In this document: positions 1 to 64,000 of the stretch, in pieces
Layout of the letters: every line of letters starts with the position of its first letter
Numbering within the stretch: position 1 is the stretch's first letter
Assembly: GCF_000724625.1 (NCBI RefSeq)
Contig: NZ_CP007139.1
Location: 3,472,001 to 3,536,000, forward strand
Source: Fimbriimonas ginsengisoli Gsoil 348
GTDB lineage: Bacteria; Armatimonadota; Fimbriimonadia; Fimbriimonadales; Fimbriimonadaceae
Reading direction: 5' to 3'
Length of the DNA stretch: 64,000 bases
The notes under the pieces: generated by a model
The model's database searches: none
Seen by the model: the letters and a program-made list of their open reading frames with translations, nothing else
What the model was told of the DNA's origin: nothing
Position numbers and translations under genes: made by a program

Positions 1-633
1 CTTGCCCGTGAGCATTCCGCTGCTGAGCGGGATGCGCGCGATGACGCCGACCTGGCGTACCAATGCGAGGTCGAAGAACAGATCGGCGGGGCGCTGCCGG
101 AAGATATTGAAAATGATCTGCACCGACTGGCAGTTCGGGTTGTCGGTCGCCTTGATCGCTTCCTCGACCTTTTCGACGCTGACGCCCCAGTACCGGATCT
201 TGCCGGCCGAGACGAAATCGTCGAGCGCCCCGAAGACGTCCGGCTCATAATAGACCGGGTTGGGCGGACAGTGGAGCTGCAGCAAATCGAGCGTATCTAC
301 GCCGAGGTTTTCACGGCTGCGGTCGATGAATGCCTCCAGATTTTCGCGGGTATATCCCTCCGCCGCGTGTGGGTTAAGCCGGCGGCCCGCCTTGGTGGCG
401 ACGTGAATCTCCTCGCTTCGCTCCGCTCGGAGTCGGCGGATCAGCCGCTCGCTGCGTCCGTCGCCATACACGTCGGCGGTGTCGAAAAAGTTAACTCCCA
501 GGTCGACGGCCCGATGCATCGCCTTGAGCGATTCTTCGTCTTCCACCGGTCCCCAGGTCCCTCCCACGGCCCATGCGCCGAAGCTGATATCGCTGACATT
601 CCAACCGGTTCGGCCGAGGGGGCGGTAGTTCAC
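1..633 (-). CDS. Aldo/keto reductase (3' end beyond window)
   Basis: The minus strand reads an aldo/keto reductase from a GTG at 633 (VNYRPLGRTGWNVS...) through the left edge, so the C-terminus is missing. Visible family signatures are the N-terminal R-x-LG-x-(T/S)-G start, GVNFFDTADVYGDGRSE with the catalytic Asp and Tyr, the catalytic Lys in VATKAGR, and the TIM-barrel stretch LDLLQLHCPP. The family reduces aldehydes and ketones with NADPH in the cytoplasm; the substrate cannot be told. It is divergent from the response regulator at 789, sharing a 155-bp intergenic region. The GTG is the first start fitting the family N-terminus; no strong ribosome site was seen. Confidence 0.88.
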   Translation of the reverse strand, partial: MNYRPLGRTGWNVSDISFGAWAVGGTWGPVEDEESLKAMHRAVDLGVNFFDTADVYGDGRSERLIRRLRAERSEEIHVATKAGRRLNPHAAEGYTRENLEAFIDRSRENLGVDTLDLLQLHCPPNPVYYEPDVFGALDDFVSAGKIRYWGVSVEKVEEAIKATDNPNCQSVQIIFNIFRQRPADLFFDLALVRQVGVIARIPLSSGMLTGK

Positions 634-788
634 GCCATAAGGCTACCATTGAATCCGAAGCCACGAATGGCCCTACGAACTGCCGCAGTTTTACCGTCGC
701 TTAACGTAAGTGAGTTAAAAGTCATCCCAGAACATATGGTGTTAATGGAGATCGTTAAAGCGGGTTCTAGCGGGAAGGTCCAAAGCCG

Positions 789-1460
789 ATGAAGCTGCTG
801 ATCATTGATGACGAGCCGACGATCGTCGAAACGATTGAGACAAAGTTCCGGCGAGAAGGTTATACGACCTTCACCGCCGATTCGGCCGAGGAAGGGATGC
901 GGCTCTTCCGGCGGGTTAAGCCCGACCTTGTGATCCTCGACATCATGCTGCCCCAGCGTTCCGGCTTCGACTTTTGTCGAGCCGTGCGAAAAGAGAGTTC
1001 CACCCCCATCCTCATGGTCTCCGCCCGCGGAGACGAAACGGACCGGATCAAGGGACTGGAGCTGGGAGCCGACGATTACGTCGTCAAGCCGTTCAATCTC
1101 TCCGAGCTCGTCGCCCGGGTGAAGGCGATCCTTCGGCGGGCCACCGGCGAGCCGGTCCGCGAGGTGATCGAGCGGGGCAACCTTCGAATCGATCCTCGAA
1201 GCCATGAGGCTTGGCTGGAAGGCGAAACGCTGACGCTGTCACCGAAGGAATTCGCCCTCCTCTACTTCCTGGCGAGCAACCCCGGCCACGTCTTCTCCCG
1301 AGAGACCCTCTTGGACCGGGTTTGGGGGCGAGATGCGTTTGTTTCCGCGCGGACCGTCGACGTCCATGTCCGCTGGCTTCGAACTCGAATCGAGTCCGCG
1401 CCGGACGAGCCGGTACGAATTCTCACCGTCCGCGGCGTGGGTTATAAGTTCGCGGCTTAG
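789..1460 (+). CDS. OmpR/PhoB-type response regulator
   Basis: This 223-residue protein has an N-terminal receiver domain (about 1-118) with the acidic pocket D7-D8, the phosphoacceptor D51 in LVILDIMLP, the switch residue S78 and the invariant K100 in VVKPF. The C-terminal winged helix (about 130-222) carries the typical LTPKE-like LSPKEFALL and the recognition-helix region RTVDVHVRWLR. It should be a DNA-binding transcription factor activated by phosphorylation. No histidine kinase lies beside it, so it is an orphan in this window. Upstream (about 700-770) are several TTAA repeats spaced 13-14 bp, which might be binding sites but are weak. Confidence 0.95.
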   Translation: MKLLIIDDEPTIVETIETKFRREGYTTFTADSAEEGMRLFRRVKPDLVILDIMLPQRSGFDFCRAVRKESSTPILMVSARGDETDRIKGLELGADDYVVKPFNLSELVARVKAILRRATGEPVREVIERGNLRIDPRSHEAWLEGETLTLSPKEFALLYFLASNPGHVFSRETLLDRVWGRDAFVSARTVDVHVRWLRTRIESAPDEPVRILTVRGVGYKFAA

Positions 1461-1516
1461 GCGTTCTTTGGGACTGCCGCGCCCGAAGTAGCGTCACCGT
1501 CGTCTCATCGTTACGA

Positions 1517-2452
1517 ATGAACAAGACTGAGGCGACGCTTACTTCAGATTCGATCGAATCGCGGTCAAGACGAGCCGTGTTGTACGTCAACAGTAAATCG
1601 CGTCGAGGGCAAGAGTGGTTTGAGAATGCGCGGACTTCGCTGCGCGATAAAGGGGTGGAGCTGGAGCACGCGCAGGTGTTCGAGAAAGTCGATGACCTTT
1701 CCGCCGCCGTGGGGCGAGCGGTCGCGGAAAAGGTTCCTCTCGTTATCGTCGGCGGAGGAGACGGCACGATCAGCTCGGTCGTGCACCACTTCGTCGGTTC
1801 GGACTCGGTTCTCGGGGTGCTGCCGCTAGGCACCGGTAACGCCTTCGCCCGCGACCTCGGCATCACGGCCGATGTGGAGAGCGCGTGCCGAACGATCGTG
1901 GAAGGACGCGTTGAGGCGGTCGACCTCGGATTCGCCGGCGACGATTACTTTATCAACGTTGCCACGATCGGGCTCACTACGAGCATCGCCAAGGCGCTCA
2001 CCGTCGATTTAAAACGCAAGTTCGGGCGGTTCGTTTATGCGATCGCGTTAGCGAAGGCGATCCGTAAGGTTAAGCCGATTAAGGTGCGGATCGAAACCGA
2101 AAACGGGGTGCAGGAGTTCGAGACGCTGCAACTCGTCATCGGCAACGGCCGGTACCATGCCGGCCCGTTCCCTCTTTCGCCCGATGCGAGCATCACTGAC
2201 GGAAAGCTGACTTTCTACGCCCTCGCGACGACGAACAAAATCGCCTTCATAAAACTGGCGTTGCGGCTACCCACCGGCCATCAGGTCGACTTACCCGAGG
2301 TCCGCTCCCAGGAGACAACCGGCGGGACGCTTACTTCGATGCCGCCGATGCGCGTTACCGTCGACGGCGAGCTGAACGAATCGACCCCAATGAAATTCGC
2401 GATTGCCCCCCGGGCTCTGAGGGTGATCGTTCCCCAAGACTTCAACAACTAG
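1517..2452 (+). CDS. Diacylglycerol/lipid kinase (YegS/DagK family)
   Basis: A 311-residue protein of the diacylglycerol kinase catalytic-domain family, which phosphorylates diacylglycerol or related lipids at the inner membrane face. The nucleotide-binding GGGDGT motif is at about residue 78, preceded by the N-terminal NSKSRRG strand-loop and followed by LGVLPLGTGNAFARDLG, both characteristic. The C-terminal half (about 140-300) is the usual beta-sandwich domain with VDLG and IGNGRYHAGPF segments. Full length for the family. Its stop codon overlaps the stop of the converging eutC-like gene in a shared CTAG. The exact lipid substrate is not predictable. Confidence 0.92.
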   Translation: MNKTEATLTSDSIESRSRRAVLYVNSKSRRGQEWFENARTSLRDKGVELEHAQVFEKVDDLSAAVGRAVAEKVPLVIVGGGDGTISSVVHHFVGSDSVLGVLPLGTGNAFARDLGITADVESACRTIVEGRVEAVDLGFAGDDYFINVATIGLTTSIAKALTVDLKRKFGRFVYAIALAKAIRKVKPIKVRIETENGVQEFETLQLVIGNGRYHAGPFPLSPDASITDGKLTFYALATTNKIAFIKLALRLPTGHQVDLPEVRSQETTGGTLTSMPPMRVTVDGELNESTPMKFAIAPRALRVIVPQDFNN

Positions 2453-3234
2453 ACCCCGGTTCTTTGCTCGCGCCTAGCGCGAGCAACCATCTCGGATAGT
2501 AGTTCGGCGGCAGCTTCGGGAGCCAGGCCGCCGTCGCGGATGTTGGAGATGCAGTTGCGTTGCGCGTCCGTACAGCCAACGGCCGGTCCGTAGGTGACGT
2601 ACACGCCCATGCTCTCCGCCGCCGACAAGCCCGGCCTCTCGCCGATCAAGACGATCGATAGCGAGGCCCCGAGTGCCGCTCCGATCTCGTCGCCGATCGC
2701 CACTCGGCCGTGATGAACGACGACCGCCCGCCCGACTCCGCCAACCGCCGAAAGCAGCCGAGGGGCGTACCGTTCCACCGCGCCCGACGAAAGGCCGTCC
2801 GCAATCACCCACGCCGTTTCCGTCGGACCTGCGAGGCGCACCAAATCTTTTGGGTCGAGGCGACGGCCAAGGTCCGGGCGTAGCAGGTGGTCGGAGGACG
2901 AGCATGCTCTGCTACGGACCTCGACCGCCTCGATCCCGATGGTTTCGAGCACCACCAGCAGGCTTCGAGCGTCCAGTGGCCGCCGGACCGCGTCCCGGGC
3001 AAGCGAGTGGTCGGCGGCGAACCGAAGCCGTTCGGCGGTGGACGGCGCCGGTCCGGCCCGGCGCAGTTCCAAGCGAGCGGGTGTCAGCGCACGCAGCGAT
3101 TCGAAATCGAAGACGTTTGAGAGACCGGTTTCCGTATCTCGAAATTGCCGTTCGGTCATATCTTCGCTCATTTGTGCCCCATGGCCGGCGAATCCGGCAT
3201 CGGCGCGCCCATCTCTCCCCCGGGGGTTTGCCAT
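2449..3234 (-). CDS. eutC: Ethanolamine ammonia-lyase small subunit-like (EutC)
   Basis: The protein (261 residues) matches the small subunit of adenosylcobalamin-dependent ethanolamine ammonia-lyase, which converts ethanolamine to acetaldehyde and ammonia together with EutB. Diagnostic segments are LRALTPARLELRRAG near residues 47-62, the central LLRPDLGRRLD, and the C-terminal LIGERPGLSAAESMGVYVTY with RNCISNIRDGGL. Start at 3234 is favoured by an AGGA ribosome site 7 bases upstream; ATGs at 3171 and 3159 are alternatives that remove a low-complexity N-terminus. No EutB, transporter or microcompartment gene is nearby, so the partner must be elsewhere or the gene is a remnant. Family call is solid, function less so. 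Confidence 0.85.
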   Translation of the reverse strand: MANPRGRDGRADAGFAGHGAQMSEDMTERQFRDTETGLSNVFDFESLRALTPARLELRRAGPAPSTAERLRFAADHSLARDAVRRPLDARSLLVVLETIGIEAVEVRSRACSSSDHLLRPDLGRRLDPKDLVRLAGPTETAWVIADGLSSGAVERYAPRLLSAVGGVGRAVVVHHGRVAIGDEIGAALGASLSIVLIGERPGLSAAESMGVYVTYGPAVGCTDAQRNCISNIRDGGLAPEAAAELLSEMVARARREQRTGV

Positions 3235-3246
3235 CGTTCCTGGGGA

Positions 3247-3344
3247 CTCACCGATTACTCACGAGGAGAGCCTGTTGCATTGTATTCGGTGAGCACCTTT
3301 ACCAGGGCTTCGCCCTTCGCTTTAGGAGGTCGCGCTTTCAGCGC
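3247..3344. repeat. Structured intergenic element with three stem-loops
   Basis: Between eutC and the DUF3187 gene there is no good coding sequence, but three inverted repeats occur in a row: positions 3247-3258 pair with 3282-3293 (11 of 12 bases), then AGGGCTTCGCCCT (3304-3316) and GCGCTTTCAGCGC (3332-3344). Both small hairpins have the same three-base loop (TTC, or GAA on the other strand). It could act as an RNA structure, a terminator for the upstream minus-strand gene, or be a member of a dispersed repeat family; only one copy is in this window. Confidence 0.6.
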
Positions 3345-3470
3345 TGATGCGGGATCTGCAATTGGACGCACCTTCGACTGATAGGCGCCCGCTTTGAAGA
3401 GGAGAGGGAGGGCGCCTTGCCGACGGTGAATTTGCTTAAGTGGATTGTCGCTGGGCCAGCTCCGCCGGGA

Positions 3471-4433
3471 TTAGAACCGGGTGACGACGCGAACGCCGGC
3501 GGTGAAGTCGGGACCGACCCCGGTTAGGCCGCCGATGTTGAGGAAGTCTCGGTCTTCGCTGAAGAACAGCTCCAACATCTGGCGCTCCGAAAGTTTTCGG
3601 TGGAATCCGAAGCTGATCAGCCGGTGCGGAGCGTCGGATCCCGAAATCCCGGTCTCGGTGGAAGATGCCTCCCCTTGCCACTGGGCGACCCACTCGTCGC
3701 GCGAATTCGCGCGACAGGTTAAGACGACCGCTTCTTGGTGCACCAGCGGGCGCGTGTTGCGAAGTTCCGTCGAACTCCCTTGGGCGACCGCGCCGGCTTG
3801 CACGAACACCGTCCATCGCGGACCGAGTGCCGTCCGGTACTGCAGCGCGACCGCCGAGTCGACCGCGCCCGATCCAAGGATCTTGTGGGCATCGCCGGTG
3901 GGCAGCTTCACCGCAACGGTTCCCATGAGCCGGGGAGTTAACCGACGCGACAGGGACGCCGAGAGATCGCCGATTCCAAACGCCGATCCGTACGGTCCGT
4001 TTCCAGGCAACAGCACCCGAATTTGGCCGTACGGCACGCCGTCTCGCTGGCTCGGATAGCCCCGTAACACGAATCGATGCCAAGCGGAGACCAGTGGGTC
4101 TAAAAACCCACCGCTTCGGTCGAGAATCGGCAAATCGAAGGTAGCGTCTAACTCGTGCCCGAGTCCGACGCGGTACCGGGCCAAAAGCCGGTCAATTTCA
4201 TAATCTTCGTCAACCACAGCCACGCCTCCGACGTATAGCTTGCGGATATCGTTGGCCGCGGTGAAGCCGAGCGAAAGTGACCGCTCCCCCTGGCCGAGGA
4301 CGTCCGGGCGCGGATCGATCCGCAGAAAAGGGATCGAGACCGAACGAAAGTTGCGGATCTCGAGCGGGCCAAAGTCGTCGGCCATCGCCGAAGCGGCGAG
4401 TATGGCCATTGCCAGGAAGATTACGTGACGCAC
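3471..4433 (-). CDS. DUF3187-like outer-membrane protein
   Basis: A 320-residue secreted protein: residues 1-18 form a signal peptide (hydrophobic FLAMAILAASAMA, cleavage near ASAMA). The mature part is rich in alternating hydrophobic/polar strands and ends in RVVTRF, a C-terminal aromatic typical of outer-membrane beta-barrels. The N-terminal pattern PLEIRNFRSVSIPFLRI followed by SLSLGFTAANDIRK resembles the DUF3187 family. Function is unknown. It is divergent from the AbrB-like gene and shares with it the intergenic region containing a 20-bp palindrome. Confidence 0.75.
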   Translation of the reverse strand: MRHVIFLAMAILAASAMADDFGPLEIRNFRSVSIPFLRIDPRPDVLGQGERSLSLGFTAANDIRKLYVGGVAVVDEDYEIDRLLARYRVGLGHELDATFDLPILDRSGGFLDPLVSAWHRFVLRGYPSQRDGVPYGQIRVLLPGNGPYGSAFGIGDLSASLSRRLTPRLMGTVAVKLPTGDAHKILGSGAVDSAVALQYRTALGPRWTVFVQAGAVAQGSSTELRNTRPLVHQEAVVLTCRANSRDEWVAQWQGEASSTETGISGSDAPHRLISFGFHRKLSERQMLELFFSEDRDFLNIGGLTGVGPDFTAGVRVVTRF

Positions 4434-4479
4434 CCCAAAACGCTACCCCGCTTGCACTTGTAGAGTGAGGCTTTCAACG

Positions 4480-4499
4480 AACTAGCAAAGTTGCTAGTT
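4480..4499. promoter_or_regulatory. Perfect 9+2+9 palindrome, candidate operator
   Basis: AACTAGCAA-AG-TTGCTAGTT is a perfect inverted repeat centred between the divergent DUF3187 gene (start 4433) and the AbrB-like gene (start 4522) that heads an efflux operon. Its length, symmetry and location 23 bp before the regulator start are those of an autoregulatory operator. Which protein binds it is inference. Confidence 0.65.
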
Positions 4500-4521
4500 T
4501 GGCGTCACGCTCACGAGATGC

Positions 4522-4827
4522 ATGAGGGTAACGCGTGGTACGCTCCGTATGAAAAGTATGAAAGGAAAGAATGGTGAAGGGTGCTGGAACTTCTCGGAGG
4601 CGTTTTTCGGAACGTCTACCGTGGGCGAGCGGGGGCAAATCGTAATTCCCGCCGAGGCGCGTACGGAAATCGGATTTCAGCCCGGAGACAAGGTGCTCAT
4701 CATGAGGCACCCGATCCATCAAGGTCTGGTCGTGTTTAAGCTCGAGGCGGTAAAGGAATTCCTCGACGACTTCGCGAAGCAGATCGAACACCTCGAGCGG
4801 GATAAGCTCAACAGGGAGGAAGGTTAA
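4522..4827 (+). CDS. AbrB/MazE/SpoVT-type DNA-binding protein
   Basis: A small protein (101 residues from this start) with a swapped-hairpin AbrB fold: TSTVGERGQIVIPAEARTEIGFQPGDKVLIM (about residues 31-61) is the classical motif, followed by a helical tail (FLDDFAKQIEHLERDKL). It lies directly upstream of tolC/adaptor/RND pump genes with a 1-base gap, where TetR or MarR regulators more usually sit, so it is probably the local regulator of the efflux operon. In-frame ATGs at 4549 and 4558 are alternative starts; none has a convincing ribosome site. The 20-bp palindrome just upstream is a candidate target. Confidence 0.85.
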   Translation: MRVTRGTLRMKSMKGKNGEGCWNFSEAFFGTSTVGERGQIVIPAEARTEIGFQPGDKVLIMRHPIHQGLVVFKLEAVKEFLDDFAKQIEHLERDKLNREEG

Positions 4828-4828
4828 T

Positions 4829-6190
4829 TTGGGAACATTTATGGCGGCGGTCGGCGTTGCGCTCATGCAGCTACAAACGCCGGCCCAGGCCCCGTCGGGG
4901 CCATTGACGATCGACCAGGCAGTGGCGATCGCTCAGCAGAACGCGTTCGCGGTGCGAATTCAAGCTTCAAACGTGGAAAAGAGTCGGCAGCGAGTGGAGG
5001 AAACCAAAGGGAACATGGGGCCCAAGGTCGGACTTTCGGCCACCTACACGCGTTTCGACCAATCGCAGACCGCCGCCCTCGGCGGGGGCGGCTCGATCGT
5101 CGTTTCGCCGCTCGATCAAAAGGTCGGCGGTCTGGCATTTAGCCTTCCGATCGATATCTCGGGCAACCTTGCCAGAACCGTCCAAGCCGCGGATCAAAGC
5201 TACCGGGCCGCCCAGCAGACCCTCCGGGCGACCTTGAACGATACGAGGCTCTCCGCGAGACAGGCGTACTTCAATGTCTTGCGCGCAAGCGCTCTCGTCG
5301 GGGTTCAGCAGCAAGCGGTCCGCGATGCTCAGGAACGACTCGACCAAGGCAGAAAGCTCCTCGCGGGCGAGCAGGTCGCGCGCGTCGACGTGACTCGCTT
5401 AGAGGCGCAGGTGGCTCAGGCCGAGACCGACTTGATTACCGCGCAGAACAGTCTTCAGATTGCCAAGTACGCATTCAACCAAACCCTCGCCCGGCCGATC
5501 GAGACGCCGGTGGAGCTCGTCGACATCACCGCGCTTCCTCCATTGACGGCGAATGTCGACGAGCTCGTACGAACCGGCCAGATCGAGCGGCCGGAGGTTC
5601 AGGCCTTGGTTCGGACCTTGCGGGCCCTCGGATATACCGTGCGCGCCACCGAGGCGACGTTGAACCCGAGCCTTACCCTTGGGGTCAACTACCAACGTCA
5701 GATCGACGCCGCCGGCTTCAGCGCCCGCCCCGAATCGACGAACGCCGTGCTTGCCCTGAGCATTCCGGTCTTCGACAGCGGAGTGACCCGCGCCCGCGTC
5801 CGCCAAGCTCGGCAAGATGAGCAGCAGGCGAAGATCAACCTCGAGCAGACCGAGCTTTTCATCTCGCAGGACGTGCGGAACGCCGTACAAAACCTCGCCA
5901 GCGCCCAAGCCCGGCTTCGAAGCGCGATCAGTCAGCGCCAGCTTGCGGAGGAAGTCTTCCGTCTCGCCCGAGTTCGGCAAGAGGCCGCCGAGGGAACCTA
6001 TGTCGAGGTCATCGACGCCGAGACGTCGCTCACCCAGGCGCGTAATGCCGAGGTCGGCGCGCGCTACGACTATTTAGTCGCCTACTCTCAGCTTCAGCGG
6101 GCAGTGGGCTCCGACACTTTAGCGGCTTCCACCGCTTCCCCCACGACGGCTCCCCAAACTACGGCTTCCACGGCCGGAGGCGCACGATGA
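4829..6190 (+). CDS. TolC-family outer-membrane efflux protein
   Basis: About 453 residues with an N-terminal hydrophobic leader (MAAVGVALMQLQTPAQA) and two repeated coiled-coil modules beginning LTIDQAVAIAQQNAF (residue ~27) and continuing with ARQAYFNVLRASALVGVQQQAV, the hallmark of outer-membrane efflux channels. Start is a TTG at 4829, chosen because GGAGGAAGG lies 5-6 bases upstream; ATG 4841 is too far from it. It should form the outer-membrane exit duct for the adaptor and pump that follow. It overlaps the adaptor gene by ATGA, indicating coupled translation. Confidence 0.93.
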   Translation: MGTFMAAVGVALMQLQTPAQAPSGPLTIDQAVAIAQQNAFAVRIQASNVEKSRQRVEETKGNMGPKVGLSATYTRFDQSQTAALGGGGSIVVSPLDQKVGGLAFSLPIDISGNLARTVQAADQSYRAAQQTLRATLNDTRLSARQAYFNVLRASALVGVQQQAVRDAQERLDQGRKLLAGEQVARVDVTRLEAQVAQAETDLITAQNSLQIAKYAFNQTLARPIETPVELVDITALPPLTANVDELVRTGQIERPEVQALVRTLRALGYTVRATEATLNPSLTLGVNYQRQIDAAGFSARPESTNAVLALSIPVFDSGVTRARVRQARQDEQQAKINLEQTELFISQDVRNAVQNLASAQARLRSAISQRQLAEEVFRLARVRQEAAEGTYVEVIDAETSLTQARNAEVGARYDYLVAYSQLQRAVGSDTLAASTASPTTAPQTTASTAGGAR

Positions 6191-7725
6191 ATCGAACTCT
6201 CACCTTCGTCCTTGCCGGTGTCATGGTGCTCGCAGGCGCCGGATGCGTCAATCGCCAGGCCCAAGATCAGGCCAAGAAAACGGCGCAGCTCCTGGGCGAC
6301 CCAATCCGCGTCGTCTCGGTTCAGCCCGTCTCCACGACTTCGCTCACGGAAACGCTGGAAATTACCGGCGACGTAACCGCCGGCCAGGACGCGACGATCG
6401 GATCCAAGCAATCCGGCCGGGTTGCCTCGGTCTTCGTAAAGGACGGAGACACCGTGTCGGCGGGTCAATTGATCGCCCAGCTCGACACCGCAACCCTCCA
6501 AGCTCAGTTGAACCAGGCACAGGCCCAGGTCGGCCAGGCGCTGGCCACGAGCAATTCGGCGCGGTCGGCTTTGTCGCAGGCGCTTCGTAACGCCTCGGTC
6601 GGCCCGACCAAAACCTCGTCCGCGATCCGTCAGGCCCAAGCCGCCCTTCGAGGGGCTCAGTCTCAACTTCAAAAGGCGTTGAACGGAGCGCGGCCCGAAG
6701 AAAGGCGTCAAGCGGAGTCGAACGTTGCGGCCGCCAAATCGACCTTGGAAACTCAGCAGAAAGAGCTAAAGCGGATCGAGACGCTCGTCAAAGAGGGAGC
6801 GATCGCCGGGAATCGGCTCGACCAGCAGCAGAACGCGGTATCGACCGCGCAATCGCAGTACGACAATGCGGTCCAGGCGCTCAGTTTGATCCGGAGCGGA
6901 ACCCGCCAAGAAGATATCGACGCCGCGCGCGACCAGGTTCGCCAGGCTCAGGAATCGGTTCGCACGGCCCAAGCTCAGAAAGAGCTCGATCCGCTCTTGC
7001 GCGACCAGGTCGACTCCGCCCGAGCCCAGGTCGAGTCGACCCGCGCTCAGGTTCAATCTGCCCAGGCTCAGGTCGCCATCGCGCGTCAAGCGATTGCGGA
7101 TGCTCAGATACGGGCTCCGTTCGCGGGCAAGATTCTCGGAAAACCGATCCAGGCCGGCGCCGTGGCGGGTGGTGGTACCACCGTCGCCCGGCTCATCGGC
7201 AACCAGGGCGTCTACTTCAGCGGCCAGGTGCCGAGCGCGGAAGTGTCTCGAATCCGTCCCGGACTTCCGGTAACCGTCACGGTGGACGCCCTGCCGGGCC
7301 AAACCTTTGCGGGAACCGTGAGCGCGGTAAGCCCCCAGGCCGAAAGCGTTGGCCGTCTCTTCGACGTGAGGATTCAGCTTAGCGACGGGGCCGGGCGGAT
7401 CAAGCCGGGCATGTTCGCCAAGGGGCTTATCCAGCTTCGCCAAATCTCTAACGCTACCGTCGTTCCGGAAGGAGCCGTCGTTCGCCAAGGCGATAACGCT
7501 TTCGTCTTCATCGTCGACGGAGACAAGGCAAAGAGAATTCCGGTGACGCTTGGCTTGCAAAAAGATGGCCTAATCCAGGTCTCGGGCGTTCCAAGCAACG
7601 CCATGCTCATCGTGCGCGGTCAAGACACCCTCTCTCCCGGAACCAAGGTGAAGACCGAGCGGGTCAGCACCGCCTCCAATTCTAAGCCCGCGTCCGGTAG
7701 CTCCGGCGCGGCGGTCGAGGGCTAA
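6187..7725 (+). CDS. RND efflux periplasmic adaptor (lipoprotein)
   Basis: A 512-residue membrane-fusion protein. The lipobox LAGAGC near residue 20 predicts a lipid-anchored periplasmic protein. A split barrel-sandwich is visible: GRVASVFVKDGDTVSAGQLIAQLD (about 75-100) and ADAQIRAPFAGKILGKPIQAGAVAGGG (about 305-330), separated by a very long Ala/Gln-rich coiled coil (about 100-300), longer than in AcrA. The beta-barrel and proximal domains follow (GLPVTVTVDALPG, VVPEGAVVRQGDNAFVF). It links the TolC-type duct to the RND permease encoded 3 bases downstream. Confidence 0.94.
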   Translation: MNRTLTFVLAGVMVLAGAGCVNRQAQDQAKKTAQLLGDPIRVVSVQPVSTTSLTETLEITGDVTAGQDATIGSKQSGRVASVFVKDGDTVSAGQLIAQLDTATLQAQLNQAQAQVGQALATSNSARSALSQALRNASVGPTKTSSAIRQAQAALRGAQSQLQKALNGARPEERRQAESNVAAAKSTLETQQKELKRIETLVKEGAIAGNRLDQQQNAVSTAQSQYDNAVQALSLIRSGTRQEDIDAARDQVRQAQESVRTAQAQKELDPLLRDQVDSARAQVESTRAQVQSAQAQVAIARQAIADAQIRAPFAGKILGKPIQAGAVAGGGTTVARLIGNQGVYFSGQVPSAEVSRIRPGLPVTVTVDALPGQTFAGTVSAVSPQAESVGRLFDVRIQLSDGAGRIKPGMFAKGLIQLRQISNATVVPEGAVVRQGDNAFVFIVDGDKAKRIPVTLGLQKDGLIQVSGVPSNAMLIVRGQDTLSPGTKVKTERVSTASNSKPASGSSGAAVEG

Positions 7726-7728
7726 CCT

Positions 7729-10700
7729 ATGAATCTAACTCGAACCGCCATTACCCGCCCGATCTTCATCTTGATGATCATGCTGGCCTCGGTCCTCCTC
7801 GGGACCATGGCTTACAAGAGCATGCGTCACGAGCTGAACCCGGAGGTCAGCTTCCCGACGGTGACGGTCACCACCGTGTACCCTGGCGCCGATCCCGACA
7901 CGGTGAGCACCCTCATCTCGAAGAAGCTCGAGGACGCCATCTCCGGCGTCTCGAACCTTCGCGAGGTTGCGAGCACGTCGCAGGAGGGAGCCTCCATCGT
8001 CGTCGCCAACTTCGAGCTAGGCGCCGACATCAACGTTGCCCTGGACGACGTTCGGACCCGGGTCGACGGCGTTATTTCCCAGCTTCCGACCGACGCCGAG
8101 CGGCCAACCGTCACCAAATTCGACAACTCGTCGCAGCCGGTTCTGTACCTGGCCTTCACCAGCACCCAACGGGACAGCCAGCAGCTTCGAGACTTGATGG
8201 ATAACACCCTCAAGGATAAGTTCGGTCAGATTCCAGGCGTCGCCTCCGCGGGAGTCCAGGGCGGCGACGTCCGCGAAATTCAGATCCAGCTCGACAAGGA
8301 CAAACTGCTGTCTTACGGCGTGGGCGTCGCGGACGTCGCCCGACAGGTTTCCGCATCGACTCTGAACGTTCCTGGCGGCCGCCTCGTGACCGGCGAGCAG
8401 GAGTACTCGATCCGCGTTGCCGGCGAGTGGAAATCGACCGACCAGATCCGCAACTCGATCATTACGATCTCAGATCCGAAGAACCCACAAGCCGCCACGC
8501 GAAGCGTGCGAATGCGGGATATCGCCACCGTCTCCGATACGGTCCAAGAGCGAACTTCGTATTCCCGGTTGAACTCGCGCGACACTGTCGTTCTCGCCCT
8601 TCAAAAGGCGCGCGACGGTAACGCGGTGGAGATTACGAGCCGGGCCGACGGAATCGTCGAGCAGATCAAGAAGCAGTATCCCGACCTTCAGATCACGAAG
8701 ACCTTCGAGCAGGGCAAGCTCATCCAGAACTCGCTGGACGACCTGAACTTCACCTTGATGTTCGGGGTTGCGCTCGTTTCGATCGTCGTCTTCGTCTTCT
8801 TGCACAACTTCCGCGGGACCCTGATCGTCGCGATCGCGATCCCGGTTTGTATTTTCGCCGCCCTTGCGGTGGTCGCCTTGGCCGGATTTACGATCAATAA
8901 CATGACGATGTTGGCGTTGATCTTGGCCGTCGGCGTCCTCGTCGACGACGCGATCGTCGTCCTGGAAAACATTTATCGCCACTTGAAGATGGGCGAGGAC
9001 CCGCGAGACGCCGCGATCAACGGTCGAGGCGAAATCGGCTTGGCCGCCATCGCCATCACCATGGCGGATGTCGTCGTCTTCCTCCCGATCGCCTTCATGG
9101 GTGGCATCGTCGGCCAGTTCTTTAAGCCGATGGCGCTAACCTACGTCTTCGCGGTTCTCGCGTCGATGTTCGTCTCGTTCACCGTCACTCCGATGCTCGC
9201 GGCTCGCTGGTATCGGGCGGGCGAAGACATGGAGCATCCCACCGGCTGGTTCGCCCGCTGGTTCGAGAAAGGATTCGGCAAGCTCGAGCGCGGCTACGGA
9301 CGAGTCCTCGAGTGGTCGCTGAACCACCGCTGGTTCGTGTTCATCCTTGGTAACTCGGCCCTGGTCTGCATCTTCATGTTCATCGGCGGCGGTTTCGCCG
9401 GACTCGGCGGAAAGCCGTTCGAGGCGGCCGCGGTGGGGATGCCGATGCTGAAGATGGCGGTCTTCCTCGGCATCATCGTCTTCATCGTTCACCTCGTGCA
9501 GAAGCGGTTCCGGCCGAAGTACATCCTGTACGGATTGCTCTTCGGACTCCTTTTCCCGGCCTCGGCGGTCGTTGGAGGATTCTTCGGCGCATGGAAGAAG
9601 GAGGCGCCGTTCAAGTTCGAGTTCATTCCGACCACCGACAACGCCCAGGTCGGCGTCTCGATCAAGATGCCGCCCCAGGCGAGCCTTGCTCGCACCCAAG
9701 AGGTGGTAGAGAGGGTCGAGAAGGTCGTCTCGGCGAATCCGAACGTCAAGTACGTTCTATCGAACGTCGGTACGCAGGGCGTCGGCGCCTTCGGCGGCGG
9801 AAGCTCCGGCTCGAACTACGCCCAGGTGCTCGCCACGCTCTACGATCGCGGCGCGCTACTGGACAAGCTCCCGTGGAAGAAGCCGACGGAGCGCCTTCGG
9901 TGGATTTCGGACACCGCGGTCGCCGCGGACCTCTTGCAGGCCGTCGGCAAGATTCCGGGAGCGGAGCTGAAAGTCTCGACCGTCAATGGCCAAGGCTTCG
10001 GTAGTCCGATCCAGATCTCGTTCCGGTCGGACGACCGCGATCTCTTGGTAAAGACCGCGAACAACATCAAGCAGAAGCTTCTCGACGGCGCGATCCGCGG
10101 CGTCATCAACCCCGACGTCAGCACGACACCGGGTAAGCCGGAGCTACAGGCGATCCCCGACCGCGCCCGTCTCGCCGATACCGGGCTGACCGTAGGGGAT
10201 ATCGGCAGCACCGTTCGGACGCTGTACCAAGGGGACGAAACCGCCCGCTTCCGGGTCCTCGGCAACGAATACAAGATCCGGGTGCAGCTCAGTCCCAAGG
10301 ACAAGAACAACCCGCGAATCGTCAACGAGGTACCGGTCGCCTTCAAGCAAGGATCGCCCGTTTACCTGGCCAACGTGACGAACATCATTCAGCGGCCCTC
10401 GATCGACAAGATCTCGCGGCGCGATCGAGACCAGGAAGTGCAGGTCACCGCCGACCTTCTCCCCGGCTTTGCGGCCGGTTCGATCTCCGCCCAGATCGAT
10501 ACCTGGATGAAGACGGAAAAGCTGGTACCTGAAGGGGTCACCGTGAAGCCGCTCGGCCAAGCCGACGCCCAGGCGCGAGAATCCGGATTCATCTTCGGAG
10601 CGTTCGGCCTCGGACTCTTGCTCGTTTACATGCTGTTGGCGTCGCTGTACGACAACCTCTTGTATCCGTTCATCGTTCAGCTTGCCCAGCCGCAGGCGTT

Positions 10701-11166
10701 GACGGGAGCGATCCTCGCCCTCGTCCTTAGCGATAAGTCGCTGAACTTGGTCGGCTTCATCGGCCTCATTACGCTCATCGGTCTCGTCGGTAAGAACGCG
10801 ATTCTGCTCGTGGACTACACGAACACGCTTCGCGCCCGCGGCCGGAATCGCCACGACGCGATCGTCGAAGCGGGTCCGATCCGGCTTCGCCCGATCGCGA
10901 TGACGACGACGGCACTCGTCATCGGCATCAGTCCGATCGCCCTCGCCATCGGGCGAGGCTCGGAGTTCCGGGAGACGATCGGTATCGTCATCATCGGCGG
11001 TATCACCCTCTCCACCCTTCTCACCCTCGTCGTCATCCCGTGTTCCTACACGATCTTCGACGATATGTCGGAAGGAATCGCCCGTCTGGTGGGCCGCTTC
11101 CGCTCCTCGCCTCCCGCGGCTCCGGAGCTGCGCACCGAGCCCGACCTCACGTCCGCGGAGAGGTAG
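7729..11166 (+). CDS. RND (AcrB/MdtB-type) efflux permease with extra membrane segments
   Basis: An 1145-residue proton-driven inner-membrane pump of the HAE-RND class. It starts with the TM1 pattern RTAITRPIFILMIMLASVLLG; TM4 holds the proton-relay pair D406-D407 in GVLVDDAIVVLENIYRHL, and the second half repeats GLVGKNAILLVDYTN. Two periplasmic porter domains are present. Between the halves (about 535-625) there are three hydrophobic segments instead of the single TM7 expected, so about 70 residues and probably two extra helices are inserted. Substrates are unknown. Last gene of the efflux operon; a strong hairpin follows. Confidence 0.94.
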   Translation: MNLTRTAITRPIFILMIMLASVLLGTMAYKSMRHELNPEVSFPTVTVTTVYPGADPDTVSTLISKKLEDAISGVSNLREVASTSQEGASIVVANFELGADINVALDDVRTRVDGVISQLPTDAERPTVTKFDNSSQPVLYLAFTSTQRDSQQLRDLMDNTLKDKFGQIPGVASAGVQGGDVREIQIQLDKDKLLSYGVGVADVARQVSASTLNVPGGRLVTGEQEYSIRVAGEWKSTDQIRNSIITISDPKNPQAATRSVRMRDIATVSDTVQERTSYSRLNSRDTVVLALQKARDGNAVEITSRADGIVEQIKKQYPDLQITKTFEQGKLIQNSLDDLNFTLMFGVALVSIVVFVFLHNFRGTLIVAIAIPVCIFAALAVVALAGFTINNMTMLALILAVGVLVDDAIVVLENIYRHLKMGEDPRDAAINGRGEIGLAAIAITMADVVVFLPIAFMGGIVGQFFKPMALTYVFAVLASMFVSFTVTPMLAARWYRAGEDMEHPTGWFARWFEKGFGKLERGYGRVLEWSLNHRWFVFILGNSALVCIFMFIGGGFAGLGGKPFEAAAVGMPMLKMAVFLGIIVFIVHLVQKRFRPKYILYGLLFGLLFPASAVVGGFFGAWKKEAPFKFEFIPTTDNAQVGVSIKMPPQASLARTQEVVERVEKVVSANPNVKYVLSNVGTQGVGAFGGGSSGSNYAQVLATLYDRGALLDKLPWKKPTERLRWISDTAVAADLLQAVGKIPGAELKVSTVNGQGFGSPIQISFRSDDRDLLVKTANNIKQKLLDGAIRGVINPDVSTTPGKPELQAIPDRARLADTGLTVGDIGSTVRTLYQGDETARFRVLGNEYKIRVQLSPKDKNNPRIVNEVPVAFKQGSPVYLANVTNIIQRPSIDKISRRDRDQEVQVTADLLPGFAAGSISAQIDTWMKTEKLVPEGVTVKPLGQADAQARESGFIFGAFGLGLLLVYMLLASLYDNLLYPFIVQLAQPQALTGAILALVLSDKSLNLVGFIGLITLIGLVGKNAILLVDYTNTLRARGRNRHDAIVEAGPIRLRPIAMTTTALVIGISPIALAIGRGSEFRETIGIVIIGGITLSTLLTLVVIPCSYTIFDDMSEGIARLVGRFRSSPPAAPELRTEPDLTSAER

Positions 11167-11179
11167 AAGCGGCGTCGGC

Positions 11180-11215
11180 GCCCTTCTCGTCCGCCGGTCG
11201 GCGGACGAGAAGGGC
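11180..11215 (+). terminator. Hairpin after efflux operon
   Basis: Positions 11180-11195 pair perfectly with 11200-11215 (16-bp GC-rich stem, GGTC loop), starting 13 bases after the RND pump stop. There is no clear U-tract, only TTATTTG ten bases later, so it may be a factor-assisted terminator or an mRNA-stabilising hairpin. It separates the efflux operon from the metal ATPase gene. Confidence 0.7.
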
Positions 11216-11227
11216 TCGGATTATTTG

Positions 11228-13129
11228 ATGCTTGCTTTCCTACGCAGTGTGCATGGAGCGCTGACCGCCTTATGCGGTTTGGCTCTGCTTCTATGCCTGA
11301 TTCCCGGATACGGCTGGTGCGCCTATGTCGCCGTCGCGGCGGGGTCCTACTTTGCCATCGCTTCCGCTTGGGAGTCTCTTCGAGAGCGCGAGGTAGACGT
11401 CAACCTGCTGATGGTGCTCGCCGCCGGCGGCGCGATCGTCGTCGGTCAGCCCGTCGAGGCAGGGATTCTTCTCTTTCTCTTCTCGCTATCGAGCGCACTG
11501 GAAGAACTGGCGATGGCTCGTACCAAGTCGGCCATCGAGGCGCTGGTTCGACTCCGTCCGGACGAGGCGATCCTAATACGACCAGCGGGAGACGAACGAG
11601 TGCCCGTAGCGACCCTGCGAGTGGGCGATCGGGTTCGGGTGCTGCCGTTCCAAAGTATTCCGGCCGACGGAGTTGTCGCCGAGGGGCAGAGCGCCGTCGA
11701 CCAGAGCGCGATGACCGGCGAGTCGATACCCGTGTCGAAGGCCGTTCAAGATCGGGTCTTGGCAGGTACCCAGAACCTCGAAGGGATGCTGGTGGTCGTC
11801 GTTTCGGCGGAACTCGGAGACACCACGCTCGATAAAATCGTCGGCCTCGTCCAGGAAGCCCAGGAGAACAAGGCAAGTGGCGAGCGAATATCCACCTGGT
11901 TTGGCCAACGCTACACCTTCTTCGTATTGGGAGCGTTCGCGCTTTCGCTCGTCGTTCGGTCGATTATCGGAGAGTCATGGCCGGTATCGCTCCGAGAATC
12001 ATTGACTCTCCTGGTTGCCCTTAGCCCGTGCGCGCTGGTCATCTCCACCCCGGCGACCACCTTGAGTGCTCTGACCTTCGCGGCTCGGCACGGCATGCTC
12101 GTGCGGGGTGGAGAATTCATCGAGCTGGCCGGCACGATAGACACGGTAATCCTCGATAAGACCGGGACTCTGACGGAAGGAAAACCGCGACTCGTCGAGA
12201 TTTGCGTTTGTTCGGGCGGACCAGAAGGGTGCCGCGATGAGAGCGCCTGCTGGCACGGGGGAGGGGAGCCTTCGCCTGCCGCCGCTCATATGCTGCGCCT
12301 CGCCGCGTGCGCGGAAAAAGCGAGTACGCACCCGCTGGCCGGCGCCATCGTTGAAGCGGCGGGCAGCTTGGGCCTCGAACTACAGGACCCCTCAAATGCC
12401 GCGGTGGTACCTGGGTCGGGAGTGGAATGCGACGTGGACGGCGTGCACGTCAAGGTCGGCCAGCAAAGGTTCTTTCCGAACCTCGATCCCTCTGTGGTCA
12501 CCCATGTCGCCGAACTGCAGGGCCGGGGGATGACCGTCGCTATTCTTCAAGTTGGCGACCGGTATGCCGCCCTGGGCATGCGCGATACCCCGCGAGAGGG
12601 TGTCCAAGATACGCTCGAGGGTCTCCGCAGCTTGGGAGTGAAGCAGATCCTTATGCTGACCGGCGACAGCCGGGAAACGGCGGAGGCGGTTGCCTCCGAG
12701 GTTGGAATCTGCGAATTTCGAGCCGGACTCTTGCCGGATGACAAAACCGCGGCGATTCGCGATCTCATTGCTTCCGGTCATCGAACATTGATGGTGGGGG
12801 ACGGGGTAAACGACGCCCCAAGCTTGGCGATCTCCACTATCGGCGTTGCCATGGGTGGTCTTGGCAGCGACGTGGCCCTCCAATCGGCGGATGTCGTGCT
12901 AATGCACGACCGGCTAGACCGCATTCCGCTGCTCATTCGACTCGGTCGTTCGACCAACGCTACGGTGCGGGCAAACCTTTACTTCGCCGCGTCGGTCATC
13001 GTCGTTCTCACCTCGGCCTCTCTTTTGGGCCGCCTCCCCCTACCCCTCGCGGTCGTTGGCCACGAAGGATCGACGGTCCTGGTTATTCTAAATGGCTTAA
13101 GGATGTTGAGGGGTCCGCGGGAAGCATGA
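11228..13129 (+). CDS. P1B-4-type heavy-metal ATPase (Co/Fe/Zn efflux)
   Basis: A P-type ATPase of about 633 residues. It shows the actuator TGES motif (~164), the phosphorylated Asp in DKTGTLT (~310), the HP motif in STHPLAG, and the hinge MVGDGVNDAP. The metal-binding TM6 motif is SPC (~267) and the last helices contain HEGST; this SPC plus HEG(G/S)T pairing defines subgroup P1B-4, which exports Co2+, Fe2+ or Zn2+. There is no N-terminal HMA domain. Just after the phosphorylation site is a short Cys/His-rich insert with four Cys and one His (about 326-343), possibly a metal sensor. Start is the ATG at 11228; a TTG one codon earlier is possible. Confidence 0.92.
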   Translation: MLAFLRSVHGALTALCGLALLLCLIPGYGWCAYVAVAAGSYFAIASAWESLREREVDVNLLMVLAAGGAIVVGQPVEAGILLFLFSLSSALEELAMARTKSAIEALVRLRPDEAILIRPAGDERVPVATLRVGDRVRVLPFQSIPADGVVAEGQSAVDQSAMTGESIPVSKAVQDRVLAGTQNLEGMLVVVVSAELGDTTLDKIVGLVQEAQENKASGERISTWFGQRYTFFVLGAFALSLVVRSIIGESWPVSLRESLTLLVALSPCALVISTPATTLSALTFAARHGMLVRGGEFIELAGTIDTVILDKTGTLTEGKPRLVEICVCSGGPEGCRDESACWHGGGEPSPAAAHMLRLAACAEKASTHPLAGAIVEAAGSLGLELQDPSNAAVVPGSGVECDVDGVHVKVGQQRFFPNLDPSVVTHVAELQGRGMTVAILQVGDRYAALGMRDTPREGVQDTLEGLRSLGVKQILMLTGDSRETAEAVASEVGICEFRAGLLPDDKTAAIRDLIASGHRTLMVGDGVNDAPSLAISTIGVAMGGLGSDVALQSADVVLMHDRLDRIPLLIRLGRSTNATVRANLYFAASVIVVLTSASLLGRLPLPLAVVGHEGSTVLVILNGLRMLRGPREA

Positions 13130-13325
13130 CGCTCGGCCAATACCTGCAATCGTGCAATCTGGGCATCGATCGTTCGGTCTCCATCGTCGTCGACGACGCG
13201 GCTGTAAGCCGCACGGAATCGTTTTGGAGATCGCGCGGCTTCGAGCTTGGATCCCCGACACCCGGCAAGCTCTGGAGTCGGTCGGAGTACGGCTCAAAGA
13301 CGTGACCCGCAATCGTTGCGAATGA
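13126..13325 (+). pseudogene. Possible small gene with a frameshift after the metal ATPase
   Basis: An ATG overlapping the ATPase stop (ATGA) opens MTLGQYLQSCNLGIDRSVSIVVDDAAVSR; this frame ends soon in an unconvincing tail, while from about 13215 the next frame reads a natural-looking helical C-terminus, LEIARLRAWIPDTRQALESV then GVRLKDVTRNRCE, up to TGA at 13325. One base change near 13195-13215 would join them into a protein of roughly 65 residues. I do not recognise a family. Translational coupling to the ATPase supports it being a gene, but evidence is thin. Confidence 0.35.
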
Positions 13326-13422
13326 TCTTCGGGACCATATCGCCGCACCTCGAACCCGGTTCGTCCGTCATCATGGTTGAACCTTTTCATCGTATGCGGA
13401 CACTCACCCTACGAAAGCGCGT

Positions 13423-13947
13423 ATGCAGGTTGTGCCGAACGTGAAGCCGAGGCCGGGAGCCTTGGACATGGCGGCCATCGCCCGGGAACACTACGAGGCG
13501 GTGTTCCGGTTTTGCGCGCGCCGAGTCGGGGTAGACCGAGCCGCCGACGTTGCTCAGGAGACATTCGTGACCGCTCAGAAGGTGCTGCATAAGTTTCGCG
13601 GAGAGTCGAGCCTATCGACTTGGCTCTTCGGAATCGCGCATAACGAGTGCCGGCGAGATTCGCGCCGAGGCCGTACTGAGCCCATGCTCCTCGAAATGGA
13701 TCCCGCCCAGCCCGCGATCGGCGTTCACGAGGATGCCCTCGTCGACCGGGAGGTTCTCCGGCAGGCGATGGCTCGCCTTTCGACCGAGCACCGAGAGGTG
13801 GTGATGCTTCACGAGCTCGACGGATTGACGTACGAAGAAGTGGCGGGGATCCTCGGCGTCCCGGTCGGTACCGTCAAGTCGAGGCTGCATCACGCATTTA
13901 TGAACCTGCGAAAGACGATGTTTCCCGCGGCGGAGGAAGTTCGATGA
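13423..13947 (+). CDS. ECF RNA polymerase sigma factor
   Basis: A 174-residue group 4 sigma factor. Region 2 covers about 18-90 (REHYEAVFRFCARRVG, DVAQETFVTAQK, STWLFGIAHNECRRDSRR), and region 4 covers about 115-168 with LSTEHREVVMLHELDGLTYEEVAGILGVPVGTVKSRLHHA, the recognition helix. It redirects RNA polymerase to a specific promoter set. It overlaps the next gene, its likely anti-sigma partner, by ATGA. Start could also be the ATG at 13468, closer to region 2. The signal it answers to is unknown. Confidence 0.93.
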   Translation: MQVVPNVKPRPGALDMAAIAREHYEAVFRFCARRVGVDRAADVAQETFVTAQKVLHKFRGESSLSTWLFGIAHNECRRDSRRGRTEPMLLEMDPAQPAIGVHEDALVDREVLRQAMARLSTEHREVVMLHELDGLTYEEVAGILGVPVGTVKSRLHHAFMNLRKTMFPAAEEVR

Positions 13948-15350
13948 ACTTCCGCGACGATCTGAAGGCGTATCTCGACGGTGAATTACCGCCGATTCGG
14001 ATGGCTGAGATGAGCGAGGCGGTTCAGCGCGACCCCGAGCTAGCGCGCGAGCTGAGCGAACTTCAGTCGATCTCGCTAGCGGTCCGATCCACGGCTCCCG
14101 AGTACCGGGTCGTAGGCTTGGACCAGACTCTCCGAGCCCTCTCCCGAAAGGAGCGGCCTAAATTCGGCTGGCTCGCCCTGCCGCTCGGCCTTGGTGCGGC
14201 GGCCATCCTGCTGGCGGTTTTCCTGCGCCCGAACCAGATGAACGATGCCGCCGCCTTTCGCAAATCTCCGGCAACCGTCGATTCGCCCATCTCGGTTTTA
14301 GCCGGAGCGGCGGCTTCGGATATGGCGAAGTCGGCTCCCAGCAGTCAGGAGAAGGTCGAGGTCCATGCTTCGACCGGCAAAGGTGAGTTCAAGAGTGAAC
14401 AGGCTCAGTTAAAGGGGGGCTTTGCGTCGCCGGTGGTTCCCCCGGAGGCCAAGCCCAAGCGGTTTACACCGCCTTCGCATGCCGGTCGAACCCAGAAAAC
14501 AGGGGCGGGCTTAGATCGATCCAGCGCCACGGGTACGGTAACCCTGGGCGGGATATCTACCGGGTCGACCCGTGAAAGTAATTCGAACGCGAACATGGCG
14601 AATTCGCCTCCGGTGCTCCTGTCGAACGGGCAGAATCGCACAAAATCGGCTTACGCAAGGCCGGCAACCGATGCGCTGGCGCTCAACTTTAGAGAAAGGC
14701 GACCCGCCGCCGAAACTGCTCCGATCGTCATCGAGGCCGTTTCTGTTTCCGACGCGGAGGCTCAGCTCAGGACCGTGATGGCGCCGTACGCCGCACGTTT
14801 CGACTTCGCGCGAAAGGAATCGTCGAAGCTCGACGCGAATTCGTCCCAGAATAATCTGGAGGGGTCATCGGGGCCGCCAAGCGAACGACCGAAACCTAAA
14901 GGCAATATCTCGGGAGGCAATGCCTTTGGGGGCGGCGCCGGGGGCGGCGGCGCCAGGGGAGGCGGCGGAGGCGGTTTTGGATTCCGTGACGCCAAATCGC
15001 CTGGCGATCGCACGATCGTATTCGATGTCCTGGAAGAGCGGGCCGACGAAGCGGTGAAGGCGATCCACCTGCTTGCGGAGAGTACTAAAACGCCAGTGCG
15101 TGACTTCAGCGCCGCCAGCAAGTCTTCCGCTGAGAAACAACGGACGGCCGATGCGGTCCCCACGGGCGGGGCGGGGCGGGGAGGGGTCGGCGGTGGTGGT
15201 TTCGCCCCCGGAACTCCTCCGGCGGCGAAGGCTCCTTTGGCCGACAAACAGCTAAGCGTGACCGCGGGTAAGAAGATTGGGGCGGCTCGCCGCCGGATCG
15301 TCGTCATCATTCACCAAACGCCGCCCAAGGTGGATAAGCCAAGCGAGTAA
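13944..15350 (+). CDS. Membrane anti-sigma factor-like protein
   Basis: A 468-residue protein. The N-terminus (FRDDLKAYLDGELPPIRMAEMSEAVQRDPEL) is the typical cytoplasmic anti-sigma start, though without the zinc-binding HxxxCxxC motif. One membrane helix follows at about 73-93 (WLALPLGLGAAAILLAVFL). The rest is periplasmic, low complexity, with a Gly-rich stretch (about 325-350) and a segment IVFDVLEERADEAVKAIHLLAEST that may be a folded sensor. Coupled by ATGA to the sigma factor, it presumably sequesters it at the membrane. The periplasmic half matches no domain I recognise. Confidence 0.78.
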   Translation: MNFRDDLKAYLDGELPPIRMAEMSEAVQRDPELARELSELQSISLAVRSTAPEYRVVGLDQTLRALSRKERPKFGWLALPLGLGAAAILLAVFLRPNQMNDAAAFRKSPATVDSPISVLAGAAASDMAKSAPSSQEKVEVHASTGKGEFKSEQAQLKGGFASPVVPPEAKPKRFTPPSHAGRTQKTGAGLDRSSATGTVTLGGISTGSTRESNSNANMANSPPVLLSNGQNRTKSAYARPATDALALNFRERRPAAETAPIVIEAVSVSDAEAQLRTVMAPYAARFDFARKESSKLDANSSQNNLEGSSGPPSERPKPKGNISGGNAFGGGAGGGGARGGGGGGFGFRDAKSPGDRTIVFDVLEERADEAVKAIHLLAESTKTPVRDFSAASKSSAEKQRTADAVPTGGAGRGGVGGGGFAPGTPPAAKAPLADKQLSVTAGKKIGAARRRIVVIIHQTPPKVDKPSE

Positions 15351-15359
15351 CCTCGTATC

Positions 15360-15950
15360 GTGACGTCGCTGCAGCAATTCGATATGGACGCCTTCCGAGC
15401 GATCCATCTTGGGCTGCATTCGGCGTTCCTGGATCCGTTCTTCTGGGTGCTGAGCATGTCCGGCTTGGGCCAGGTGCAATTTCTCCTCTCCCTTCTCTTT
15501 CTGAAAGGGCGCGAGACGAAGTATTACGTGCTACCGCTGCTCGTTACCATCCTCGTCTCCGGACTCCTCGGCGCCCAACTCTTCAAACAGTTTTTCGAGC
15601 GCGACCGGCCAAGCAATCTCGCCATCTCGGTTCCGCAAGAGGCGTGGTTGGCCAATAGCTATCCGAGCGGGCACACCACGACCTCCTTCGCGGTTGCCAC
15701 GATGCTGCTGCTGATGACCTGGGGCTCTCGTTACCGATGGATTGGCCGGTCGGCGTTCGGATGGGCGTTGCTCGTCGGCATTAGCCGCGTCTATCGCGGG
15801 GTTCACTGGCCGACCGACGTCTTGGGGGGCGCCTGCATGGGCGTCTTTTGCGCCTGCCTCGTGTATCTCGTTTTGCGAAAGCTAGGCCACGTGCTTCACC
15901 TCGACCATCCGAGCGATACGATCTCCGGGCAAGAAATTGGCCGTGGCTGA
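15360..15950 (+). CDS. PAP2-family membrane phosphatase
   Basis: A 196-residue membrane protein with the three-part PAP2 signature: KQFFERDRPSN (KX6RP, ~75-85), SYPSGHTTTSFA (PSGH, ~101) and GISRVYRGVHWPTDVLGG (SRX5HX3D, ~142-158), providing the catalytic histidines. Five to six hydrophobic helices surround them. Such enzymes hydrolyse lipid phosphates, for example undecaprenyl diphosphate or phosphatidate, on the periplasmic side. The start is a GTG at 15360; an in-frame ATG at 15384 is an alternative. It lies 9 bases after the anti-sigma gene, possibly cotranscribed. Confidence 0.9.
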   Translation: MTSLQQFDMDAFRAIHLGLHSAFLDPFFWVLSMSGLGQVQFLLSLLFLKGRETKYYVLPLLVTILVSGLLGAQLFKQFFERDRPSNLAISVPQEAWLANSYPSGHTTTSFAVATMLLLMTWGSRYRWIGRSAFGWALLVGISRVYRGVHWPTDVLGGACMGVFCACLVYLVLRKLGHVLHLDHPSDTISGQEIGRG

Positions 15951-15971
15951 TAAATCCGCTATAAAGCTGCT

Positions 15972-16883
15972 ATGCCGGGTCGTCGAATCGTCATCGCCGG
16001 GGGAACCGGATTTATCGGGGAACGCCTCGTCACCGCTCTGCATACGACCGGCGAAGAGGTCGTAGTCCTCTCTCGCCACCACGTCGCCCCGGCCGGGGCT
16101 CGCGTGGTGCAGTGGGACGGCCATACCGTCGAAGAATGGGCTAAAGAATTGGACGGCGCATATGCGGTGATCAATCTTGCCGGCGAAACCGTCAGCCAGC
16201 GCTGGAGCAGTGAGGCAAGGGCCAGAATCATGCGCTCTCGAGTCGACGGAACGCAGGCGATCTGCCACGCGATCATGCAGGCGGCCCGCCCGCCCGAGCG
16301 GTGGATCAACGCCAGCGCGGTAGGGTACTACGGCGACCGGGGGCGGGAGCCGATGGACGAGAGATCGGACGCTGGCCGCGGCTTTCTCGCTGAAACCTGC
16401 ATCGCTTGGGAGGAGGCGGTAACTCGTTGCGAGGTCTCAAAGACCGCCCGGACGAGGCTCCGGATCTCCATGGTCGTCGGTCACCAGGGAGCGCTTCCTG
16501 CCTTGGCGCGCCTCGCCCGGCTTGGTCTCGGCGGCCACGCCGGAAGCGGAGAACAGATGGTCTCCTGGATTCACCTAGACGATCTAGTCGGCATGATCGC
16601 GTGGCTGCTCGACATTCCGAACCCGCCGGAGATCGTGAACGCCGCGTCCCCGTCGCCCGTTTCGAACGCCGAGCTCATGAGGGAGGTGCGTAAGCAGCTC
16701 AACGTACCGTTTGGCCTTCCCGCCCCGGCTTTCGGAGTCAAGCTCGTCGGCCGCTTCCTCGGTCCCGATGCCGACCTCATCCTGAACGGCGTCCGCGCCG
16801 TGCCCACTGAGGCGCTTCGCCTCGGCTTCCGTTTCCACTGTCCCGAGATCGCCGATGCGATCGAAGACGTTCTCGGTAAATAA
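15972..16883 (+). CDS. TIGR01777-type NAD-dependent epimerase/oxidoreductase
   Basis: A 303-residue extended short-chain dehydrogenase. The Rossmann motif IVIAGGTGFIGERL (5-18), the family-specific LAGETVSQRW (~75), and SAVGYYGDRG (~118, containing the YYG of the family) place it in the TIGR01777 group, related to SulA/YfcH. The C-terminal part has the DUF1731-like end (LGFRFHCPEIADAIEDVLG). Function is not established; members bind a nucleotide cofactor. It starts 21 bases after the PAP2 gene. Confidence 0.92.
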   Translation: MPGRRIVIAGGTGFIGERLVTALHTTGEEVVVLSRHHVAPAGARVVQWDGHTVEEWAKELDGAYAVINLAGETVSQRWSSEARARIMRSRVDGTQAICHAIMQAARPPERWINASAVGYYGDRGREPMDERSDAGRGFLAETCIAWEEAVTRCEVSKTARTRLRISMVVGHQGALPALARLARLGLGGHAGSGEQMVSWIHLDDLVGMIAWLLDIPNPPEIVNAASPSPVSNAELMREVRKQLNVPFGLPAPAFGVKLVGRFLGPDADLILNGVRAVPTEALRLGFRFHCPEIADAIEDVLGK

Positions 16884-16892
16884 CCTCGGTCC

Positions 16893-17332
16893 ATGATAGA
16901 AATCCGACCGATCTGGTCGCTAGACTCGGAAGCGATTCAGCCCCTGGTCGAAGCCAGCCTTTCCGAAGGCTATCGCTTCGTCCAGCGCCTTGTGGACGAA
17001 TGGCAGACTGGGATCAACCGTTTCGACAAGCCGGGTGAGGCGCTATTCGGCGCCTATCGCAATAATCGCTTGGTCGGGGTTGGGGGCTTACTGCAATGTC
17101 CAATACGATGGGACGCGTCCGGAGGGTTTATGTTTTGCCCACTGAAAGGGGAAGTGGCTTCGGATCGAAGCTGGTCCAAGCCGTGATCGCCAAGGCGGGG
17201 GAAACCTTCCAAGAATTGGTGCTTTACACTTCCGATGCCGGCCCGTTCTACGACCGCCTTGGCTTCGAGCATAGCGGGGTGGAGAACCCAAGTCACCGGA
17301 TGCGGCTGCCTGCCCAGACCGCCGGGGGGTAA
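16893..17332 (+). pseudogene. GNAT acetyltransferase gene with a frameshift
   Basis: Frame one from ATG 16893 encodes the start of a GNAT protein (IRPIWSLDSEAIQPLVEASL ... GEALFGAYRNNRLVGVGGLLQ). At about 17090-17105 the coding potential moves to another frame reading GRVRRVYVLPTERGSGFGSKLVQAVIAKA, which holds the acetyl-CoA-binding R/Q-x-x-G-x-G/A motif, then LYTSDAGPFYDRLGFE and a stop at 17332. The two halves would form one ordinary N-acetyltransferase of about 146 residues. Either a real one-base mutation or a sequencing error. It precedes the trigger factor gene. Confidence 0.8.
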
Positions 17333-17366
17333 ACTTCCGAGTCGCGCGTCCGGTGCGCCAGTTGCC

Positions 17367-18731
17367 ATGGAAGTCACAAGAGAAGAGCTCAACCCCTGCA
17401 CGATCAAGTTAACCGTCGTATGCGACGCCGAGCAGGTGAAAGTCGGTTTTGACAAGGCGCTCAAGCAGATCGCCAAAAAGATTAAGCTCCCGGGCTTCCG
17501 CCCGGGGCATGCGCCGAAATCGATGATCGAGGGATTGATTTCGAGGGACGAACTGTACGAAACGGCGACCGATATCATCGTCCGCGATTCGTTCAAGAAG
17601 GCGCTCGACCAAGAGGAAGTGCACCCTGACACCACCGTCCGCCCGACCGTCGAGCTGATCAAGCTCGATCGCGACAAGCCGGAAGCGGAGTACAGCGCCA
17701 AAGTGCCGCTTCCTCCGCAGGTCGAGCTTGGCGACTACAAGGGACTGCCCCTCGAGAAGACCCGCATCGACGTCACGGACGAAGAGCTCGATCAGCAGAT
17801 CGAGGATTTCCGCAAGCGCAAGCAGACCCGCGAGACGGTCACCGACCGCGGCGTGGAGACCGGCGACGCTGCCGTCGTGAACATCAAAGCTGAGGGCGAA
17901 GAGGGTGAAGGTCGAAACTTCATGACGATCGCCGGCCAGATGTTCCCCGCGTTGAACGAGGCGATGGAGGGAATGAAGGTCGAGGAGATGAAGAACCTCG
18001 AGCTGAGCTTCCCGGAGAACTTCCAGGAAAAGGATTGGGCCGGTAAGACGCTCAAAGTCCAGCTCACCCTCAATTCGCTGAGCGGCGTCAAGCTGCCGGA
18101 CGTAGACGACGCATTCGCGCAGAGCCTGCAAACGGAGAACGTCCAAGATCTGCGCAACCGAATCCGTGAAGCGCTCGCTTCCGCGAAGCAGCAGATGGTC
18201 CGCGACATGTCGACGGAGCAGCTACTTGAAAAGCTGCACGAGCGAAGTACGGTGCACGTCAGCGACAACATGTGGGAAGCCCTCGCCGCCCAGCGAATGC
18301 AAGAGACTGCGCAGGAACAGCAGAAAGCCGGCAAGTCGATGGAGCAGTACGCCGCCGAGAACGGCATGACCGTGGAGGCGTTGTACGATGCGTGGAAGAG
18401 CAAGGCGAAGATGCACATCGAGCGCGCGCTGCTCATTCGCGAGGTCTTCACCAAAGAAGGGATGCAGCTCTCGAACGAAGAGTTGAACCGCGAGCTCTAC
18501 GCGATGGCTGGCGAGTATGGCGTCGAAGCCGAGCAAATGTTCAACATGCTTCGCGAGAACAACGCCCTCGACGAGCTCCAATTCCGCACCATCTCCCGCA
18601 AGGTCAGCGACTTCCTCGAAGCCAATGCCGAGATAACCGAAGTCGACCCCGCCGCGCAGGCAGAGCCCGAAGCGGAGCCGGTCGCCGAGGCGAAGCCGGC
18701 CAAAGCCTCCAAGAAAAAGGCCGAAGCCTGA
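17367..18731 (+). CDS. tig: Trigger factor (ribosome-associated chaperone)
   Basis: A 454-residue protein. The N-terminal ribosome-binding domain has MEVTREELNPCTIKLTVVCDAE and the tunnel-docking signature LPGFRPGHAPKSMIE (about 46-60, GFRxGxxP). The FKBP-like middle domain (about 155-240) and the helical C-terminal chaperone arms (about 250-425) follow, ending in an Ala/Glu/Lys-rich tail. The start at ATG 17367 fits the family N-terminus; an upstream in-frame extension from 17235 overlaps the GNAT remnant and is not family-like. Tig binds nascent chains at the ribosome exit. The usual tig-clpP-clpX order is interrupted here by two minus-strand genes. Confidence 0.96.
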   Translation: MEVTREELNPCTIKLTVVCDAEQVKVGFDKALKQIAKKIKLPGFRPGHAPKSMIEGLISRDELYETATDIIVRDSFKKALDQEEVHPDTTVRPTVELIKLDRDKPEAEYSAKVPLPPQVELGDYKGLPLEKTRIDVTDEELDQQIEDFRKRKQTRETVTDRGVETGDAAVVNIKAEGEEGEGRNFMTIAGQMFPALNEAMEGMKVEEMKNLELSFPENFQEKDWAGKTLKVQLTLNSLSGVKLPDVDDAFAQSLQTENVQDLRNRIREALASAKQQMVRDMSTEQLLEKLHERSTVHVSDNMWEALAAQRMQETAQEQQKAGKSMEQYAAENGMTVEALYDAWKSKAKMHIERALLIREVFTKEGMQLSNEELNRELYAMAGEYGVEAEQMFNMLRENNALDELQFRTISRKVSDFLEANAEITEVDPAAQAEPEAEPVAEAKPAKASKKKAEA

Positions 18732-18737
18732 TTCCGT

Positions 18738-18788
18738 AGCCCCCTCTCCCTCGTTCGGCACATACATCCGAAGGAGGGAGAGGGGGCT
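18738..18788. terminator. Long GC-rich hairpin downstream of tig
   Basis: Beginning 7 bases after the tig stop, 18738-18752 (AGCCCCCTCTCCCTC) pairs with 18774-18788, with an additional TTCGG/CCGAA pair inside. It lies between convergent tig and the glycoside-hydrolase-like gene and could terminate both. A near-identical sequence occurs at 33015-33059 and a shorter relative at 24012-24049, so it is also a small repeat family. Confidence 0.65.
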
Positions 18789-18803
18789 CCGGGCTCCGGA
18801 GAG

Positions 18804-20450
18804 TTACCAGGCGGCTTTGGCGAACGCTTCTAGGTCGTCGTATTTGCCGACCCAGGTGGTGTACATAACGCCGACAATTCCGAGGCCTCGGCCCTTTGCC
18901 AGCCAACCTTTGATTGCGCCGACTGGACCATCGTAGTAGCCGGCGAGGATTTGGCGGTGGCCGAGTTTGTCGAAGAATGGGAGGCTCTTTTCCGCCTGGC
19001 CGGAGTTCCAGTTCACCACGATGAGATCTTTCGGCAAACCTTCCCACGAACCGGTGAGGTCGCCGTTTACGGCGTAGTAGTTCGGCACCGCGTTGTGATA
19101 CGGGTCGATCATGTCGGACCAGATGTATCGCTCACACTTCGGGGCGAGGGACTTCGAAACGGAGTTGGCGAACAGGATATCGTCGTTAAGGATCTTTCCG
19201 GGAGAGATGCCGCGGCGGGTGCAGGCGTCGCAGAGGTTCATCACCCGGATCTCGTCGTGCGCGTAGAAGATCCGCTCCGGGCCGAACAGCTCGGCGACTC
19301 GGCGGAGCTCCGCTTCCTCTAGTTTCCGCGTCTCTGGCTCGCTCAGGCAGATGGCGGTTTTCCCGGTCTCGGTCATCACCGCGTGGAACCAGCTCACCTT
19401 TACCCGGTCTCCCTCGCGAAGCGGCGACGACTTCGTAAGCACGATGGGTGGAGACGGGTGAGTGATTTCGAACTCCCCTTTCCAAGGGATGGTTCCGGAC
19501 TTTGGGTCGGCGATCGGCTCGTAGTCTTCACCCTCTCGAAGCACACGGCCCGAGGCCGTAACCACCTTAACCGGACAGCCGGGGCGGCGGACCACGTTCG
19601 TCAAACCCAGCTCCTCGAGCTTCGCGTCGTCGAACCACATCTTGCCCGTGGTTCCACCCCAGACGCCTAGGTAGAGCAACGCCTCTTCGTTCTCGCGGGT
19701 GTCGAACGTGACGTCTACCCGCTTCCAGTCAGCGGTCGGCGTGACCGAGACGTCGTGAAAGCTCATCGCCTTCCCATCTTTGTTGAGCGCCATCACGCGC
19801 ACCGACGAGGCGCTGGCGAAATCTTGCGTTTTTACCCACGCGGAAAGGTTGTAGTGCCGCCATGGACGCACCTTGACCCGCCGCATAATTCGGCAATTCC
19901 CGCTGGTCTCTTTCAACGCTCCGGGGTTCTCGATGCGGAGGGAGGTCTTGCCGCCATGGACGGTCTGGTGATCGGCGAACGTGCCGATTCCGATTCCGTC
20001 TTGGAACGCGAAGCCGGAGAACTTATCGCCCTGCGCCGTTTCGAAGTCGCCGTTGTCGAATCGGACGTCAGGGTCCGTGGCGATCTGCAATACCCCTCCA
20101 TGGACCACGAACGGCGCGTCCTTCACCGGCGCCGCCTCCACGAGGTTCGGATTGTGCGCCAGCATCGCATCGGCGTAGCCGACGCTTAGCGCCACCGGGA
20201 TTACCTCGATGTGAAGCCGTTTGGCCTCGTCCTTGATCGTCTGCACCCGCTTGCGATAGAAGTCGGGATACGGATCGAGCGACTCGATCTTCGTGTCGGT
20301 AATGACCATCCCGTTGTAGCCCACCTTCGCCGCCCGCTGAAGAAGCGCTTCAATATGCCCCACCTCCTCCTCTCGAAACAGATTGGTCTGGACGTAAAAC
20401 CACCGATACTGAAGCGGCACAACTGCCAGCGCGGCAAGCATGCAGAGCAT
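18804..20450 (-). CDS. Secreted glycoside-hydrolase-like protein with CBM-like insert
   Basis: About 548 residues from ATG 20450, with a short hydrophobic leader (MLCMLAALAVVPLQ). The N-terminal part (YRWFYVQTNLFREEEVGHIEALLQRAAKVGYNGMVITD) and C-terminal part (ERIFYAHDEIRVMNLCDACTRRG, YIWSDMIDPYHN, GIVGVMYTTWVGKYDDLEAF) resemble the two ends of a TIM-barrel glycosidase such as family GH20-like. Between them (about 130-290) lies a beta-sandwich resembling a carbohydrate-binding module (FDNGDFETAQGDKFSGFAF ... MWFDDAKLEELGL). Substrate unknown. Longer in-frame starts run into a perfect inverted repeat and are rejected. Follows pfkA on the same strand. Confidence 0.7.
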   Translation of the reverse strand: MLCMLAALAVVPLQYRWFYVQTNLFREEEVGHIEALLQRAAKVGYNGMVITDTKIESLDPYPDFYRKRVQTIKDEAKRLHIEVIPVALSVGYADAMLAHNPNLVEAAPVKDAPFVVHGGVLQIATDPDVRFDNGDFETAQGDKFSGFAFQDGIGIGTFADHQTVHGGKTSLRIENPGALKETSGNCRIMRRVKVRPWRHYNLSAWVKTQDFASASSVRVMALNKDGKAMSFHDVSVTPTADWKRVDVTFDTRENEEALLYLGVWGGTTGKMWFDDAKLEELGLTNVVRRPGCPVKVVTASGRVLREGEDYEPIADPKSGTIPWKGEFEITHPSPPIVLTKSSPLREGDRVKVSWFHAVMTETGKTAICLSEPETRKLEEAELRRVAELFGPERIFYAHDEIRVMNLCDACTRRGISPGKILNDDILFANSVSKSLAPKCERYIWSDMIDPYHNAVPNYYAVNGDLTGSWEGLPKDLIVVNWNSGQAEKSLPFFDKLGHRQILAGYYDGPVGAIKGWLAKGRGLGIVGVMYTTWVGKYDDLEAFAKAAW

Positions 20451-20493
20451 GGGGTCATTGTAGGCCACCGTGGCTTGAGCGTTAAATGTCGAC

Positions 20494-20551
20494 TGACGAT
20501 TGTCGATTGACAATTGGGAAGACCGGCCGAATTGTCAATCGACAATCGTCA
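20494..20551. repeat. 22-bp perfect inverted repeat (AT-rich hairpin)
   Basis: Positions 20494-20515 are perfectly complementary to 20530-20551, around a 14-base GC-rich loop. The arms are AT-rich and internally repetitive (GATTGTCGATTGACAATT), unlike the surrounding GC-rich DNA. It starts 15 bases after the pfkA stop codon on the minus strand, so it may terminate pfkA transcription, or it may be a small mobile-type palindrome. Confidence 0.7.
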
Positions 20552-20565
20552 ATAGTAAATGTGTC

Positions 20566-21666
20566 TCAATCCTCGTCGGCGACGACGACGGTGGTGGGGC
20601 GGTGGATGAAGACGCCGAGCTCGATGGCGGTTTGATAGTCGAGCGCGTCGGTGGTGACAATCTTCATGCTTCCGCATGCCTCGGAGATCGGGACGATGTC
20701 CATCTGGCCGCAGTTGTAGCGGACCATGTGCCCGTAATGCCCCTTGTCGAAGGCGTGAATCGCGTGGACGCCGTACGCTTTTGCCAGAGTCCGGTCCGGT
20801 GCATTCGGGGTACCACCACGCTGAATGTGGCCGAGCACGGTCACCCGCATCTCGAATTCGCCGGGGGAAAGCGCTTCGATTTCGTCCATCAACTGAGTGG
20901 TCACTCCGCCCAAGTGGACCTCGCCCGATAGGTTTGCCCTGCCTACGTAGTTGTCGTGCAGCTTCGCCCCTTCGGCGACCATCACGACGGTAGAGCCGGT
21001 GTGCTTCCGGCGCAGCCGCAGGAAGTCGACGAGGTCCTCGACCATGAACGGGAACTCCGGCAAAAGAATCGCATGCGCCCCGCCCGCAACTCCCGCCCGG
21101 AGGGCGATCCAGCCTGCATGGCGTCCCATCGTCTCCACGAACATCACGCGGTCGTGGCTCGTTGCGGTGGAGTGGATTCGGTCGAGCGAATCGACGACCA
21201 CCTGCACGGCGGTCGAAAAACCGAAAGTGCGGTCGGTGCCCGAAAGATCGTTGTCGATCGTCTTCGGAACTCCCACGATTGGAAGCCCTAACTCACACAG
21301 TTGAAGCGCCCCGCTCAAGGACCCGTCCCCGCCGATCACGATCAGGCCGGAAAGCCCGAGGGCATCGGCGTTTCGTTTGGCGTCTTCCAAGACTTCCATC
21401 GGAATCCGCTTCACGCCGTCGACGTCTTTCGCGCCGAACCGGCCCTTGTTCGTCGTCTTCAGAATCGTTCCGCCGAGGTGGCTGATGCCGCGGATATCCT
21501 GCAGCTTCAACTCCCGGTAGCAAGGTGGGCTGAGAAGCCCTTCCCAACCGCGCTCGAATCCGATGAACTCGTATCCCAGCGGGTAGCCCGCTCGGACGAT
21601 GGCGGCGATGACGGCGTTAAGACCCGCGCAGTCGCCCCCGCTGGTCAATATTCCAACTTTCTTCAT
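20566..21666 (-). CDS. pfkA: 6-phosphofructokinase (ATP-type, PfkA family)
   Basis: A 366-residue glycolytic kinase phosphorylating fructose 6-phosphate. Visible motifs: KKVGILTSGGDCAGLN at the N-terminus (phosphate loop), GGDGSLSGA (Gly after Asp, typical of ATP users), PKTIDNDL with catalytic TID, and METMGRHAGWIA-like VETMGRHAGWIALRAG. The combination of Gly in GGDG with Lys in PKTIDND corresponds to the ATP-dependent, PPi-enzyme-related subgroup known from actinobacterial PFKs. Start ATG 21666 gives the correct N-terminus; an upstream TTG extends it by 7 residues. Divergent from clpP. Confidence 0.94.
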   Translation of the reverse strand: MKKVGILTSGGDCAGLNAVIAAIVRAGYPLGYEFIGFERGWEGLLSPPCYRELKLQDIRGISHLGGTILKTTNKGRFGAKDVDGVKRIPMEVLEDAKRNADALGLSGLIVIGGDGSLSGALQLCELGLPIVGVPKTIDNDLSGTDRTFGFSTAVQVVVDSLDRIHSTATSHDRVMFVETMGRHAGWIALRAGVAGGAHAILLPEFPFMVEDLVDFLRLRRKHTGSTVVMVAEGAKLHDNYVGRANLSGEVHLGGVTTQLMDEIEALSPGEFEMRVTVLGHIQRGGTPNAPDRTLAKAYGVHAIHAFDKGHYGHMVRYNCGQMDIVPISEACGSMKIVTTDALDYQTAIELGVFIHRPTTVVVADED

Positions 21667-21984
21667 AGGGAAGCTGTGTTCTCTCAACCGGCGCCGTTGC
21701 CGTCGAATCCACAGTATGGCTCACGGGGAGGGTGTTGGGGTGTTGAGGCGTTCCGCTTCGCTGGTGTTGCGGAATTGGCATGAGGCTTTACATGATCGCT
21801 GGGCGGATGACACGTTTGGGTCGCACGGGCGTCAATCCCGCCGGCCCAACACCGTAACACCCTTCCGCCCCGTTGCGCTACCTTGGAACCCCGCGCCGTA
21901 GAAATGAGTAAGCTGACCGAAACCGTAAGGCGAGAGCGCTCGAGCCGGACGGTGACCAGATCAGCCGAGGAGGCAAACATTTAA
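21667..21984. other. pfkA-clpP divergent intergenic region
   Basis: This 318-bp stretch must hold the promoters of pfkA and clpP. It contains several GTGTTG/CAACAC repeats (about 21727-21770 and 21845-21860) that could pair. A 26-codon reading frame (ATG 21904 to TAA 21984) ends immediately before the clpP ATG and could be a leader peptide; GAGGAGG within it (about 21967-21973) is the clpP ribosome site. No clear -35/-10 pair could be assigned. Confidence 0.45.
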
Positions 21985-22569
21985 ATGGGGATCCCTTATG
22001 TGATCGAACAGACGGCGCGAGGCGAGCGCAGCTACGACCTCTGGTCAAGGCTTCTAAAGGACCGCATCGTGTTCTTGGGTACGCCCGTCGACGATTACGT
22101 CGCGAACCTTATCGTCGCGCAGCTCCTCTTCCTGGAAAAAGAGGATCCGGATAAGGATATCGACTTCTACATCAATTCACCCGGCGGCTCGGTAAGTGCC
22201 GGCCTCGCGATCTACGACGCCATGCAGATCATCAAGCCCGACGTGGCCACCATCTGCATCGGACAGGCGGCTTCCATGGGCGCCGTCCTGTTGGCGGGCG
22301 GAGCCGCGAAGAAGCGTTACTGCCTCAAGCACGCGCGGGTCATGATTCACCAGGTCTCGGCCGGGTTCCAAGGAACCACCGCCGATATCAACGTACAGGC
22401 CGCGGAGATCAACCGTTACATGGATATCCTCATGGGAATCCTTGGCCACCACAGCGGCAAAGACCCCGAGAAAGTGCGAAAAGACTGCGACCGCGACTAC
22501 TTCATGTCGGCGGAAGAAGCCGTCGACTACGGCATTGTTGACAAAGTGCTGGAAAGCGCCGCACGATAG
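21985..22569 (+). CDS. clpP: ATP-dependent Clp protease proteolytic subunit
   Basis: A 194-residue serine protease subunit that forms the double-heptamer ClpP chamber. The catalytic triad is visible: S97 in GQAASMGA, H122 in RVMIHQ, and an Asp in the [14 protein letters not shown] region. [16 protein letters not shown] is the typical handle-proximal segment. Start at 21985 follows a GAGGAGG ribosome site. It is 3 bases upstream of clpX, with which it forms the ClpXP protease. Confidence 0.97.
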
Positions 22570-22572
22570 TTA

Positions 22573-23883
22573 ATGCCGATGAGGACGACCGAACGACGAG
22601 ACCAATGCTGCCTCTGCGGCAAGACGAAGGAGCAAGTAAAAAAGCTCATCGTCGGCCTTCATGGCGCGGTCTGTTCGGATTGCATCGACCTCTGCAACGA
22701 CATCCTGGCGAACGAGCCGGATAAAGTCAGCGGAGGCTCCAGCTATTCCGGACCCTCGGTCGTCCGTCCCTCGGCAGCGGCCGCGATGCGGGGAACCCTC
22801 CGCTACGTTCCGAAGCCGAGGGAAATCGTCGAATTTCTCGACCAGTACGTGGTCGGCCAGCGAGCCTCAAAGCGAGCGCTCGGAGTGGCGGTTTACAACC
22901 ACTACAAACGGATTCACGAGCCGCCGGATGGGGTGGAGCTGCAGAAGAGCAACATCCTGATGGTCGGCCCAACCGGCTGCGGAAAGACGCTGCTCGCCCA
23001 AACCCTGGCACGGATGCTCAACGTTCCGTTCGCCATCGCCGACGCCACCGCATTGACCGAGGCGGGCTACGTCGGTGAGGATGTCGAGAACATCCTCCTC
23101 AAGCTTTACCAGTCGGCCGAACAGCTCGATTCCCGCAACCCCAAACAGCTCTGCGAGCGAGGAATAATCTACGTCGACGAAATCGACAAGATCGCCCGCA
23201 AAGGGGACAACCCCTCCATCACACGGGACGTTAGCGGGGAAGGGGTGCAGCAAGCGCTCCTCAAAATTCTTGAGGGCACCCTTGCCAACGTGCCGCCCCA
23301 AGGTGGCCGCAAGCACCCGCAGCAGGAATATCTGCAGATCGACACCACCAACATCCTGTTCATCTGCGCCGGCGCATTCGAGGGGATCGAGGAGATGATC
23401 CGCCGCCGGATGAAAGAGAATGTCATGGGGTTCCGCGCCTCGCCCGAGTCACGAAGCGAGCGGAAGAGCGATATCATTCGCCACCTCATGCCCGAGGACC
23501 TGCTTCACTTCGGCCTCATTCCGGAGTTCATCGGCCGTCTGCCCGTCATCGCAACCCTCGATCCGCTCGACGAAGAAGCGCTGACCAGCATTCTCACCGA
23601 GCCGCGCAACGCGGTCCTCAAGCAGTACGCCAAGCTGTTTGAAATGGACGGCGTCGAGTTCATCGTCGACCCCGCCGCCGCCCGCGAAATCGCCCGCGAG
23701 GCGCTGAAGCGCAAGACCGGCGCCCGCGCCCTTCGCGCCATCGTCGAGCAGATCGTCCTCGACGTCATGTACGAAGTCCCAAGCTCGCTCGACATCCGCC
23801 GAGTCATCCTCCCCCGAGGAATCCTAGAGGGCTCCGCCCACCCCATCCTCATGACCGAGGACGAGATCAGGCAAGCGAGCTGA
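22573..23883 (+). CDS. clpX: ClpX ATPase subunit of ClpXP
   Basis: A 436-residue AAA+ unfoldase. The N-terminal zinc-binding domain has the four-Cys set CCLCGK...VCSDCIDLC (about 11-40). The AAA+ core shows GPTGCGKT (Walker A, ~132), YVDEIDKIA (Walker B, ~200), the ClpP-contact IGF-like loop region (~275-285) and the C-terminal [13 protein letters not shown] (sensor 2). It recognises and unfolds tagged substrates and feeds them to ClpP. Cotranscribed with clpP; a four-hairpin repeat element follows its stop. Confidence 0.97.
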
Positions 23884-23884
23884 G

Positions 23885-23990
23885 CGTGGCACGGGCTTCT
23901 AGCCCGTGTGTATCACGACCCTCCTGGTCGTGGGAATGAGGCCAGGGGCAGGATGCCCCTGGGACCCACTGGCTGGAAGCCAGTGCCACG
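23885..23990. repeat. Four-hairpin intergenic repeat, copy 1
   Basis: This roughly 105-bp element begins just after the clpX stop, bounded by CGTGGCAC...GTGCCACG. It folds as four hairpins in a row: CACGGGC/GCCCGTG, CACGACC/GGTCGTG, CCAGGGGCA/TGCCCCTGG and CACTGGCT/AGCCAGTG. Two more copies (28420-28524 and 29764-29867) share the order of hairpins with compensating base changes in the stems. Likely a 3' mRNA structure or terminator, or a dispersed palindromic repeat. Confidence 0.85.
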
Positions 23991-24011
23991 TCCGGAATTC
24001 TCCACCCCCAA

Positions 24012-24049
24012 CCCCCTCCTCATCGCACAATGCATCGACGAGGAGGGGG
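24012..24049. terminator. GC-rich hairpin before the GH2 gene
   Basis: CCCCCTCCTC (24012-24021) pairs with GAGGAGGGGG (24040-24049), with a partial ATCG/CGAC-like extension around the loop. It resembles the hairpins at 18738 and 33015 in its pyrimidine-rich left arm and the flanking CTCCGGA. It sits between clpX and the GH2 gene, behind the four-hairpin element. Confidence 0.5.
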
Positions 24050-24089
24050 CTCCGGACTTTGGGGGCTGCCGTTGGGGTAAGCCTAGGGC

Positions 24090-25880
24090 ATGACATTGCC
24101 CCGACCCGAATACCCCCGCCCGCGTCTTGTTCGTGAAGAGTGGCTTTGTTTGAACGGGGAGTGGGAGTTCGGCACCGACCCGGTGCGGCAGGGGCTCACG
24201 GAACGGTACTTCGAAGGCAGGGAATTCCGAGGGCGGATTACCGTTCCGTTTGCTTACCAGTGGGCAATGTCCGGATTGGGAGATCGGGCCGTAGAAGAGG
24301 TGGTCTGGTACACGCGAGACTTCGAGGTCCCCGCGGAGTGGATTGGAGAAGATTCGGACCTTCTGCTCCACTTTGGAGCCGTCGATTACCAGTGCACCGT
24401 GTGGGTAAACGGAAAAGAGGTCGGTCATAACACGGGCGGTCATGTTCCGTTTTCGTTAAACATCGCGCCCTACGTCAAGGCCGGCGTCAACCGCGTCTAT
24501 GTGCGAGTCGACGATCCGCAAAGTCCCTACCAACCCCGGGGCAAGCAAGCCGTTAATGCGGTCAGCCGCTCCTGCGATTACTATTGCACGACCGGAATTT
24601 GGCAGACCGTGTGGCTAGAGCCGGTTCCGTCGCTCCGCATTGAAGACGTGGTGGTGACCTGTGAAACGGAAGCGACTCACTCCGAGAGCGCGCTCAACCT
24701 CAGGATCATGCTGCATGCTCCCGCGATCGATCTTCGGATCGGCGTGCGAGTGTTCGACGGGTCGACCGAGGTCGCTACATGCGAGGCGAAAGCAATCAAC
24801 GGCTTGGTCAACGCGCGACTTCCTTTGAAGGATGCGAAGCTCTGGAGCCCGGAATCGCCGAATCTCTACGACATAACCTTAGAGCTCAAGTCAAACGGCG
24901 ACGTTCTCGATACCGTTCGAACCTACGCCGGTTTGCGAAGCATCGAGGTTCGTGAGCGCAAGATCTTCTTGAACGGCGAGCCGGTCTATCTTAAGATGGT
25001 GCTGGATCAGGGATATTGGCCCGAATCCGGCATGACCGCTCCCTCCGACGAAGCCCTCCGACGAGATGTCGAGATCACCAAAGAGATGGGATTCAATGGT
25101 GCTCGGAAGCACCAGAAAGTCGAGGATCCGCGCTGGCTCTACTGGTGTGACAAACTCGGCCTCCTTGTGTGGTCGGAGATGCCGAACGCCCGCGCATGGT
25201 CGCCGGCGGCGGAGGAGATGTTCATCTTCGAGTGGGAGCGGGCGGTTCGTCGCGATATGAGCCACCCGTGCGTCATCGCCTGGGTCCCGCTTAACGAAAG
25301 CTGGGGGGTGCCCGCGCTTGACACCGACCATCCTGGACAATTCGCCTTCGTCGAACGGCTGGTCGCCCTCACCCGCCGCCTCGACGGCACCCGTCCGATC
25401 ATCGACAACGACGGCTGGGAGCATTCGGACGTCGGCGATATCTTCGCTATCCACGACTACACCGCGACGGGAGGCGAGCTGATCGCCCGATACAAAGAGA
25501 CCCTCGACGGAGGGCCGATGATCACTAAAGGGTGGGGTCGGCACCCGCGAGAGTATTTCGCCAAGGGGGCAAAATATCGTGGCCAACCCGTCATCCTCAG
25601 CGAAGTCGGCGGGTTCCTAAGCATCCCGCCGGACGTCGACCCAGAGAAGCTTGACCACCTCTACGGGGCTTACGGCTCGTCTCGCTCACCCGAGGATCTT
25701 CTCACTAAGTACGAGGACATCATGCGAGCGATCGGCTCGCTCCCGTTCGTGTCCGGTTTCTGTTACACCCAGCTAACCGACGTTGAGCAAGAGATCAACG
25801 GACTCGTCGACTACCATCGAAACCCAAAGGTCCCCCTCTCCGAGATCGCCCGCATCCACCGTGAGTCGTTTGGAAGTTAG
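24090..25880 (+). CDS. Glycoside hydrolase family 2 enzyme
   Basis: A 596-residue GH2 enzyme (beta-galactosidase/beta-glucuronidase type) without a signal peptide. The jelly-roll sugar-binding domain occupies about 1-190 (WLCLNGEWEF, VWYTRDFEVP, WVNGKEVGHNTGGHVPF), an immunoglobulin-like domain about 190-285, and the TIM barrel from about 290. The acid/base Glu is in WVPLNESWG (~405) and the nucleophile Glu in VILSEVGGF (~507). It probably cleaves a beta-linked terminal sugar in the cytoplasm. Its stop overlaps the stop of the converging adaptor gene by 4 bases. Confidence 0.92.
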   Translation: MTLPRPEYPRPRLVREEWLCLNGEWEFGTDPVRQGLTERYFEGREFRGRITVPFAYQWAMSGLGDRAVEEVVWYTRDFEVPAEWIGEDSDLLLHFGAVDYQCTVWVNGKEVGHNTGGHVPFSLNIAPYVKAGVNRVYVRVDDPQSPYQPRGKQAVNAVSRSCDYYCTTGIWQTVWLEPVPSLRIEDVVVTCETEATHSESALNLRIMLHAPAIDLRIGVRVFDGSTEVATCEAKAINGLVNARLPLKDAKLWSPESPNLYDITLELKSNGDVLDTVRTYAGLRSIEVRERKIFLNGEPVYLKMVLDQGYWPESGMTAPSDEALRRDVEITKEMGFNGARKHQKVEDPRWLYWCDKLGLLVWSEMPNARAWSPAAEEMFIFEWERAVRRDMSHPCVIAWVPLNESWGVPALDTDHPGQFAFVERLVALTRRLDGTRPIIDNDGWEHSDVGDIFAIHDYTATGGELIARYKETLDGGPMITKGWGRHPREYFAKGAKYRGQPVILSEVGGFLSIPPDVDPEKLDHLYGAYGSSRSPEDLLTKYEDIMRAIGSLPFVSGFCYTQLTDVEQEINGLVDYHRNPKVPLSEIARIHRESFGS

Positions 25881-27079
25881 CTCTTCGTTCCGGCCGTAAC
25901 CCGAACCGTGTCCCCTTCCTTCACGCCGGACTTGATCTCGACGTAGGTTCCATCGCTGGCGCCGACCTCCACCACGTGGGGCGTCCAGTCCTTTCCTTCG
26001 AGCACCATCACCACCGGTCGATCCTGACTGTCTTTGTCGACGGCTCCGACCGGCACCGCCACCACGTTGGTGGCGCGGCCGGTTTCGATACCGAGCGATT
26101 GGACGACCGCGCCCGGCTTCACGAGGCCGTCGTCGTTTCGGAAGCCGACGAGCGCTTGGTGCTTGACTCCGCCCCCTGCCGTTTGGGGCAGCGTTCGAAG
26201 GCTCACCACCCAGCCGTCGAACGGCTTGTCCGGAAAGTCCGCGAAGCGGATCACCACCGGGCTGTTCTCTTTCAAGCGGCCAAACTGCTCCGGTTTAAGA
26301 TCGGCGAGCACTTTCAAATCTTTCAGGTTGACGATCTCGGCCAAGACTTCGTTTTTATCGTTTCCGACCACTTGCCCGGAGGCGGCGTGCAAAGCGACGA
26401 CGGTTCCGCGTATCGGCGAAGTGATCTCCGTCTGCCGAGCACTCGCCTTAGCCGACCGTCGGCCCGAACGAGCGTTGCCAAGCTGGTCCTTGTAGGTCTG
26501 GATGTTCTGTTGGTATTCGGCCTGGGCTTGCTGGACCGCGGCTTCCGCCGCGCGCCGATTCTCTTCCGCTTGCTGCAATGCGGTCGCATCTCCGCCCGGC
26601 GCCGTATTCGCGCGGGCGTCGCGCTCCGCCTTTCTCGCCACGTCGAGTTGCCTCTGCGCCGCACGAAGCGAGTCGTTGAGCGTATTTCGCGCATTCGAGT
26701 AGGCGGATTCGGCCTGCTGCTCCGTTGCGGTGGCATCCGAGAGGCTCGCGTCCGCCTCCGGGATCGACAGCTTCATAATCACTTCGCCCTTGCCGACCTT
26801 TTTCCCAACCGTGACATACACCTGCTCGAGAGGCGCGTTATACGGTGGGTGAACGACCGCTTCGGATGCCGGCGGAACGTAAAGCTTCCCGTCGAACGTT
26901 TCGTAAGCGACGATATCCCGGCGGGCGGCTTTCGCTGGACCGGGTGGAACGACGGCTTGAGGCCGGCCTTCGGGCTTATCCGATATCCCGCTAGACCCTG
27001 CCGATCCACATCCCGCCATCAATCCGCCCGCCGTGATCGCGATAAACACGCCCGCCAGACTCCTCGTCGCTCGATACAT
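25877..27079 (-). CDS. Orphan efflux periplasmic adaptor (HlyD/MFP lipoprotein)
   Basis: A 400-residue membrane-fusion protein starting at ATG 27079, chosen for the GGGGAG ribosome site about 8 bases upstream. The lipobox GLMAGC (~23) predicts a lipoprotein. The N-terminal barrel-sandwich half (EQVYVTVGKKVGKGEVIMKLSIPEAD) and the second half (ITSPIRGTVVALHAASGQVVG) flank an Ala/Gln-rich coiled coil (about 95-190); the beta-barrel domain follows (FGRLKENSPVVIRF). No permease or outer-membrane channel gene is adjacent, so its partner is unknown; ABC-type MacA-like pairing is as likely as RND. Confidence 0.88.
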   Translation of the reverse strand: MYRATRSLAGVFIAITAGGLMAGCGSAGSSGISDKPEGRPQAVVPPGPAKAARRDIVAYETFDGKLYVPPASEAVVHPPYNAPLEQVYVTVGKKVGKGEVIMKLSIPEADASLSDATATEQQAESAYSNARNTLNDSLRAAQRQLDVARKAERDARANTAPGGDATALQQAEENRRAAEAAVQQAQAEYQQNIQTYKDQLGNARSGRRSAKASARQTEITSPIRGTVVALHAASGQVVGNDKNEVLAEIVNLKDLKVLADLKPEQFGRLKENSPVVIRFADFPDKPFDGWVVSLRTLPQTAGGGVKHQALVGFRNDDGLVKPGAVVQSLGIETGRATNVVAVPVGAVDKDSQDRPVVMVLEGKDWTPHVVEVGASDGTYVEIKSGVKEGDTVRVTAGTKS

Positions 27080-27171
27080 CGATTTACTCCCCGCGAGTTT
27101 TATCAACCCACATCATTGCGGACCTGTGCTTGACCTTCTCCTGTTCCTGTCTTGCCCTTGTGATTGAGCCC

Positions 27172-27334
27172 CTACATCCGAAGGATGTGTACCCGCAGGT
27201 TGGCTCGTACCTGCGGACAGCCGCTGTCAATCCGCAAGGTTAGTCAGTAGACGAAACATGCTCGCGCAGGTACGAACCAACCTTCGGCTAGAACGCTTCG
27301 CGTTAAGGCCGAAGTTACGGGGGATCATCGGCGA
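27172..27334. repeat. Cluster of inverted repeats upstream of the cytochrome gene
   Basis: The 309-bp gap between the adaptor gene (start 27079) and the cytochrome gene contains no good reading frame but several palindromes: ACATCCGAAGGATGT (27172-27186), positions 27194-27215 folding on themselves (CGCAGGT/ACCTGCG), 27197-27215 complementary to 27265-27283 with one mismatch, and CTTCGGC...GCCGAAG around 27282-27315 with AACGC/GCGTT inside. It may be regulatory RNA structure or a decayed repeat element. Confidence 0.55.
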
Positions 27335-27388
27335 GGACGCCGACGCTACTGATTCCAATGCGGGTCTTCTTCCTGCTAAGATTCGCTC

Positions 27389-28414
27389 ATGCGCCGTACG
27401 TACGTGTTTCTCGGGCTCTCATGTCTCGTCTTCGGCACCGCAATCGGTGCTCCGCGCCAGGAACCGTTGGCGGAACAGCAGTTCAAGAACATCGTTTCCT
27501 TCAAGGGTGAAAAGGCGGCCGACGTCATGCCCGCGATGGAGTTCATGTCGGGATCGCTGAAGGTCGAGTGCGACTACTGCCATACCGACGACCGAGCCAG
27601 CGATGCTAAGGAAGAGAAAAAGACGGCGCGCGAGATGATCGCGATGCAGCGTGACATTAACGCGAAGCACTTCGGCGGACGAAACGTGATCACCTGCGCC
27701 ACATGCCACGGCGGCAAAACCCACCCGACCCCAGTACCGCCCATCGAGGGGCTGGAAGTTCGGGCTCGCCGCAGCGATTCCGTCGCCCCCGCCCAGGTGT
27801 TGCAGGCGTACGGCAAAGCGGTAGGAGGCGATGCCGCCAAGGTTCGCGCGGGCGTTCGATTGGAAGGAACCACCACGCTGAAGGGTGAAAAGACCCGCGT
27901 CGAGGCGATCTACGCCGGTGACAAGTATCGGTTCGTGAACCACGAGAAGAAGGGCGACAAGCCCGAAGGATTCAACGGCTCCATGGCCTGGTTCAGCATG
28001 CCCTACGGCATCCAGCCGGTGCCCTTGCAGTACGCCGTCCAGTTCGTAAACCAGCGCCAGGTTTTCACCGGCCCGGATTCGCTGCCGAAGCTGCAGAACC
28101 TTACCGGCGGAACCGCGAAGCTCGATGGCCGCGATAACCTGGTCGTGACCGGCTTCCAGCCGGATAAAACGAGGATTTCCCTTTACTTCGACAAGCAGAC
28201 CGGTCTCCTGGGCCGAGCCGCCTTCTACTATCCGACCATTCTCGGAACCATCGTCCGGATCAACGACTACTCCGACTACCGAAAGGTTGAGGGCGTGCCG
28301 TTCCCGATGACCGTCAAGATCCATTCCCCCGAAGGCGAGATCGTTCAGCAATTCCGCTCCGCCCGTCTCGATCCGAAGGTCTCCGCAACCACCTTCGACC
28401 CGCCGAAGAAGTAA
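27389..28414 (+). CDS. Dihaem c-type cytochrome (CytoC_RC-like)
   Basis: A 341-residue exported protein with a signal peptide (VFLGLSCLVFGTAIGAPRQ). Two CxxCH haem c sites, CDYCH (~66) and CATCH (~105), are in a segment (FKNIVSFKGEKAADVMPAMEFMSGSL... NAKHFGGRNVITCATCHGG) resembling the photosynthetic reaction-centre cytochrome c subunit family, found in many non-phototrophs. The C-terminal ~200 residues (GTTTLKGEKTRVEAIYAGDKYRF ... DYSDYRKVEGVPFPMTVKIHSPEG) resemble the outer-membrane lipoprotein-sorting/LolA-like fold. Role is probably periplasmic electron transfer; the partner is unknown. Confidence 0.85.
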   Translation: MRRTYVFLGLSCLVFGTAIGAPRQEPLAEQQFKNIVSFKGEKAADVMPAMEFMSGSLKVECDYCHTDDRASDAKEEKKTAREMIAMQRDINAKHFGGRNVITCATCHGGKTHPTPVPPIEGLEVRARRSDSVAPAQVLQAYGKAVGGDAAKVRAGVRLEGTTTLKGEKTRVEAIYAGDKYRFVNHEKKGDKPEGFNGSMAWFSMPYGIQPVPLQYAVQFVNQRQVFTGPDSLPKLQNLTGGTAKLDGRDNLVVTGFQPDKTRISLYFDKQTGLLGRAAFYYPTILGTIVRINDYSDYRKVEGVPFPMTVKIHSPEGEIVQQFRSARLDPKVSATTFDPPKK

Positions 28415-28419
28415 CCAAA

Positions 28420-28524
28420 CGTGGCACTGGCATCTTGCCAGTGCGTATCACGACCATCCTGGTCATGTGAACGGGCCAAGGGCAAGATGCCCTTGGGACC
28501 CACTGGCTTGAAGCCAGTGCCACG
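28420..28524. repeat. Four-hairpin intergenic repeat, copy 2
   Basis: Starts 6 bases after the cytochrome stop and ends 6 bases before the next start codon. Stems are CACTGGC/GCCAGTG, CACGACC/GGTCATG (one non-pairing position), CCAAGGGCA/TGCCCTTGG and CACTGGCT/AGCCAGTG, bounded by CGTGGCAC...GTGCCACG. Compare copies at 23885 and 29764. Confidence 0.85.
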
Positions 28525-28530
28525 AGCGAA

Positions 28531-29757
28531 ATGAAAAACTGGGCGGCAAATTTCGAATATAGTGCGGCGCGTATCCACCGTCCGACTTCCGTCGAACAGA
28601 TCCAGGAGATCGTCCGCGGAAGCCGGAAGGTACGGGCGCTCGGCAGCCGCCACTCGTTCAACGACATCGCGGACACGCCCGAGGACCTCGTGTCGATGGA
28701 GCACCTGCACCAAGTGCTCGCCATCGACCGCGAAAAGCAAACCGTCACCGTGCAAGGCGGCACCGCTTACGGCCAGCTCTGCGGTGAGCTGCACCGGGAA
28801 GGGTTTTCCCTTCCCAACCTCGCCTCTCTCCCACACATCTCCGTCGCGGGCGCCTGCGCCACCGCCACCCACGGCTCCGGTGTAGACAACGGCTGCCTTT
28901 CGACCGCCGTGGTCAGCATGGATGTCGTCGTCGCCGATGGCTCGCTGGTTAACTTTACGGGGCGCCAGCTCGATGGAGCAGCCGTGGGTCTCGGCGGCCT
29001 GGGCGTGGTCACGTCGCTTACTTTGAAGCTCGCCCCGACGTTCGAGCTCGCCCAAGACGTTTACGAAGAGCTGCCGTTTGAGCAGGCGACGGCAAATTTC
29101 GAAGAGATCGTTTCCAGCGCGTACAGCGTCAGCTTCTTCACAAGCTGGAGCGGCCAGAAGATCGACCAAGTTTGGGTCAAGCGCCGCACCCCTTCCGAAC
29201 CACGGTCTGAATTCTACGGAGCTGCTGCCGCGACGAGCGCTCGCAATCCGCTTCCCGGCTTTTCCCCCGCGAACTGCACCGACCAGATGGGGATCGCCGG
29301 ACCTTGGCATGAGCGGCTTCCTCACTTCCGAATGGAGTTCACCCCCGGCAGCGGGGAAGAGCTTCAGGCCGAATACCTAATCCCGTTTCCCAACGCGGTC
29401 CCGGCTCTCCGGGCGATCGCCGAGTTGGCCGACCAGATCGCCCCCCTCCTCCACATTTCCGAGGTCCGAACGATCGCCGCCGACGAGCTTTGGATGAGCC
29501 CGTTCTATCGGCAACGCTGCATCGCTATCCACTTCACGTGGAAGAAAAACTGGGCGGCCGTCCAGCGCCTGTTGCCGATTATCGAAGCCAGGTTGGCCCC
29601 CTTCCAAGCTCGCCCGCACTGGGGCAAGCTCTTCATGATGCCCCCGGCGCAGTTCCAACCTCTCTTCGAACGCCTGCCGGATTTTCGAGCCCTGCTCACC
29701 ACCCACGACCCCGAAGGAAAGTTCCGAAACCCGTTCCTAGACCGCGTTCTGAGCTAG
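28531..29757 (+). CDS. FAD-linked alditol/lactone oxidase-like protein
   Basis: A 408-residue flavoprotein of the VAO family. The FAD-binding domain (about 15-180) has VRALGSRHSFNDIA, where the His is the covalent FAD attachment site in alditol oxidases, and VAGACATATHGSG plus LDGAAVGLGGLGVVTSLTLK. The C-terminal half matches the D-arabinono-1,4-lactone oxidase domain, with RTIAADELWMSPFYRQRCIAIHFTWK and HWGKLF near the end. It likely oxidises a polyol or sugar lactone with O2, producing H2O2. It is flanked on both sides by copies of the four-hairpin repeat. Confidence 0.88.
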   Translation: MKNWAANFEYSAARIHRPTSVEQIQEIVRGSRKVRALGSRHSFNDIADTPEDLVSMEHLHQVLAIDREKQTVTVQGGTAYGQLCGELHREGFSLPNLASLPHISVAGACATATHGSGVDNGCLSTAVVSMDVVVADGSLVNFTGRQLDGAAVGLGGLGVVTSLTLKLAPTFELAQDVYEELPFEQATANFEEIVSSAYSVSFFTSWSGQKIDQVWVKRRTPSEPRSEFYGAAAATSARNPLPGFSPANCTDQMGIAGPWHERLPHFRMEFTPGSGEELQAEYLIPFPNAVPALRAIAELADQIAPLLHISEVRTIAADELWMSPFYRQRCIAIHFTWKKNWAAVQRLLPIIEARLAPFQARPHWGKLFMMPPAQFQPLFERLPDFRALLTTHDPEGKFRNPFLDRVLS

Positions 29758-29763
29758 CCTCGT

Positions 29764-29867
29764 TGTGGCATGGGCTTCCAGCCCATGCGTATCACGACCA
29801 TCCTGGTCGTGACATTAGCCAAGGGCAGGATGCCCTTGGGACCCACTGGCTGGAAGCCAGTGCCACG
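29764..29867. repeat. Four-hairpin intergenic repeat, copy 3
   Basis: Starts 7 bases after the oxidase stop. Stems are CATGGGC/GCCCATG, CACGACC/GGTCGTG, CCAAGGGCA/TGCCCTTGG and CACTGGCT/AGCCAGTG. Relative to copy 1, stem 1 has a C-to-T change on the left matched by G-to-A on the right, and stem 3 has a compensated change too. Confidence 0.85.
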
Positions 29868-29900
29868 TTCGAACAATGGCGCTCCGGAGGGAGACCGACC

Positions 29901-30857
29901 CTAAAAGTTATCCAGCTCGTAATGCTGCCGACCGGGAGCGGCGAAGAGCTCCTTGACTTGCTCCATCGTGAAGCCGCCTCGAATCGGACGGGACATCGTA
30001 TGCCCTCGTTGGTGTTCTTCGAACCCCTCGCAGACCTGGCTCATCGCACCGTCGATCCCTGGCTCACTCGGAAGAAGGAAGCTCATCGTAGAATATCCGC
30101 GGCTCTTGGCATGCTCCGCCGCTGCCACAAATAGGTTCGTCAACGCCCCGGAATGTCCAGGTAGCGCGCACGCTTCGTCGACCGAACCCTCGTTTTGGCC
30201 GAGCGTCGCCGAGAGATAGGCGACGAGCTCGCCACCCGACCAAGCCCCCAGCGTCTTCCGCTCCGACTGCTCTAAGCGGGTTCGGGTTGCGATATCCCAG
30301 CAAGTCTTATTCCTGACGTGGCTCAGTGGGCGGGTTGCGTTGAAGACCTCGTAAATCTGAGCCATCGCCTCGAGAGGCCAGGTATCGCTGGTGAGTAGGG
30401 CAACACGGTACTCCTCGTCTCGAACGGGGAACTCGGTCCGGACCTTCCCCTGGCGCATGGTAAGCGGCGTTCGCGCCCACCCGTAACGCTCATAGTGATG
30501 GTGGGTTCCGGTGAACAAGAACGACCAGGCGCATCCCTCCCGCTCCATCAATTCGATCGCCTGCTCGAGTAATCGCCCGCTATGGCCGTGACGACGCGCA
30601 TCGTCGTAAGTCGCCACGCTCCCGATCCCGCCGACTCGCACCGGCTGGCCCGAGGCATCCCGTAAGTCTCGAATAAAGACGTCGACGGCGGAGACGATTC
30701 GGCCGTCCTCCACCGCCACCCGAGTGTGTTCCAGTGATCGCCCGGCCGTGCTGTCGCTAAGGGTTTGAAACAACCAGCCACCTACCCCGAAGACGCCCGT
30801 CCAAAGCGCCATCGCCTGGTCCCATTCCCCATGCCGTATCGCCCGGTACTCAACCAC
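29901..30857 (-). CDS. GNAT-family N-acetyltransferase (Eis-like arrangement)
   Basis: A 318-residue protein whose N-terminal half is a GNAT domain: VVAVEDGRIVSAVDVF-like strands, then VGGIGSVATYDDARRHGHSGRLLEQAIELMEREG (about 76-110), which contains the acetyl-CoA pyrophosphate loop R-R-H-G-x-S/G-x-L. ERYGWART follows. The C-terminal half (about 160-318) resembles a second, degenerate GNAT or Eis-type domain. Acceptor substrate unknown. It is divergent from the SPFH gene at 31003. Confidence 0.85.
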   Translation of the reverse strand: MVEYRAIRHGEWDQAMALWTGVFGVGGWLFQTLSDSTAGRSLEHTRVAVEDGRIVSAVDVFIRDLRDASGQPVRVGGIGSVATYDDARRHGHSGRLLEQAIELMEREGCAWSFLFTGTHHHYERYGWARTPLTMRQGKVRTEFPVRDEEYRVALLTSDTWPLEAMAQIYEVFNATRPLSHVRNKTCWDIATRTRLEQSERKTLGAWSGGELVAYLSATLGQNEGSVDEACALPGHSGALTNLFVAAAEHAKSRGYSTMSFLLPSEPGIDGAMSQVCEGFEEHQRGHTMSRPIRGGFTMEQVKELFAAPGRQHYELDNF

Positions 30858-31002
30858 GAGAGCAGTCTATCCCGGATTGAACCGGTACAGAGACTCGCAA
30901 CCCACGTGAGCACTTAACTGTAAATAGCGGTCGACGGAGCCGCTTCGGACCGTCTTTTGTTCAGTGCCGAACGAAGGGCGTGATCGCCTTGCGGTACCAA
31001 AC

Positions 31003-32964
31003 ATGTTATTAGCACAAACAAATATTTCGCCGGAGTTCCTTCGCTTTTGGTGGGTTCTCATCCCCCTCTTCTTTATCGTTCTTTTCAAGCCGATCCTCCG
31101 ATTGCTGCTGGGAATGGTCATTGTTCCCGAGGACCGAATCGGTATCGTGGTGAAGAAGTTCGTACTTCTCGGCGCGAACAAATCACTTCCCGACGGCCGC
31201 ATACTCGCCACTCGAGGCGAAGCGGGTATCCAAGCCCGTTCGCTGGCGCCTGGAATCTACTGGATGATGTGGCCGTGGCAGTTCACGGTAACCATGCAGC
31301 CGTTCACCGTCATTCCGGAAGGAAAGGTCGGACTCGTCCTCGCCAACGATGGCCACGAGCTCCCCACCGGAAACATCCTCGCCCGTAAGGTCGACTGCGA
31401 CAACTTCCAGGACACCATCTCGTTCCTCGATCGAGGCGGGCAAAAGGGAAGGCAGACCCATATCCTTACCTCCGGCACCTACCGGATCAACACCCTCGCC
31501 TTCACGGTAACACAGGCGCCGATTACGGTGATCAAGGAGAACATGCTCGGCATCGTCACCGCGCTGGACGGCCAGCCGATTCGACGCGGCCAGATCGCCG
31601 GCGAACACGTGGAAGCGCACAATAACTTTCAGGACTTCGACGGCTTTCTCAACTTCGGCGGATGCCGGGGCCTGCAGCCGCAGGTAATTCTCGCTGGAAG
31701 CTACTTCATCAACACCTGGGCAATTCAAATCGAAGAGGTCCCAATGACTGAGGTGCCGATCGGGCATGTGGGGGTCGTGATCTCTTATGTGGGAGACGAC
31801 GGCAAAGACGTCACCGGCGAAACCTTCAAGCACGGAAACATCGTGGAGAAGGGATACCGAGGTGTTTGGATGGAGCCGCTCGGTCCTGGTAAGTATCCAA
31901 TCAACAAGTACACCATGAAGGTCGAGCTCGTCCCAACGACGAACCTCGTCTTGAACTGGGCGAATGCGCGGACCGAGTCGCACAATCTGGACCGCAATCT
32001 CTGCACCATCACCGTGCGAAGCAAGGACGGCTTCCCGTTCAACCTCGACGTGTCGCAGATCATCCACGTCCCCGCCACCGAGGCTCCCAAGGTAATCGCG
32101 CGCTTCGGCAGCATGAACAACCTCGTTTCACAAGTGTTGGAGCCGACGATCGGCAACTACTTCCGAAACAGCGCGCAGGATAGCGACGTCATCAGCTTCC
32201 TCAGCACCCGTAAGGAGCGCCAAGCCTCCGCTAAGGATCATATCCGCGAGGTACTGGAGGAGTACAACGTCAACGCCGTCGACACCCTGATCGGCGACAT
32301 CGTCCCGCCCGACGCGCTAATGAAGACCCTGACCGATCGAAAGATCGCTCAGGAAGAGGAGAAGACCTACGAGAACCAACGCATGGCACAGGAGAAGCGG
32401 CAGACGTTGGAGAAGGAAACCGCCATCGCCGACATGCAGCGGGAGATCGTAAAGGCGCAGCAAAACGTCGAAATCGCCCAGCGCACCGCCGACTCGGCGG
32501 TGAAGAAAGCGGAAGGCGATGCCGCTAGCCTGCGGCTGCAGGTCAGTGCCGAGTCGGAAGCGACCAAGATCCGGGCGAACGCCGAAGCCGAAGCGACGAA
32601 AGCGCGCGGCGCCGCGGAAGCGGAGTTCACCAAGATGAAGGCGGGCGCCGACTCCGAGCGGATCTCCAAGACTGGTATCGCGGAAGCCGAGAAGATCATG
32701 GCGATCGGTAAATCGACCGCCGAAGCGTACGAGCTTCAGGTGCGGGCGATGGGTGGCGATAACTTCACCCGCTTCAAGATCACCGAAGAGATCGGCCGCG
32801 GCAAGATCAAGATCATCCCCGACCTGATTGTCAACGGCGGCGGAGACGGTTCCGAAGGGACGATGAACGGCCTCATGGGGCTGCAGCTACTTCAGATGCT
32901 GCAATCTCGGACGGATAAGGAAGCCGCCGTCGATCTGGTCACCCCCGTAGCGCCCGCGGTCTAA
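31003..32964 (+). CDS. SPFH-domain (flotillin-like) membrane protein
   Basis: About 653 residues. An N-terminal membrane helix (about 12-37, FWWVLIPLFFIVLFKPILRLLLG) is followed by three related beta-rich modules each with a V(P/K)E...(G/V)IV start (VPEDRIGIVVKKF, IPEGKVGLVLAND, IKENMLGIVTALDG), then the SPFH/band-7 domain (VRSKDGFPFNLDVSQIIHVPA...LSTRKERQASAKDHIREVL). A long Ala/Glu/Lys coiled coil (about 455-585) and a hydrophobic-ended C-terminus (GLMGLQLLQML) follow, as in flotillins. It should organise membrane microdomains. The start is ATG 31003; an upstream GTG adds 13 unlikely residues. Confidence 0.88.
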   Translation: MLLAQTNISPEFLRFWWVLIPLFFIVLFKPILRLLLGMVIVPEDRIGIVVKKFVLLGANKSLPDGRILATRGEAGIQARSLAPGIYWMMWPWQFTVTMQPFTVIPEGKVGLVLANDGHELPTGNILARKVDCDNFQDTISFLDRGGQKGRQTHILTSGTYRINTLAFTVTQAPITVIKENMLGIVTALDGQPIRRGQIAGEHVEAHNNFQDFDGFLNFGGCRGLQPQVILAGSYFINTWAIQIEEVPMTEVPIGHVGVVISYVGDDGKDVTGETFKHGNIVEKGYRGVWMEPLGPGKYPINKYTMKVELVPTTNLVLNWANARTESHNLDRNLCTITVRSKDGFPFNLDVSQIIHVPATEAPKVIARFGSMNNLVSQVLEPTIGNYFRNSAQDSDVISFLSTRKERQASAKDHIREVLEEYNVNAVDTLIGDIVPPDALMKTLTDRKIAQEEEKTYENQRMAQEKRQTLEKETAIADMQREIVKAQQNVEIAQRTADSAVKKAEGDAASLRLQVSAESEATKIRANAEAEATKARGAAEAEFTKMKAGADSERISKTGIAEAEKIMAIGKSTAEAYELQVRAMGGDNFTRFKITEEIGRGKIKIIPDLIVNGGGDGSEGTMNGLMGLQLLQMLQSRTDKEAAVDLVTPVAPAV

Positions 32965-33014
32965 CCCGTAGCGTCGGCGCCCCCGCCGATGATCCGGACT
33001 CCCTCACCCCCAAC

Positions 33015-33059
33015 CCCCTCTCCCTCGTTCGGCACGAACATCCGAAGGAGGGAGAGGGG
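33015..33059. terminator. GC-rich hairpin downstream of SPFH gene
   Basis: CCCCTCTCCCTC (33015-33026) pairs with GAGGGAGAGGGG (33048-33059), with an inner TTCGG/CCGAA pair. Sequence is nearly identical to the hairpin after tig (18738-18788), including flanking CTCCGGA. It lies between convergent genes and is a candidate bidirectional terminator. Confidence 0.6.
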
Positions 33060-33075
33060 CTCCGGAGCGTTCTCT

Positions 33076-33369
33076 TTATGCAGTTGGCGGCGTTCCGGGA
33101 TCGTTGACGACTGGGGGCGCCGCCGGCTCATCGCGGGTCACTACTATGGTGTAGTCGGCTGCGAACACCGCGACGGCGGCGACGGCGGCGAGAGTGGGCG
33201 CAAGCAGCACTCCGACGAGCCCGATCGACACCGGAAACTCGATCACGGTTTTGCCGTGGCTATCTTTGATCGCGATATGCCGCACGTTCCCCTCGTGGAT
33301 AAGGTCCCTTACGGTGTCGATCAGCCCGTCGGCGGTGATCTTGATTTCTTCGGTTACGGAGTTCGGCAT
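33076..33369 (-). CDS. DUF4342-like small membrane protein
   Basis: A 97-residue protein: an amphipathic N-terminal helix (EEIKITADGLIDTVRDLIHEGN), a beta segment VRHIAIKDSHGKTVIEFPVSIGLVG, then a membrane helix (LVGVLLAPTLAAVAAVAVFAADYTIVV) and a Pro-rich tail. This matches the DUF4342 layout (a regulatory-like helix, IKD/GKT strand, single TM). Function unknown. It converges on the SPFH gene and is divergent from the sigma factor at 33560. Confidence 0.8.
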   Translation of the reverse strand: MPNSVTEEIKITADGLIDTVRDLIHEGNVRHIAIKDSHGKTVIEFPVSIGLVGVLLAPTLAAVAAVAVFAADYTIVVTRDEPAAPPVVNDPGTPPTA

Positions 33370-33559
33370 TTCCTTATGATTGCGCGGATTCCCCTTTTAA
33401 TGTTGCGCATCCGGGGCCAGGTACGGGTGAAAGAACGTGACCGTTGTCTCGGCCGACTCAGACTCCCCTTTCCACAGCTCGGACCCTACCGGCTTTTTTT
33501 CACGCTTCCGCGATAGATTTAAGCCACTGCCAACGACTTGACATGCCGAAGGAGAACGA

Positions 33560-34192
33560 ATGGTCAATAAAACGACCGAAGCAGAACCCAAGAGCATGAC
33601 GCCACTAGAACGTGCACCGACCGCGCCGCAATGGCAGCGCGAAACCACGGAAGCCATGACGGACGAATTACCTAAACCACGAGCCACGAAGCCAGAGGAG
33701 CTCGTGCAACTCTTCTCGGGCGAGATCTGGCGATTCGTTTCGTCTCAGTTGCCGAAGCGCGAAGATGCGGAAGACGTTGTGATGGAAGTCTTTGCCGCCG
33801 CCTTTGCCGTCTTCTCCAAGGTCGAACGCGCCGACGATCAGCGCCTCTGGCTGCTGGCCGTCGCCCGTAAGAAGGTCGCCGACTGCCTTCGACGGCAATA
33901 CCGCCGGGCCGAGCGGCCCTACTCCGAAGTGAGTGAGGCCGCGTCTGCCCCGGCAGCAAGCGAAATGCAGCTCGCAACCCGGGGCGCTTTGGAGCGCCTG
34001 CCGGACAACCAGCGCGAGGTGCTGGTTCTGAAATACATCAACGGCCTCAGCACCGAGGAGGTTGGAGTGGTGATCAAAAAGTCGCTCGCCGCCACGAACA
34101 GCCTGCTCCAGCGGGGCCGGCAAGGACTGCGAGAAGCGCTCGGCCCCGCCTTGGGTTTGCCGGCAGCCGAGAGCTATGGAGAAACGCGATGA
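33560..34192 (+). CDS. ECF-like RNA polymerase sigma factor
   Basis: A 210-residue sigma-70-family protein. After a ~40-residue low-complexity N-terminus, region 2 (LVQLFSGEIWRFVSSQLPKREDAEDVVMEVFAAAF...RLWLLAVARKKVADCLRRQYRR) and region 4 (ALERLPDNQREVLVLKYINGLSTEEVGVVIKKSLAATNSLLQRGRQGLREAL) are clear. Ribosome site AAGGAG lies 6 bases before ATG 33560. It overlaps the next gene by ATGA, the arrangement used for sigma and its anti-sigma factor. Confidence 0.9.
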   Translation: MVNKTTEAEPKSMTPLERAPTAPQWQRETTEAMTDELPKPRATKPEELVQLFSGEIWRFVSSQLPKREDAEDVVMEVFAAAFAVFSKVERADDQRLWLLAVARKKVADCLRRQYRRAERPYSEVSEAASAPAASEMQLATRGALERLPDNQREVLVLKYINGLSTEEVGVVIKKSLAATNSLLQRGRQGLREALGPALGLPAAESYGETR

Positions 34193-35100
34193 ACGAAAGA
34201 ATTGAAGATCGAGACATCCAGGAGGCAATGCGAATGAGCTTAGTAAGTGAGGAACCCTCGGAAAACCTGCTCCGAAATCTGAGAGTGATGGCGAAAGAAG
34301 CCGCCCCCCGCAAACGCCGTTTGTGGCGTCCCGGCCTTGCTCTGGCGGGGACGGTGGCGGCGGGAGTGATCATCGCCTCGCTATCGATGCTCCCCACGAA
34401 AGCCTCGGCCAAGACGTTCGAGCTGATCGAGAAGGCGGCGCAGAAGGTGCGAACCTTCCGGTTCTCCATCGACTCTTCCGAGTCCGGAAATCACGAGTTT
34501 CTGACGATCGCCGGCGCCGACGGCAGGTTTACGATGAGGACGAACGAGGGCTTACTGATGCGGTTCGATGCCTCTTCGCTCAGTTTCTATGACCCCAAGG
34601 AGAACGTCGTCACCAGCTTCAAGCTCGGTGGTCTCGTCGACCTCAAGCAGGTGGCAAAGCAGGTTCAATCCGGCCTCGAGGAAGGGTTCGATCACATGGA
34701 CCTGAAGAAGATGCTCAAGGACTATCGCGACAAGTACGGCAAAGATCAAATCCAAATCTCCGCCGTAACGAGCGAGGGCGGAAAGGATGTCTACCACGTC
34801 ACCATGCAATCCAAAACCGATCCCGACCGGGTTGAGATGCTGGTGGATGCGTCTACCGACCTTCCCGAGCAGATCGTAGTCACCGGTAAGGAGCGGGACG
34901 GCTCTTGGCGTCAAACCTTGAAGATGGGAATGCACTTCGGAACGGAGATTGACCCCAAGGAGCTCAATGTCGACTTTCCCGCAAGTGCCAAGAAGGTCGA
35001 TATCGACCTCGGCGCCCTGGTCGGCGACGCCATGAAAGGAGTCGAAGCCGTCGGCTCCGCCTTCGACAAGATCGGCAAGGATCTCGGCAAAATCAAGTAG
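34189..35100 (+). CDS. Membrane protein with LolA-like domain, probable anti-sigma partner
   Basis: A 303-residue protein coupled by ATGA to the sigma factor. Residues 1-45 are cytoplasmic and charged, followed by one membrane helix (about 47-70, WRPGLALAGTVAAGVIIASLSML). The periplasmic part (KTFELIEKAAQKVRTFRFSID, GRFTMRTNEGLLMRFDASSLSFYDPKENVVTSF, VEMLVDASTDLPEQIVV) has the strand pattern of LolA/LolB-like or outer-membrane lipoprotein-sorting domains. Role in binding the sigma factor is inferred from position only. Confidence 0.75.
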   Translation: MNERIEDRDIQEAMRMSLVSEEPSENLLRNLRVMAKEAAPRKRRLWRPGLALAGTVAAGVIIASLSMLPTKASAKTFELIEKAAQKVRTFRFSIDSSESGNHEFLTIAGADGRFTMRTNEGLLMRFDASSLSFYDPKENVVTSFKLGGLVDLKQVAKQVQSGLEEGFDHMDLKKMLKDYRDKYGKDQIQISAVTSEGGKDVYHVTMQSKTDPDRVEMLVDASTDLPEQIVVTGKERDGSWRQTLKMGMHFGTEIDPKELNVDFPASAKKVDIDLGALVGDAMKGVEAVGSAFDKIGKDLGKIK

Positions 35101-35108
35101 CCCCGTAG

Positions 35109-35175
35109 TGCCGCCTTCCCAGGCGGCATCTCCTCCAGTGTCCCCCCGGCATCCTGCCGGGCGAAGGCACTGGAG
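35109..35175. terminator. Double hairpin after the LolA-like gene
   Basis: Two structures start 9 bases after the stop at 35100: TGCCGCCT/AGGCGGCA (35109-35128) and a long stem CTCCAGTG (35133-35140)/CACTGGAG (35168-35175) enclosing CCCGGCA/TGCCGGG. In position and style it resembles the four-hairpin repeats at 23885, 28420 and 29764. Possible bidirectional terminator. Confidence 0.6.
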
Positions 35176-35196
35176 GTTTACGTTTTGGAAAACGTC

Positions 35197-35334
35197 CTAC
35201 TTGGTAGGCAAGATCCGGGTGGATTGATAGCCGATCAAATGCCACCTCCCATCCTCGCGCACGTAAACGCGGAGGATCTGGAGCCAGTTGTCCATCTTCG
35301 GCCCTACGCGATTCCAAGTGAATGCATTCGCTCT
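35197..35334 (-). pseudogene. C-terminal remnant of an NTF2/SnoaL-like gene
   Basis: On the minus strand, AFTWNRVGPKMDNWLQILRV then YVREDGRWHLIGYQSTRILP ends at a TAG at 35197. The pattern RVYVREDGRWHLIGYQSTR is typical of the last strands of SnoaL/DUF4440 (NTF2-fold) proteins. The frame is closed by a stop just upstream (35335), at the end of the nitrate-reductase-like gene, so only about 45 residues remain. It is most likely a gene fragment; an internal ATG at 35295 would give a 32-residue peptide. Confidence 0.5.
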
Positions 35335-35339
35335 TTAGC

Positions 35340-37596
35340 TCAATTCTTGGATCTTTCGGCCGTTTTCCCTTGGAAGTCGGGATTTGGCACTGACCCGCCG
35401 GTAGTCCGCTCTACTTCGCCTTGATCGGCTGGACGGATCCGGACGGTGGCTTTTTTGAACTCCGGCATCGCGCTGGTCGGATCGTACGCGCGGATCGTAA
35501 GGAGGTTGGCCGATTTTCTTCCCGCCCAATGATAGGGGATGAAGACCGTATCCGGGCGAATCGTGGTCACCACTTTCGCCTGGAGCGTTACCGATCCGCG
35601 CCGGCTCTCCACAAGAACCCAATCCTTGTCTTTGATTCCGTACGCCTGAGCCAAAGCCGGATGGATCTCCACGAACGGCTCGGGACATTGGTCGACGAGC
35701 GCGCCGATGCGCCTTGTCTGAGTCCCGCTTAGATACTGAGAAACCACCCGGCCGGTGGTGAGGATAATTGGATACTCCTCGTCGGGTTCTTCCGCACTTG
35801 GCCGGTATCGCACCGGATTGAAGTGCGCCTTCCCGTCCGCGGTGGGGAACTTGAGGTCTTCGAACAGGCGAGGGGTGCCCGGGGTGCCCAATGTCCGGGC
35901 AAGGCCAAAAGATTCCATGCTCCTTCTCAAGTCGCTCGTAGGTCATGCCGTAATAGCTGACCGTGCTGAAGCGGGACGCGACGCGGAGCTCGTTGAAAAT
36001 GTCCTCCGGCGTCTTAAAGTGGTCGAAGTACTTACCCTGACCGAACCTCCTTCCTAGCTCCAAGACGATGTCGGTATCGCACTTCGCCCTTCCCGGAGGG
36101 GTTACCGCGGCGCGAATTCGGTTGACCCGAGCCTCGCCGCTGGTCACGGTTCCTTCCTCCTCCTCGTGGAGCGATCCGGCCATAACGATATCGGCATGCT
36201 GCGCCGTCTCGCTTAGGAAAAAGTCGATGGCCGTGTAATGCTCCAGCCGGCTGAGCGCTTCCCGCGTGAAATTGCTATCCGGAAGGGAAACAAGCGGATT
36301 GAAGCAGATAGAGATGAGCGCCTTGATCTCGCCCGAGTGGATCATCTCCATGATCACCGGCGCCGGGTGCCCCTTTCGCGGGATCTCGCTCTCGTCGCAG
36401 CCCCAAACCCCGGCAATATAGGCGCGGTGCTCTGGGTTCTCGATATCGCGATTGCCGGGCAATTGGTCGCATTTGTGACCGTGCTCGCGACCCCCTTGGC
36501 CATTCCCTTGACCGGTGATCGTGCCGTATCCACACCCCGGACGTCCGATTCGTCCCGTCGCTAAGACGAGGTTGATGCACGACAGCACGTTCTCGGTTCC
36601 TTTCGTGTGTTGCTCAATCCCTCTCGCATGGAGCAGGAAGGAGCTCTTTGCCTCCCCCCACATCCGCGCGGCTCGGACGATATCCTCCAGATTCACCCCT
36701 GTAATTCGAGCCGCGTCTACGAGGGAAGTTTCCATCGCCGCCGCCTCGGTGTCGGCCCATCCGCTTGTGTAGTTCTCGACGAACTCACGGTCGACCAAGT
36801 TTTCCTCGACGAGAATCCGGAGCATCGCCACGAAGAGGGCGGAGTCGGTACCCGGGCGCACCGGAAGGTGAAGATCGCATGTCCGAGCGAGTGGCGTCAC
36901 TCGCGGGTCGATCATGATGAGCTTGCCGCCGCGGTCGCGCGACCGCCAGATGTAATCCGTGGTAATCGGCGCGCACTCGGCGACATTGGTGCCGGCGCAC
37001 ATGATTACGTCCGCGAGCGGGATGTCGGTCCAGGCGCCCGCCGCGCGATCCACTCCGAACGCCTTCTTGTTTCCCGCTCCCGCCGAGACCATGCAGAGCC
37101 GACCGTTGTAATCCAACTCGGCCGTCTTCACTCCCAAACGGGCAAACTTGCCCATCAGGTAGCTCTTCTCGTTCGACAGCGATACCCCAGAAAGAACCGC
37201 GACCGAATTGGGGCCATGCTCCGCTTGAATTCTTCGAATCTCCCTCGCCGTCGTCTCGAACGCCTCGTCCCAGGTGATTGGGACGAATCCGACGCCCTCG
37301 ACCCGCTTCATCGGATCCAAGAGACGGTCGGGATGGTTGTTCTGCAAGTAGCGCTTCACCCCTTTCGGGCATAGCTTTCCTCGATTAAAGGGGAATTCCT
37401 CCCAAGGTTCGAATCCGATGACTCGATTGTCCCGAACCTTCAATTGAATCCCACACCCCTGTCCGCAGAAGCAGCAATGGGTCTTCACGAGCTTCTCGGG
37501 CTCGCCACGCCCGCTCCAGCCTCCGGGAGGTTCGTAGGCAAGGTGGGGTCCGAATTCTCGGGTGAGCTGTTCAAAGGGAACGGGCAGTTTCGCCAT
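35340..37596 (-). pseudogene. Molybdopterin nitrate-reductase-like catalytic subunit, one frameshift
   Basis: From ATG 37596 the frame encodes a molybdopterin oxidoreductase: N-terminal 4Fe-4S set (CCFCGQGCGIQLKV...GKLCPKG, ~41-80), the probable Mo-ligand Cys in NGRLCMVSAGAGN (~165), and the NasA/NapA-like GRIGRPGCGYGTITGQGNGQ segment. At about 35876-35890, in a GGGGTGCCCGGGGTGCCC duplication, the C-terminal molydop-binding domain ([20 protein letters not shown] ... [17 protein letters not shown]) continues in another frame to a TGA at 35340. Corrected, the protein has about 750 residues and is intact. Neighbours (NarK-type carrier, ferredoxin, Rieske, cytochrome-like subunit) favour nitrate reduction over formate oxidation. 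Confidence 0.82.
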
Positions 37597-37626
37597 TATG
37601 TTTCGGTCGATTAAATCGGATCTTGT

Positions 37627-38664
37627 CTAGCCCGCGTAAGGCACTTCGCCCAGGGCGGCGGCTTGGTTCAGTGCGATGAGCTTTCGTTTTTCTTCAGGGG
37701 AGAGATTCTGGTGCTCACCAAAGTCGAAGCCGATCTCCTTCATCACCTGGGCCAAATCGTCGTGGTGCATTTCGCTCTGGTACGGCTGACCGCTCCTGAG
37801 ACAAAGCGCCTTCGGTCCATTGGCGCCTTCCTCCTTGTAGAACTGTACTCCGAGCTGAGCGGGACGCTGGAATACATGGAATAGCTTCCCAAAGGGCATC
37901 CAGAGCAAGAGAACCACGACGGTGAAAGCGTGCAGCAGCGACAAGAACGAGAAGTGCTCGCCTCCCATTAGCTTGTAGCTCGCCGTCAGCATAAGCCCCG
38001 TGACGGAGACCGAGAAGAGCAGGAACAACGGAATCAGGTCGTTTTCCAGACTCTGAACCGCCTGCGCACCGTGGTCGAACAGCCGTCGGTGCATGGCGAT
38101 GGCCACGCCGGTGATGATCATCACCGCCGAAATCACCAGTCCGTTAAACATCAGGAAACCGATGATCGAGTGAGGAGGGAACGCAAATTGCCGCATCCCC
38201 ATAAACTCGACGATATAGTTTCCAACGCCGTCGTGGCCGAACGAAACCCAACCCCAACTAAGCGGGAAGGTGATGGCAAACGCCAAAAGACACCCCCACG
38301 CCATGCACATGTGCCCGAACCACCGCCCCTTTCCTCGGTTGGCGATGAACTTCTGAGCGACGATGTTCTTGAATAAAAGGGCGATGAGGTGGAAGACGCT
38401 TTTGACAAAACTCTTCGGCCGTGCGATCAGCCGGAAGCTGGCTACGAAGTAACGCCAAGTCGGGGGACGTTGGACCCACATCAGGTACCGGTAGACCAAG
38501 CCGAACGCCGCGAAAATGGTTGCGGCCGCGTAGGCCGCCAGCGGCGTGTCGAACCGGGTGAGCGACCCCGATCCCACGTAAATTGCTCCGATAACCAGAA
38601 CCGCGGCTAACGTGGCGCCGGCAAAGGCGACGACTTGCGAATGCGGATAGGCTCGAACGCTCAT
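37627..38664 (-). CDS. b-type cytochrome-like membrane subunit (NarI-like)
   Basis: A 345-residue integral membrane protein with about six helices and several intramembrane His residues (HMCMAWG, PPHSIIGF, AMHRRLFDHG, LLHAFTVVV), consistent with a dihaem b quinol-interacting subunit like NarI, DsrM or HdrE. The soluble tail (about 270-345) contains LCLRSGQPYQSEMHHDDLAQVMKEIGFDFG. It overlaps the NarK-type transporter gene by ATGA and precedes the molybdopterin subunit by 30 bases, so it likely delivers electrons to that enzyme. Family assignment is by topology and context. Confidence 0.65.
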   Translation of the reverse strand: MSVRAYPHSQVVAFAGATLAAVLVIGAIYVGSGSLTRFDTPLAAYAAATIFAAFGLVYRYLMWVQRPPTWRYFVASFRLIARPKSFVKSVFHLIALLFKNIVAQKFIANRGKGRWFGHMCMAWGCLLAFAITFPLSWGWVSFGHDGVGNYIVEFMGMRQFAFPPHSIIGFLMFNGLVISAVMIITGVAIAMHRRLFDHGAQAVQSLENDLIPLFLLFSVSVTGLMLTASYKLMGGEHFSFLSLLHAFTVVVLLLWMPFGKLFHVFQRPAQLGVQFYKEEGANGPKALCLRSGQPYQSEMHHDDLAQVMKEIGFDFGEHQNLSPEEKRKLIALNQAAALGEVPYAG

Positions 38665-40259
38665 AGTTTCACCGGCATTCTTGGTTGCGTGGCGTCTTGC
38701 CCAAGGGCGGGATCGGGTGCTTCGTTATCCGACGCCGAAGGCGTCTCATCCACTGTACGCGATCCGTTGGATTGGCCTCCCGGCGCTTGGGCCGCCCGGA
38801 TCTGGTCTTGCTCCCGACCCATCTTGAGGATTACGAGGTGCATCCAGACAAGGCTGATGACGCTGATCAGGGCTAGGAATAGCCAGCAACTGCTCCAAAG
38901 TCCGGTTGCTTTGAGCATCCACCCGAACAAGATGGGACACAAGAAGCCGCCAAGCCCGCCGATGACGCCGACCAAGCCTCCGACCACGCCGACGTCGTTC
39001 GGAAAGTAGTCGGGAATATGCCGGAAAACGGCTGCCATCCCGAACCCCATCATCACGCCGGCAAGCAGCACGACCCCGCTAAACACCCATACGTTCGCTT
39101 GGAAGAACACGTGGGTGATTCCGCGAGCGATCAGTTCCTTCTTCTTCACCGTCTGGCCGGCGGTCACCGCCGGCTCTTGCCAGGAGCGGAACCTAGGCAA
39201 GACGAGGTTTCCTTGAGGCTCTCCGATAGATGAGGGCGCCGGCTTAAGCGCGTACGATTTGACGCCGATGACAATGGACTCTCGGGAGACGGCGGTTACC
39301 TTGCCCGCTTTGTCGGCCAGGATTCCCTCGCCCGTCGAGGTGATATCCATCCGGGGAGCCACGAGGGCCAAAAACAAAAGCGTACATGCGCTGAGAACGA
39401 TGTACATCGTCCCGCGAGCCCCGAACCGGTCGCTGACGAAGCCGCCAAGCGCGCGGGTTATCCCACTCGGGAGACTGAACGCGGACGCCATCACGCCGGC
39501 GACGGCCAACGACATCCCGTAGACGTTGATGTAGTAGGGAATCAGCCACTGCGAAAGGGCGACGAACCCGCCGAAGACGACGAAGTAGTACAGTCCGAAT
39601 CGCCACACCCGCAGATCGCGAAGCGGTCCAAGCATCACTCCCCAGGTTTTCTGCTGAGTCGCAACTACCTTTCGGTTTTGAGTAAGAAACGCAAAAGCGA
39701 TGGTAACGGCGACGAGCGCGCCCGCGTAAACGAGCGGCAGCTTTCGCCATTCCTCCGGCTGGGCTCCGTTGTTAGTGAGTGCGGTAAGGAGGATCGGCGC
39801 CCCCATGCTGGTCAAGGCAGAGCCGATGGTCCCCATGCCAAAGATTCCGAGCGCCGTCCCCTGTCGCTCTTTGGGAAACCATAGCGAGGTGTAGGCCACC
39901 CCGGCGGAGAAAATCGTCCCGCTCAACCCGAAGATCAGCCCCGTCACCACGAAGGCCGTAAACCCGTTCGCAAAGCTCGTTCCGACCAAGCCCAGCGCGG
40001 AGACCAGCATGATGGCGATGAACATCGGCTTTCCGCCGAACCGGTCGGTTAAGAGACCAACCGGGAGCCGTAGGATGGAGCCTGTAAGGACGGGAACTCC
40101 AATGAGCCATCCCATCTGGGCTTTGTCGATCGCCAACAGTCCATGGTCGGTCAGAAAGGCGCCAAGGACGCCGTACATCGTCCAGGCTGCAAAGCAGATC
40201 ATGAACGCGAGCGTGTTCAAGAAGAGAGTTCGAGTGGCCCCAGGAGTCGTATGTGCCAT
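38661..40259 (-). CDS. NarK-type nitrate/nitrite transporter with inserted domain
   Basis: A 532-residue major facilitator protein. TM1 (FLNTLAFMICFAAWTMYGVLGAFL), the GxxxDRFGGK loop (LPVGLLTDRFGGKPMF, ~65-80) and SGTIFSAGVAYTSLWFPKERQGTALGIFGMG (nitrate signature-like, ~113-143) match the NNP family. Between TM8 and TM9 (about 302-385) is an extra ~80-residue soluble segment: GILADKAGKVTAVSRESIVI and PAVTAGQTVKKKELIARGIT, reminiscent of a split barrel-sandwich (biotinyl/lipoyl-like) domain. It probably imports nitrate for the adjacent reductase. Confidence 0.88.
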   Translation of the reverse strand: MAHTTPGATRTLFLNTLAFMICFAAWTMYGVLGAFLTDHGLLAIDKAQMGWLIGVPVLTGSILRLPVGLLTDRFGGKPMFIAIMLVSALGLVGTSFANGFTAFVVTGLIFGLSGTIFSAGVAYTSLWFPKERQGTALGIFGMGTIGSALTSMGAPILLTALTNNGAQPEEWRKLPLVYAGALVAVTIAFAFLTQNRKVVATQQKTWGVMLGPLRDLRVWRFGLYYFVVFGGFVALSQWLIPYYINVYGMSLAVAGVMASAFSLPSGITRALGGFVSDRFGARGTMYIVLSACTLLFLALVAPRMDITSTGEGILADKAGKVTAVSRESIVIGVKSYALKPAPSSIGEPQGNLVLPRFRSWQEPAVTAGQTVKKKELIARGITHVFFQANVWVFSGVVLLAGVMMGFGMAAVFRHIPDYFPNDVGVVGGLVGVIGGLGGFLCPILFGWMLKATGLWSSCWLFLALISVISLVWMHLVILKMGREQDQIRAAQAPGGQSNGSRTVDETPSASDNEAPDPALGQDATQPRMPVKL

Positions 40260-40273
40260 TTTTCTACCCGTAG

Positions 40274-40510
40274 CTAAGCGTTCCGGGTCAGCCGGATGAT
40301 TCCGTCGAGCATCCAGATGTTCACGGCCAAGATAACGATGGAGATAAGGGCGGCCGGAATCGCCATGGTCGCCCTACCGTCCTGCAGACTCTCCAAGACA
40401 CCGACAAAAAGCCAGAGCTGGAGCAGAACGAGGACGAGATTGAACAGGAGCAGGGCGGCGAATATGCTGGAGCGCTGCCGGCGTCGGTGAGCCGCGGGAC
40501 TAACCTTCAT
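40274..40510 (-). CDS. Small two-helix membrane protein (DUF6755-like)
   Basis: A 78-residue protein with a basic N-terminus (HRRRQRSS) and two hydrophobic helices (IFAALLLFNLVLVLLQLWLF, AALISIVILAVNIWMLDGII). It overlaps the Rieske gene's end by ATGA and is followed by the transporter after 14 bases. Its size, topology and place next to a Rieske protein recall the DUF6755 family; function unknown. It may anchor or assemble the electron-transfer proteins. Confidence 0.65.
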   Translation of the reverse strand: MKVSPAAHRRRQRSSIFAALLLFNLVLVLLQLWLFVGVLESLQDGRATMAIPAALISIVILAVNIWMLDGIIRLTRNA

Positions 40511-40998
40511 GCGTCACCTCTTTTAACGCCCACCGCGAAAAGTCGCCCGTCTCGCACTTCCAGCATGATTTCCGGAAGCGGCCGAGGAGGAGGTCCCTGC
40601 AACACTTTGCCGTCCGATATGGAGAACGCTCCGTTGTGGCACGGACAGTAAAGCCGGTTCTTTTCCGGCTCCCACTCGACCGGACACGAAAGATGAGTGC
40701 AGCGGCGCGAATACGCCTTGAATACGCCCGGTTGAGGTTGGACGAGGATGCAGAGGTCATGCTCGCGTGGATAGTTGAACGCCATAGAGCCACCAACGGG
40801 CAGGGTGGCAAGCTCCCCGATTTCTTTAGCGTCCATCTTGCGATGGTCGCGCGGCATCACGGACCATGCCGCGAGGCCGATTGATCCCACGGCCAATCCA
40901 CCGCTGGCAAGCGTCATGAACTTGAAGAACTCGCGACGAGAGACGTAATGATCTTCGTCCCAGTCGATCGGAAAGTCTTCATTGAGCTTTCTTTCCAT
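40507..40998 (-). CDS. Rieske [2Fe-2S] protein
   Basis: A 163-residue protein with a Tat-like N-terminus (VSRREFFKFMTLASGGLAVG, RR near residue 21) that likely also serves as a membrane anchor. The cluster ligands are CTHLSC (~97-102) and CPCHNGAF (~118-125), the two boxes of a Rieske centre, with the conserved GPPPRPL segment after them. It should transfer single electrons at the periplasmic face. Three bases separate it from the ferredoxin gene upstream, so the two are coexpressed. Confidence 0.92.
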   Translation of the reverse strand: MERKLNEDFPIDWDEDHYVSRREFFKFMTLASGGLAVGSIGLAAWSVMPRDHRKMDAKEIGELATLPVGGSMAFNYPREHDLCILVQPQPGVFKAYSRRCTHLSCPVEWEPEKNRLYCPCHNGAFSISDGKVLQGPPPRPLPEIMLEVRDGRLFAVGVKRGDA

Positions 40999-41001
40999 CG
41001 A

Positions 41002-41640
41002 TCAACCCTCCGCCAGCTTTAATAGATTCACGCTGTCGACAAGCCCATCCCGATTGACAAGCTTCATAAGATCGTTCTTCCGAATAATCTGTCGCGGCTG
41101 GACTTCTAGTTGCCGATAGCTACGCGGCATCATTACGTTGACGAGGGTCCGTATGGTGCGACCGCCGAAATTGAATTCGTTGACGGGATGGCTGCGTCTC
41201 CGCTCCGCAATCTCCTCCGGAGTTCCGAAGAAGAGCGCCTCGGAGGGGCAGACGGTGGCGCACATCGGTTTAAGCCCAACCGAGGTCCGGTCGTAACACA
41301 TGTCGCATTTCATCATCATGTCGGGCTTGGCGTCGTACTTCGGCACTCCGAAGGGGCAGGCATAGACGCAGTTCGTGCAGCCGATACACCGCGGCTTTAG
41401 CGCGCTCTGCACCACCCCGTCCGGGGTCCGCTTGATGGCGTCGGCCGGACAAACCGCCGCACAGGCCGGCTCTTCGCAGTGCATGCAAACGACGGGCGTG
41501 GTTTGCACCGTGTCGCCTCGTTCGATATCGACGAGGTGAATCATCGATACCCCTGGATGCGTATCGCACTCGCCGCAGGCTTGGACGCACGCCCGGCATC
41601 CGATGCAGCGACTGGGATCGATATAAAACTGTTTATCCAT
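41002..41640 (-). CDS. Four-cluster [4Fe-4S] ferredoxin-like subunit (NrfC/DmsB type)
   Basis: A 212-residue protein with sixteen Cys in four groups: [14 protein letters not shown] (~12-25), [14 protein letters not shown] (~52-65), [14 protein letters not shown] (~86-99) and CDMCYDR...CATVCP (~112-130), the DmsB/NrfC/HybA pattern. It normally wires a quinol-side membrane subunit to a molybdopterin enzyme. No Tat signal is present, so it is cytoplasmic or co-exported. It sits between cydB and the Rieske gene, 49 bases after cydB. Confidence 0.93.
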
Positions 41641-41689
41641 CTACCTATCCTTGAAGCACTCGCGGTGAACGGCAGTATGCTCCGATTTC

Positions 41690-42733
41690 TCAATGTCCAC
41701 CGTCGCCGGATAGCACGACCTTGCCTCGGAACGAGCGGAAGAGGTAGGTGAAGTAGACGATGGCGAGGACGATCGCCACGAGCCAGAAGGTGAGGCCGAC
41801 ATGGAGGCCGAGGGTACCGGCGGCCGCGGAAGTGATCGTCAGGTCGTTCTCCTTCCCCAGCGTCGACCGGAGGATCGTCGGGTACATCCCGCTCGCCGCG
41901 ATGGCGAGGCTCGTGGCGATGAGCGCGCTAGAGCTAAGGAATGACGCGAGTTCGCTCCCTCGCTTCATCGTCACGGGAATCGCGATGAGCGCCGCCAGGT
42001 TGGCCGGGATCAGAACCCATGCCGTCGGCCTCGCCAAGGCCGCCTCGAAGATGCCGGGTTGAACGAAGTGGGTGGCGATGCTCATCGGAACTCCCACGAC
42101 GATAACGGCCGCCCAAAGCCGTCGCGCCCAAATCTCGGCCCGGTCATGGACCGGCCCTTCGGTCTTCATCCGTAAAAACTGCGCGCCGTGCATCGCCAAC
42201 ATGACTAGGCTGAAGACTCCGATCAACACCGTGTACCAGTCGAGCACACCCGGATGGATTCCGGGGAGAAAGTCGGTGAAGAGCGGGCCGGAAAAGAATC
42301 CCTCGCCATTCAGCGGCACTCCCCGAATGACGTTGCCGAGAGCGGCGCCCAACACGATCGCCATCAGGGCGGACGAGGCGAAGAAGACACCATCCCAGGC
42401 GCTCCGCCAAAGCGGCGATTTCTCCATGGAACGAAATTCGATCGAGATCCCGCGAAGCACCAGCAGCCACAAAACCATCATCAGCGGCATGTAAAAGCCG
42501 CTAAAGCCGGCCGAGTACGCTCGCGGAAAGGCGAAGAAGAGAATCCCTCCGCCCGCCAGGAGCCATACCTCGTTACCGTCCCACAACGGGCCGATGGAGG
42601 CAAAAACGGTTCGCCTCTCCTCGTCGGTTTTGGCGACGAGGAGGTGGAGAATCCCCGCGCCGAAGTCGAAACCGTCCAGCACGACGTAGGTCGTGAACAT
42701 GAGGGCGACGATGATGATCCATACCGTTTCCAT
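41690..42733 (-). CDS. cydB: Cytochrome bd ubiquinol oxidase subunit II
   Basis: A 347-residue membrane protein with about eight to nine helices. The N-terminal TTYVVLDGFDFGAGIL-like FTTYVVLDGFDFGAGILHL (~14-32) and PLWDGNEVWLLAGGGILFFAFPRAY (~49-73) are CydB hallmarks, as is WYTVLIGVFSLVMLAMHGAQFL. It pairs with CydA to form the high-affinity terminal oxidase. It begins 3 bases after the cydA stop. Confidence 0.95.
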   Translation of the reverse strand: METVWIIIVALMFTTYVVLDGFDFGAGILHLLVAKTDEERRTVFASIGPLWDGNEVWLLAGGGILFFAFPRAYSAGFSGFYMPLMMVLWLLVLRGISIEFRSMEKSPLWRSAWDGVFFASSALMAIVLGAALGNVIRGVPLNGEGFFSGPLFTDFLPGIHPGVLDWYTVLIGVFSLVMLAMHGAQFLRMKTEGPVHDRAEIWARRLWAAVIVVGVPMSIATHFVQPGIFEAALARPTAWVLIPANLAALIAIPVTMKRGSELASFLSSSALIATSLAIAASGMYPTILRSTLGKENDLTITSAAAGTLGLHVGLTFWLVAIVLAIVYFTYLFRSFRGKVVLSGDGGH

Positions 42734-42736
42734 GTC

Positions 42737-44089
42737 TTAAGCCGCTCCCGTTTCGCCGTAAGCGTTCGTGTCGCCGTCTCCAGGACCCTTGGCAAGTTGC
42801 TTCGAGACCAGATAGAGGAAGAGCACTCCGAGCACGGCATAGAGTCCCACGAAGCCGAGGGTGCTGAAGGCGACCTCACCTCCGCTCACGGTGGGCGAGT
42901 GACCGTGAATCGTCCGTTGCAGTCCGTAGATCAGCCAGGGCTGGCGTCCAAGCTCGGCGGTCATCCATCCCATGGTGGTGGCGATGTAGGGGAACGGGAA
43001 CGCCAGCATAAGCACCCACAGGAGAACACGGTTCTTGTAGAGCCGATGCTTGAAGAGCATGAATCCTGCCAGGAGCATAAGGGCGATCTGCATCGTGCCA
43101 AGCCCCGCCATGATGTGATAGGCGAAGTAGAGGAGCTCGATGTTGTCGGGAAGATCCTCTTTCGGAAAGTCGTTCATCCCCTTCACCTGGGCGCCGAACG
43201 AACCATAGGCGAGATAGCTGAGAACGTAGGGGACTTGAACCGGGTTATTCAATCTCCGATTGGCAACGTCCGGCTGGCCGATGATCGCGATCTCGGCTTT
43301 GTCGCCCGTCTCAAACTTGCCTTCCATGGCGGCGAGGGCGGCGGGCTGGTGCCTTGCCATCATCTTTCCGTGCATGTCCCCGGTCGGGAACAAGATGAGC
43401 ACACTCGCAATGAGTCCGGTGATCACACCCACCTTGACGAATAGCTTGGCCTGGTCTTGGTGCCGATCGGAGAGGAGATAGTAAGCGCCGACGGCCGCGA
43501 CGACGAAGGAGCCGGTGACGGCTGCGGCGGTCATGGTGTGCAGGTACTGCCAGATCGCCCAGGGATTGAACAAGTAGCCCCAGAGGTCCGAGAGTTGAAG
43601 CGCTCCGTTGCGGCCCACCGAATAGCCGACCGGGTGCTGCATGAACGCATTGGTCGCCACGATGAAGTATCCCGACAGCCAAGATCCTGCGAACACCATG
43701 AACGAGGCGAAGAGGTGTCCCTTCGGTCCCAGCTTCTTCGCCCCAAAGAGGAAGAGTCCCAGGAAGGAGGACTCGGCGAAAAACGCGAACATCCCTTCGA
43801 GCGCCAAGGTGAGCCCGATGACACCTCCGGCGTAGTTGGAGAACTTCGCCCAGTTGGTGCCGAACTGGAACTCCATCGGAATTCCGGTCACGACCCCCAC
43901 CACGAAGTTCAACCCAAAAATTCGAGCCCAGAACTGGGCCGCGCGGTCGTACCGCTCGTCGTTCTTTCGGTAGGCGATCAGCTTCAGAACGAAAATGATA
44001 AGGGCGAGCCCCATCGTGAGCTGCGGAAACAGATAGTGGTAGGTGATGAGGAATCCGAACTGAATACGGCTCCAAATGACGGCGTTCAT
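42737..44089 (-). CDS. cydA: Cytochrome bd ubiquinol oxidase subunit I
   Basis: A 450-residue membrane protein carrying the haems of cytochrome bd. H18 in ITYHYLFPQLTMG is the haem b595 ligand position; GVVTGIPMEFQFGTNW and the GRQPWLIYGLQRT segment (GRQPW motif) are diagnostic. The length is near 450 because the quinol-binding Q-loop is of the short type found in many non-enteric bacteria. It reduces O2 to water with quinol at low oxygen without proton pumping. It heads the long minus-strand module; a shared regulatory site lies at 44228-44259 upstream. Confidence 0.95.
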   Translation of the reverse strand: MNAVIWSRIQFGFLITYHYLFPQLTMGLALIIFVLKLIAYRKNDERYDRAAQFWARIFGLNFVVGVVTGIPMEFQFGTNWAKFSNYAGGVIGLTLALEGMFAFFAESSFLGLFLFGAKKLGPKGHLFASFMVFAGSWLSGYFIVATNAFMQHPVGYSVGRNGALQLSDLWGYLFNPWAIWQYLHTMTAAAVTGSFVVAAVGAYYLLSDRHQDQAKLFVKVGVITGLIASVLILFPTGDMHGKMMARHQPAALAAMEGKFETGDKAEIAIIGQPDVANRRLNNPVQVPYVLSYLAYGSFGAQVKGMNDFPKEDLPDNIELLYFAYHIMAGLGTMQIALMLLAGFMLFKHRLYKNRVLLWVLMLAFPFPYIATTMGWMTAELGRQPWLIYGLQRTIHGHSPTVSGGEVAFSTLGFVGLYAVLGVLFLYLVSKQLAKGPGDGDTNAYGETGAA

Positions 44090-44227
44090 AGCGTTTGAAT
44101 TCCTCGAAGCCTTTTTTGGTCACCGACGGCTCTGTCTGACGGAACGGATCGATTCGCAAATGAATTTGGCATCGTGCTGCCTAGGTATATCTGCGCGGCG
44201 GCTACTCCCACAAGTCGGCCCTTGGCT

Positions 44228-44259
44228 GTCCGAGATTCTCCGTCATGCTTTCCATGGAC
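44228..44259. promoter_or_regulatory. GTC-N12-GAC element, site A (cydA / multicopper oxidase)
   Basis: The dyad GTCATGCTTTCCATGGAC is at 44242-44259, with a third half-site GTCCGA starting exactly 14 bp before it (44228). It lies in the divergent region between cydA and the multicopper oxidase, 41 bp before the latter's ATG. TGCTTTCCATGGAC is identical to part of site B at 63676. Confidence 0.6.
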
Positions 44260-44300
44260 AGATCTAGGGCGTTTCTGATGGAGGATCATTAGAGAAGCCC

Positions 44301-45801
44301 ATGAACGATCTCAACCGTCGGCAGTTCATCAGCCTGGCAACGGCTACCGCCCTGGGAGGGGCGACGGAAGCGTTTCGGCCCGGCAAGGCATTTGCAAACC
44401 CACCCCGGGTCGCGATCGACGGTCCGGCCGATTACACGATTCGCATCGGAACCGGCCTTATCGAGGCTGCGCCGGATAAGATCGTCTCCACCAAGACATA
44501 CAACGGCGGATTTCCGCCCACTCATTCGGTTGAAAGAGGGGCGGCGAGTGGTGGTCGACGTCCATAACGACACTCCGATCCCCGAACAGCTTCACTGGCA
44601 TGGCCAGAGGATTCCGGTCAGCGTCGACGGCTCGGCAGAAGAAGGAACCCCGTACATCCCTGCCGGCGGCATGCGACGGATCGAGTTCATTCCGGGTCCG
44701 GCTGGGTTTCGGTTCTATCACACCCACAACATCGCGGGGGCCGACCTCAATGCCGGCCAATACACCGGACAGGTTGGACCGGTTTATATCGAGCCGAAGA
44801 ATGAGCCGGGCGCCTACGACCGGGAAGTGTTCCTGACCCTGAAAGAGTTCGCGCCGTCGTTCTCCAAGGGCGGCGACATGGCGATGGACTTCCTTTCGCC
44901 TGCCATCACGGCCCCCGATCTCAAAGCACGGGCTGAGCATAACGACCGAGTGGCGAAAGGGAAGCCGAAAGGATATGAGGTCGGCTACGACATCTTCACC
45001 ATCAATGGAAAGATGCTGGGCCACAGCGAACCCATCCGCGTGAAGCGCGGGCAGCGAGTGCTCTTTCACGTCTTAAACGGAAGCGCGGGCGAGATAAGGA
45101 GCCTTGCGCTCCCCGGCCACCATTTTAAAGTGGTGGCTTTGGATGGCAACCCCGTCCCTCACCCGGTCAGCGTGCCGGTCCTCTACATCGGTACCGCCGA
45201 AAGGGTGTCCGCCATCGTTGAGATGGATCACCCCGGCGTGTGGGTGATGGGCGATCTCTCCGACGACGACCGTAACCGCGGCATGGGGATCGTGGTGGAG
45301 TACGCCGGAAGCAAAGGGAAGCCGAAATGGGAGAAGCCGGCGCCGTTCCACTGGGACTACACCCGTTTTGGACGGCCGGGGGGCATGGCTCGAAAGCCGG
45401 ACGAGACGTTCGTGCTGACTTTCGAGAAGCAGCAAGCCGCCGAGCACGGTTTCAACCGGTGGACCATCAACGGCAAGGCATTTGCCATGCAAACCATGTC
45501 GAACATGGACATGGGCGGAATGGAGCCGTTGCTTCGACTAAAGCTTGGAAACCGCTACCGCCTGCGGATGCGCAACGCCAGCGACGACATCCATCCGATG
45601 CACCTCCACCGCCACTCCTTCGAACTCACAAGGTTCGCCGGAAAGCCTACGGCCGGAGTGCACAAAGACGTGGTGATGGTCGGAGGGTTCCAAGAAGTCG
45701 ACATCGACTTCACCGCCGACCAGCCCGGCCTCTCCCTATTCCACTGCCACCAACAGCTCCACATGGACTACGGGTTCATGGCCCTGTTTGCCTGCTCGTA
45801 G
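44301..45801 (+). pseudogene. Multicopper oxidase, one frameshift
   Basis: ATG 44301 opens a Tat signal (NRRQFISLATATALGG) and the first strands of a cupredoxin (DYTIRIGTGLIEAAPDKIVSTKTYNGG); at about 44505-44521 the reading moves to another frame that continues LIRLKEGRRVVVDVHNDTPI to a stop at 45801. All copper sites are present in that frame: HWHG (~ligands 1), HTHN, HPMHLHRHSFEL and HCHQQLHMDYGFM. Corrected, it is an exported laccase-like oxidase of about 499 residues. Since the rest is intact, the frameshift may be a sequencing error. Divergent from cydA. Confidence 0.85.
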
Positions 45802-45820
45802 CGTAGGTAACCTGCCCGGC

Positions 45821-48199
45821 ATGAGATTCTTTCCGGTCGCCGGACTCGCGATCGTTTTGTCGAGCCTCGCTCCGGCGCAAGTTGCGCCACGGCGGCTGCA
45901 CTTCGCGCCAGATCGCACTTACGATCTCATTAAGACGGTGACGACGCTGGATGTGGATGCGGATCGTCAGCGGGCGAGCGGGTCGGTGGTCGCGACAATT
46001 TCCATGCTCCGCGACGGCGTTACGAGCGTCCATTTCGACACGAGCGCCGACCAGGTGAGCGGCGTTTTGGTCGATGGAAAGCCGGCGCGGTTCACCCGCT
46101 CGGGCGGCAGTTTGGAGATCGACGTTCCGCCCAGCAAGAGGGGTCAAGTACATCGCCTGAACTTCCGCATCGAGGGCCGGTTCTTCCGGTGGACGAACCC
46201 CACGGCCGAAGAGCCGAATCGGATTGGATTCTGCGCCGAGGGACTCGCCGCGCAGCCCGTGGGTTGGGCGCCGCCAAACGACCTTTCGTCCACTGAGATC
46301 TCACTCACCGTTCCGACGGCTTGGACGGTCATCAGCAATGGATCGCCGGTTTCCGATACGCCGAAGGGGAGTGGCCGCCATACCGTCGCATGGCGCCTCG
46401 ATCAGCCGCATGCCGGGTACCTCAACAGTCTGGCCGCGGGGCCGTTCGATCTTTTCCGCGACACCTGGCGCGGCAAACCACTCATCATGACCTGCCCCAA
46501 AGGTATGGGGGACCGGCTCGAGTCGACCTTCGCCCCGACGAAAGAGATCCTCAGCTTCTTTTCCGACATCCTTAACTTCCCCTATCCATGGCCGAAATAC
46601 GCCCAAACAGTGGTGTACGAACACGAAGGTTATGCGGAGGAAGACGTCAGTGCCACTCAATACCCCCTCTACTGGCGTCAAGACGGCGGCTTTATGTCCA
46701 ACTCCCGGGAGGGGATGAATCCCACCGCTTGGGTCATCGCTCACGAGACGGCGCACCAGTGGTTCGGAGACACGGTGACGTGCAAAGACTGGGGCGACAC
46801 GTGGCTAAACGAAGGGATGGCGACCTACATGGAGATGGCGTACACGCTCCACAGTCGCGGCCAACTGGAATCGCTTCGAGAGTTCGAGGCGTACAGCCAG
46901 CGCTACTTCGACCATAGCCGAACCGACTTTCGGCCGGTAGCCACCAACTTCTACTCAGACTCGCTGGGCATGGGCGGCTGGACGACCTATATGAAGGGAG
47001 GCACGACGCTCGACTCTCTTCGACGGCAGATCGGCGACAAGCCGTTTTACGAGGGGCTGCACCAATACCTGGCGCGCCACCAGTTCTCGAACGTGGAATC
47101 GAACGACCTCTGCGAAGATCTTAGCGAGGCGAGCGGCGTGAACTTGCACCCTTGGTTCGACCAATGGATCTACAAACCGGGCCATCCGGTGATCGACTGG
47201 AGCTGGTCCTACGACGCCGCCCGGAAGTTGGCGATCGTACACGTTCGCCAGACCCAAGACACTTCGCGCGGCGCGCCGATCTTCGACGTACCGACTCACG
47301 TCGCCCTGATCGACGACCAGGGTCTGCGGCGAACTCCGATCCATCTTAATGCCGCCGATCAAACGTTTGAGATCGCGACGCCATCCGTGCCAAAGGCCGT
47401 AATCTTCGACCCCGACCACGACTTCCTGCGCGAGCTGCCCAAGCAGCCGTGGACGGCCGAGGAGCTGCCTTACGTGTTCCTCCATGCGCCGAATCCAATC
47501 GACATGGAAGCGGCGATGAACCGATTGCTCGATGGAAATCCGACGGACGAGACCCTGCGAATGATCGCTGGCCGGCTGCGCCGGGACACGCAGCCCTTCC
47601 CGGCCATTCGCGATACTTCGCGTCTCGTCAAGCTCGGACGCGGCGTTCTGCACGACTTCGTCGTCGCCGAAACCAGCCATGCGAACTATGATCGGCGGGC
47701 GAATGCGGTCGCTGGGCTTGGAATGTCAGACCAACCGCGGCTGCACCAGCTCCTCGGCGACGACCAACCGTACGATGTCGTCGCCGCCGCGCTTCGAGGA
47801 CTGTCCACGTTAGATTTCGCCTCTGTCCGCGAGTTCGCCATGACGCAGGCGGCGAAGGCGACCTATCCCGCCCTGCGCCGGACCGCGCTGGAAGTACTGG
47901 CCGATCACCAAGCGCCCGGTTGGGACGCCGCCATTCTAGAAACCGCGACGGAACACCACCGGCCGCTGATCCGCGAACTCGGATTGCGCGCGTTGTCCCG
48001 CCTTCCGCACGATGACCCCCGCGTCGCCGCCTCCCTTCGGAGCGCGCTGGCGAGCCGAGACCAGAAAATCGTAACCGACGCGATCGACCTCGTCGGCCGG
48101 CTAAAGGTGAAGGCGCTGGCGCCGGAATTACAGCGAATGAAAGCGCAGGGCCAACATGTCGCCGACGTAGACGCCGCGCTGAAAGCCCTGGCCTCGTGA
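45821..48199 (+). CDS. M1-family zinc metallopeptidase (aminopeptidase N-like)
   Basis: A 792-residue exported protein; signal peptide about 1-21 (FFPVAGLAIVLSSLAPAQ). The zinc site is HETAHQWFGDT with the third ligand Glu in WLNEGMATYMEM 18 residues later, the gluzincin M1 pattern; the exopeptidase GxMEN motif is replaced by a divergent segment. The C-terminal ~200 residues form HEAT-like helical repeats (PRLHQLLGDDQPYDVVAAALRGLSTL, LRRTALEVLADHQAPGW). The start at ATG 45821 fits the signal peptide. It follows the multicopper oxidase by 19 bases. Confidence 0.9.
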   Translation: MRFFPVAGLAIVLSSLAPAQVAPRRLHFAPDRTYDLIKTVTTLDVDADRQRASGSVVATISMLRDGVTSVHFDTSADQVSGVLVDGKPARFTRSGGSLEIDVPPSKRGQVHRLNFRIEGRFFRWTNPTAEEPNRIGFCAEGLAAQPVGWAPPNDLSSTEISLTVPTAWTVISNGSPVSDTPKGSGRHTVAWRLDQPHAGYLNSLAAGPFDLFRDTWRGKPLIMTCPKGMGDRLESTFAPTKEILSFFSDILNFPYPWPKYAQTVVYEHEGYAEEDVSATQYPLYWRQDGGFMSNSREGMNPTAWVIAHETAHQWFGDTVTCKDWGDTWLNEGMATYMEMAYTLHSRGQLESLREFEAYSQRYFDHSRTDFRPVATNFYSDSLGMGGWTTYMKGGTTLDSLRRQIGDKPFYEGLHQYLARHQFSNVESNDLCEDLSEASGVNLHPWFDQWIYKPGHPVIDWSWSYDAARKLAIVHVRQTQDTSRGAPIFDVPTHVALIDDQGLRRTPIHLNAADQTFEIATPSVPKAVIFDPDHDFLRELPKQPWTAEELPYVFLHAPNPIDMEAAMNRLLDGNPTDETLRMIAGRLRRDTQPFPAIRDTSRLVKLGRGVLHDFVVAETSHANYDRRANAVAGLGMSDQPRLHQLLGDDQPYDVVAAALRGLSTLDFASVREFAMTQAAKATYPALRRTALEVLADHQAPGWDAAILETATEHHRPLIRELGLRALSRLPHDDPRVAASLRSALASRDQKIVTDAIDLVGRLKVKALAPELQRMKAQGQHVADVDAALKALAS

Positions 48200-48341
48200 C
48201 CCGCCCCCGGGCGCCTCACCCAATGCCATACAGTTTTCATCGGACACGTCTTCTTTGCGTTCTTCGCGCTCCCCCTTCGCGTCCTTCGCGAGAAACTCTG
48301 GAAAGGGGATTTCTCGCAAAGGTCCCCGGGCCCGTCAAAGC

Positions 48342-49178
48342 TCACGGCTTCCTTAATAGCAGGACGGAATAAGGGGATGAGACGACCACCTGAAGCGCCA
48401 CGCTACCGACGAACAGCCGCTCGACGAAACCATGTCCCTGAGCTCCTAAGATGACCAGGTCCGCCTTCGACGCCTTCATCATCGCGTCGATCACCTCGCT
48501 CGGGCTCCCCTCCACGACATGACCGCGAGCCTCGAATCCCTCCTCGCAAAGGTGGCTTACCAGGCTGTCGACGTGGTGAGCGATCTCCTTGGGAAGCTGG
48601 CGGTCCACCAGCGCTTCCACCGCCGAGACGATGATCAGCCGTCGGATTCCTTTCGGCTTCATGCGGGCCAACATTCGAAGGCAGTCGTCCGCATAATCTG
48701 ACCCGTCGGTCGCGAATACGGCGGTGAGGCTCCCCGTGGGTTCAACGTCGTTCTTCGAAACCAAGACCGATTGGTGCGCCCCGATGGCCAGTCCGCGCCC
48801 CACGCTGCCGAGGAAAAACGCTCCGTACCGAGACTTATGCGTAGAGCCAACCGCGATGAGGTCGCAGTGCAATTCGTCGCCGCGCCTCATCAGTCGGTCG
48901 CAGGGGTTCCCAACCGCGTAGAGCGTCGTGGATTCGATACCAGCCGCTGTAGCTAGCGCCTCCGCCTCGCCAAGCAGCCTTTCACCCTGCTCCCGTCGAA
49001 CTTCGTCGATCGTCGGGTAGCTGGCGTAGGTGAACGGCGTGGCACCGGCGCCTCCGGCGAGCAGCAGCTCGTCGACGTGAAAAAGCTCCGCGGAGCAATT
49101 GGGGAATCCCAAACGAGCAAGCAAATTGATCGTCGGACGGTAATTCCCTTCGGTGTCGACTCCGATGACCGCTTTCAT
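48342..49178 (-). CDS. Two-domain universal stress protein
   Basis: A 278-residue protein made of two UspA-like domains (about 1-140 and 145-278). The start MKAVIGVDTEG at 49178 has a GAGGAG ribosome site. Domain 2 ends in VILGAQGHGFVERLFVGSVALQVV, the G-2x-G-9x-G(S/T)-like ATP-binding motif, and domain 1 has AVGSTHKSRYGAFFLGSVGRGLA in the same place. Such proteins bind nucleotides and support survival in energy or oxygen limitation. It is the last gene of a three-gene operon with another universal stress protein and a Cys-rich peptide. Confidence 0.9.
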   Translation of the reverse strand: MKAVIGVDTEGNYRPTINLLARLGFPNCSAELFHVDELLLAGGAGATPFTYASYPTIDEVRREQGERLLGEAEALATAAGIESTTLYAVGNPCDRLMRRGDELHCDLIAVGSTHKSRYGAFFLGSVGRGLAIGAHQSVLVSKNDVEPTGSLTAVFATDGSDYADDCLRMLARMKPKGIRRLIIVSAVEALVDRQLPKEIAHHVDSLVSHLCEEGFEARGHVVEGSPSEVIDAMMKASKADLVILGAQGHGFVERLFVGSVALQVVVSSPYSVLLLRKP

Positions 49179-49180
49179 CG

Positions 49181-50065
49181 TTAGCTCCTCACCACCAGAA
49201 CCGGATATGGCTCGGCGACGACTTGATGCATCGAGCAACTACCGATGAACAGCCGTTCGGCAAAGCCGTGTCCTTGGGCTCCGATGACGAGTACGTCTGC
49301 CTGCGTGTCCTGCATCGCCTGCCGAATGACGTCGTTTGCCGTGCCGGCCCCAACTCGGGAGGTAGCGACGTACCCGGCGGCTTGGAGCTTGGCGACGAGG
49401 CGATCGTTCAGCGACTGAAGATGGTCCTCGATCCAGGTGTCCACCATCCCTCCGAGCGCCGGAAGGTTCGCCTGCAAAATGTGGGCCTCGTGGTCGCTGA
49501 TCTGGTAGGCGGTTACGACGTGGATCTCCGAAATCCCCTTTGCGTGCCAACTGAGGAATTTGCGAATCCATCGTTCCGACTCCGGTGAATGATCGGTTGC
49601 GAGGACCACCTTAAGCGGCGCCCCATCCCGGATGGGACCTTTGGATACGAGGATCGATGCGTGGCAGCCGATCGCCAGGCCGCGGCTAACGCTGCCGAGG
49701 AACGACGTGGACCACAGAGAACCCTGTCCGGCTCCGACAGCGACGATGTCGGAGTGAGTCTGGTCGGCAATATCCGAGAGGCCGGTGGCTGCGGGGCCGA
49801 AACGAAGGGTGCATCTCGGTTTAAGATCGCGCATACATGCCTCGTCCTTTGAGGCGTCCAACGCGATTCGGCCGGCGTTCTCCAACGCCTTCACGTAATC
49901 GGACTGTAATTGTCCGGCGGCGACTACGTCCATCGGAAAGTAGGCTGGCACCGGGTTGACGAAATGGGCCAGAGTCGATTCCGGCTTCTCGAAGCGAAAC
50001 CTCGCCAGCAACTTGATCGCCGGCTTATAAGCGCCGTTCAGGTCGATTCCGACAACTGCCTTCAC
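49181..50065 (-). CDS. Two-domain universal stress protein
   Basis: A 294-residue paralogue of the neighbour, starting at GTG 50065 (VKAVVGIDLNGAYKPAIKLLARF) behind a GGGGGCGG ribosome site. The ATP-loop motifs are AVGAGQGSLWSTSFLGSVSRGLA (~125-147) and VLVIGAQGHGFAERLFIGSCSMHQVV (~262-287). The GTG overlaps the stop of the preceding Cys-rich gene (GTGA), so translation is coupled. Two bases separate it from the next stress protein gene. ATG 50140 as start would add a non-homologous N-terminus. Confidence 0.88.
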   Translation of the reverse strand: MKAVVGIDLNGAYKPAIKLLARFRFEKPESTLAHFVNPVPAYFPMDVVAAGQLQSDYVKALENAGRIALDASKDEACMRDLKPRCTLRFGPAATGLSDIADQTHSDIVAVGAGQGSLWSTSFLGSVSRGLAIGCHASILVSKGPIRDGAPLKVVLATDHSPESERWIRKFLSWHAKGISEIHVVTAYQISDHEAHILQANLPALGGMVDTWIEDHLQSLNDRLVAKLQAAGYVATSRVGAGTANDVIRQAMQDTQADVLVIGAQGHGFAERLFIGSCSMHQVVAEPYPVLVVRS

Positions 50066-50259
50066 TTTGCCGCCCCCACGTTCGCCTGATTCGGCTTGGA
50101 GTTGGGGCAGGGAAGGCCTCGCTTGCATGCGCAGTCGCATTCGGTCCCCGCCGCATGGGCGGCTTCCCGGGGGCTGGTTGCGATGAGGGTCGTCGCCGCG
50201 ATCGTCCCGGACGTTTGCGATGCGCAGGAATGGCTCTTAGACTCGCTGTCTGGTTTCAT
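50062..50259 (-). CDS. Small Cys-rich protein, first gene of stress operon
   Basis: A 65-residue protein of no recognised family. It has a Ser/Thr-rich N-terminal half and a Cys cluster, GTECDCACKRGLPCPNS (four Cys within about 11 residues: C-x-C-x-C then C), which could bind a metal. The ATG at 50259 has a strong GGGAG ribosome site 9 bases upstream and the stop overlaps the GTG start of the universal stress protein, both arguing for a genuine gene. A regulatory element (site E) lies about 86 bp upstream. Confidence 0.65.
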   Translation of the reverse strand: MKPDSESKSHSCASQTSGTIAATTLIATSPREAAHAAGTECDCACKRGLPCPNSKPNQANVGAAK

Positions 50260-50344
50260 TTGCTTCTCCCGAAGGCCTCGTAGCGGCCAGTCGATATAGA
50301 GAGCCTACGGAGAAATCGGTCTCCCAACCAGTCAGAAGTTTCGC

Positions 50345-50376
50345 GTCAGGAGGTTCGTGTCAGGGAAAGGAATGAC
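50345..50376. promoter_or_regulatory. GTC-N12-GAC element, site E (Cys-rich/Usp operon)
   Basis: The dyad GTCAGGGAAAGGAATGAC is at 50359-50376, with the third half-site GTCAGG starting 14 bp before it (50345). Its first 20 bases differ from site C at only five or six positions. It is upstream of the minus-strand operon starting at 50259. Confidence 0.65.
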
Positions 50377-50420
50377 GCACGGTCTATCGCGATACCTCTC
50401 CCCATCGGCGCCAAGCTTTG

Positions 50421-51719
50421 TCAAAAGCGAAGCAACTCGTGAGCTTCTCTTTCCAGGCGCTCACGATGATCCGGGTGAGCGATATCGATGAGCAGCTTGG
50501 CGCGTTCGCGAAGGCACCTTCCGTGCAAGCTCGCTATCCCGTATTCCGTGACGACGTAGTGGACATGGGCTCTTGTCGTGACCACACCGGCTCCTGGCTT
50601 AAGAACGCTCGCGATACGAGATTCACCATGCCGGGTGGTCGAAGGTAGAGCGATGATCGGCTTGCCGCCTTCCGATTGAGCCGCCCCCCTCATAAAGTCC
50701 ATTTGTCCGCCAACCCCGGAGAAGATGCGGTTGCCGATAGAGTCGGCACAAACCTGGCCGGTAAGGTCGACTTCGATCGCGCTGTTTATCGCCGTCACCT
50801 TTGGATTGCGTCGGATCACATCCGGATCGTTCACATAACCGATGTCGAGCATCGCGACGACCGGATTGTCGTCGATGAAGTCGTAAAGGCGACGCGTTCC
50901 CAAGGCAAAACCGGCGACAACTTTTCCCGGATGCGTCCTCTTTTGAGTGCCATTCACCACGCCTCTCTCGATCAGGTCCACGATGCCGTCCGAAATCATC
51001 TCCGAATGGACGCCTAGGTTGGCGTGCCCACGAAGTGAGGTGAGTACCGCGTTGGGGATCGCGCCAATCCCCATCTGTAATGTCGCGCCATCCTCCACGA
51101 GAGTGGCGCAATACTGGCCGATAAGCTGTTCCTTTTCGGTGGAATCCCGGCACTCGATCTCGGGCAGCCGCTCGTCGACGTAGACGAGCGCGTCAAGATC
51201 GTCCATGTGGACGAAACCGTCGCCATGGGTCCTCGGCATGAAGCGATTGACCTGCGCGATCACGCGCTTCGCCGCTTTCACTGCAGTTCGAGTCAGGTCG
51301 ACCGAGGTGCCGAGAGAGCAATAGCCGTTCCGGTCTGGTGGCGAGACATGGATCATCGCGACGTCGATTGGCAACGCGCCGCTCGAAAGGAGAGAAGGAG
51401 CCTCGCTCAGGAAGATCGGCACGTAGTCGGCCCGGCCTTCGTTCACCGCGTCCCGAAGGTTCGCCCCCACGAAGAGGGCTCTGACCCGGAAGCTGGCTTC
51501 CATACCGCGCTCGGCATAAGGGGCAGGCCCTTCCGTGTGCAGTTGTAAGACTTCGACCGCTCGAAGTTCCGGCGCGCGATCCGCCATCGCGCGAATCAAG
51601 CATTGAGGCGCCGCGGCCATCCCTTGGATGTAGACACGGTCGCCAGACTTGATGCACCGCACCGCTTCCGCCGCCGTGAGCTGCGAGGCCGGATTGCAGA
51701 GGGTAAGGTTTCTCGACAT
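50421..51719 (-). CDS. Acetyl-CoA hydrolase/4-hydroxybutyrate CoA-transferase family
   Basis: A 432-residue CoA-transferase. The N-terminal domain (AAEAVRCIKSGDRVYIQGMAAAPQCLIRAMADRA) and the PIDVAMIHVSPPDRNGYCSLGTSVD segment match the acetyl-CoA hydrolase/transferase N-terminal family; the C-terminal domain has LGVHSEMISDGIVDLIERG, whose Glu is the likely CoA-thioester nucleophile, and IFSGVGGQMDFMRGA. It probably exchanges CoA between acetate and another short acid, allowing fermentation-type energy saving. Its ATG overlaps the preceding stop (TGATG), within an operon with an FMN-binding protein and an alcohol dehydrogenase. Confidence 0.92.
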   Translation of the reverse strand: MSRNLTLCNPASQLTAAEAVRCIKSGDRVYIQGMAAAPQCLIRAMADRAPELRAVEVLQLHTEGPAPYAERGMEASFRVRALFVGANLRDAVNEGRADYVPIFLSEAPSLLSSGALPIDVAMIHVSPPDRNGYCSLGTSVDLTRTAVKAAKRVIAQVNRFMPRTHGDGFVHMDDLDALVYVDERLPEIECRDSTEKEQLIGQYCATLVEDGATLQMGIGAIPNAVLTSLRGHANLGVHSEMISDGIVDLIERGVVNGTQKRTHPGKVVAGFALGTRRLYDFIDDNPVVAMLDIGYVNDPDVIRRNPKVTAINSAIEVDLTGQVCADSIGNRIFSGVGGQMDFMRGAAQSEGGKPIIALPSTTRHGESRIASVLKPGAGVVTTRAHVHYVVTEYGIASLHGRCLRERAKLLIDIAHPDHRERLEREAHELLRF

Positions 51720-52171
51720 CAGGGTTCCTGTCGCTCGTAGCGGCCGGTCATCTCCGTCAACTCGATCGCGAACACCACCATCGAGGCTCCAGAGACCGCC
51801 CGGGAGGGCGGGGTAAGGGCGTGTCCGTGCGACGAGGTGTTGGCTACCAGCGGGCGGAGGCGCTCGAACAACAGCCCCATTGCCACGGCGGCGTCGGCAT
51901 CTTTTAGTTCCTTAAAACGACCCCAGGCGATGATGCTGCGCCAGTTGACGAGGTCGATAACCTCGTCGACTTCGAAGCATACGTCCGGGTTCTCACGCAT
52001 CATCTCAACCTTTCTGCCCTCGGGCGTGTGGGCGAGGATCCGGCGGCCGTCGTACGCAAAGGAGATTGGAACAATGTACGTACGGCCCCCGGAATGGCAC
52101 CCGATCCGGCCCATCGGCGCCGCAAGGAGCAATCGCTCCATTTCATCATTAGAGAGATCGCCTAGCATCAC
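51719..52171 (-). CDS. Pyridoxamine-phosphate-oxidase-like flavin-binding protein
   Basis: A 150-residue split-barrel protein. MLGDLSNDEMERLLLAAPMGRIGCHSGGRTYIVPISFAYDG and ILAHTPEGRKVEMMRENPDVCFEVDEV are typical of the FMN/flavin-binding group related to NimA and to pyridoxamine 5'-phosphate oxidase. WRSIIAWGRFKEL completes the barrel. Substrate unknown. It lies between the alcohol dehydrogenase (5-bp gap) and the CoA-transferase, and is a paralogue of the protein at 53371. Confidence 0.88.
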   Translation of the reverse strand: MMLGDLSNDEMERLLLAAPMGRIGCHSGGRTYIVPISFAYDGRRILAHTPEGRKVEMMRENPDVCFEVDEVIDLVNWRSIIAWGRFKELKDADAAVAMGLLFERLRPLVANTSSHGHALTPPSRAVSGASMVVFAIELTEMTGRYERQEP

Positions 52172-52176
52172 GTCTC

Positions 52177-53241
52177 CTAAGGGCGGATTGCGACCTTCAT
52201 TACGCCTTCCCGGCGATCGCCGAAGAGTGCGTAGGCCTCTTGAATGTCGTCCAAAGCAAACGTATGGGTGAGCAGCGGAGTCAAGTCGACTCTCTTGGTG
52301 CGGACCATTTCCATCAGGCGGCGCATCCTCTCCTTTCCTCCCGGGCAGAGGGTGGTCACCACCTTATAGTCGGCAAGGCCGGCGCCAAAGTATTCGTACG
52401 GGATGTTCAGCTTTCCGGAGTAGACGCCAAGGCTGGACAGCGTTCCGCCCGGGCGAAGCGATCGGAGGCAATTCTCCCAAGTCTCCTGAGTCCCCAGCGC
52501 CTCGATGGCGACATCCGCTCCGCCGCCGGTAAGCCGCTTGATTTCCTGCACCACGTCTTGGCTGCGGTAATCGAGCACTACGTCCACCCCCATCTTCTTG
52601 GCGAAGGCAAGGCGGCTATCGTCCCCGTCCACACCGATTACGAGGGAGGCCCCCATCAGCTTGGCGCCGATACTGGAGCAGAGGCCGATCGGCCCCTGTG
52701 CAAACACGACGACGGTGTCGCCGATGCGCACTTTTCCAGATTCGGCGCCGCTGAAGCCGGTGCTGGCGATGTCCGCCAGCAGCACGACCTGCTCGTCCGT
52801 GAGCTCGTCAGGAATCGTGGCGAGGTTGGCGTTGGCGTCCGGCACGAGCAGGTACTCGGCTTGAGATCCGTTGATCGTGTTGCCGAACCGCCATCCGCCG
52901 AGCGCCTCGTACCCCTCGCCGTGTCCGCACTGTGAGAGATCGCCGGAGAGACATCCGCGGCACTGGCCGCAGGGGGTGATTGCCCCCACGAGAACCCGAT
53001 CTCCGATCCTGTGACCGCGCACCCCGGGTCCAAGATCCACGATGACGCCAACCGGCTCGTGACCGATGACGAGCCCCGGCCGCACCGGATATTCACCACG
53101 TACGATGTGAAGATCCGTTCCGCAGATGGTCGTCAGGGTGATTTTGATCACCGCTTCGTTCGGCCCCGCTTTCGGCATCGGCACCTCGCGAATGCTAAAA
53201 TCGTCCTTGCCGCAAAAAACGTTGGCTCTCATAGTGTCCAT
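52177..53241 (-). CDS. Zinc-dependent alcohol dehydrogenase
   Basis: A 354-residue medium-chain dehydrogenase. Catalytic zinc ligands are in ICGTDLHIVRG and GHEPVGVIVD (Cys, His, Glu); structural zinc uses the four Cys in CGQCRGCLSGDLSQC (~90-104). The Rossmann motif is VVVFAQGPIGLCSSIGAKLMGA (~165-186). It interconverts an alcohol and aldehyde with NAD(P)H. The start is ATG 53241 or 53232; a GTG further up adds 11 residues. First gene of an operon with a flavin-binding protein and a CoA-transferase; site G lies 50 bp upstream. Confidence 0.93.
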   Translation of the reverse strand: MDTMRANVFCGKDDFSIREVPMPKAGPNEAVIKITLTTICGTDLHIVRGEYPVRPGLVIGHEPVGVIVDLGPGVRGHRIGDRVLVGAITPCGQCRGCLSGDLSQCGHGEGYEALGGWRFGNTINGSQAEYLLVPDANANLATIPDELTDEQVVLLADIASTGFSGAESGKVRIGDTVVVFAQGPIGLCSSIGAKLMGASLVIGVDGDDSRLAFAKKMGVDVVLDYRSQDVVQEIKRLTGGGADVAIEALGTQETWENCLRSLRPGGTLSSLGVYSGKLNIPYEYFGAGLADYKVVTTLCPGGKERMRRLMEMVRTKRVDLTPLLTHTFALDDIQEAYALFGDRREGVMKVAIRP

Positions 53242-53290
53242 GGGAATATCTTGGGACGCGGAGAGCGCCTGCACAAGTCGCGACTTCGTC

Positions 53291-53322
53291 GTCAGCCCAA
53301 CCCTGTCATTGCTTTCCCCGAC
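53291..53322. promoter_or_regulatory. GTC-N12-GAC element, site G (alcohol dehydrogenase operon)
   Basis: The dyad GTCATTGCTTTCCCCGAC is at 53305-53322, with the third half-site GTCAGC starting 14 bp before it (53291). It is in the 129-bp gap upstream of the alcohol dehydrogenase operon. Confidence 0.62.
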
Positions 53323-53370
53323 ACCGCTGCATTGGCGAAAACCGGAAGCGACGGCCGGTCTTGACTGCGA

Positions 53371-53817
53371 CTAACTCCCTTCGCTTCGGCCGGAAAACTC
53401 CGAAATGGTGATCGCATAGGCGATCTGAGGCGACGGCGTGTGATCTAGTCTTGGCGGTGTTACGTCTCTTCCTTTTCGCAATTCCGTCCCCTCGAATCCG
53501 GGTCCATATTTGTCGAACATTGCTCCCGCCGCCTGAGCCCGTTCGGCCCCCTCCAGTTCCTGAAACTGACCCCAGAGGATCGCGCTCCGCCACATCGTTA
53601 GGCTGGTTATCTCTTCAAACTGAAGACAGACTTTAGGGTTCTCCCGCATCATGTCTATCTTTAAGCCGGCGGAGGTCAGGCCAAAAATGCGGTTGCCGTC
53701 TCGTACGAAGCTCACCGGAACCACATAGCTCTTGCCGTTCGCGTAGCACCCAAGATGGGCGTGGGCGCATGAGTCCACGACCTCCCAGATTTCGGCTTCC
53801 GGTAGCACTTTAATCAT
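53371..53817 (-). CDS. Pyridoxamine-phosphate-oxidase-like flavin-binding protein
   Basis: A 148-residue split-barrel protein, start ATG 53817 behind GAGGAGG. ALPEAEIWEVVDSCAHAHLGC-like KVLPEAEIWEVVDSCAHAHLGC, SYVVPVSFVRDGNRIFGLTSAGLKIDMMRENPKVCLQFEEI and WRSAILWGQFQELEG match the flavin-binding family of the protein at 51719. The C-terminus ends SPQIAYAITISEFSGR. Its start overlaps the end of the uridine-kinase-like gene by 8 bases, so it is translated from the same message. Confidence 0.86.
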   Translation of the reverse strand: MIKVLPEAEIWEVVDSCAHAHLGCYANGKSYVVPVSFVRDGNRIFGLTSAGLKIDMMRENPKVCLQFEEITSLTMWRSAILWGQFQELEGAERAQAAGAMFDKYGPGFEGTELRKGRDVTPPRLDHTPSPQIAYAITISEFSGRSEGS

Positions 53818-54631
53818 GTTCGTTTTCCTCCTCTTCAAATGAACTTCCCGATAGTAAGGGGCGGCGGTAGAGAACATGCTCCGGATATATCCGAGCTAAC
53901 TCGCGGATGTCGACGGTTGCCGGCATTACCGACTCGTCGGCCTTGTATCCGAGGCGATAGTTGTCGGATCGAACCGCCTGTGAGAAGGTCTCGACGTCCA
54001 AGTTCGAATGGATGATTTCTCGAACCATGGTCGCCAACAGCTCCGTAAAATAAGCCCGCCTAAACGTGAAGTCGATAACCACGTCGGCATTGTGTCGGGT
54101 GGGTGCGACGAAGACCTCGTAGCTCGGCCTTACGAAACGCTGATACCGGTCGATTGTCTGCGAAACATCGTGGCTCCGCTCGTCGAAGTCACGAAGGAGG
54201 CGCCCGAGCAACGCCTGGTCTTTGTCGACGCCTAGAAAGCAGGTGAAATCGAGAAGGTCCACGATCGGCGCGGAGAGGACAAACAGACCTTCGACGATCA
54301 CGACCTTGCAAGGAGGCAGCTCGATTGCCTCCGGGGTCTGCACCATCCGGCGGAAGTCGTAGCTCGGAAGGCGGACCGATTCTCCGGCTCGAATCTTTCT
54401 CAGGTCCCCAACCAATTGGTCGATGTCCAGATGGCTGGGATGGTCGAAATTCACCCCCTTGACGTCCGGAGAGTCCTCAGTTCGGAAGTATTGATCCATG
54501 CTGACGAGCCCGGCGCCCTCACCAACGAGGGCGCAAACCTGGCGCGCTAGCCACGTCTTTCCAGAACCTGACCCTCCCGCGACGCCGATCAGGATGGGCG
54601 AGGGGTTTCGGGGCGCATCTTGGCGATTCAC
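53810..54631 (-). CDS. Uridine-kinase/phosphoribulokinase-like P-loop enzyme
   Basis: A 273-residue NTPase with Walker A GVAGGSGSGKTWLAR (~15-29), SMDQYFR (~47, the Asp-Tyr-x-x substrate motif of uridine kinases), FDHPSHLDIDQL, and VVIVEGLFVLS (~110). It should phosphorylate a nucleoside or similar hydroxyl compound with ATP. The GTG start at 54631 overlaps the PEP-synthase-like gene's stop (GTGA); the longer in-frame start at 54706 would run far into that gene. In this operon it may play a role in energy-stress metabolism, but the substrate is uncertain. Confidence 0.85.
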   Translation of the reverse strand: MNRQDAPRNPSPILIGVAGGSGSGKTWLARQVCALVGEGAGLVSMDQYFRTEDSPDVKGVNFDHPSHLDIDQLVGDLRKIRAGESVRLPSYDFRRMVQTPEAIELPPCKVVIVEGLFVLSAPIVDLLDFTCFLGVDKDQALLGRLLRDFDERSHDVSQTIDRYQRFVRPSYEVFVAPTRHNADVVIDFTFRRAYFTELLATMVREIIHSNLDVETFSQAVRSDNYRLGYKADESVMPATVDIRELARIYPEHVLYRRPLLSGSSFEEEENEHD

Positions 54632-56736
54632 CTTGTTATCGACTTCTCTCGAGCTCCTACGGTCGACGCCTTTCCTGGGTAAGTAGGTTGGGGGCCGGAG
54701 AACCATGCCGCCGGCGAAACCGCTCCGGCCGTTTCGATGGTCTTGATCGGGGCTTCGGCCCGCGCCACGACTTCGACGGATCGGAGAATCGCGTCGGGGT
54801 TAAACGAAATGAAATCGATGCGATGGCGTACTAGCCACGCCGCGAAATCGGGACTGTCCGAGGGAGCTCCCCCGCACGCCCCGATCGGCTTCCCGGCTCG
54901 ATAGGCAGCGGTAATCGCCATCGTAATGAGGCTCTTCACGGCAAAGTCGCGTTCGTCGAACAGGTGCGAGACGGTGCCCGAGCCACGATCGATGCCCAGT
55001 GTCAGCTCGGCTAAGTCGTTCGAGCCGATCGAGTAACCGTCGAAGATCTCCAAGAAGCCGTCGGCATCGATCGCGTTGGAAGGAACTTCGCACATGCCGT
55101 AGATCTCCAACCCGTTCTCTCCCTGGCGTAGCCCGTGCTGCGCCATGACCTCCACAACCCGGCTCGCTTCCTCGGTGGTTCGGCAGAACGGGATCATGAC
55201 CCTTACATTCGTAAGGCCCATACTCGATCGCACCCGGCGAAGGGCGAGGCATTCGAGGCGGAACCCCTCCGCATACCGTCGGTCGTAGTAGCGAGATGCG
55301 CCGCGGAAGCCGAGCGTCGGGTTCTCTTCCTCCGGCTCAAATTCGCGGCCGCCGATCAGGCGCGCATACTCGTTCGTTTTGAAATCGGTGGTACGGACGA
55401 AGACCGGCTTTGGGTAGAACGGGGCGGCAATCTGGGCTATCCCTTCGCTCAGACGGCGGACGAAGTATTCCGTAGGCTCCTGCCCACCGATCCTCCGCCG
55501 AATCTCTTCCAGCGCCTCCCCATCTTTCAGCTCCGGATACCAACAGAGCGCCATCGGATGAATTCCGATCGAGTTGGCGATGATGAATTCCAGGCGAGCA
55601 AGACCGACGCCGTCATTCGGAAGCGCCGCCATAGAGAACGCCTTGGCCGGATCTGCCACGTTCAACATCAACTTTGTCCGCGTTTCCGGGAGGTAAGAGA
55701 TGTCCATTTCCGCTTGGGCGGGAATCTTCCCCGGTCGCGCCTGCAATATGTAAAGCGCTCCAGTCTGGCCATCCTTGGCCCATTCGACCTCCATGGGATG
55801 GGGCTCGCCCGTTTGGGCCGAATAATGATCTTCGATGAGGCAGGCCCAGCGGGCCAGGGTCAGAACTTCGTGGTCGATCAGCGAGAAGCGCCCCCGCTGG
55901 TATTCCGGCACCGTCGCTGCTTTCACGCCGTCATCGTCCGGGTCGAAGACCAGCTTCGTCATCTTTGTTCCGAGGTGCCGGGCGACGATCGGATCTTTAC
56001 CTTCCCGCAGGGTAGGTTTGAACACGGTCCACTCGTCCGACGTGACCTTTCCTGGGTCGACCGTCCCGCCCACGCCATAGGTCGACGACAGAACCACAGC
56101 GTCGCGAAATCCACTTTCAGGATCGAGGGTGAAGATGATCCCAGAGGACGAATCGTCGGAGCGAATCATCGGCTGCACCCCCACCGAGAGGGCGACGTTG
56201 AAATGGTCGAATCCGTTTCGCGCCCGGTACTCGATCGCTCGGTCGGTGAAGAGAGAGGCGTAGCACTTGTGCACCGCCAGAATGAGCTCGCTCTTGCCGA
56301 CGTTGAGGAACGACTCGTTCTGGCCGGAAGATGAGGATGCTGCCAGGCCCTCCATCGTGGCCGAAGAACGTACCGCCACCGCCGAAGTGCAACCCAGCCT
56401 CTCCATGAGCCGGTCGTACCCCTCTTCGAGCTGGCCGATGAGCTCCGGCGGTAAAGGCGTTTCGAGAATGGCATCTCGCGCCTGCTTGCCGGCTGCGGCA
56501 AGGCTGACGCGGTCTTCCACCTGAATGCCCGCGAGGATCTCCCTGATCCGCATCTCCAAGGAGCCGGAAATAAACCGCCGGTAGGCGTCGGCCGTACTGG
56601 CGAAACCGTCCACGGCGTTCACTCCCAGCGGGCGAAGCTTCTGGAACAGTTCCCCAAGGAAGGCGTTCTTATCGCCGACCTTAGCGAGATCTTCGAGGCC
56701 GATCTGGGATAGTTCGATTACGAACGGTTCGTTCAT
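54628..56736 (-). CDS. PEP-synthase-like protein lacking the phosphohistidine domain
   Basis: A 702-residue protein, versus about 790 for PEP synthase. The N-terminal ATP-grasp pyruvate/ATP-binding domain (1-336) has AVRSSATMEGLAASSSSGQNESFLNV (~121-146) and ends in ALYILQARPGKIPAQ. The C-terminal TIM barrel (about 352-680) has LMLNVADPAKAF, NDGVGLARLEFI, NPTLGFRGASRY and the active-site GACGGAPSD. Between them the swivelling domain with the catalytic His (normally GGRTxHAAIIAR, about 100 residues) is absent, joined in frame near residues 337-350. Without it the normal phosphotransfer cannot occur in this chain. First gene of a three-gene operon divergent from a P-type ATPase. Confidence 0.9.
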   Translation of the reverse strand: MNEPFVIELSQIGLEDLAKVGDKNAFLGELFQKLRPLGVNAVDGFASTADAYRRFISGSLEMRIREILAGIQVEDRVSLAAAGKQARDAILETPLPPELIGQLEEGYDRLMERLGCTSAVAVRSSATMEGLAASSSSGQNESFLNVGKSELILAVHKCYASLFTDRAIEYRARNGFDHFNVALSVGVQPMIRSDDSSSGIIFTLDPESGFRDAVVLSSTYGVGGTVDPGKVTSDEWTVFKPTLREGKDPIVARHLGTKMTKLVFDPDDDGVKAATVPEYQRGRFSLIDHEVLTLARWACLIEDHYSAQTGEPHPMEVEWAKDGQTGALYILQARPGKIPAQAEMDISYLPETRTKLMLNVADPAKAFSMAALPNDGVGLARLEFIIANSIGIHPMALCWYPELKDGEALEEIRRRIGGQEPTEYFVRRLSEGIAQIAAPFYPKPVFVRTTDFKTNEYARLIGGREFEPEEENPTLGFRGASRYYDRRYAEGFRLECLALRRVRSSMGLTNVRVMIPFCRTTEEASRVVEVMAQHGLRQGENGLEIYGMCEVPSNAIDADGFLEIFDGYSIGSNDLAELTLGIDRGSGTVSHLFDERDFAVKSLITMAITAAYRAGKPIGACGGAPSDSPDFAAWLVRHRIDFISFNPDAILRSVEVVARAEAPIKTIETAGAVSPAAWFSGPQPTYPGKASTVGAREKSITR

Positions 56737-56783
56737 GGGATTACCTGAGGCTATATCCTGTCTTGGAGTTGCGCCCGAGGCAA

Positions 56784-56815
56784 GTCAGGAGTTAGGCGTC
56801 AGGCTTTCCCATGAC
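56784..56815. promoter_or_regulatory. GTC-N12-GAC element, site C (PEP-synthase-like / Mg ATPase)
   Basis: The dyad GTCAGGCTTTCCCATGAC is at 56798-56815, with the third half-site GTCAGG starting 14 bp before it (56784). It is in the middle of the 128-bp divergent region, 48 bp from the PEP-synthase-like start and 49 bp from the ATPase start, so it could serve both. Confidence 0.65.
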
Positions 56816-56864
56816 ATTGGAAGGCCGACTTGTGGGCGGCCGCTGACTGGAGAACAATTACCCA

Positions 56865-59306
56865 ATGCCCGGTACCCAAACGCCTTCGGCAGGTTTGACT
56901 TCGGGCGAGGCTCGGCTCCGATTGGAAACCGACGGGCCGAACGAGGTGACCCGCCCGCGTGCCCATGGAATCCTGCGGTTCCTGGCTCCCTTGCTTGCGA
57001 ACCCCTTAGTGGTGATCCTCCTAGGCGCGGCGGCGGTGAGCGCCTCCCTGGGAGATCGGGTCAACGCCGCGATTATCGTCGCGATGATCGCCCTCAGCTT
57101 CGGTCTCGACTGGGTTCAAACTCGCCGATCTCACCAAGCCGCCGAGAAGCTTAAGAACTCCATTTCCCCGACGGCGGCAGTTTTGCGCGACGGCAAATGG
57201 CAGACGATCGCCCGTCGCGAAGTCGTGGTAGGAGACGTCGTCCGCCTCTCCGCGGGAACCCTTATTCCCGCGGACGGGCGACTCCTGACGGAGAAGGACC
57301 TCCACGTTAACGAGGCTGCCCTTACGGGCGAATCGGTACCGGCCGAGAAAGAAGTCGGGACCGGCGACGACCAAGAGAAACTTTTTCTGGGCACGTCCGT
57401 CGTCAGCGGAACTGCCACGATGACCGTGGAGAAGACCGGCGCCCAAACGGTCTTTGGTGGGATTGCGCTCCGCTTGTCCGAGCGCCCGCCCGAAACGGAG
57501 TTCGAGCGGGGCTTGCGACGATTCGGAGGGCTGATCATGCGAATCGTCCTCCTCCTTACCGGTTTCGTGATCGTCTCGATGATCGCCCTCCACCGGCCGC
57601 CGCTGCAGTCGTTCATGTTCGCCGTCGCGCTCGCGGTGGGTCTCACCCCCGAGTTCCTCCCGATGATCACCACGCTCACTCTTTCGCGCGGAGCCCTGCG
57701 TATGGCGAGGCACAAGGTGATCGTCAAGAATCTCGCCTCGATTCAAAACTTTGGCAGCATGGACGTCCTATGCTCCGACAAGACCGGAACCCTCACATCC
57801 GGCGAGATGCGCCTCGATCAAACGGTTGGGCTCGACGGCCAACCCAGCGAAGTTCCGTTGAGGTGGGCCGCCTTGAATGCCGCTTTCGAGAGCGGGATCG
57901 CCAATTCTCTCGACTCCGCGATCCTCGCGAAGTCGCCGCCGGAGCCGGGATGGAGAAAGATCGACGAGATCCCGTTCGATTTCAATCGACGGCGGCTCTC
58001 GGTGGTCTTGGAACGCGACGGACGCCGCGTCTTGGTAAGCAAGGGGTCTCCCGAGGGGGTCTGGAACCAGTGCGACGCCCCGGAGGCGCTGCTCGCGGAG
58101 CAAACCAAACTGGCAAACTCCCTCGGGGAGCAGGGATTCCGGGTGTTGGCCGTCGCGATTGCGGATGTACCGGTTCAAGACTCGTACGGTATTGAAGACG
58201 AGAACTCGCTGACCCTAATCGGCTACCTCGCCTTCGCCGATCCCCCTCTGGAAGACGCACTGGCCACCGTTCATCGTCTACAGACCGCCGGAATCGACCT
58301 AAAGATCATCACAGGTGACAGCGACGCCGTCGCGGGGCACGTCTGTCGCCAGATCGGTTTGGATCCCGGACGCATCTTGCTCGGTTCCGAGATCGAGGCG
58401 ATGGCGGACGATGCACTTCAAGCCGCCGCCGAACGCACGCTTGTATTCGCCCGGACCTCTCCCGCGCAAAAGAACCGGATTATCCTCGCCCTCAAGGCGC
58501 GCGGCCATGTGGTCGGCTACATGGGAGACGGCATCAACGATGCCCCCTCCCTCCACGCGGCGGATGTTGGAATCTCCTTTGGCGACGCGACCGACGTCGC
58601 CAAAGACGCTGCGCAGATCATCCTCGTGGAGCGACACCTGTCGCGCCTCCTCGGCGGCGTCTTCGAGGGTCGCATGGCTTTCGGGAATGTGATGAAGTAT
58701 CTGCTCATGGGGACGAGCTCGAGCTTCGGCAACATGCTGAGCATGGCGGGGGCGGCGCTCTTCCTCCCGTTCCTTCCGATGCTCCCGTCGCAGATCCTGC
58801 TGAACAACCTTCTCTACGACCTGGCCCAAATCCCGATCCCGACAGACTGGGTCGACGAATCGTACATTCGAAAGCCAAAGCGATGGGATATGTCCCAGAT
58901 CAGCAGCTTCATGATCTTCGCCGGGCCGATCAGCTCGCTCTACGACGCTCTCACGTTCGTTGTGCTGCTTCGATTGTTTCGAGCGGACGAGGCCCACTTC
59001 CACACCGGCTGGTTCATCGAATCGCTGTTCACCCAAACCCTAGTCATTTTCGTGATTCGAACGAGGTTCCGGCCGTGGCGGAGCCGGCCGAGCCGGGCAT
59101 TGGTGGCCACCACTATCCTCGTGCTGATCGTCGCCGCCTGGCTGCCATTCTCCCCGTTCGCGTCGTTGCTGGGCTTCGTTCCGATGCCGCCGGCGTTCTT
59201 CTTGTTCGTCCTGTTTGCAAGCCTAACGTATCTCGCGCTGGTCGAGTTGGCGAAAGGTTTTCTGTTCCGATGGGGGCCGGCCCCACCTTCTTCCAGACCC
59301 GCCTGA
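56865..59306 (+). CDS. Mg2+-type (P3B/MgtA-like) P-type ATPase
   Basis: An 813-residue P-type ATPase. Motifs: TGES (~154), phosphorylated D305 in CSDKTGTLTSGE, KGSPEGVW nucleotide site, TGDSDAV and MGDGINDAPSLHAADVGIS. TM4 has AVGLTPEFLPMI and the C-terminal helices NNLLYDLAQIPIPTDWVD, both characteristic of MgtA/MgtB magnesium importers (P3B) rather than Ca2+ pumps. About ten helices. The ribosome site GGAG is 11 bases upstream of ATG 56865. Related ATPases occur in low-oxygen stress clusters; transported ion is presumed Mg2+. Confidence 0.88.
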   Translation: MPGTQTPSAGLTSGEARLRLETDGPNEVTRPRAHGILRFLAPLLANPLVVILLGAAAVSASLGDRVNAAIIVAMIALSFGLDWVQTRRSHQAAEKLKNSISPTAAVLRDGKWQTIARREVVVGDVVRLSAGTLIPADGRLLTEKDLHVNEAALTGESVPAEKEVGTGDDQEKLFLGTSVVSGTATMTVEKTGAQTVFGGIALRLSERPPETEFERGLRRFGGLIMRIVLLLTGFVIVSMIALHRPPLQSFMFAVALAVGLTPEFLPMITTLTLSRGALRMARHKVIVKNLASIQNFGSMDVLCSDKTGTLTSGEMRLDQTVGLDGQPSEVPLRWAALNAAFESGIANSLDSAILAKSPPEPGWRKIDEIPFDFNRRRLSVVLERDGRRVLVSKGSPEGVWNQCDAPEALLAEQTKLANSLGEQGFRVLAVAIADVPVQDSYGIEDENSLTLIGYLAFADPPLEDALATVHRLQTAGIDLKIITGDSDAVAGHVCRQIGLDPGRILLGSEIEAMADDALQAAAERTLVFARTSPAQKNRIILALKARGHVVGYMGDGINDAPSLHAADVGISFGDATDVAKDAAQIILVERHLSRLLGGVFEGRMAFGNVMKYLLMGTSSSFGNMLSMAGAALFLPFLPMLPSQILLNNLLYDLAQIPIPTDWVDESYIRKPKRWDMSQISSFMIFAGPISSLYDALTFVVLLRLFRADEAHFHTGWFIESLFTQTLVIFVIRTRFRPWRSRPSRALVATTILVLIVAAWLPFSPFASLLGFVPMPPAFFLFVLFASLTYLALVELAKGFLFRWGPAPPSSRPA

Positions 59307-59342
59307 CTGGCATTGCCTCGGATGTTCCCGTAAGGCGGCGCC

Positions 59343-59360
59343 GTCAGGGGAATCCATGAC
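59343..59360. promoter_or_regulatory. GTC-N12-GAC element, site D (Usp pair)
   Basis: The dyad GTCAGGGGAATCCATGAC lies 90 bp before the universal stress protein start at 59450. The third half-site is degenerate here: GTAAGG at 59330, one base off the usual 14-bp spacing. Confidence 0.5.
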
Positions 59361-59449
59361 AAGAAGTGGACGTCTTGCCTCCCAGGATTTTACGGCCCAC
59401 CATCTACCTAGCCGGCGACCGTTTCACGACGCGGCGAGGCAGAGTGAAG

Positions 59450-60343
59450 ATGAAAATAATCGTTGGAGTGGACAAGGGCGGGCTTTACCGCGAGGCGATC
59501 CATTTGCTAAGCAGGCTGCAGTTCGCTGAAAGCGACGTTCTCCTAGCCCATGCTTGCGAGCCGGTTCGCATGCCCGCATACGCCGGATCGATCTTGGCTC
59601 CGGTGGACGAGTTGGAAGCGGAGCGTCTCTCTTCAATGCGCGAGGTCTTGCGCGAGGCGACCGAAATGGCCAGCCTTGAAAACGTGGGAGAAGCGGTGAT
59701 CGAGTGCCCGCTCGATGGAAAGGCGACGGAGCAGATCATGGAGATAGCGGCTCGCGAACACGCCGATCTCGTCGCGGTTGGCTCCCGCCGCCATGGGATC
59801 CTTGGGAGCTTCTTCACCGGAAGCGTTGGGAGAGCCCTCGCTATCGGCGCTCGCGAGTCGTTTCTCATCGCAAGAAGCGGCGTGGTGGGACGCGGAGATG
59901 TTCGCGCCGTGTTTGCCACCGACCACTCCAAATATGCCGACGCTTGTCTTGAGGAGTTGCTCCGGCTCGACCCATTGGGGATCACGGAGCTACATTTCGT
60001 CTTCGCCCAGGATGGCGAGATGGCCACCCTTGCGGAGGCGGCCGGCGAATCGGGCGAAGTGCCTCAATCGGTTGAGGAACTGGTCGCGGAGGTCAAGGCG
60101 AAGGGGGCTCTCCTCGTCGAGTCCTGTATCGACTCGGGCAGACTGGCCGACTACGAAATGGTTTTCGATTTCACGATCGAGGCGCTTCGGAAGAAGATGT
60201 ACGACCTAAAGGCCGACCTTCTAATTCTGGGCGCCCAGGGACACGGGTTCATCGAGCGTTTACTCATCGGCAGCCTCGCACTCCATGAGGTCGTGGCCGA
60301 GCCCTTTTCGGTGCTTGTACTTCGCATTCCGGAGGATGATTAA
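59450..60343 (+). CDS. Two-domain universal stress protein
   Basis: A 297-residue protein from ATG 59450 (MKIIVGVDKGGLYREAIHLLSRLQF). The two UspA-like domains have nucleotide loops AVGSRRHGILGSFFTGSVGRALA (~108-130) and LLILGAQGHGFIERLLIGSLALHEVV (~263-288). The second loop is nearly the same as in the proteins at 48342 and 49181, marking recent paralogues. GTG 59444 is an alternative start; the longer frame to 59366 crosses site D's downstream region and is unlikely. Cotranscribed with the next stress protein with no gap. Confidence 0.9.
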   Translation: MKIIVGVDKGGLYREAIHLLSRLQFAESDVLLAHACEPVRMPAYAGSILAPVDELEAERLSSMREVLREATEMASLENVGEAVIECPLDGKATEQIMEIAAREHADLVAVGSRRHGILGSFFTGSVGRALAIGARESFLIARSGVVGRGDVRAVFATDHSKYADACLEELLRLDPLGITELHFVFAQDGEMATLAEAAGESGEVPQSVEELVAEVKAKGALLVESCIDSGRLADYEMVFDFTIEALRKKMYDLKADLLILGAQGHGFIERLLIGSLALHEVVAEPFSVLVLRIPEDD

Positions 60344-61270
60344 TTGAAGGTGGTCATTGGCGTGGACGAATCCTTGTCGAGCCGAAACGCTATCGATCTG
60401 TTCCTTAAGTTGCGGTTTGCGGCTCCCCAGGCGATCTTCGTGCACGTGATCGAGTCGGTAATGCCGGACGGCTCTTTCGTCGACTTCCCAGACGATCACC
60501 CCCTCGGGGCGCTTATGCGGGAGAGTATGTCGGAGGGTGAAAAGTTGCTGGGTAGGGCTCACCGTCGCTCGATGGCGTTCGGCGTCGAGGCCAAGGTTGA
60601 GATCGTCAAGGGTAATCCGGCGCAGGTGCTTCAAGAGGTCGCCACCCGCGAGTCGGCCGATCTCATCGTGGTCGGCTGCAATCGGCGATCTCGACTGGAC
60701 GACTTGATACTGGGCGGCACACCGCGAACCCTCCTTCACGAGGCGCCGCAAAGCCTTCTCGTCGTGCGGAGTCCCGTTCTAAGGATTGGGCCACTCCGGG
60801 GGGTGTTCGCGGTGGATCATCGGGAAGAGCCAGAGGAGTTCGTCGACGCTCTGCTCCAACTCAAGCCGGGAGGAATCGGGTGCCTCGACGTTCTGACGAT
60901 CAACGAGGCCGGACATCGAGAACTGGCGTCGGTTTCGAGGCTGCCGGCTCCGGTCGCGGATGTCTGTTCCTGGATCGATGAGGGCATACGAAGCAAGAAC
61001 GTCGCCTTGGCGGATCGACTCTCATCCCTCGGCGCCGACTGCCGGGCGGTGGTGATGGAGGGGGACATGCCCGCGTGCGCCATTGCGATTGCTGCTAATC
61101 GCGCCCATGCCGACTTCATCGTCGTTGGAGCCAAGCGCCACGGATTCCTGGATCGTCATCTTGGCCGAAGCGTGTCGAAAGGGTTACTGGCCTCGGACAG
61201 GCGCGCGCTCTTGGTTTTGCGGCCGAAGGAGGAGAAGCAATCCTCCGTTGCCGATATGCCATCTCCGTAA
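60344..61270 (+). CDS. Two-domain universal stress protein
   Basis: A 308-residue protein starting at a TTG right after the preceding stop (TAATTG), KVVIGVDESLSSRNAIDLFLKLRF. Loops are LIVVGCNRRSRLDDLILGGTPRTLLHEAP (~101-129) and FIVVGAKRHGFLDRHLGRSVSKGLL (~258-282). It is more diverged from the other three, and its second loop lacks the usual G(S/T) pair. The TTG start agrees with the family N-terminus (VVIGVDE). Confidence 0.88.
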   Translation: MKVVIGVDESLSSRNAIDLFLKLRFAAPQAIFVHVIESVMPDGSFVDFPDDHPLGALMRESMSEGEKLLGRAHRRSMAFGVEAKVEIVKGNPAQVLQEVATRESADLIVVGCNRRSRLDDLILGGTPRTLLHEAPQSLLVVRSPVLRIGPLRGVFAVDHREEPEEFVDALLQLKPGGIGCLDVLTINEAGHRELASVSRLPAPVADVCSWIDEGIRSKNVALADRLSSLGADCRAVVMEGDMPACAIAIAANRAHADFIVVGAKRHGFLDRHLGRSVSKGLLASDRRALLVLRPKEEKQSSVADMPSP

Positions 61271-61301
61271 GTGAGCTGGCGAGAAGCTCCACTACGGAGG
61301 T

Positions 61302-61721
61302 CTAGCCGACCGTGGCTCTTCCGAACGCCGTGTTGCTGGCCACTCTAGGCGATTCTCTATCGGCGTGCGCTCCGTTTTCGGGCTCGTGTCGGGTGGATCT
61401 GGTTAGAAGCAGGAGGTGGTCGTAGCCTTGGCGGTTTTGCCTAACGGCGTCGGTGACCAGGAATCCGGCTCGAGTCGCAACCATTCGATAGAGTGACTCA
61501 AACGGAAATTCGGGGCTTCCGGGCTGGTCGCTAATCAGGTGCGCTAGGACGAGAAACGATAACTCGCGCTCTCCGCTCATCCGCTGGACCGCGGCTCGAA
61601 TGGCGGCTAGCGCCTCCTCTTGAAGGATCCCGTCGGAATGGATGCTGCTATGGGCTGAGCTGTTGATCACGATGTACCTCCGCAAGTTTCGCGGGCCGTC
61701 CGGAACCTTCCGGTCCATCAA
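61302..61721 (-). CDS. Hypothetical protein, 139 residues
   Basis: No family is recognised. The core (YIVINSSAHSSIHSDGILQE, ALAAIRAAVQRMSGERELSF, LVLAHLISDQPGSPEFPFES) has regular helix/strand alternation and the codon bias of real genes in this window; the last ~30 residues look unstructured. Its upstream region holds site F 31 bp before the start, so it is probably a member of the stress regulon. The start at 61721 (MMDRKVPDGP) has AAAAGGAT upstream. Confidence 0.6.
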   Translation of the reverse strand: MMDRKVPDGPRNLRRYIVINSSAHSSIHSDGILQEEALAAIRAAVQRMSGERELSFLVLAHLISDQPGSPEFPFESLYRMVATRAGFLVTDAVRQNRQGYDHLLLLTRSTRHEPENGAHADRESPRVASNTAFGRATVG

Positions 61722-61751
61722 AAGGATATCGGTTGACCTTGGCGGACGCCA

Positions 61752-61783
61752 GTCAGCATTCCCTTGTCCTGCGAATCTATGAC
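61752..61783. promoter_or_regulatory. GTC-N12-GAC element, site F (hypothetical protein gene)
   Basis: The dyad GTCCTGCGAATCTATGAC is at 61766-61783, with the third half-site GTCAGC starting exactly 14 bp before it (61752). It is upstream of the minus-strand hypothetical gene starting at 61721. Confidence 0.58.
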
Positions 61784-61874
61784 AGAGCGCAAGCGGGGAA
61801 GCCAGCTCGAGGGATGGACCGGAAGCGATTTTTGCCAGCGACAGAGAGTGGCCGTTAGTTACCGGATCGCAACT

Positions 61875-62492
61875 TTACGTCCTTTGAGACGATTGCCGAG
61901 CCGCCTTTTCTACGGCGCTCCAACGGGCGAACTCGGTGCACACGACCATCACTTCCTCATCGGCAGTTGACGCGGTCAGGGCGATGGCGACCTCGACCTC
62001 CGAACCATCTTTGCGCACCGCGAATATGGGAGGGTGGTAGCCCATCTCGCGCTTGCGAACGCTGGCAATGAAGCCGATACGGTAAGCGGGGTGGATACCG
62101 CGCAACCTCAACGGAACCAGATCCTCGACTGAGCGGCCCACGAGCTCGGCGGCGGGATAACCGAAAAGAAGGGCGGCGTTCTCGTTTACCCGATGGATCA
62201 TCCCGGTCAAGGCGTTTACTACCAGAATGGCTTCGGGCGCGGCGTCGAGGAGCGCATGGAATCTTGCCTCCAGCGAGTTGGCGGCGTTCTCGGCCCGTTT
62301 TCGGAGCGCGCGCTCGTACATCACCGCCGCATTGTCCGTCGGCTCAAGCTGGTCCGCTCGCTTCGAGGCTCGATCTAAGACTTGCTGGAGCTGGGTCGGA
62401 AGCAGCCCGAACTGGCGGCAAACCTCAAGGTCAGGTGCGCCTTCGCAGATCTGGCGAATGATTTCCCGATCCTTCTTGCTAAGCCCTTCCAC
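61875..62492 (-). CDS. HTH-PAS regulator
   Basis: A 205-residue protein. The N-terminus (LSKKDREIIRQICEGAPDLEVCRQFGLLPTQLQQVLDRA, ~4-42) looks like a helix-turn-helix of sigma-region-4/LuxR type; a helical linker (~50-75) leads to a PAS domain (~76-185: LLDAAPEAILVVNALTGMIHRVNENAALLFGYPAAELVGRSVEDLVP, FAVRKDGSEVEVAIALTAS). The order DNA-binding first, sensor last is the reverse of most regulators. It lies 20 bases after the LuxR-PAS gene upstream, so the two are an operon. Confidence 0.82.
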   Translation of the reverse strand: MEGLSKKDREIIRQICEGAPDLEVCRQFGLLPTQLQQVLDRASKRADQLEPTDNAAVMYERALRKRAENAANSLEARFHALLDAAPEAILVVNALTGMIHRVNENAALLFGYPAAELVGRSVEDLVPLRLRGIHPAYRIGFIASVRKREMGYHPPIFAVRKDGSEVEVAIALTASTADEEVMVVCTEFARWSAVEKAARQSSQRT

Positions 62493-62512
62493 CTCTGTAC
62501 TATAACCGACGG

Positions 62513-63157
62513 CTACTCTTCAACCGCACGGAGAACGCTCGTAACGAGAAGCCCGTTAGGGGTGGGAATTGCCGAGAGCGCCGCCCGCACGATGATTTCT
62601 TTCCCATCCTTGCGCAATGCGGGAGTCTGAAGGTGTTCTCCCATCGTCCGCCTCCGCGGATCGTTGACGTACGCGGCCCGGTGCTCCTGATGCACTTCGC
62701 GAAACCGTTCGGGGATCAGTGCCACCAACGCGAGGCCGTTCATCTCACCCGCGTCGTATCCGAACAGCTCGTGCGCCGCTCGGTTGGCTGTCTTGACCGT
62801 GCCGGACTCGAAAACTAAGACCATCGCATCCGGAGCGTTATCGATCAGATCGTAGTAGAACGAATTCTCGTCCGGATCCTGGATCACCGCGTTCCTAAGC
62901 TGCGAAATGAGCTGGGCGTTTTCCTGCCGCATCAGCTCCAATGCCTCTTCCTGTTGCGCTCGTAGGTGGATGCTGACGAGTTCCGTGCGGTTGTACGGAC
63001 CGATCTTGATTCGCACCCGGCCCCAATAGGTGCCGACGGTCGCCTCGCTGATCCCCAGTCGTTGCGCGATAGCGGTGTCAGTCAACCCTTCGGAGGCGAA
63101 TTTGATGAGCTGCAGCTCACGCGGGGAAAGTTGAGGCGACTGTCTCTCTGCCGGCAT
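62513..63157 (-). CDS. LuxR-type HTH-PAS regulator
   Basis: About 214 residues from ATG 63157 (a TTG at 63172 adds five). A clear LuxR/GerE helix-turn-helix is at the N-terminus (LSPRELQLIKFASEGLTDTAIAQRLGISEATVGTYWGRVRIKIG), a helical linker (~70-95) follows, and a PAS domain occupies about 100-210 (YDLIDNAPDAMVLVFESGTVKTANRAAHELFGYDAGEM, LRKDGKEIIVRAALSAI). It is a one-component sensor candidate for the surrounding stress genes; its own upstream region does not contain the GTC-N12-GAC element. Confidence 0.86.
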   Translation of the reverse strand: MPAERQSPQLSPRELQLIKFASEGLTDTAIAQRLGISEATVGTYWGRVRIKIGPYNRTELVSIHLRAQQEEALELMRQENAQLISQLRNAVIQDPDENSFYYDLIDNAPDAMVLVFESGTVKTANRAAHELFGYDAGEMNGLALVALIPERFREVHQEHRAAYVNDPRRRTMGEHLQTPALRKDGKEIIVRAALSAIPTPNGLLVTSVLRAVEE

Positions 63158-63291
63158 AGCTTCGCGGTCCAAATCGTGTTTAGGCCTCTGACCAGCCTAT
63201 TTCCGATTCTACCGACACACAGCGACCCGGTATCGTCCGTGAAAGCAAAGAGTTGCTTATCTCACCGATTCGCCTTCAACGTGGCCTCGGG

Positions 63292-63582
63292 TTACCGAGG
63301 AGCGAGGTTCTCCGCGCCAATGGTCACGAGCACGCGTGAGCCAGATCTTCTCGCCTCGAACGGCGTACGGCCGCCACCGATCCAGAGAATATGCCCTAGC
63401 AAGGGCAACTCCGATGAGATACGACGCTGCACCTCGTCGGCATCCGTTTCCGCAAAGATCAAATCCGACGCAATCGGCTCGTTGGTGTCGGCCAAAGATT
63501 CGTTTGCCATCGCCGAATAAGCTTCTTCTACGGCCGACTCGATTTCGTTTCTAAATTTAGCGACATTCATTTTCTCGCTCAT
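63292..63582 (-). CDS. Hypothetical protein, 96 residues
   Basis: From ATG 63582 (or 63570): KFRNEIESAVEEAYSAMANES, ADTNEPIASDLIFAETDADEVQRRI, PLLGHILWIGGGRTPFEARRSGSRVLV. No family recognised; the helix-rich acidic start and GGG loop look protein-like. A longer in-frame extension to 63990 overlaps the flavodoxin-like gene on the other strand and is rejected. Site B is about 94 bp upstream. Confidence 0.5.
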   Translation of the reverse strand: MSEKMNVAKFRNEIESAVEEAYSAMANESLADTNEPIASDLIFAETDADEVQRRISSELPLLGHILWIGGGRTPFEARRSGSRVLVTIGAENLAPR

Positions 63583-63675
63583 TCTGTGGGCGAGATTCCC
63601 GCGGCGACCAGTCAGCGGTTCCATGTCCGGGGAAAGGATTACGGCCGATGCCTCCTCGCCCAATGCGCGTTTGGC

Positions 63676-63707
63676 GTCCTGCTTTCCATGGACGGAGTAG
63701 TCGTGAC
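63676..63707. promoter_or_regulatory. GTC-N12-GAC element, site B (flavodoxin-like gene)
   Basis: The dyad GTCCTGCTTTCCATGGAC is at 63676-63693. The third half-site is on the other side and inverted (GTGAC ending at 63707, again 14 bp away), so the whole element is in reverse orientation relative to sites A, C, E, F and G. It lies 53 bp before the flavodoxin-like start. Confidence 0.58.
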
Positions 63708-63759
63708 TGGCTAAAAGAAGCCCGTCGATTAAGAATGAATTCGTTGGAGACAGCAGACC

Positions 63760-64000
63760 ATGAAGCGAATCGCGCTCGTTATTTCCACCCAGTACGGACA
63801 GACCGCCAAGATCGCGGATCGTATAAAGGAGATTCTCCGGGAAGCCGGCCACGAGCCGTCGGTCTTCCTGGTCAGCTCGAAAGGCGATCTCGGATCTGTT
63901 CCGATCGACCGGTTCGATGCCGCCATCTTGGGAGCCCCCGTCTACGCCGGCAGTTTTCCGAAGCTCCTCATCGAATGGGCAAAGCTTCACGGTAAGACTC
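63760..64000 (+). CDS. Flavodoxin-like protein (3' end beyond window)
   Basis: The first 80 residues are visible: KRIALVISTQYGQTAKIADRI holds the flavodoxin phosphate-binding T-x-x-G-x-T/S-like loop, followed by DAAILGAPVYAGSFPKLLIEWA, as in the flavodoxin-type menaquinone-dependent protoporphyrinogen oxidase (HemG) group. It probably binds FMN and transfers electrons. The ribosome site GGAG is about 12 bases upstream of ATG 63760. The C-terminus is cut by the window edge, so HemG identity cannot be settled. Confidence 0.85.
   Translation, partial: MKRIALVISTQYGQTAKIADRIKEILREAGHEPSVFLVSSKGDLGSVPIDRFDAAILGAPVYAGSFPKLLIEWAKLHGKT

Follow-up and report, generated by a model that had tools for sequence, protein, structure and literature searches.

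R2, one of two adjacent regulatory genes in a stretch of Fimbriimonas ginsengisoli Gsoil 348 DNA that is 64,000 nucleotides in length (hereafter the window), encodes the haem protein FG214. Sequence comparisons suggest that R2 probably acts as a one-component haem switch, which activates a low-oxygen/dormancy regulon through the palindrome YGTCAK-N3-WW-N3-MTGACR; its neighbor R1, a putative haem-gated partner, may tune R2. The R2 protein is already known; the operator, the promoter layout, the dormancy-type regulon and the R1 partner are predictions that are new compared to the main text of the FG214 preprint (Siclari et al. 2026, PMC13060918).

The R2-R1 gene pair and its haem-type PAS domains

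R2 and R1 are both real open reading frames on the minus strand; R2 is located upstream, R1 is located downstream, and the gap between them is 20 bp. The two genes are probably co-transcribed. R2 is 214 residues in length if started at ATG 63157, and 219 residues for the whole reading frame. In the 219-residue numbering, Pfam assigned residues 14-67 of R2 to one GerE/LuxR helix-turn-helix (HTH) domain (PF00196, 3e-11) and residues 106-206 to one PAS domain. Like R2, R1 also contains a PAS domain (residues 77-184, Pfam); its HTH region gave no PF00196/GerE match in Pfam, but could be aligned with the R2 HTH by profile-profile comparison, as remote homology only. The tandem, HTH-first and PAS-last arrangement described in the earlier note was thus confirmed. 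Pfam identified no receiver domain with a phospho-acceptor Asp in either protein; R2 works like DosR, but it belongs outside the DosR/NarL response regulators.

The earlier note regarded this domain order as unusual. It is indeed rare among LuxR-type proteins generally (PMC13060918); however, five more GerE-then-PAS proteins are encoded elsewhere in the F. ginsengisoli genome (Table 1), and the HTH-first sensors of this genome are a lineage expansion. One further protein (L190 389-997) contains a GerE HTH and has no Pfam sensor match. The pair was also placed in the middle of the island, as its sole transcription-factor-like genes. In fact, the operator-bearing genes span 41.7 to 61.7 kb and the pair sits at their right edge; no other such gene is present in the operator-bearing stretch, although related N-terminal HTHs are found elsewhere in the genome.

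Residues 76-219 of R2 (219-residue numbering), covering the linker and the PAS domain, are the same as chain A of PDB 10jx, with one terminal mismatch. Counted from ATG 63157, His156, His159, Met172 and His175 of R2 agree exactly with the numbering of the preprint, which reported crystal structures (10JX and 10JY) of FG214 from F. ginsengisoli (PMC13060918). According to the same work, the FG214 PAS domain carries haem b through His156 and His175. The oxidised, bis-His form is a monomer with sequestered HTH and does not bind DNA in vitro; when the haem is reduced, or imidazole or another distal ligand is added, His175 is displaced and the linker helix released, and FG214 can dimerize and bind inverted repeats (PMC13060918). 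The DNA site used was artificial, with half-sites GGGGCGGGG taken from protein-binding microarrays. In vitro, FG214 favours the inverted repeat with a 2-bp gap (IR2), with an imidazole-dependent affinity of ~100 nM, and its natural DNA target was left open (PMC13060918). The words paralog, adjacent, operon, neighbor, hypoxia and universal stress are all missing from the preprint text, and R1 is unmentioned. A literature search for hypoxia or haem control in Armatimonadota gave no paper besides this preprint.

His156, Met172 and His175 are invariant across 20 R2 homologues, and the proximal histidine is kept in 29 of 33. In place of the FixL/DosP-type distal arginine, R2 has a distal histidine and, three positions earlier, a methionine. 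R1 possesses the equivalent residues His134, Met150 and His153, spaced by 16 and 19 residues as in R2; all nine R1 homologues keep the proximal His, and eight of them the distal His. The structure model of R1 (mean pLDDT 77) has HTH-type helices in its N-terminal region, and its best fold matches are FG214, followed by the haem-PAS domains of FixL and DosP. Judged from these residues and from the model, R1 likely binds haem. The earlier note could identify no haem-binding PAS residue; this does not stand, since the haem-PAS structure of R2 has been solved and the same three residues are found in R1. Three R2 relatives (L065 9596-10267, L066 9892-10590 and L067 9933-10562) have no proximal haem histidine; their HTH is of the same class, and a palindrome is located beside the TATAAT-like box of their own promoters.

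The HTH and PAS domains of the two proteins are conserved to different extents. Among R1 proteins, the average identity is 35% in the HTH and 57% in the PAS; among R2 proteins from genomes that also hold R1, the values are 78% and 45%, respectively. The R2 recognition helix ATVGTYWGRVRIK is near-invariant, whereas that of R1 varies freely between species. The R1 gene adjoins an R2 gene in eight of nine cases, in tandem in F. ginsengisoli and divergently in most other genomes seen. As its PAS is conserved and its HTH is not, R1 is most simply explained as being kept for the haem-PAS rather than to bind specific DNA sites. An ordinary LuxR regulator was rejected for R1, owing to the missing Pfam HTH match.

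A candidate operator and its promoter layout

The palindrome emerged from an unbiased dyad count, in which no operator was assumed. When all 4-mer dyads were counted in the intergenic DNA that surrounds R2/R1 homologues (85 kb), TGTC-N12-GACA ranked first, with 16 seen versus 0.4 expected. It also ranked first in the 260-bp regions upstream of 59 R2/R1-family genes (10 versus 0.15 expected), where shuffles gave a maximum of 5 for any dyad; both counts are inflated by related promoters. The predicted operator is 20 bp in length, and the central A/T pair was not a criterion in its selection. Its 9-2-9 layout is the IR2 geometry preferred by FG214 in vitro; its sequence is unlike.

To scan the window, we used one matrix trained on other genomes only, with the reversed window as control. 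Eight sites reached at least 7 bits; six of them exceeded 13 bits and all six are located within 44241-61784 (Table 1), whereas no site of the reversed window exceeded 9 bits with the same matrix. The six strong sites are all in intergenic gaps, which make up 5.7% of the 44241-61784 stretch. In a genome-wide pattern search allowing one mismatch at most, 5 of 16 sites fell in 11.4 kb of the island (binomial 2e-10). The two sites that the earlier note gave at 56784 and 50345 lie ~13 bp further on, at 56797-56816 and 50358-50377. The bare GTC-N12-GAC element was rejected as operator; it is too loose (48 matches versus 26.7 expected in the window), and only the extended 20-bp form is specific. TTGTC-N12-GACAA gave no signal in the whole genome (6 versus 5 control, 5.23-Mb contig). 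A possible operator variant (TTTGTC...GACAAA) for the VSTYWGR helix of G004 and G018 is suggestive at two loci only. Closely spaced operator-like palindromes were also observed before non-island genes in G014, encoding a small Cro-like HTH protein (L120 and L124) and an unannotated 393-aa protein (L123); they are 33 bp apart in L123 and L124, and may be sites of a different regulator.

R2 was found in 38 of 291 Armatimonadota genomes (E <= 1e-25), all of them Fimbriimonadaceae. The ratio of exact pattern to reversed control is 70:21 in these 38 genomes and 19:23 in the 47 Fimbriimonadaceae genomes without R2 (Fisher p = 6e-4, kinship ignored); among the 85 genomes, an excess over control is thus confined to those with R2. 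Four genomes of the same genus without R2 gave 1 match versus 4 in the control. The density of sites is 8.4 per 100 kb near R2, compared to 0.25 in reversed DNA and 0.75 at random loci; of the 66 sites underlying it, 51 lie outside the matrix training set. The full TGTC-N12-GACA is missing from 49 of the 59 homologue upstream regions, and the R2 promoter of F. ginsengisoli has no good operator site. Both genes had been put forward as candidates for the GTC-N12-GAC element. For R2 the proposal is well supported: the motif co-occurs with R2, adjoins R2 genes and is present in R2-family promoters, and the island sites are picked up by a matrix built from other genomes. It has no such support for R1, where the recognition helix lacks conservation.

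We then aligned 58 site-gene pairs on the palindrome, with the gene start 45-250 bp away. A G[AGT]CT[TA]G element occurs 24 times in the 58 pairs, 19 times at +30/31 or +44/45. Anchored on this element, a -10-like nAAnAT is conserved 17 bp past the TTG hexamer. Read as a -35/-10 pair, the two place the operator centre near -58 or -72, the usual position of an activator; this suggests that the operator usually lies upstream of the promoter that it activates. A second full palindrome at +14 was rejected, because the two sites would overlap in one major groove, and the repeated GAC was kept only as a conserved element by the -35. Several relatives show another arrangement at their R2-family genes: here a TATAAT-like box immediately precedes the start codon, and the palindrome lies 2-20 bp upstream of this box. 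Such overlap with the core promoter suggests negative autoregulation in these relatives.

Table 1. Features of the gene pair, predicted operators, promoter elements and predicted targets (window positions unless a locus is named)
Feature	Coordinates	Strand	Description	Basis or remark
R2 (= FG214)	62513..63157	minus	N-terminal GerE/LuxR HTH, helical linker, C-terminal haem-PAS	Pfam, PDB identity, PMC13060918
R2 haem residues	His156 proximal, His175/Met172 distal			214-aa numbering
R1	61875..62492	minus	205 aa; R2 paralogue, eroded HTH and conserved haem-type PAS	His134, Met150, His153
Further GerE-PAS proteins	L069 9816-10691; L187 772-1719; L188 97-1035; L189 795-1526; L191 552-1187		N-terminal GerE HTH, C-terminal PAS	same genome
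Operator CGTCATGCTTTCCATGGACA	44241..44260		upstream of cydAB	13.1 bits, weakest of six
Operator TGTCAGGGAAAGGAATGACG	50358..50377		upstream of universal stress protein pair	19.2 bits; exact pattern
Operator TGTCATTGCTTTCCCCGACA	53304..53323		upstream of ADH operon	21.5 bits
Operator CGTCAGGCTTTCCCATGACA	56797..56816		common to divergent PPDK-like operon and P-type ATPase promoters	19.5 bits; exact pattern
Operator CGTCAGGGGAATCCATGACA	59342..59361		upstream of second universal stress protein pair	23.7 bits; exact pattern
Operator TGTCCTGCGAATCTATGACA	61765..61784		upstream of orf139	20.5 bits
GACTTG, cydA promoter	44211..44216	minus	predicted promoter element	operator centre about -72
GACTTG, PPDK-operon promoter	56781..56786	minus	predicted promoter element (divergent)	
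GACTTG, P-type ATPase promoter	56827..56832	plus	TTG = predicted -35	operator centre about -58
cydAB	41690..44089	minus	cytochrome bd oxidase	predicted target; Pfam
Two universal stress proteins	48342..50140	minus		predicted target; Pfam
ADH operon	50421..53274	minus	zinc ADH, Pyridox_ox_2 protein, acetyl-CoA hydrolase/transferase	predicted operon target; Pfam
PPDK operon	53371..56736	minus	PPDK/PEP-utilising enzyme, PRK-family kinase, Pyridox_ox_2 protein	predicted operon target; Pfam
P-type cation ATPase	56865..59306	plus		predicted target; Pfam
Two universal stress proteins	59366..61270	plus		predicted target; Pfam
orf139	61302..61721	minus	no Pfam match, coding status uncertain	downstream of operator 61765

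Predicted regulon, proposed mechanism and alternatives

In the island, gene content of DosR/OsdR type lies behind one palindromic operator: universal stress proteins (USPs), PPDK, zinc ADH, pyridoxamine oxidase-like proteins and respiration genes. The regulon of Streptomyces OsdR, the counterpart of mycobacterial DosR, comprises USPs, PPDK, zinc alcohol dehydrogenase, pyridoxamine oxidase and a nitrate transporter. Judged from this likeness in gene content, low oxygen or a reduced haem state would be the most likely signal. Island gene families, including USP, HSP20, flavodoxin, cydAB and CBS, are found 53 times in 0.79 Mb near R2/R1 homologues and are absent from 0.40 Mb at 20 random loci. 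Motif targets in other genomes include HSP20, nitroreductase, CBS, HemA, ECF sigma factors and, in three genomes, protoglobin chemoreceptors, which tie the motif to oxygen sensing and taxis. In small genomes, the best operator is located 24-63 bp upstream of a protoglobin chemoreceptor gene (L139 4125, L141 4126 and L145 4112).

Several neighboring genes were also noted. At the left end of the island (38661-44089), an MFS transporter, which by eye resembles nitrate/nitrite transporters, is found together with a Rieske protein, a 4Fe-4S protein and cydAB. To the right of the R2-R1 pair, one Flavodoxin_5 gene (Pfam) runs from 63760 to ~330 bp past the window end, with only a weak operator-like sequence at 63624 (8.2 bits). 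One conserved membrane-like protein of ~370 aa (M.FPxVDPIPIPAPVW...; L127 2812-3927, with homologues in L040, L042, L044 and L049) has no Pfam match and recurs near R2 or behind the operator.

In the proposed mechanism, oxidised bis-His haem would hold R2 as an HTH-sequestered monomer, and reduction or a distal haem ligand would displace His175, freeing the linker helix and allowing the R2 dimer to assemble on inverted-repeat DNA, as published in vitro. The natural operator would be the 20-bp palindrome. Bound upstream of the -35/-10 elements, with its centre at about -58 or -72, the dimer may activate the cydAB, USP, PPDK, ADH and P-type ATPase operons and their relatives; in related genomes, R2 may also bind the core promoter of its own gene, giving negative feedback. 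The most tentative step concerns R1, which would act as a haem-gated partner and tune R2 through heterodimers, and would not be a second DNA-binding regulator.

As evidence against R2 as the binder of the palindrome, nothing weighs more than the mismatch with the published half-site. The half-site GGGGCGGGG is unlike YGTCAK and the artificial operator has no close genomic match, so at most one of these motifs can be natural. A genome search for the published IR2 operator gave no match closer than two mismatches, nor any in the island, and counts with three mismatches are at the control level; the G-rich IR2 was thus rejected as natural site. Microarray probes cover every 8-mer, but 20-bp palindromes are scarce among them; a palindrome with a spacer may thus escape detection, and this is one way to reconcile the two motifs. 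Although the imidazole-dependent IR2 binding was measured, at ~100 nM, it is highly improbable that R2 acts through the G-rich site on oxidative-stress genes, as the preprint speculates, with the island unrelated. It is less improbable, but still unlikely, that another regulator, such as another HTH-first PAS protein, binds the palindrome and that R2 is merely an island target. The differing in vitro half-site and the related HTHs elsewhere in the genome would fit such a regulator; the recognition helices of the five other GerE-PAS proteins are related to that of R2 but different (the closest is TIGTYWERMRLK of L187). However, genomes without R2 have no motif excess, though at least some carry related HTHs, and the near-invariant recognition helix of R2 is expected for a conserved operator. 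R2 relatives that do not carry the haem histidine but share the HTH class also have the palindrome in their own promoters. Taken together, the co-occurrence favours R2 over the other GerE-PAS proteins as the binder.

Two other alternatives concern how R2 and R1 act. If R2 were mainly an island repressor in air, released on reduction, the sites overlapping the core promoter of R2-family genes in relatives would be explained; but the oxidised form is a non-binding monomer in vitro (PMC13060918) and the target-gene sites are upstream of the -35, so we consider this role rather improbable. R1 could be a complete transcription factor in its own right, acting on a separate operator, and not an R2 partner. 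Its N-terminal region still models as HTH-type helices and aligns with the R2 HTH, which makes this a real possibility; yet its recognition helix is free to vary, the PAS is its conserved part, and eight of nine R1 genes are beside an R2 gene, and on balance we lean away from it.

Comparison with known systems

R2 and FG214 are the same protein, identical in sequence, numbering, haem ligands and architecture. Different from the present analysis, the preprint has an artificial half-site that differs from the palindrome, and is without natural target, regulon, gene context or R1. Its claim that haem-PAS is never found in a one-component context is too strong, as it overlooks RcoM. Like R2, RcoM is a one-component haem-PAS transcription factor; however, RcoM senses CO, and its haem-PAS is N-terminal and its LytTR DNA-binding domain C-terminal. 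EL222 (LOV-HTH) also combines effector release, a LuxR-type HTH and a PAS-class sensor, but it uses flavin and light instead of haem, with PAS first and HTH last. FixL-FixJ and EcDosP share the PAS fold and the proximal histidine with R2 and R1. Different from R2, FixL is a kinase and DosP is a phosphodiesterase, and the distal arginine of FixL aligns with a leucine in R2, which uses the distal histidine.

Like R2 in the proposed mechanism, DosS/DosT-DosR of Mycobacterium and OsdKR of Streptomyces employ a LuxR-class HTH and a palindromic operator upstream of the promoter, and DosS/DosT control is also haem-gated. The DosR/OsdR regulons overlap with the predicted R2 set in USPs, PPDK, zinc ADH, pyridoxamine oxidase, HSP20 and nitroreductase. 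However, these systems have two components, a separate sensor kinase and a receiver-HTH regulator, whereas R2 combines haem-PAS and HTH in one protein, and the OsdR operator AGGGCCGATCGGCCCT differs from the palindrome predicted for R2.

With the predicted operator, promoter layout and regulon, the target, genes and physiological role of FG214 become testable, and a natural promoter could, if the prediction is true, replace the artificial site in biosensor efforts. As a broader and tentative proposal, which we hold with less than even confidence, Fimbriimonadaceae may possess a DosR-like dormancy regulon under the one-component haem switch R2, tuned by a haem-gated, DNA-binding-deficient R1, with the haem state setting the ratio of active homodimer to inactive heterodimer. 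If true, an unrelated phylum would place the actinobacterial hypoxia/dormancy gene set under one haem-switch protein, where actinobacteria employ a kinase and a response regulator, possibly with R1 as a built-in haem-gated antagonist of the switch.
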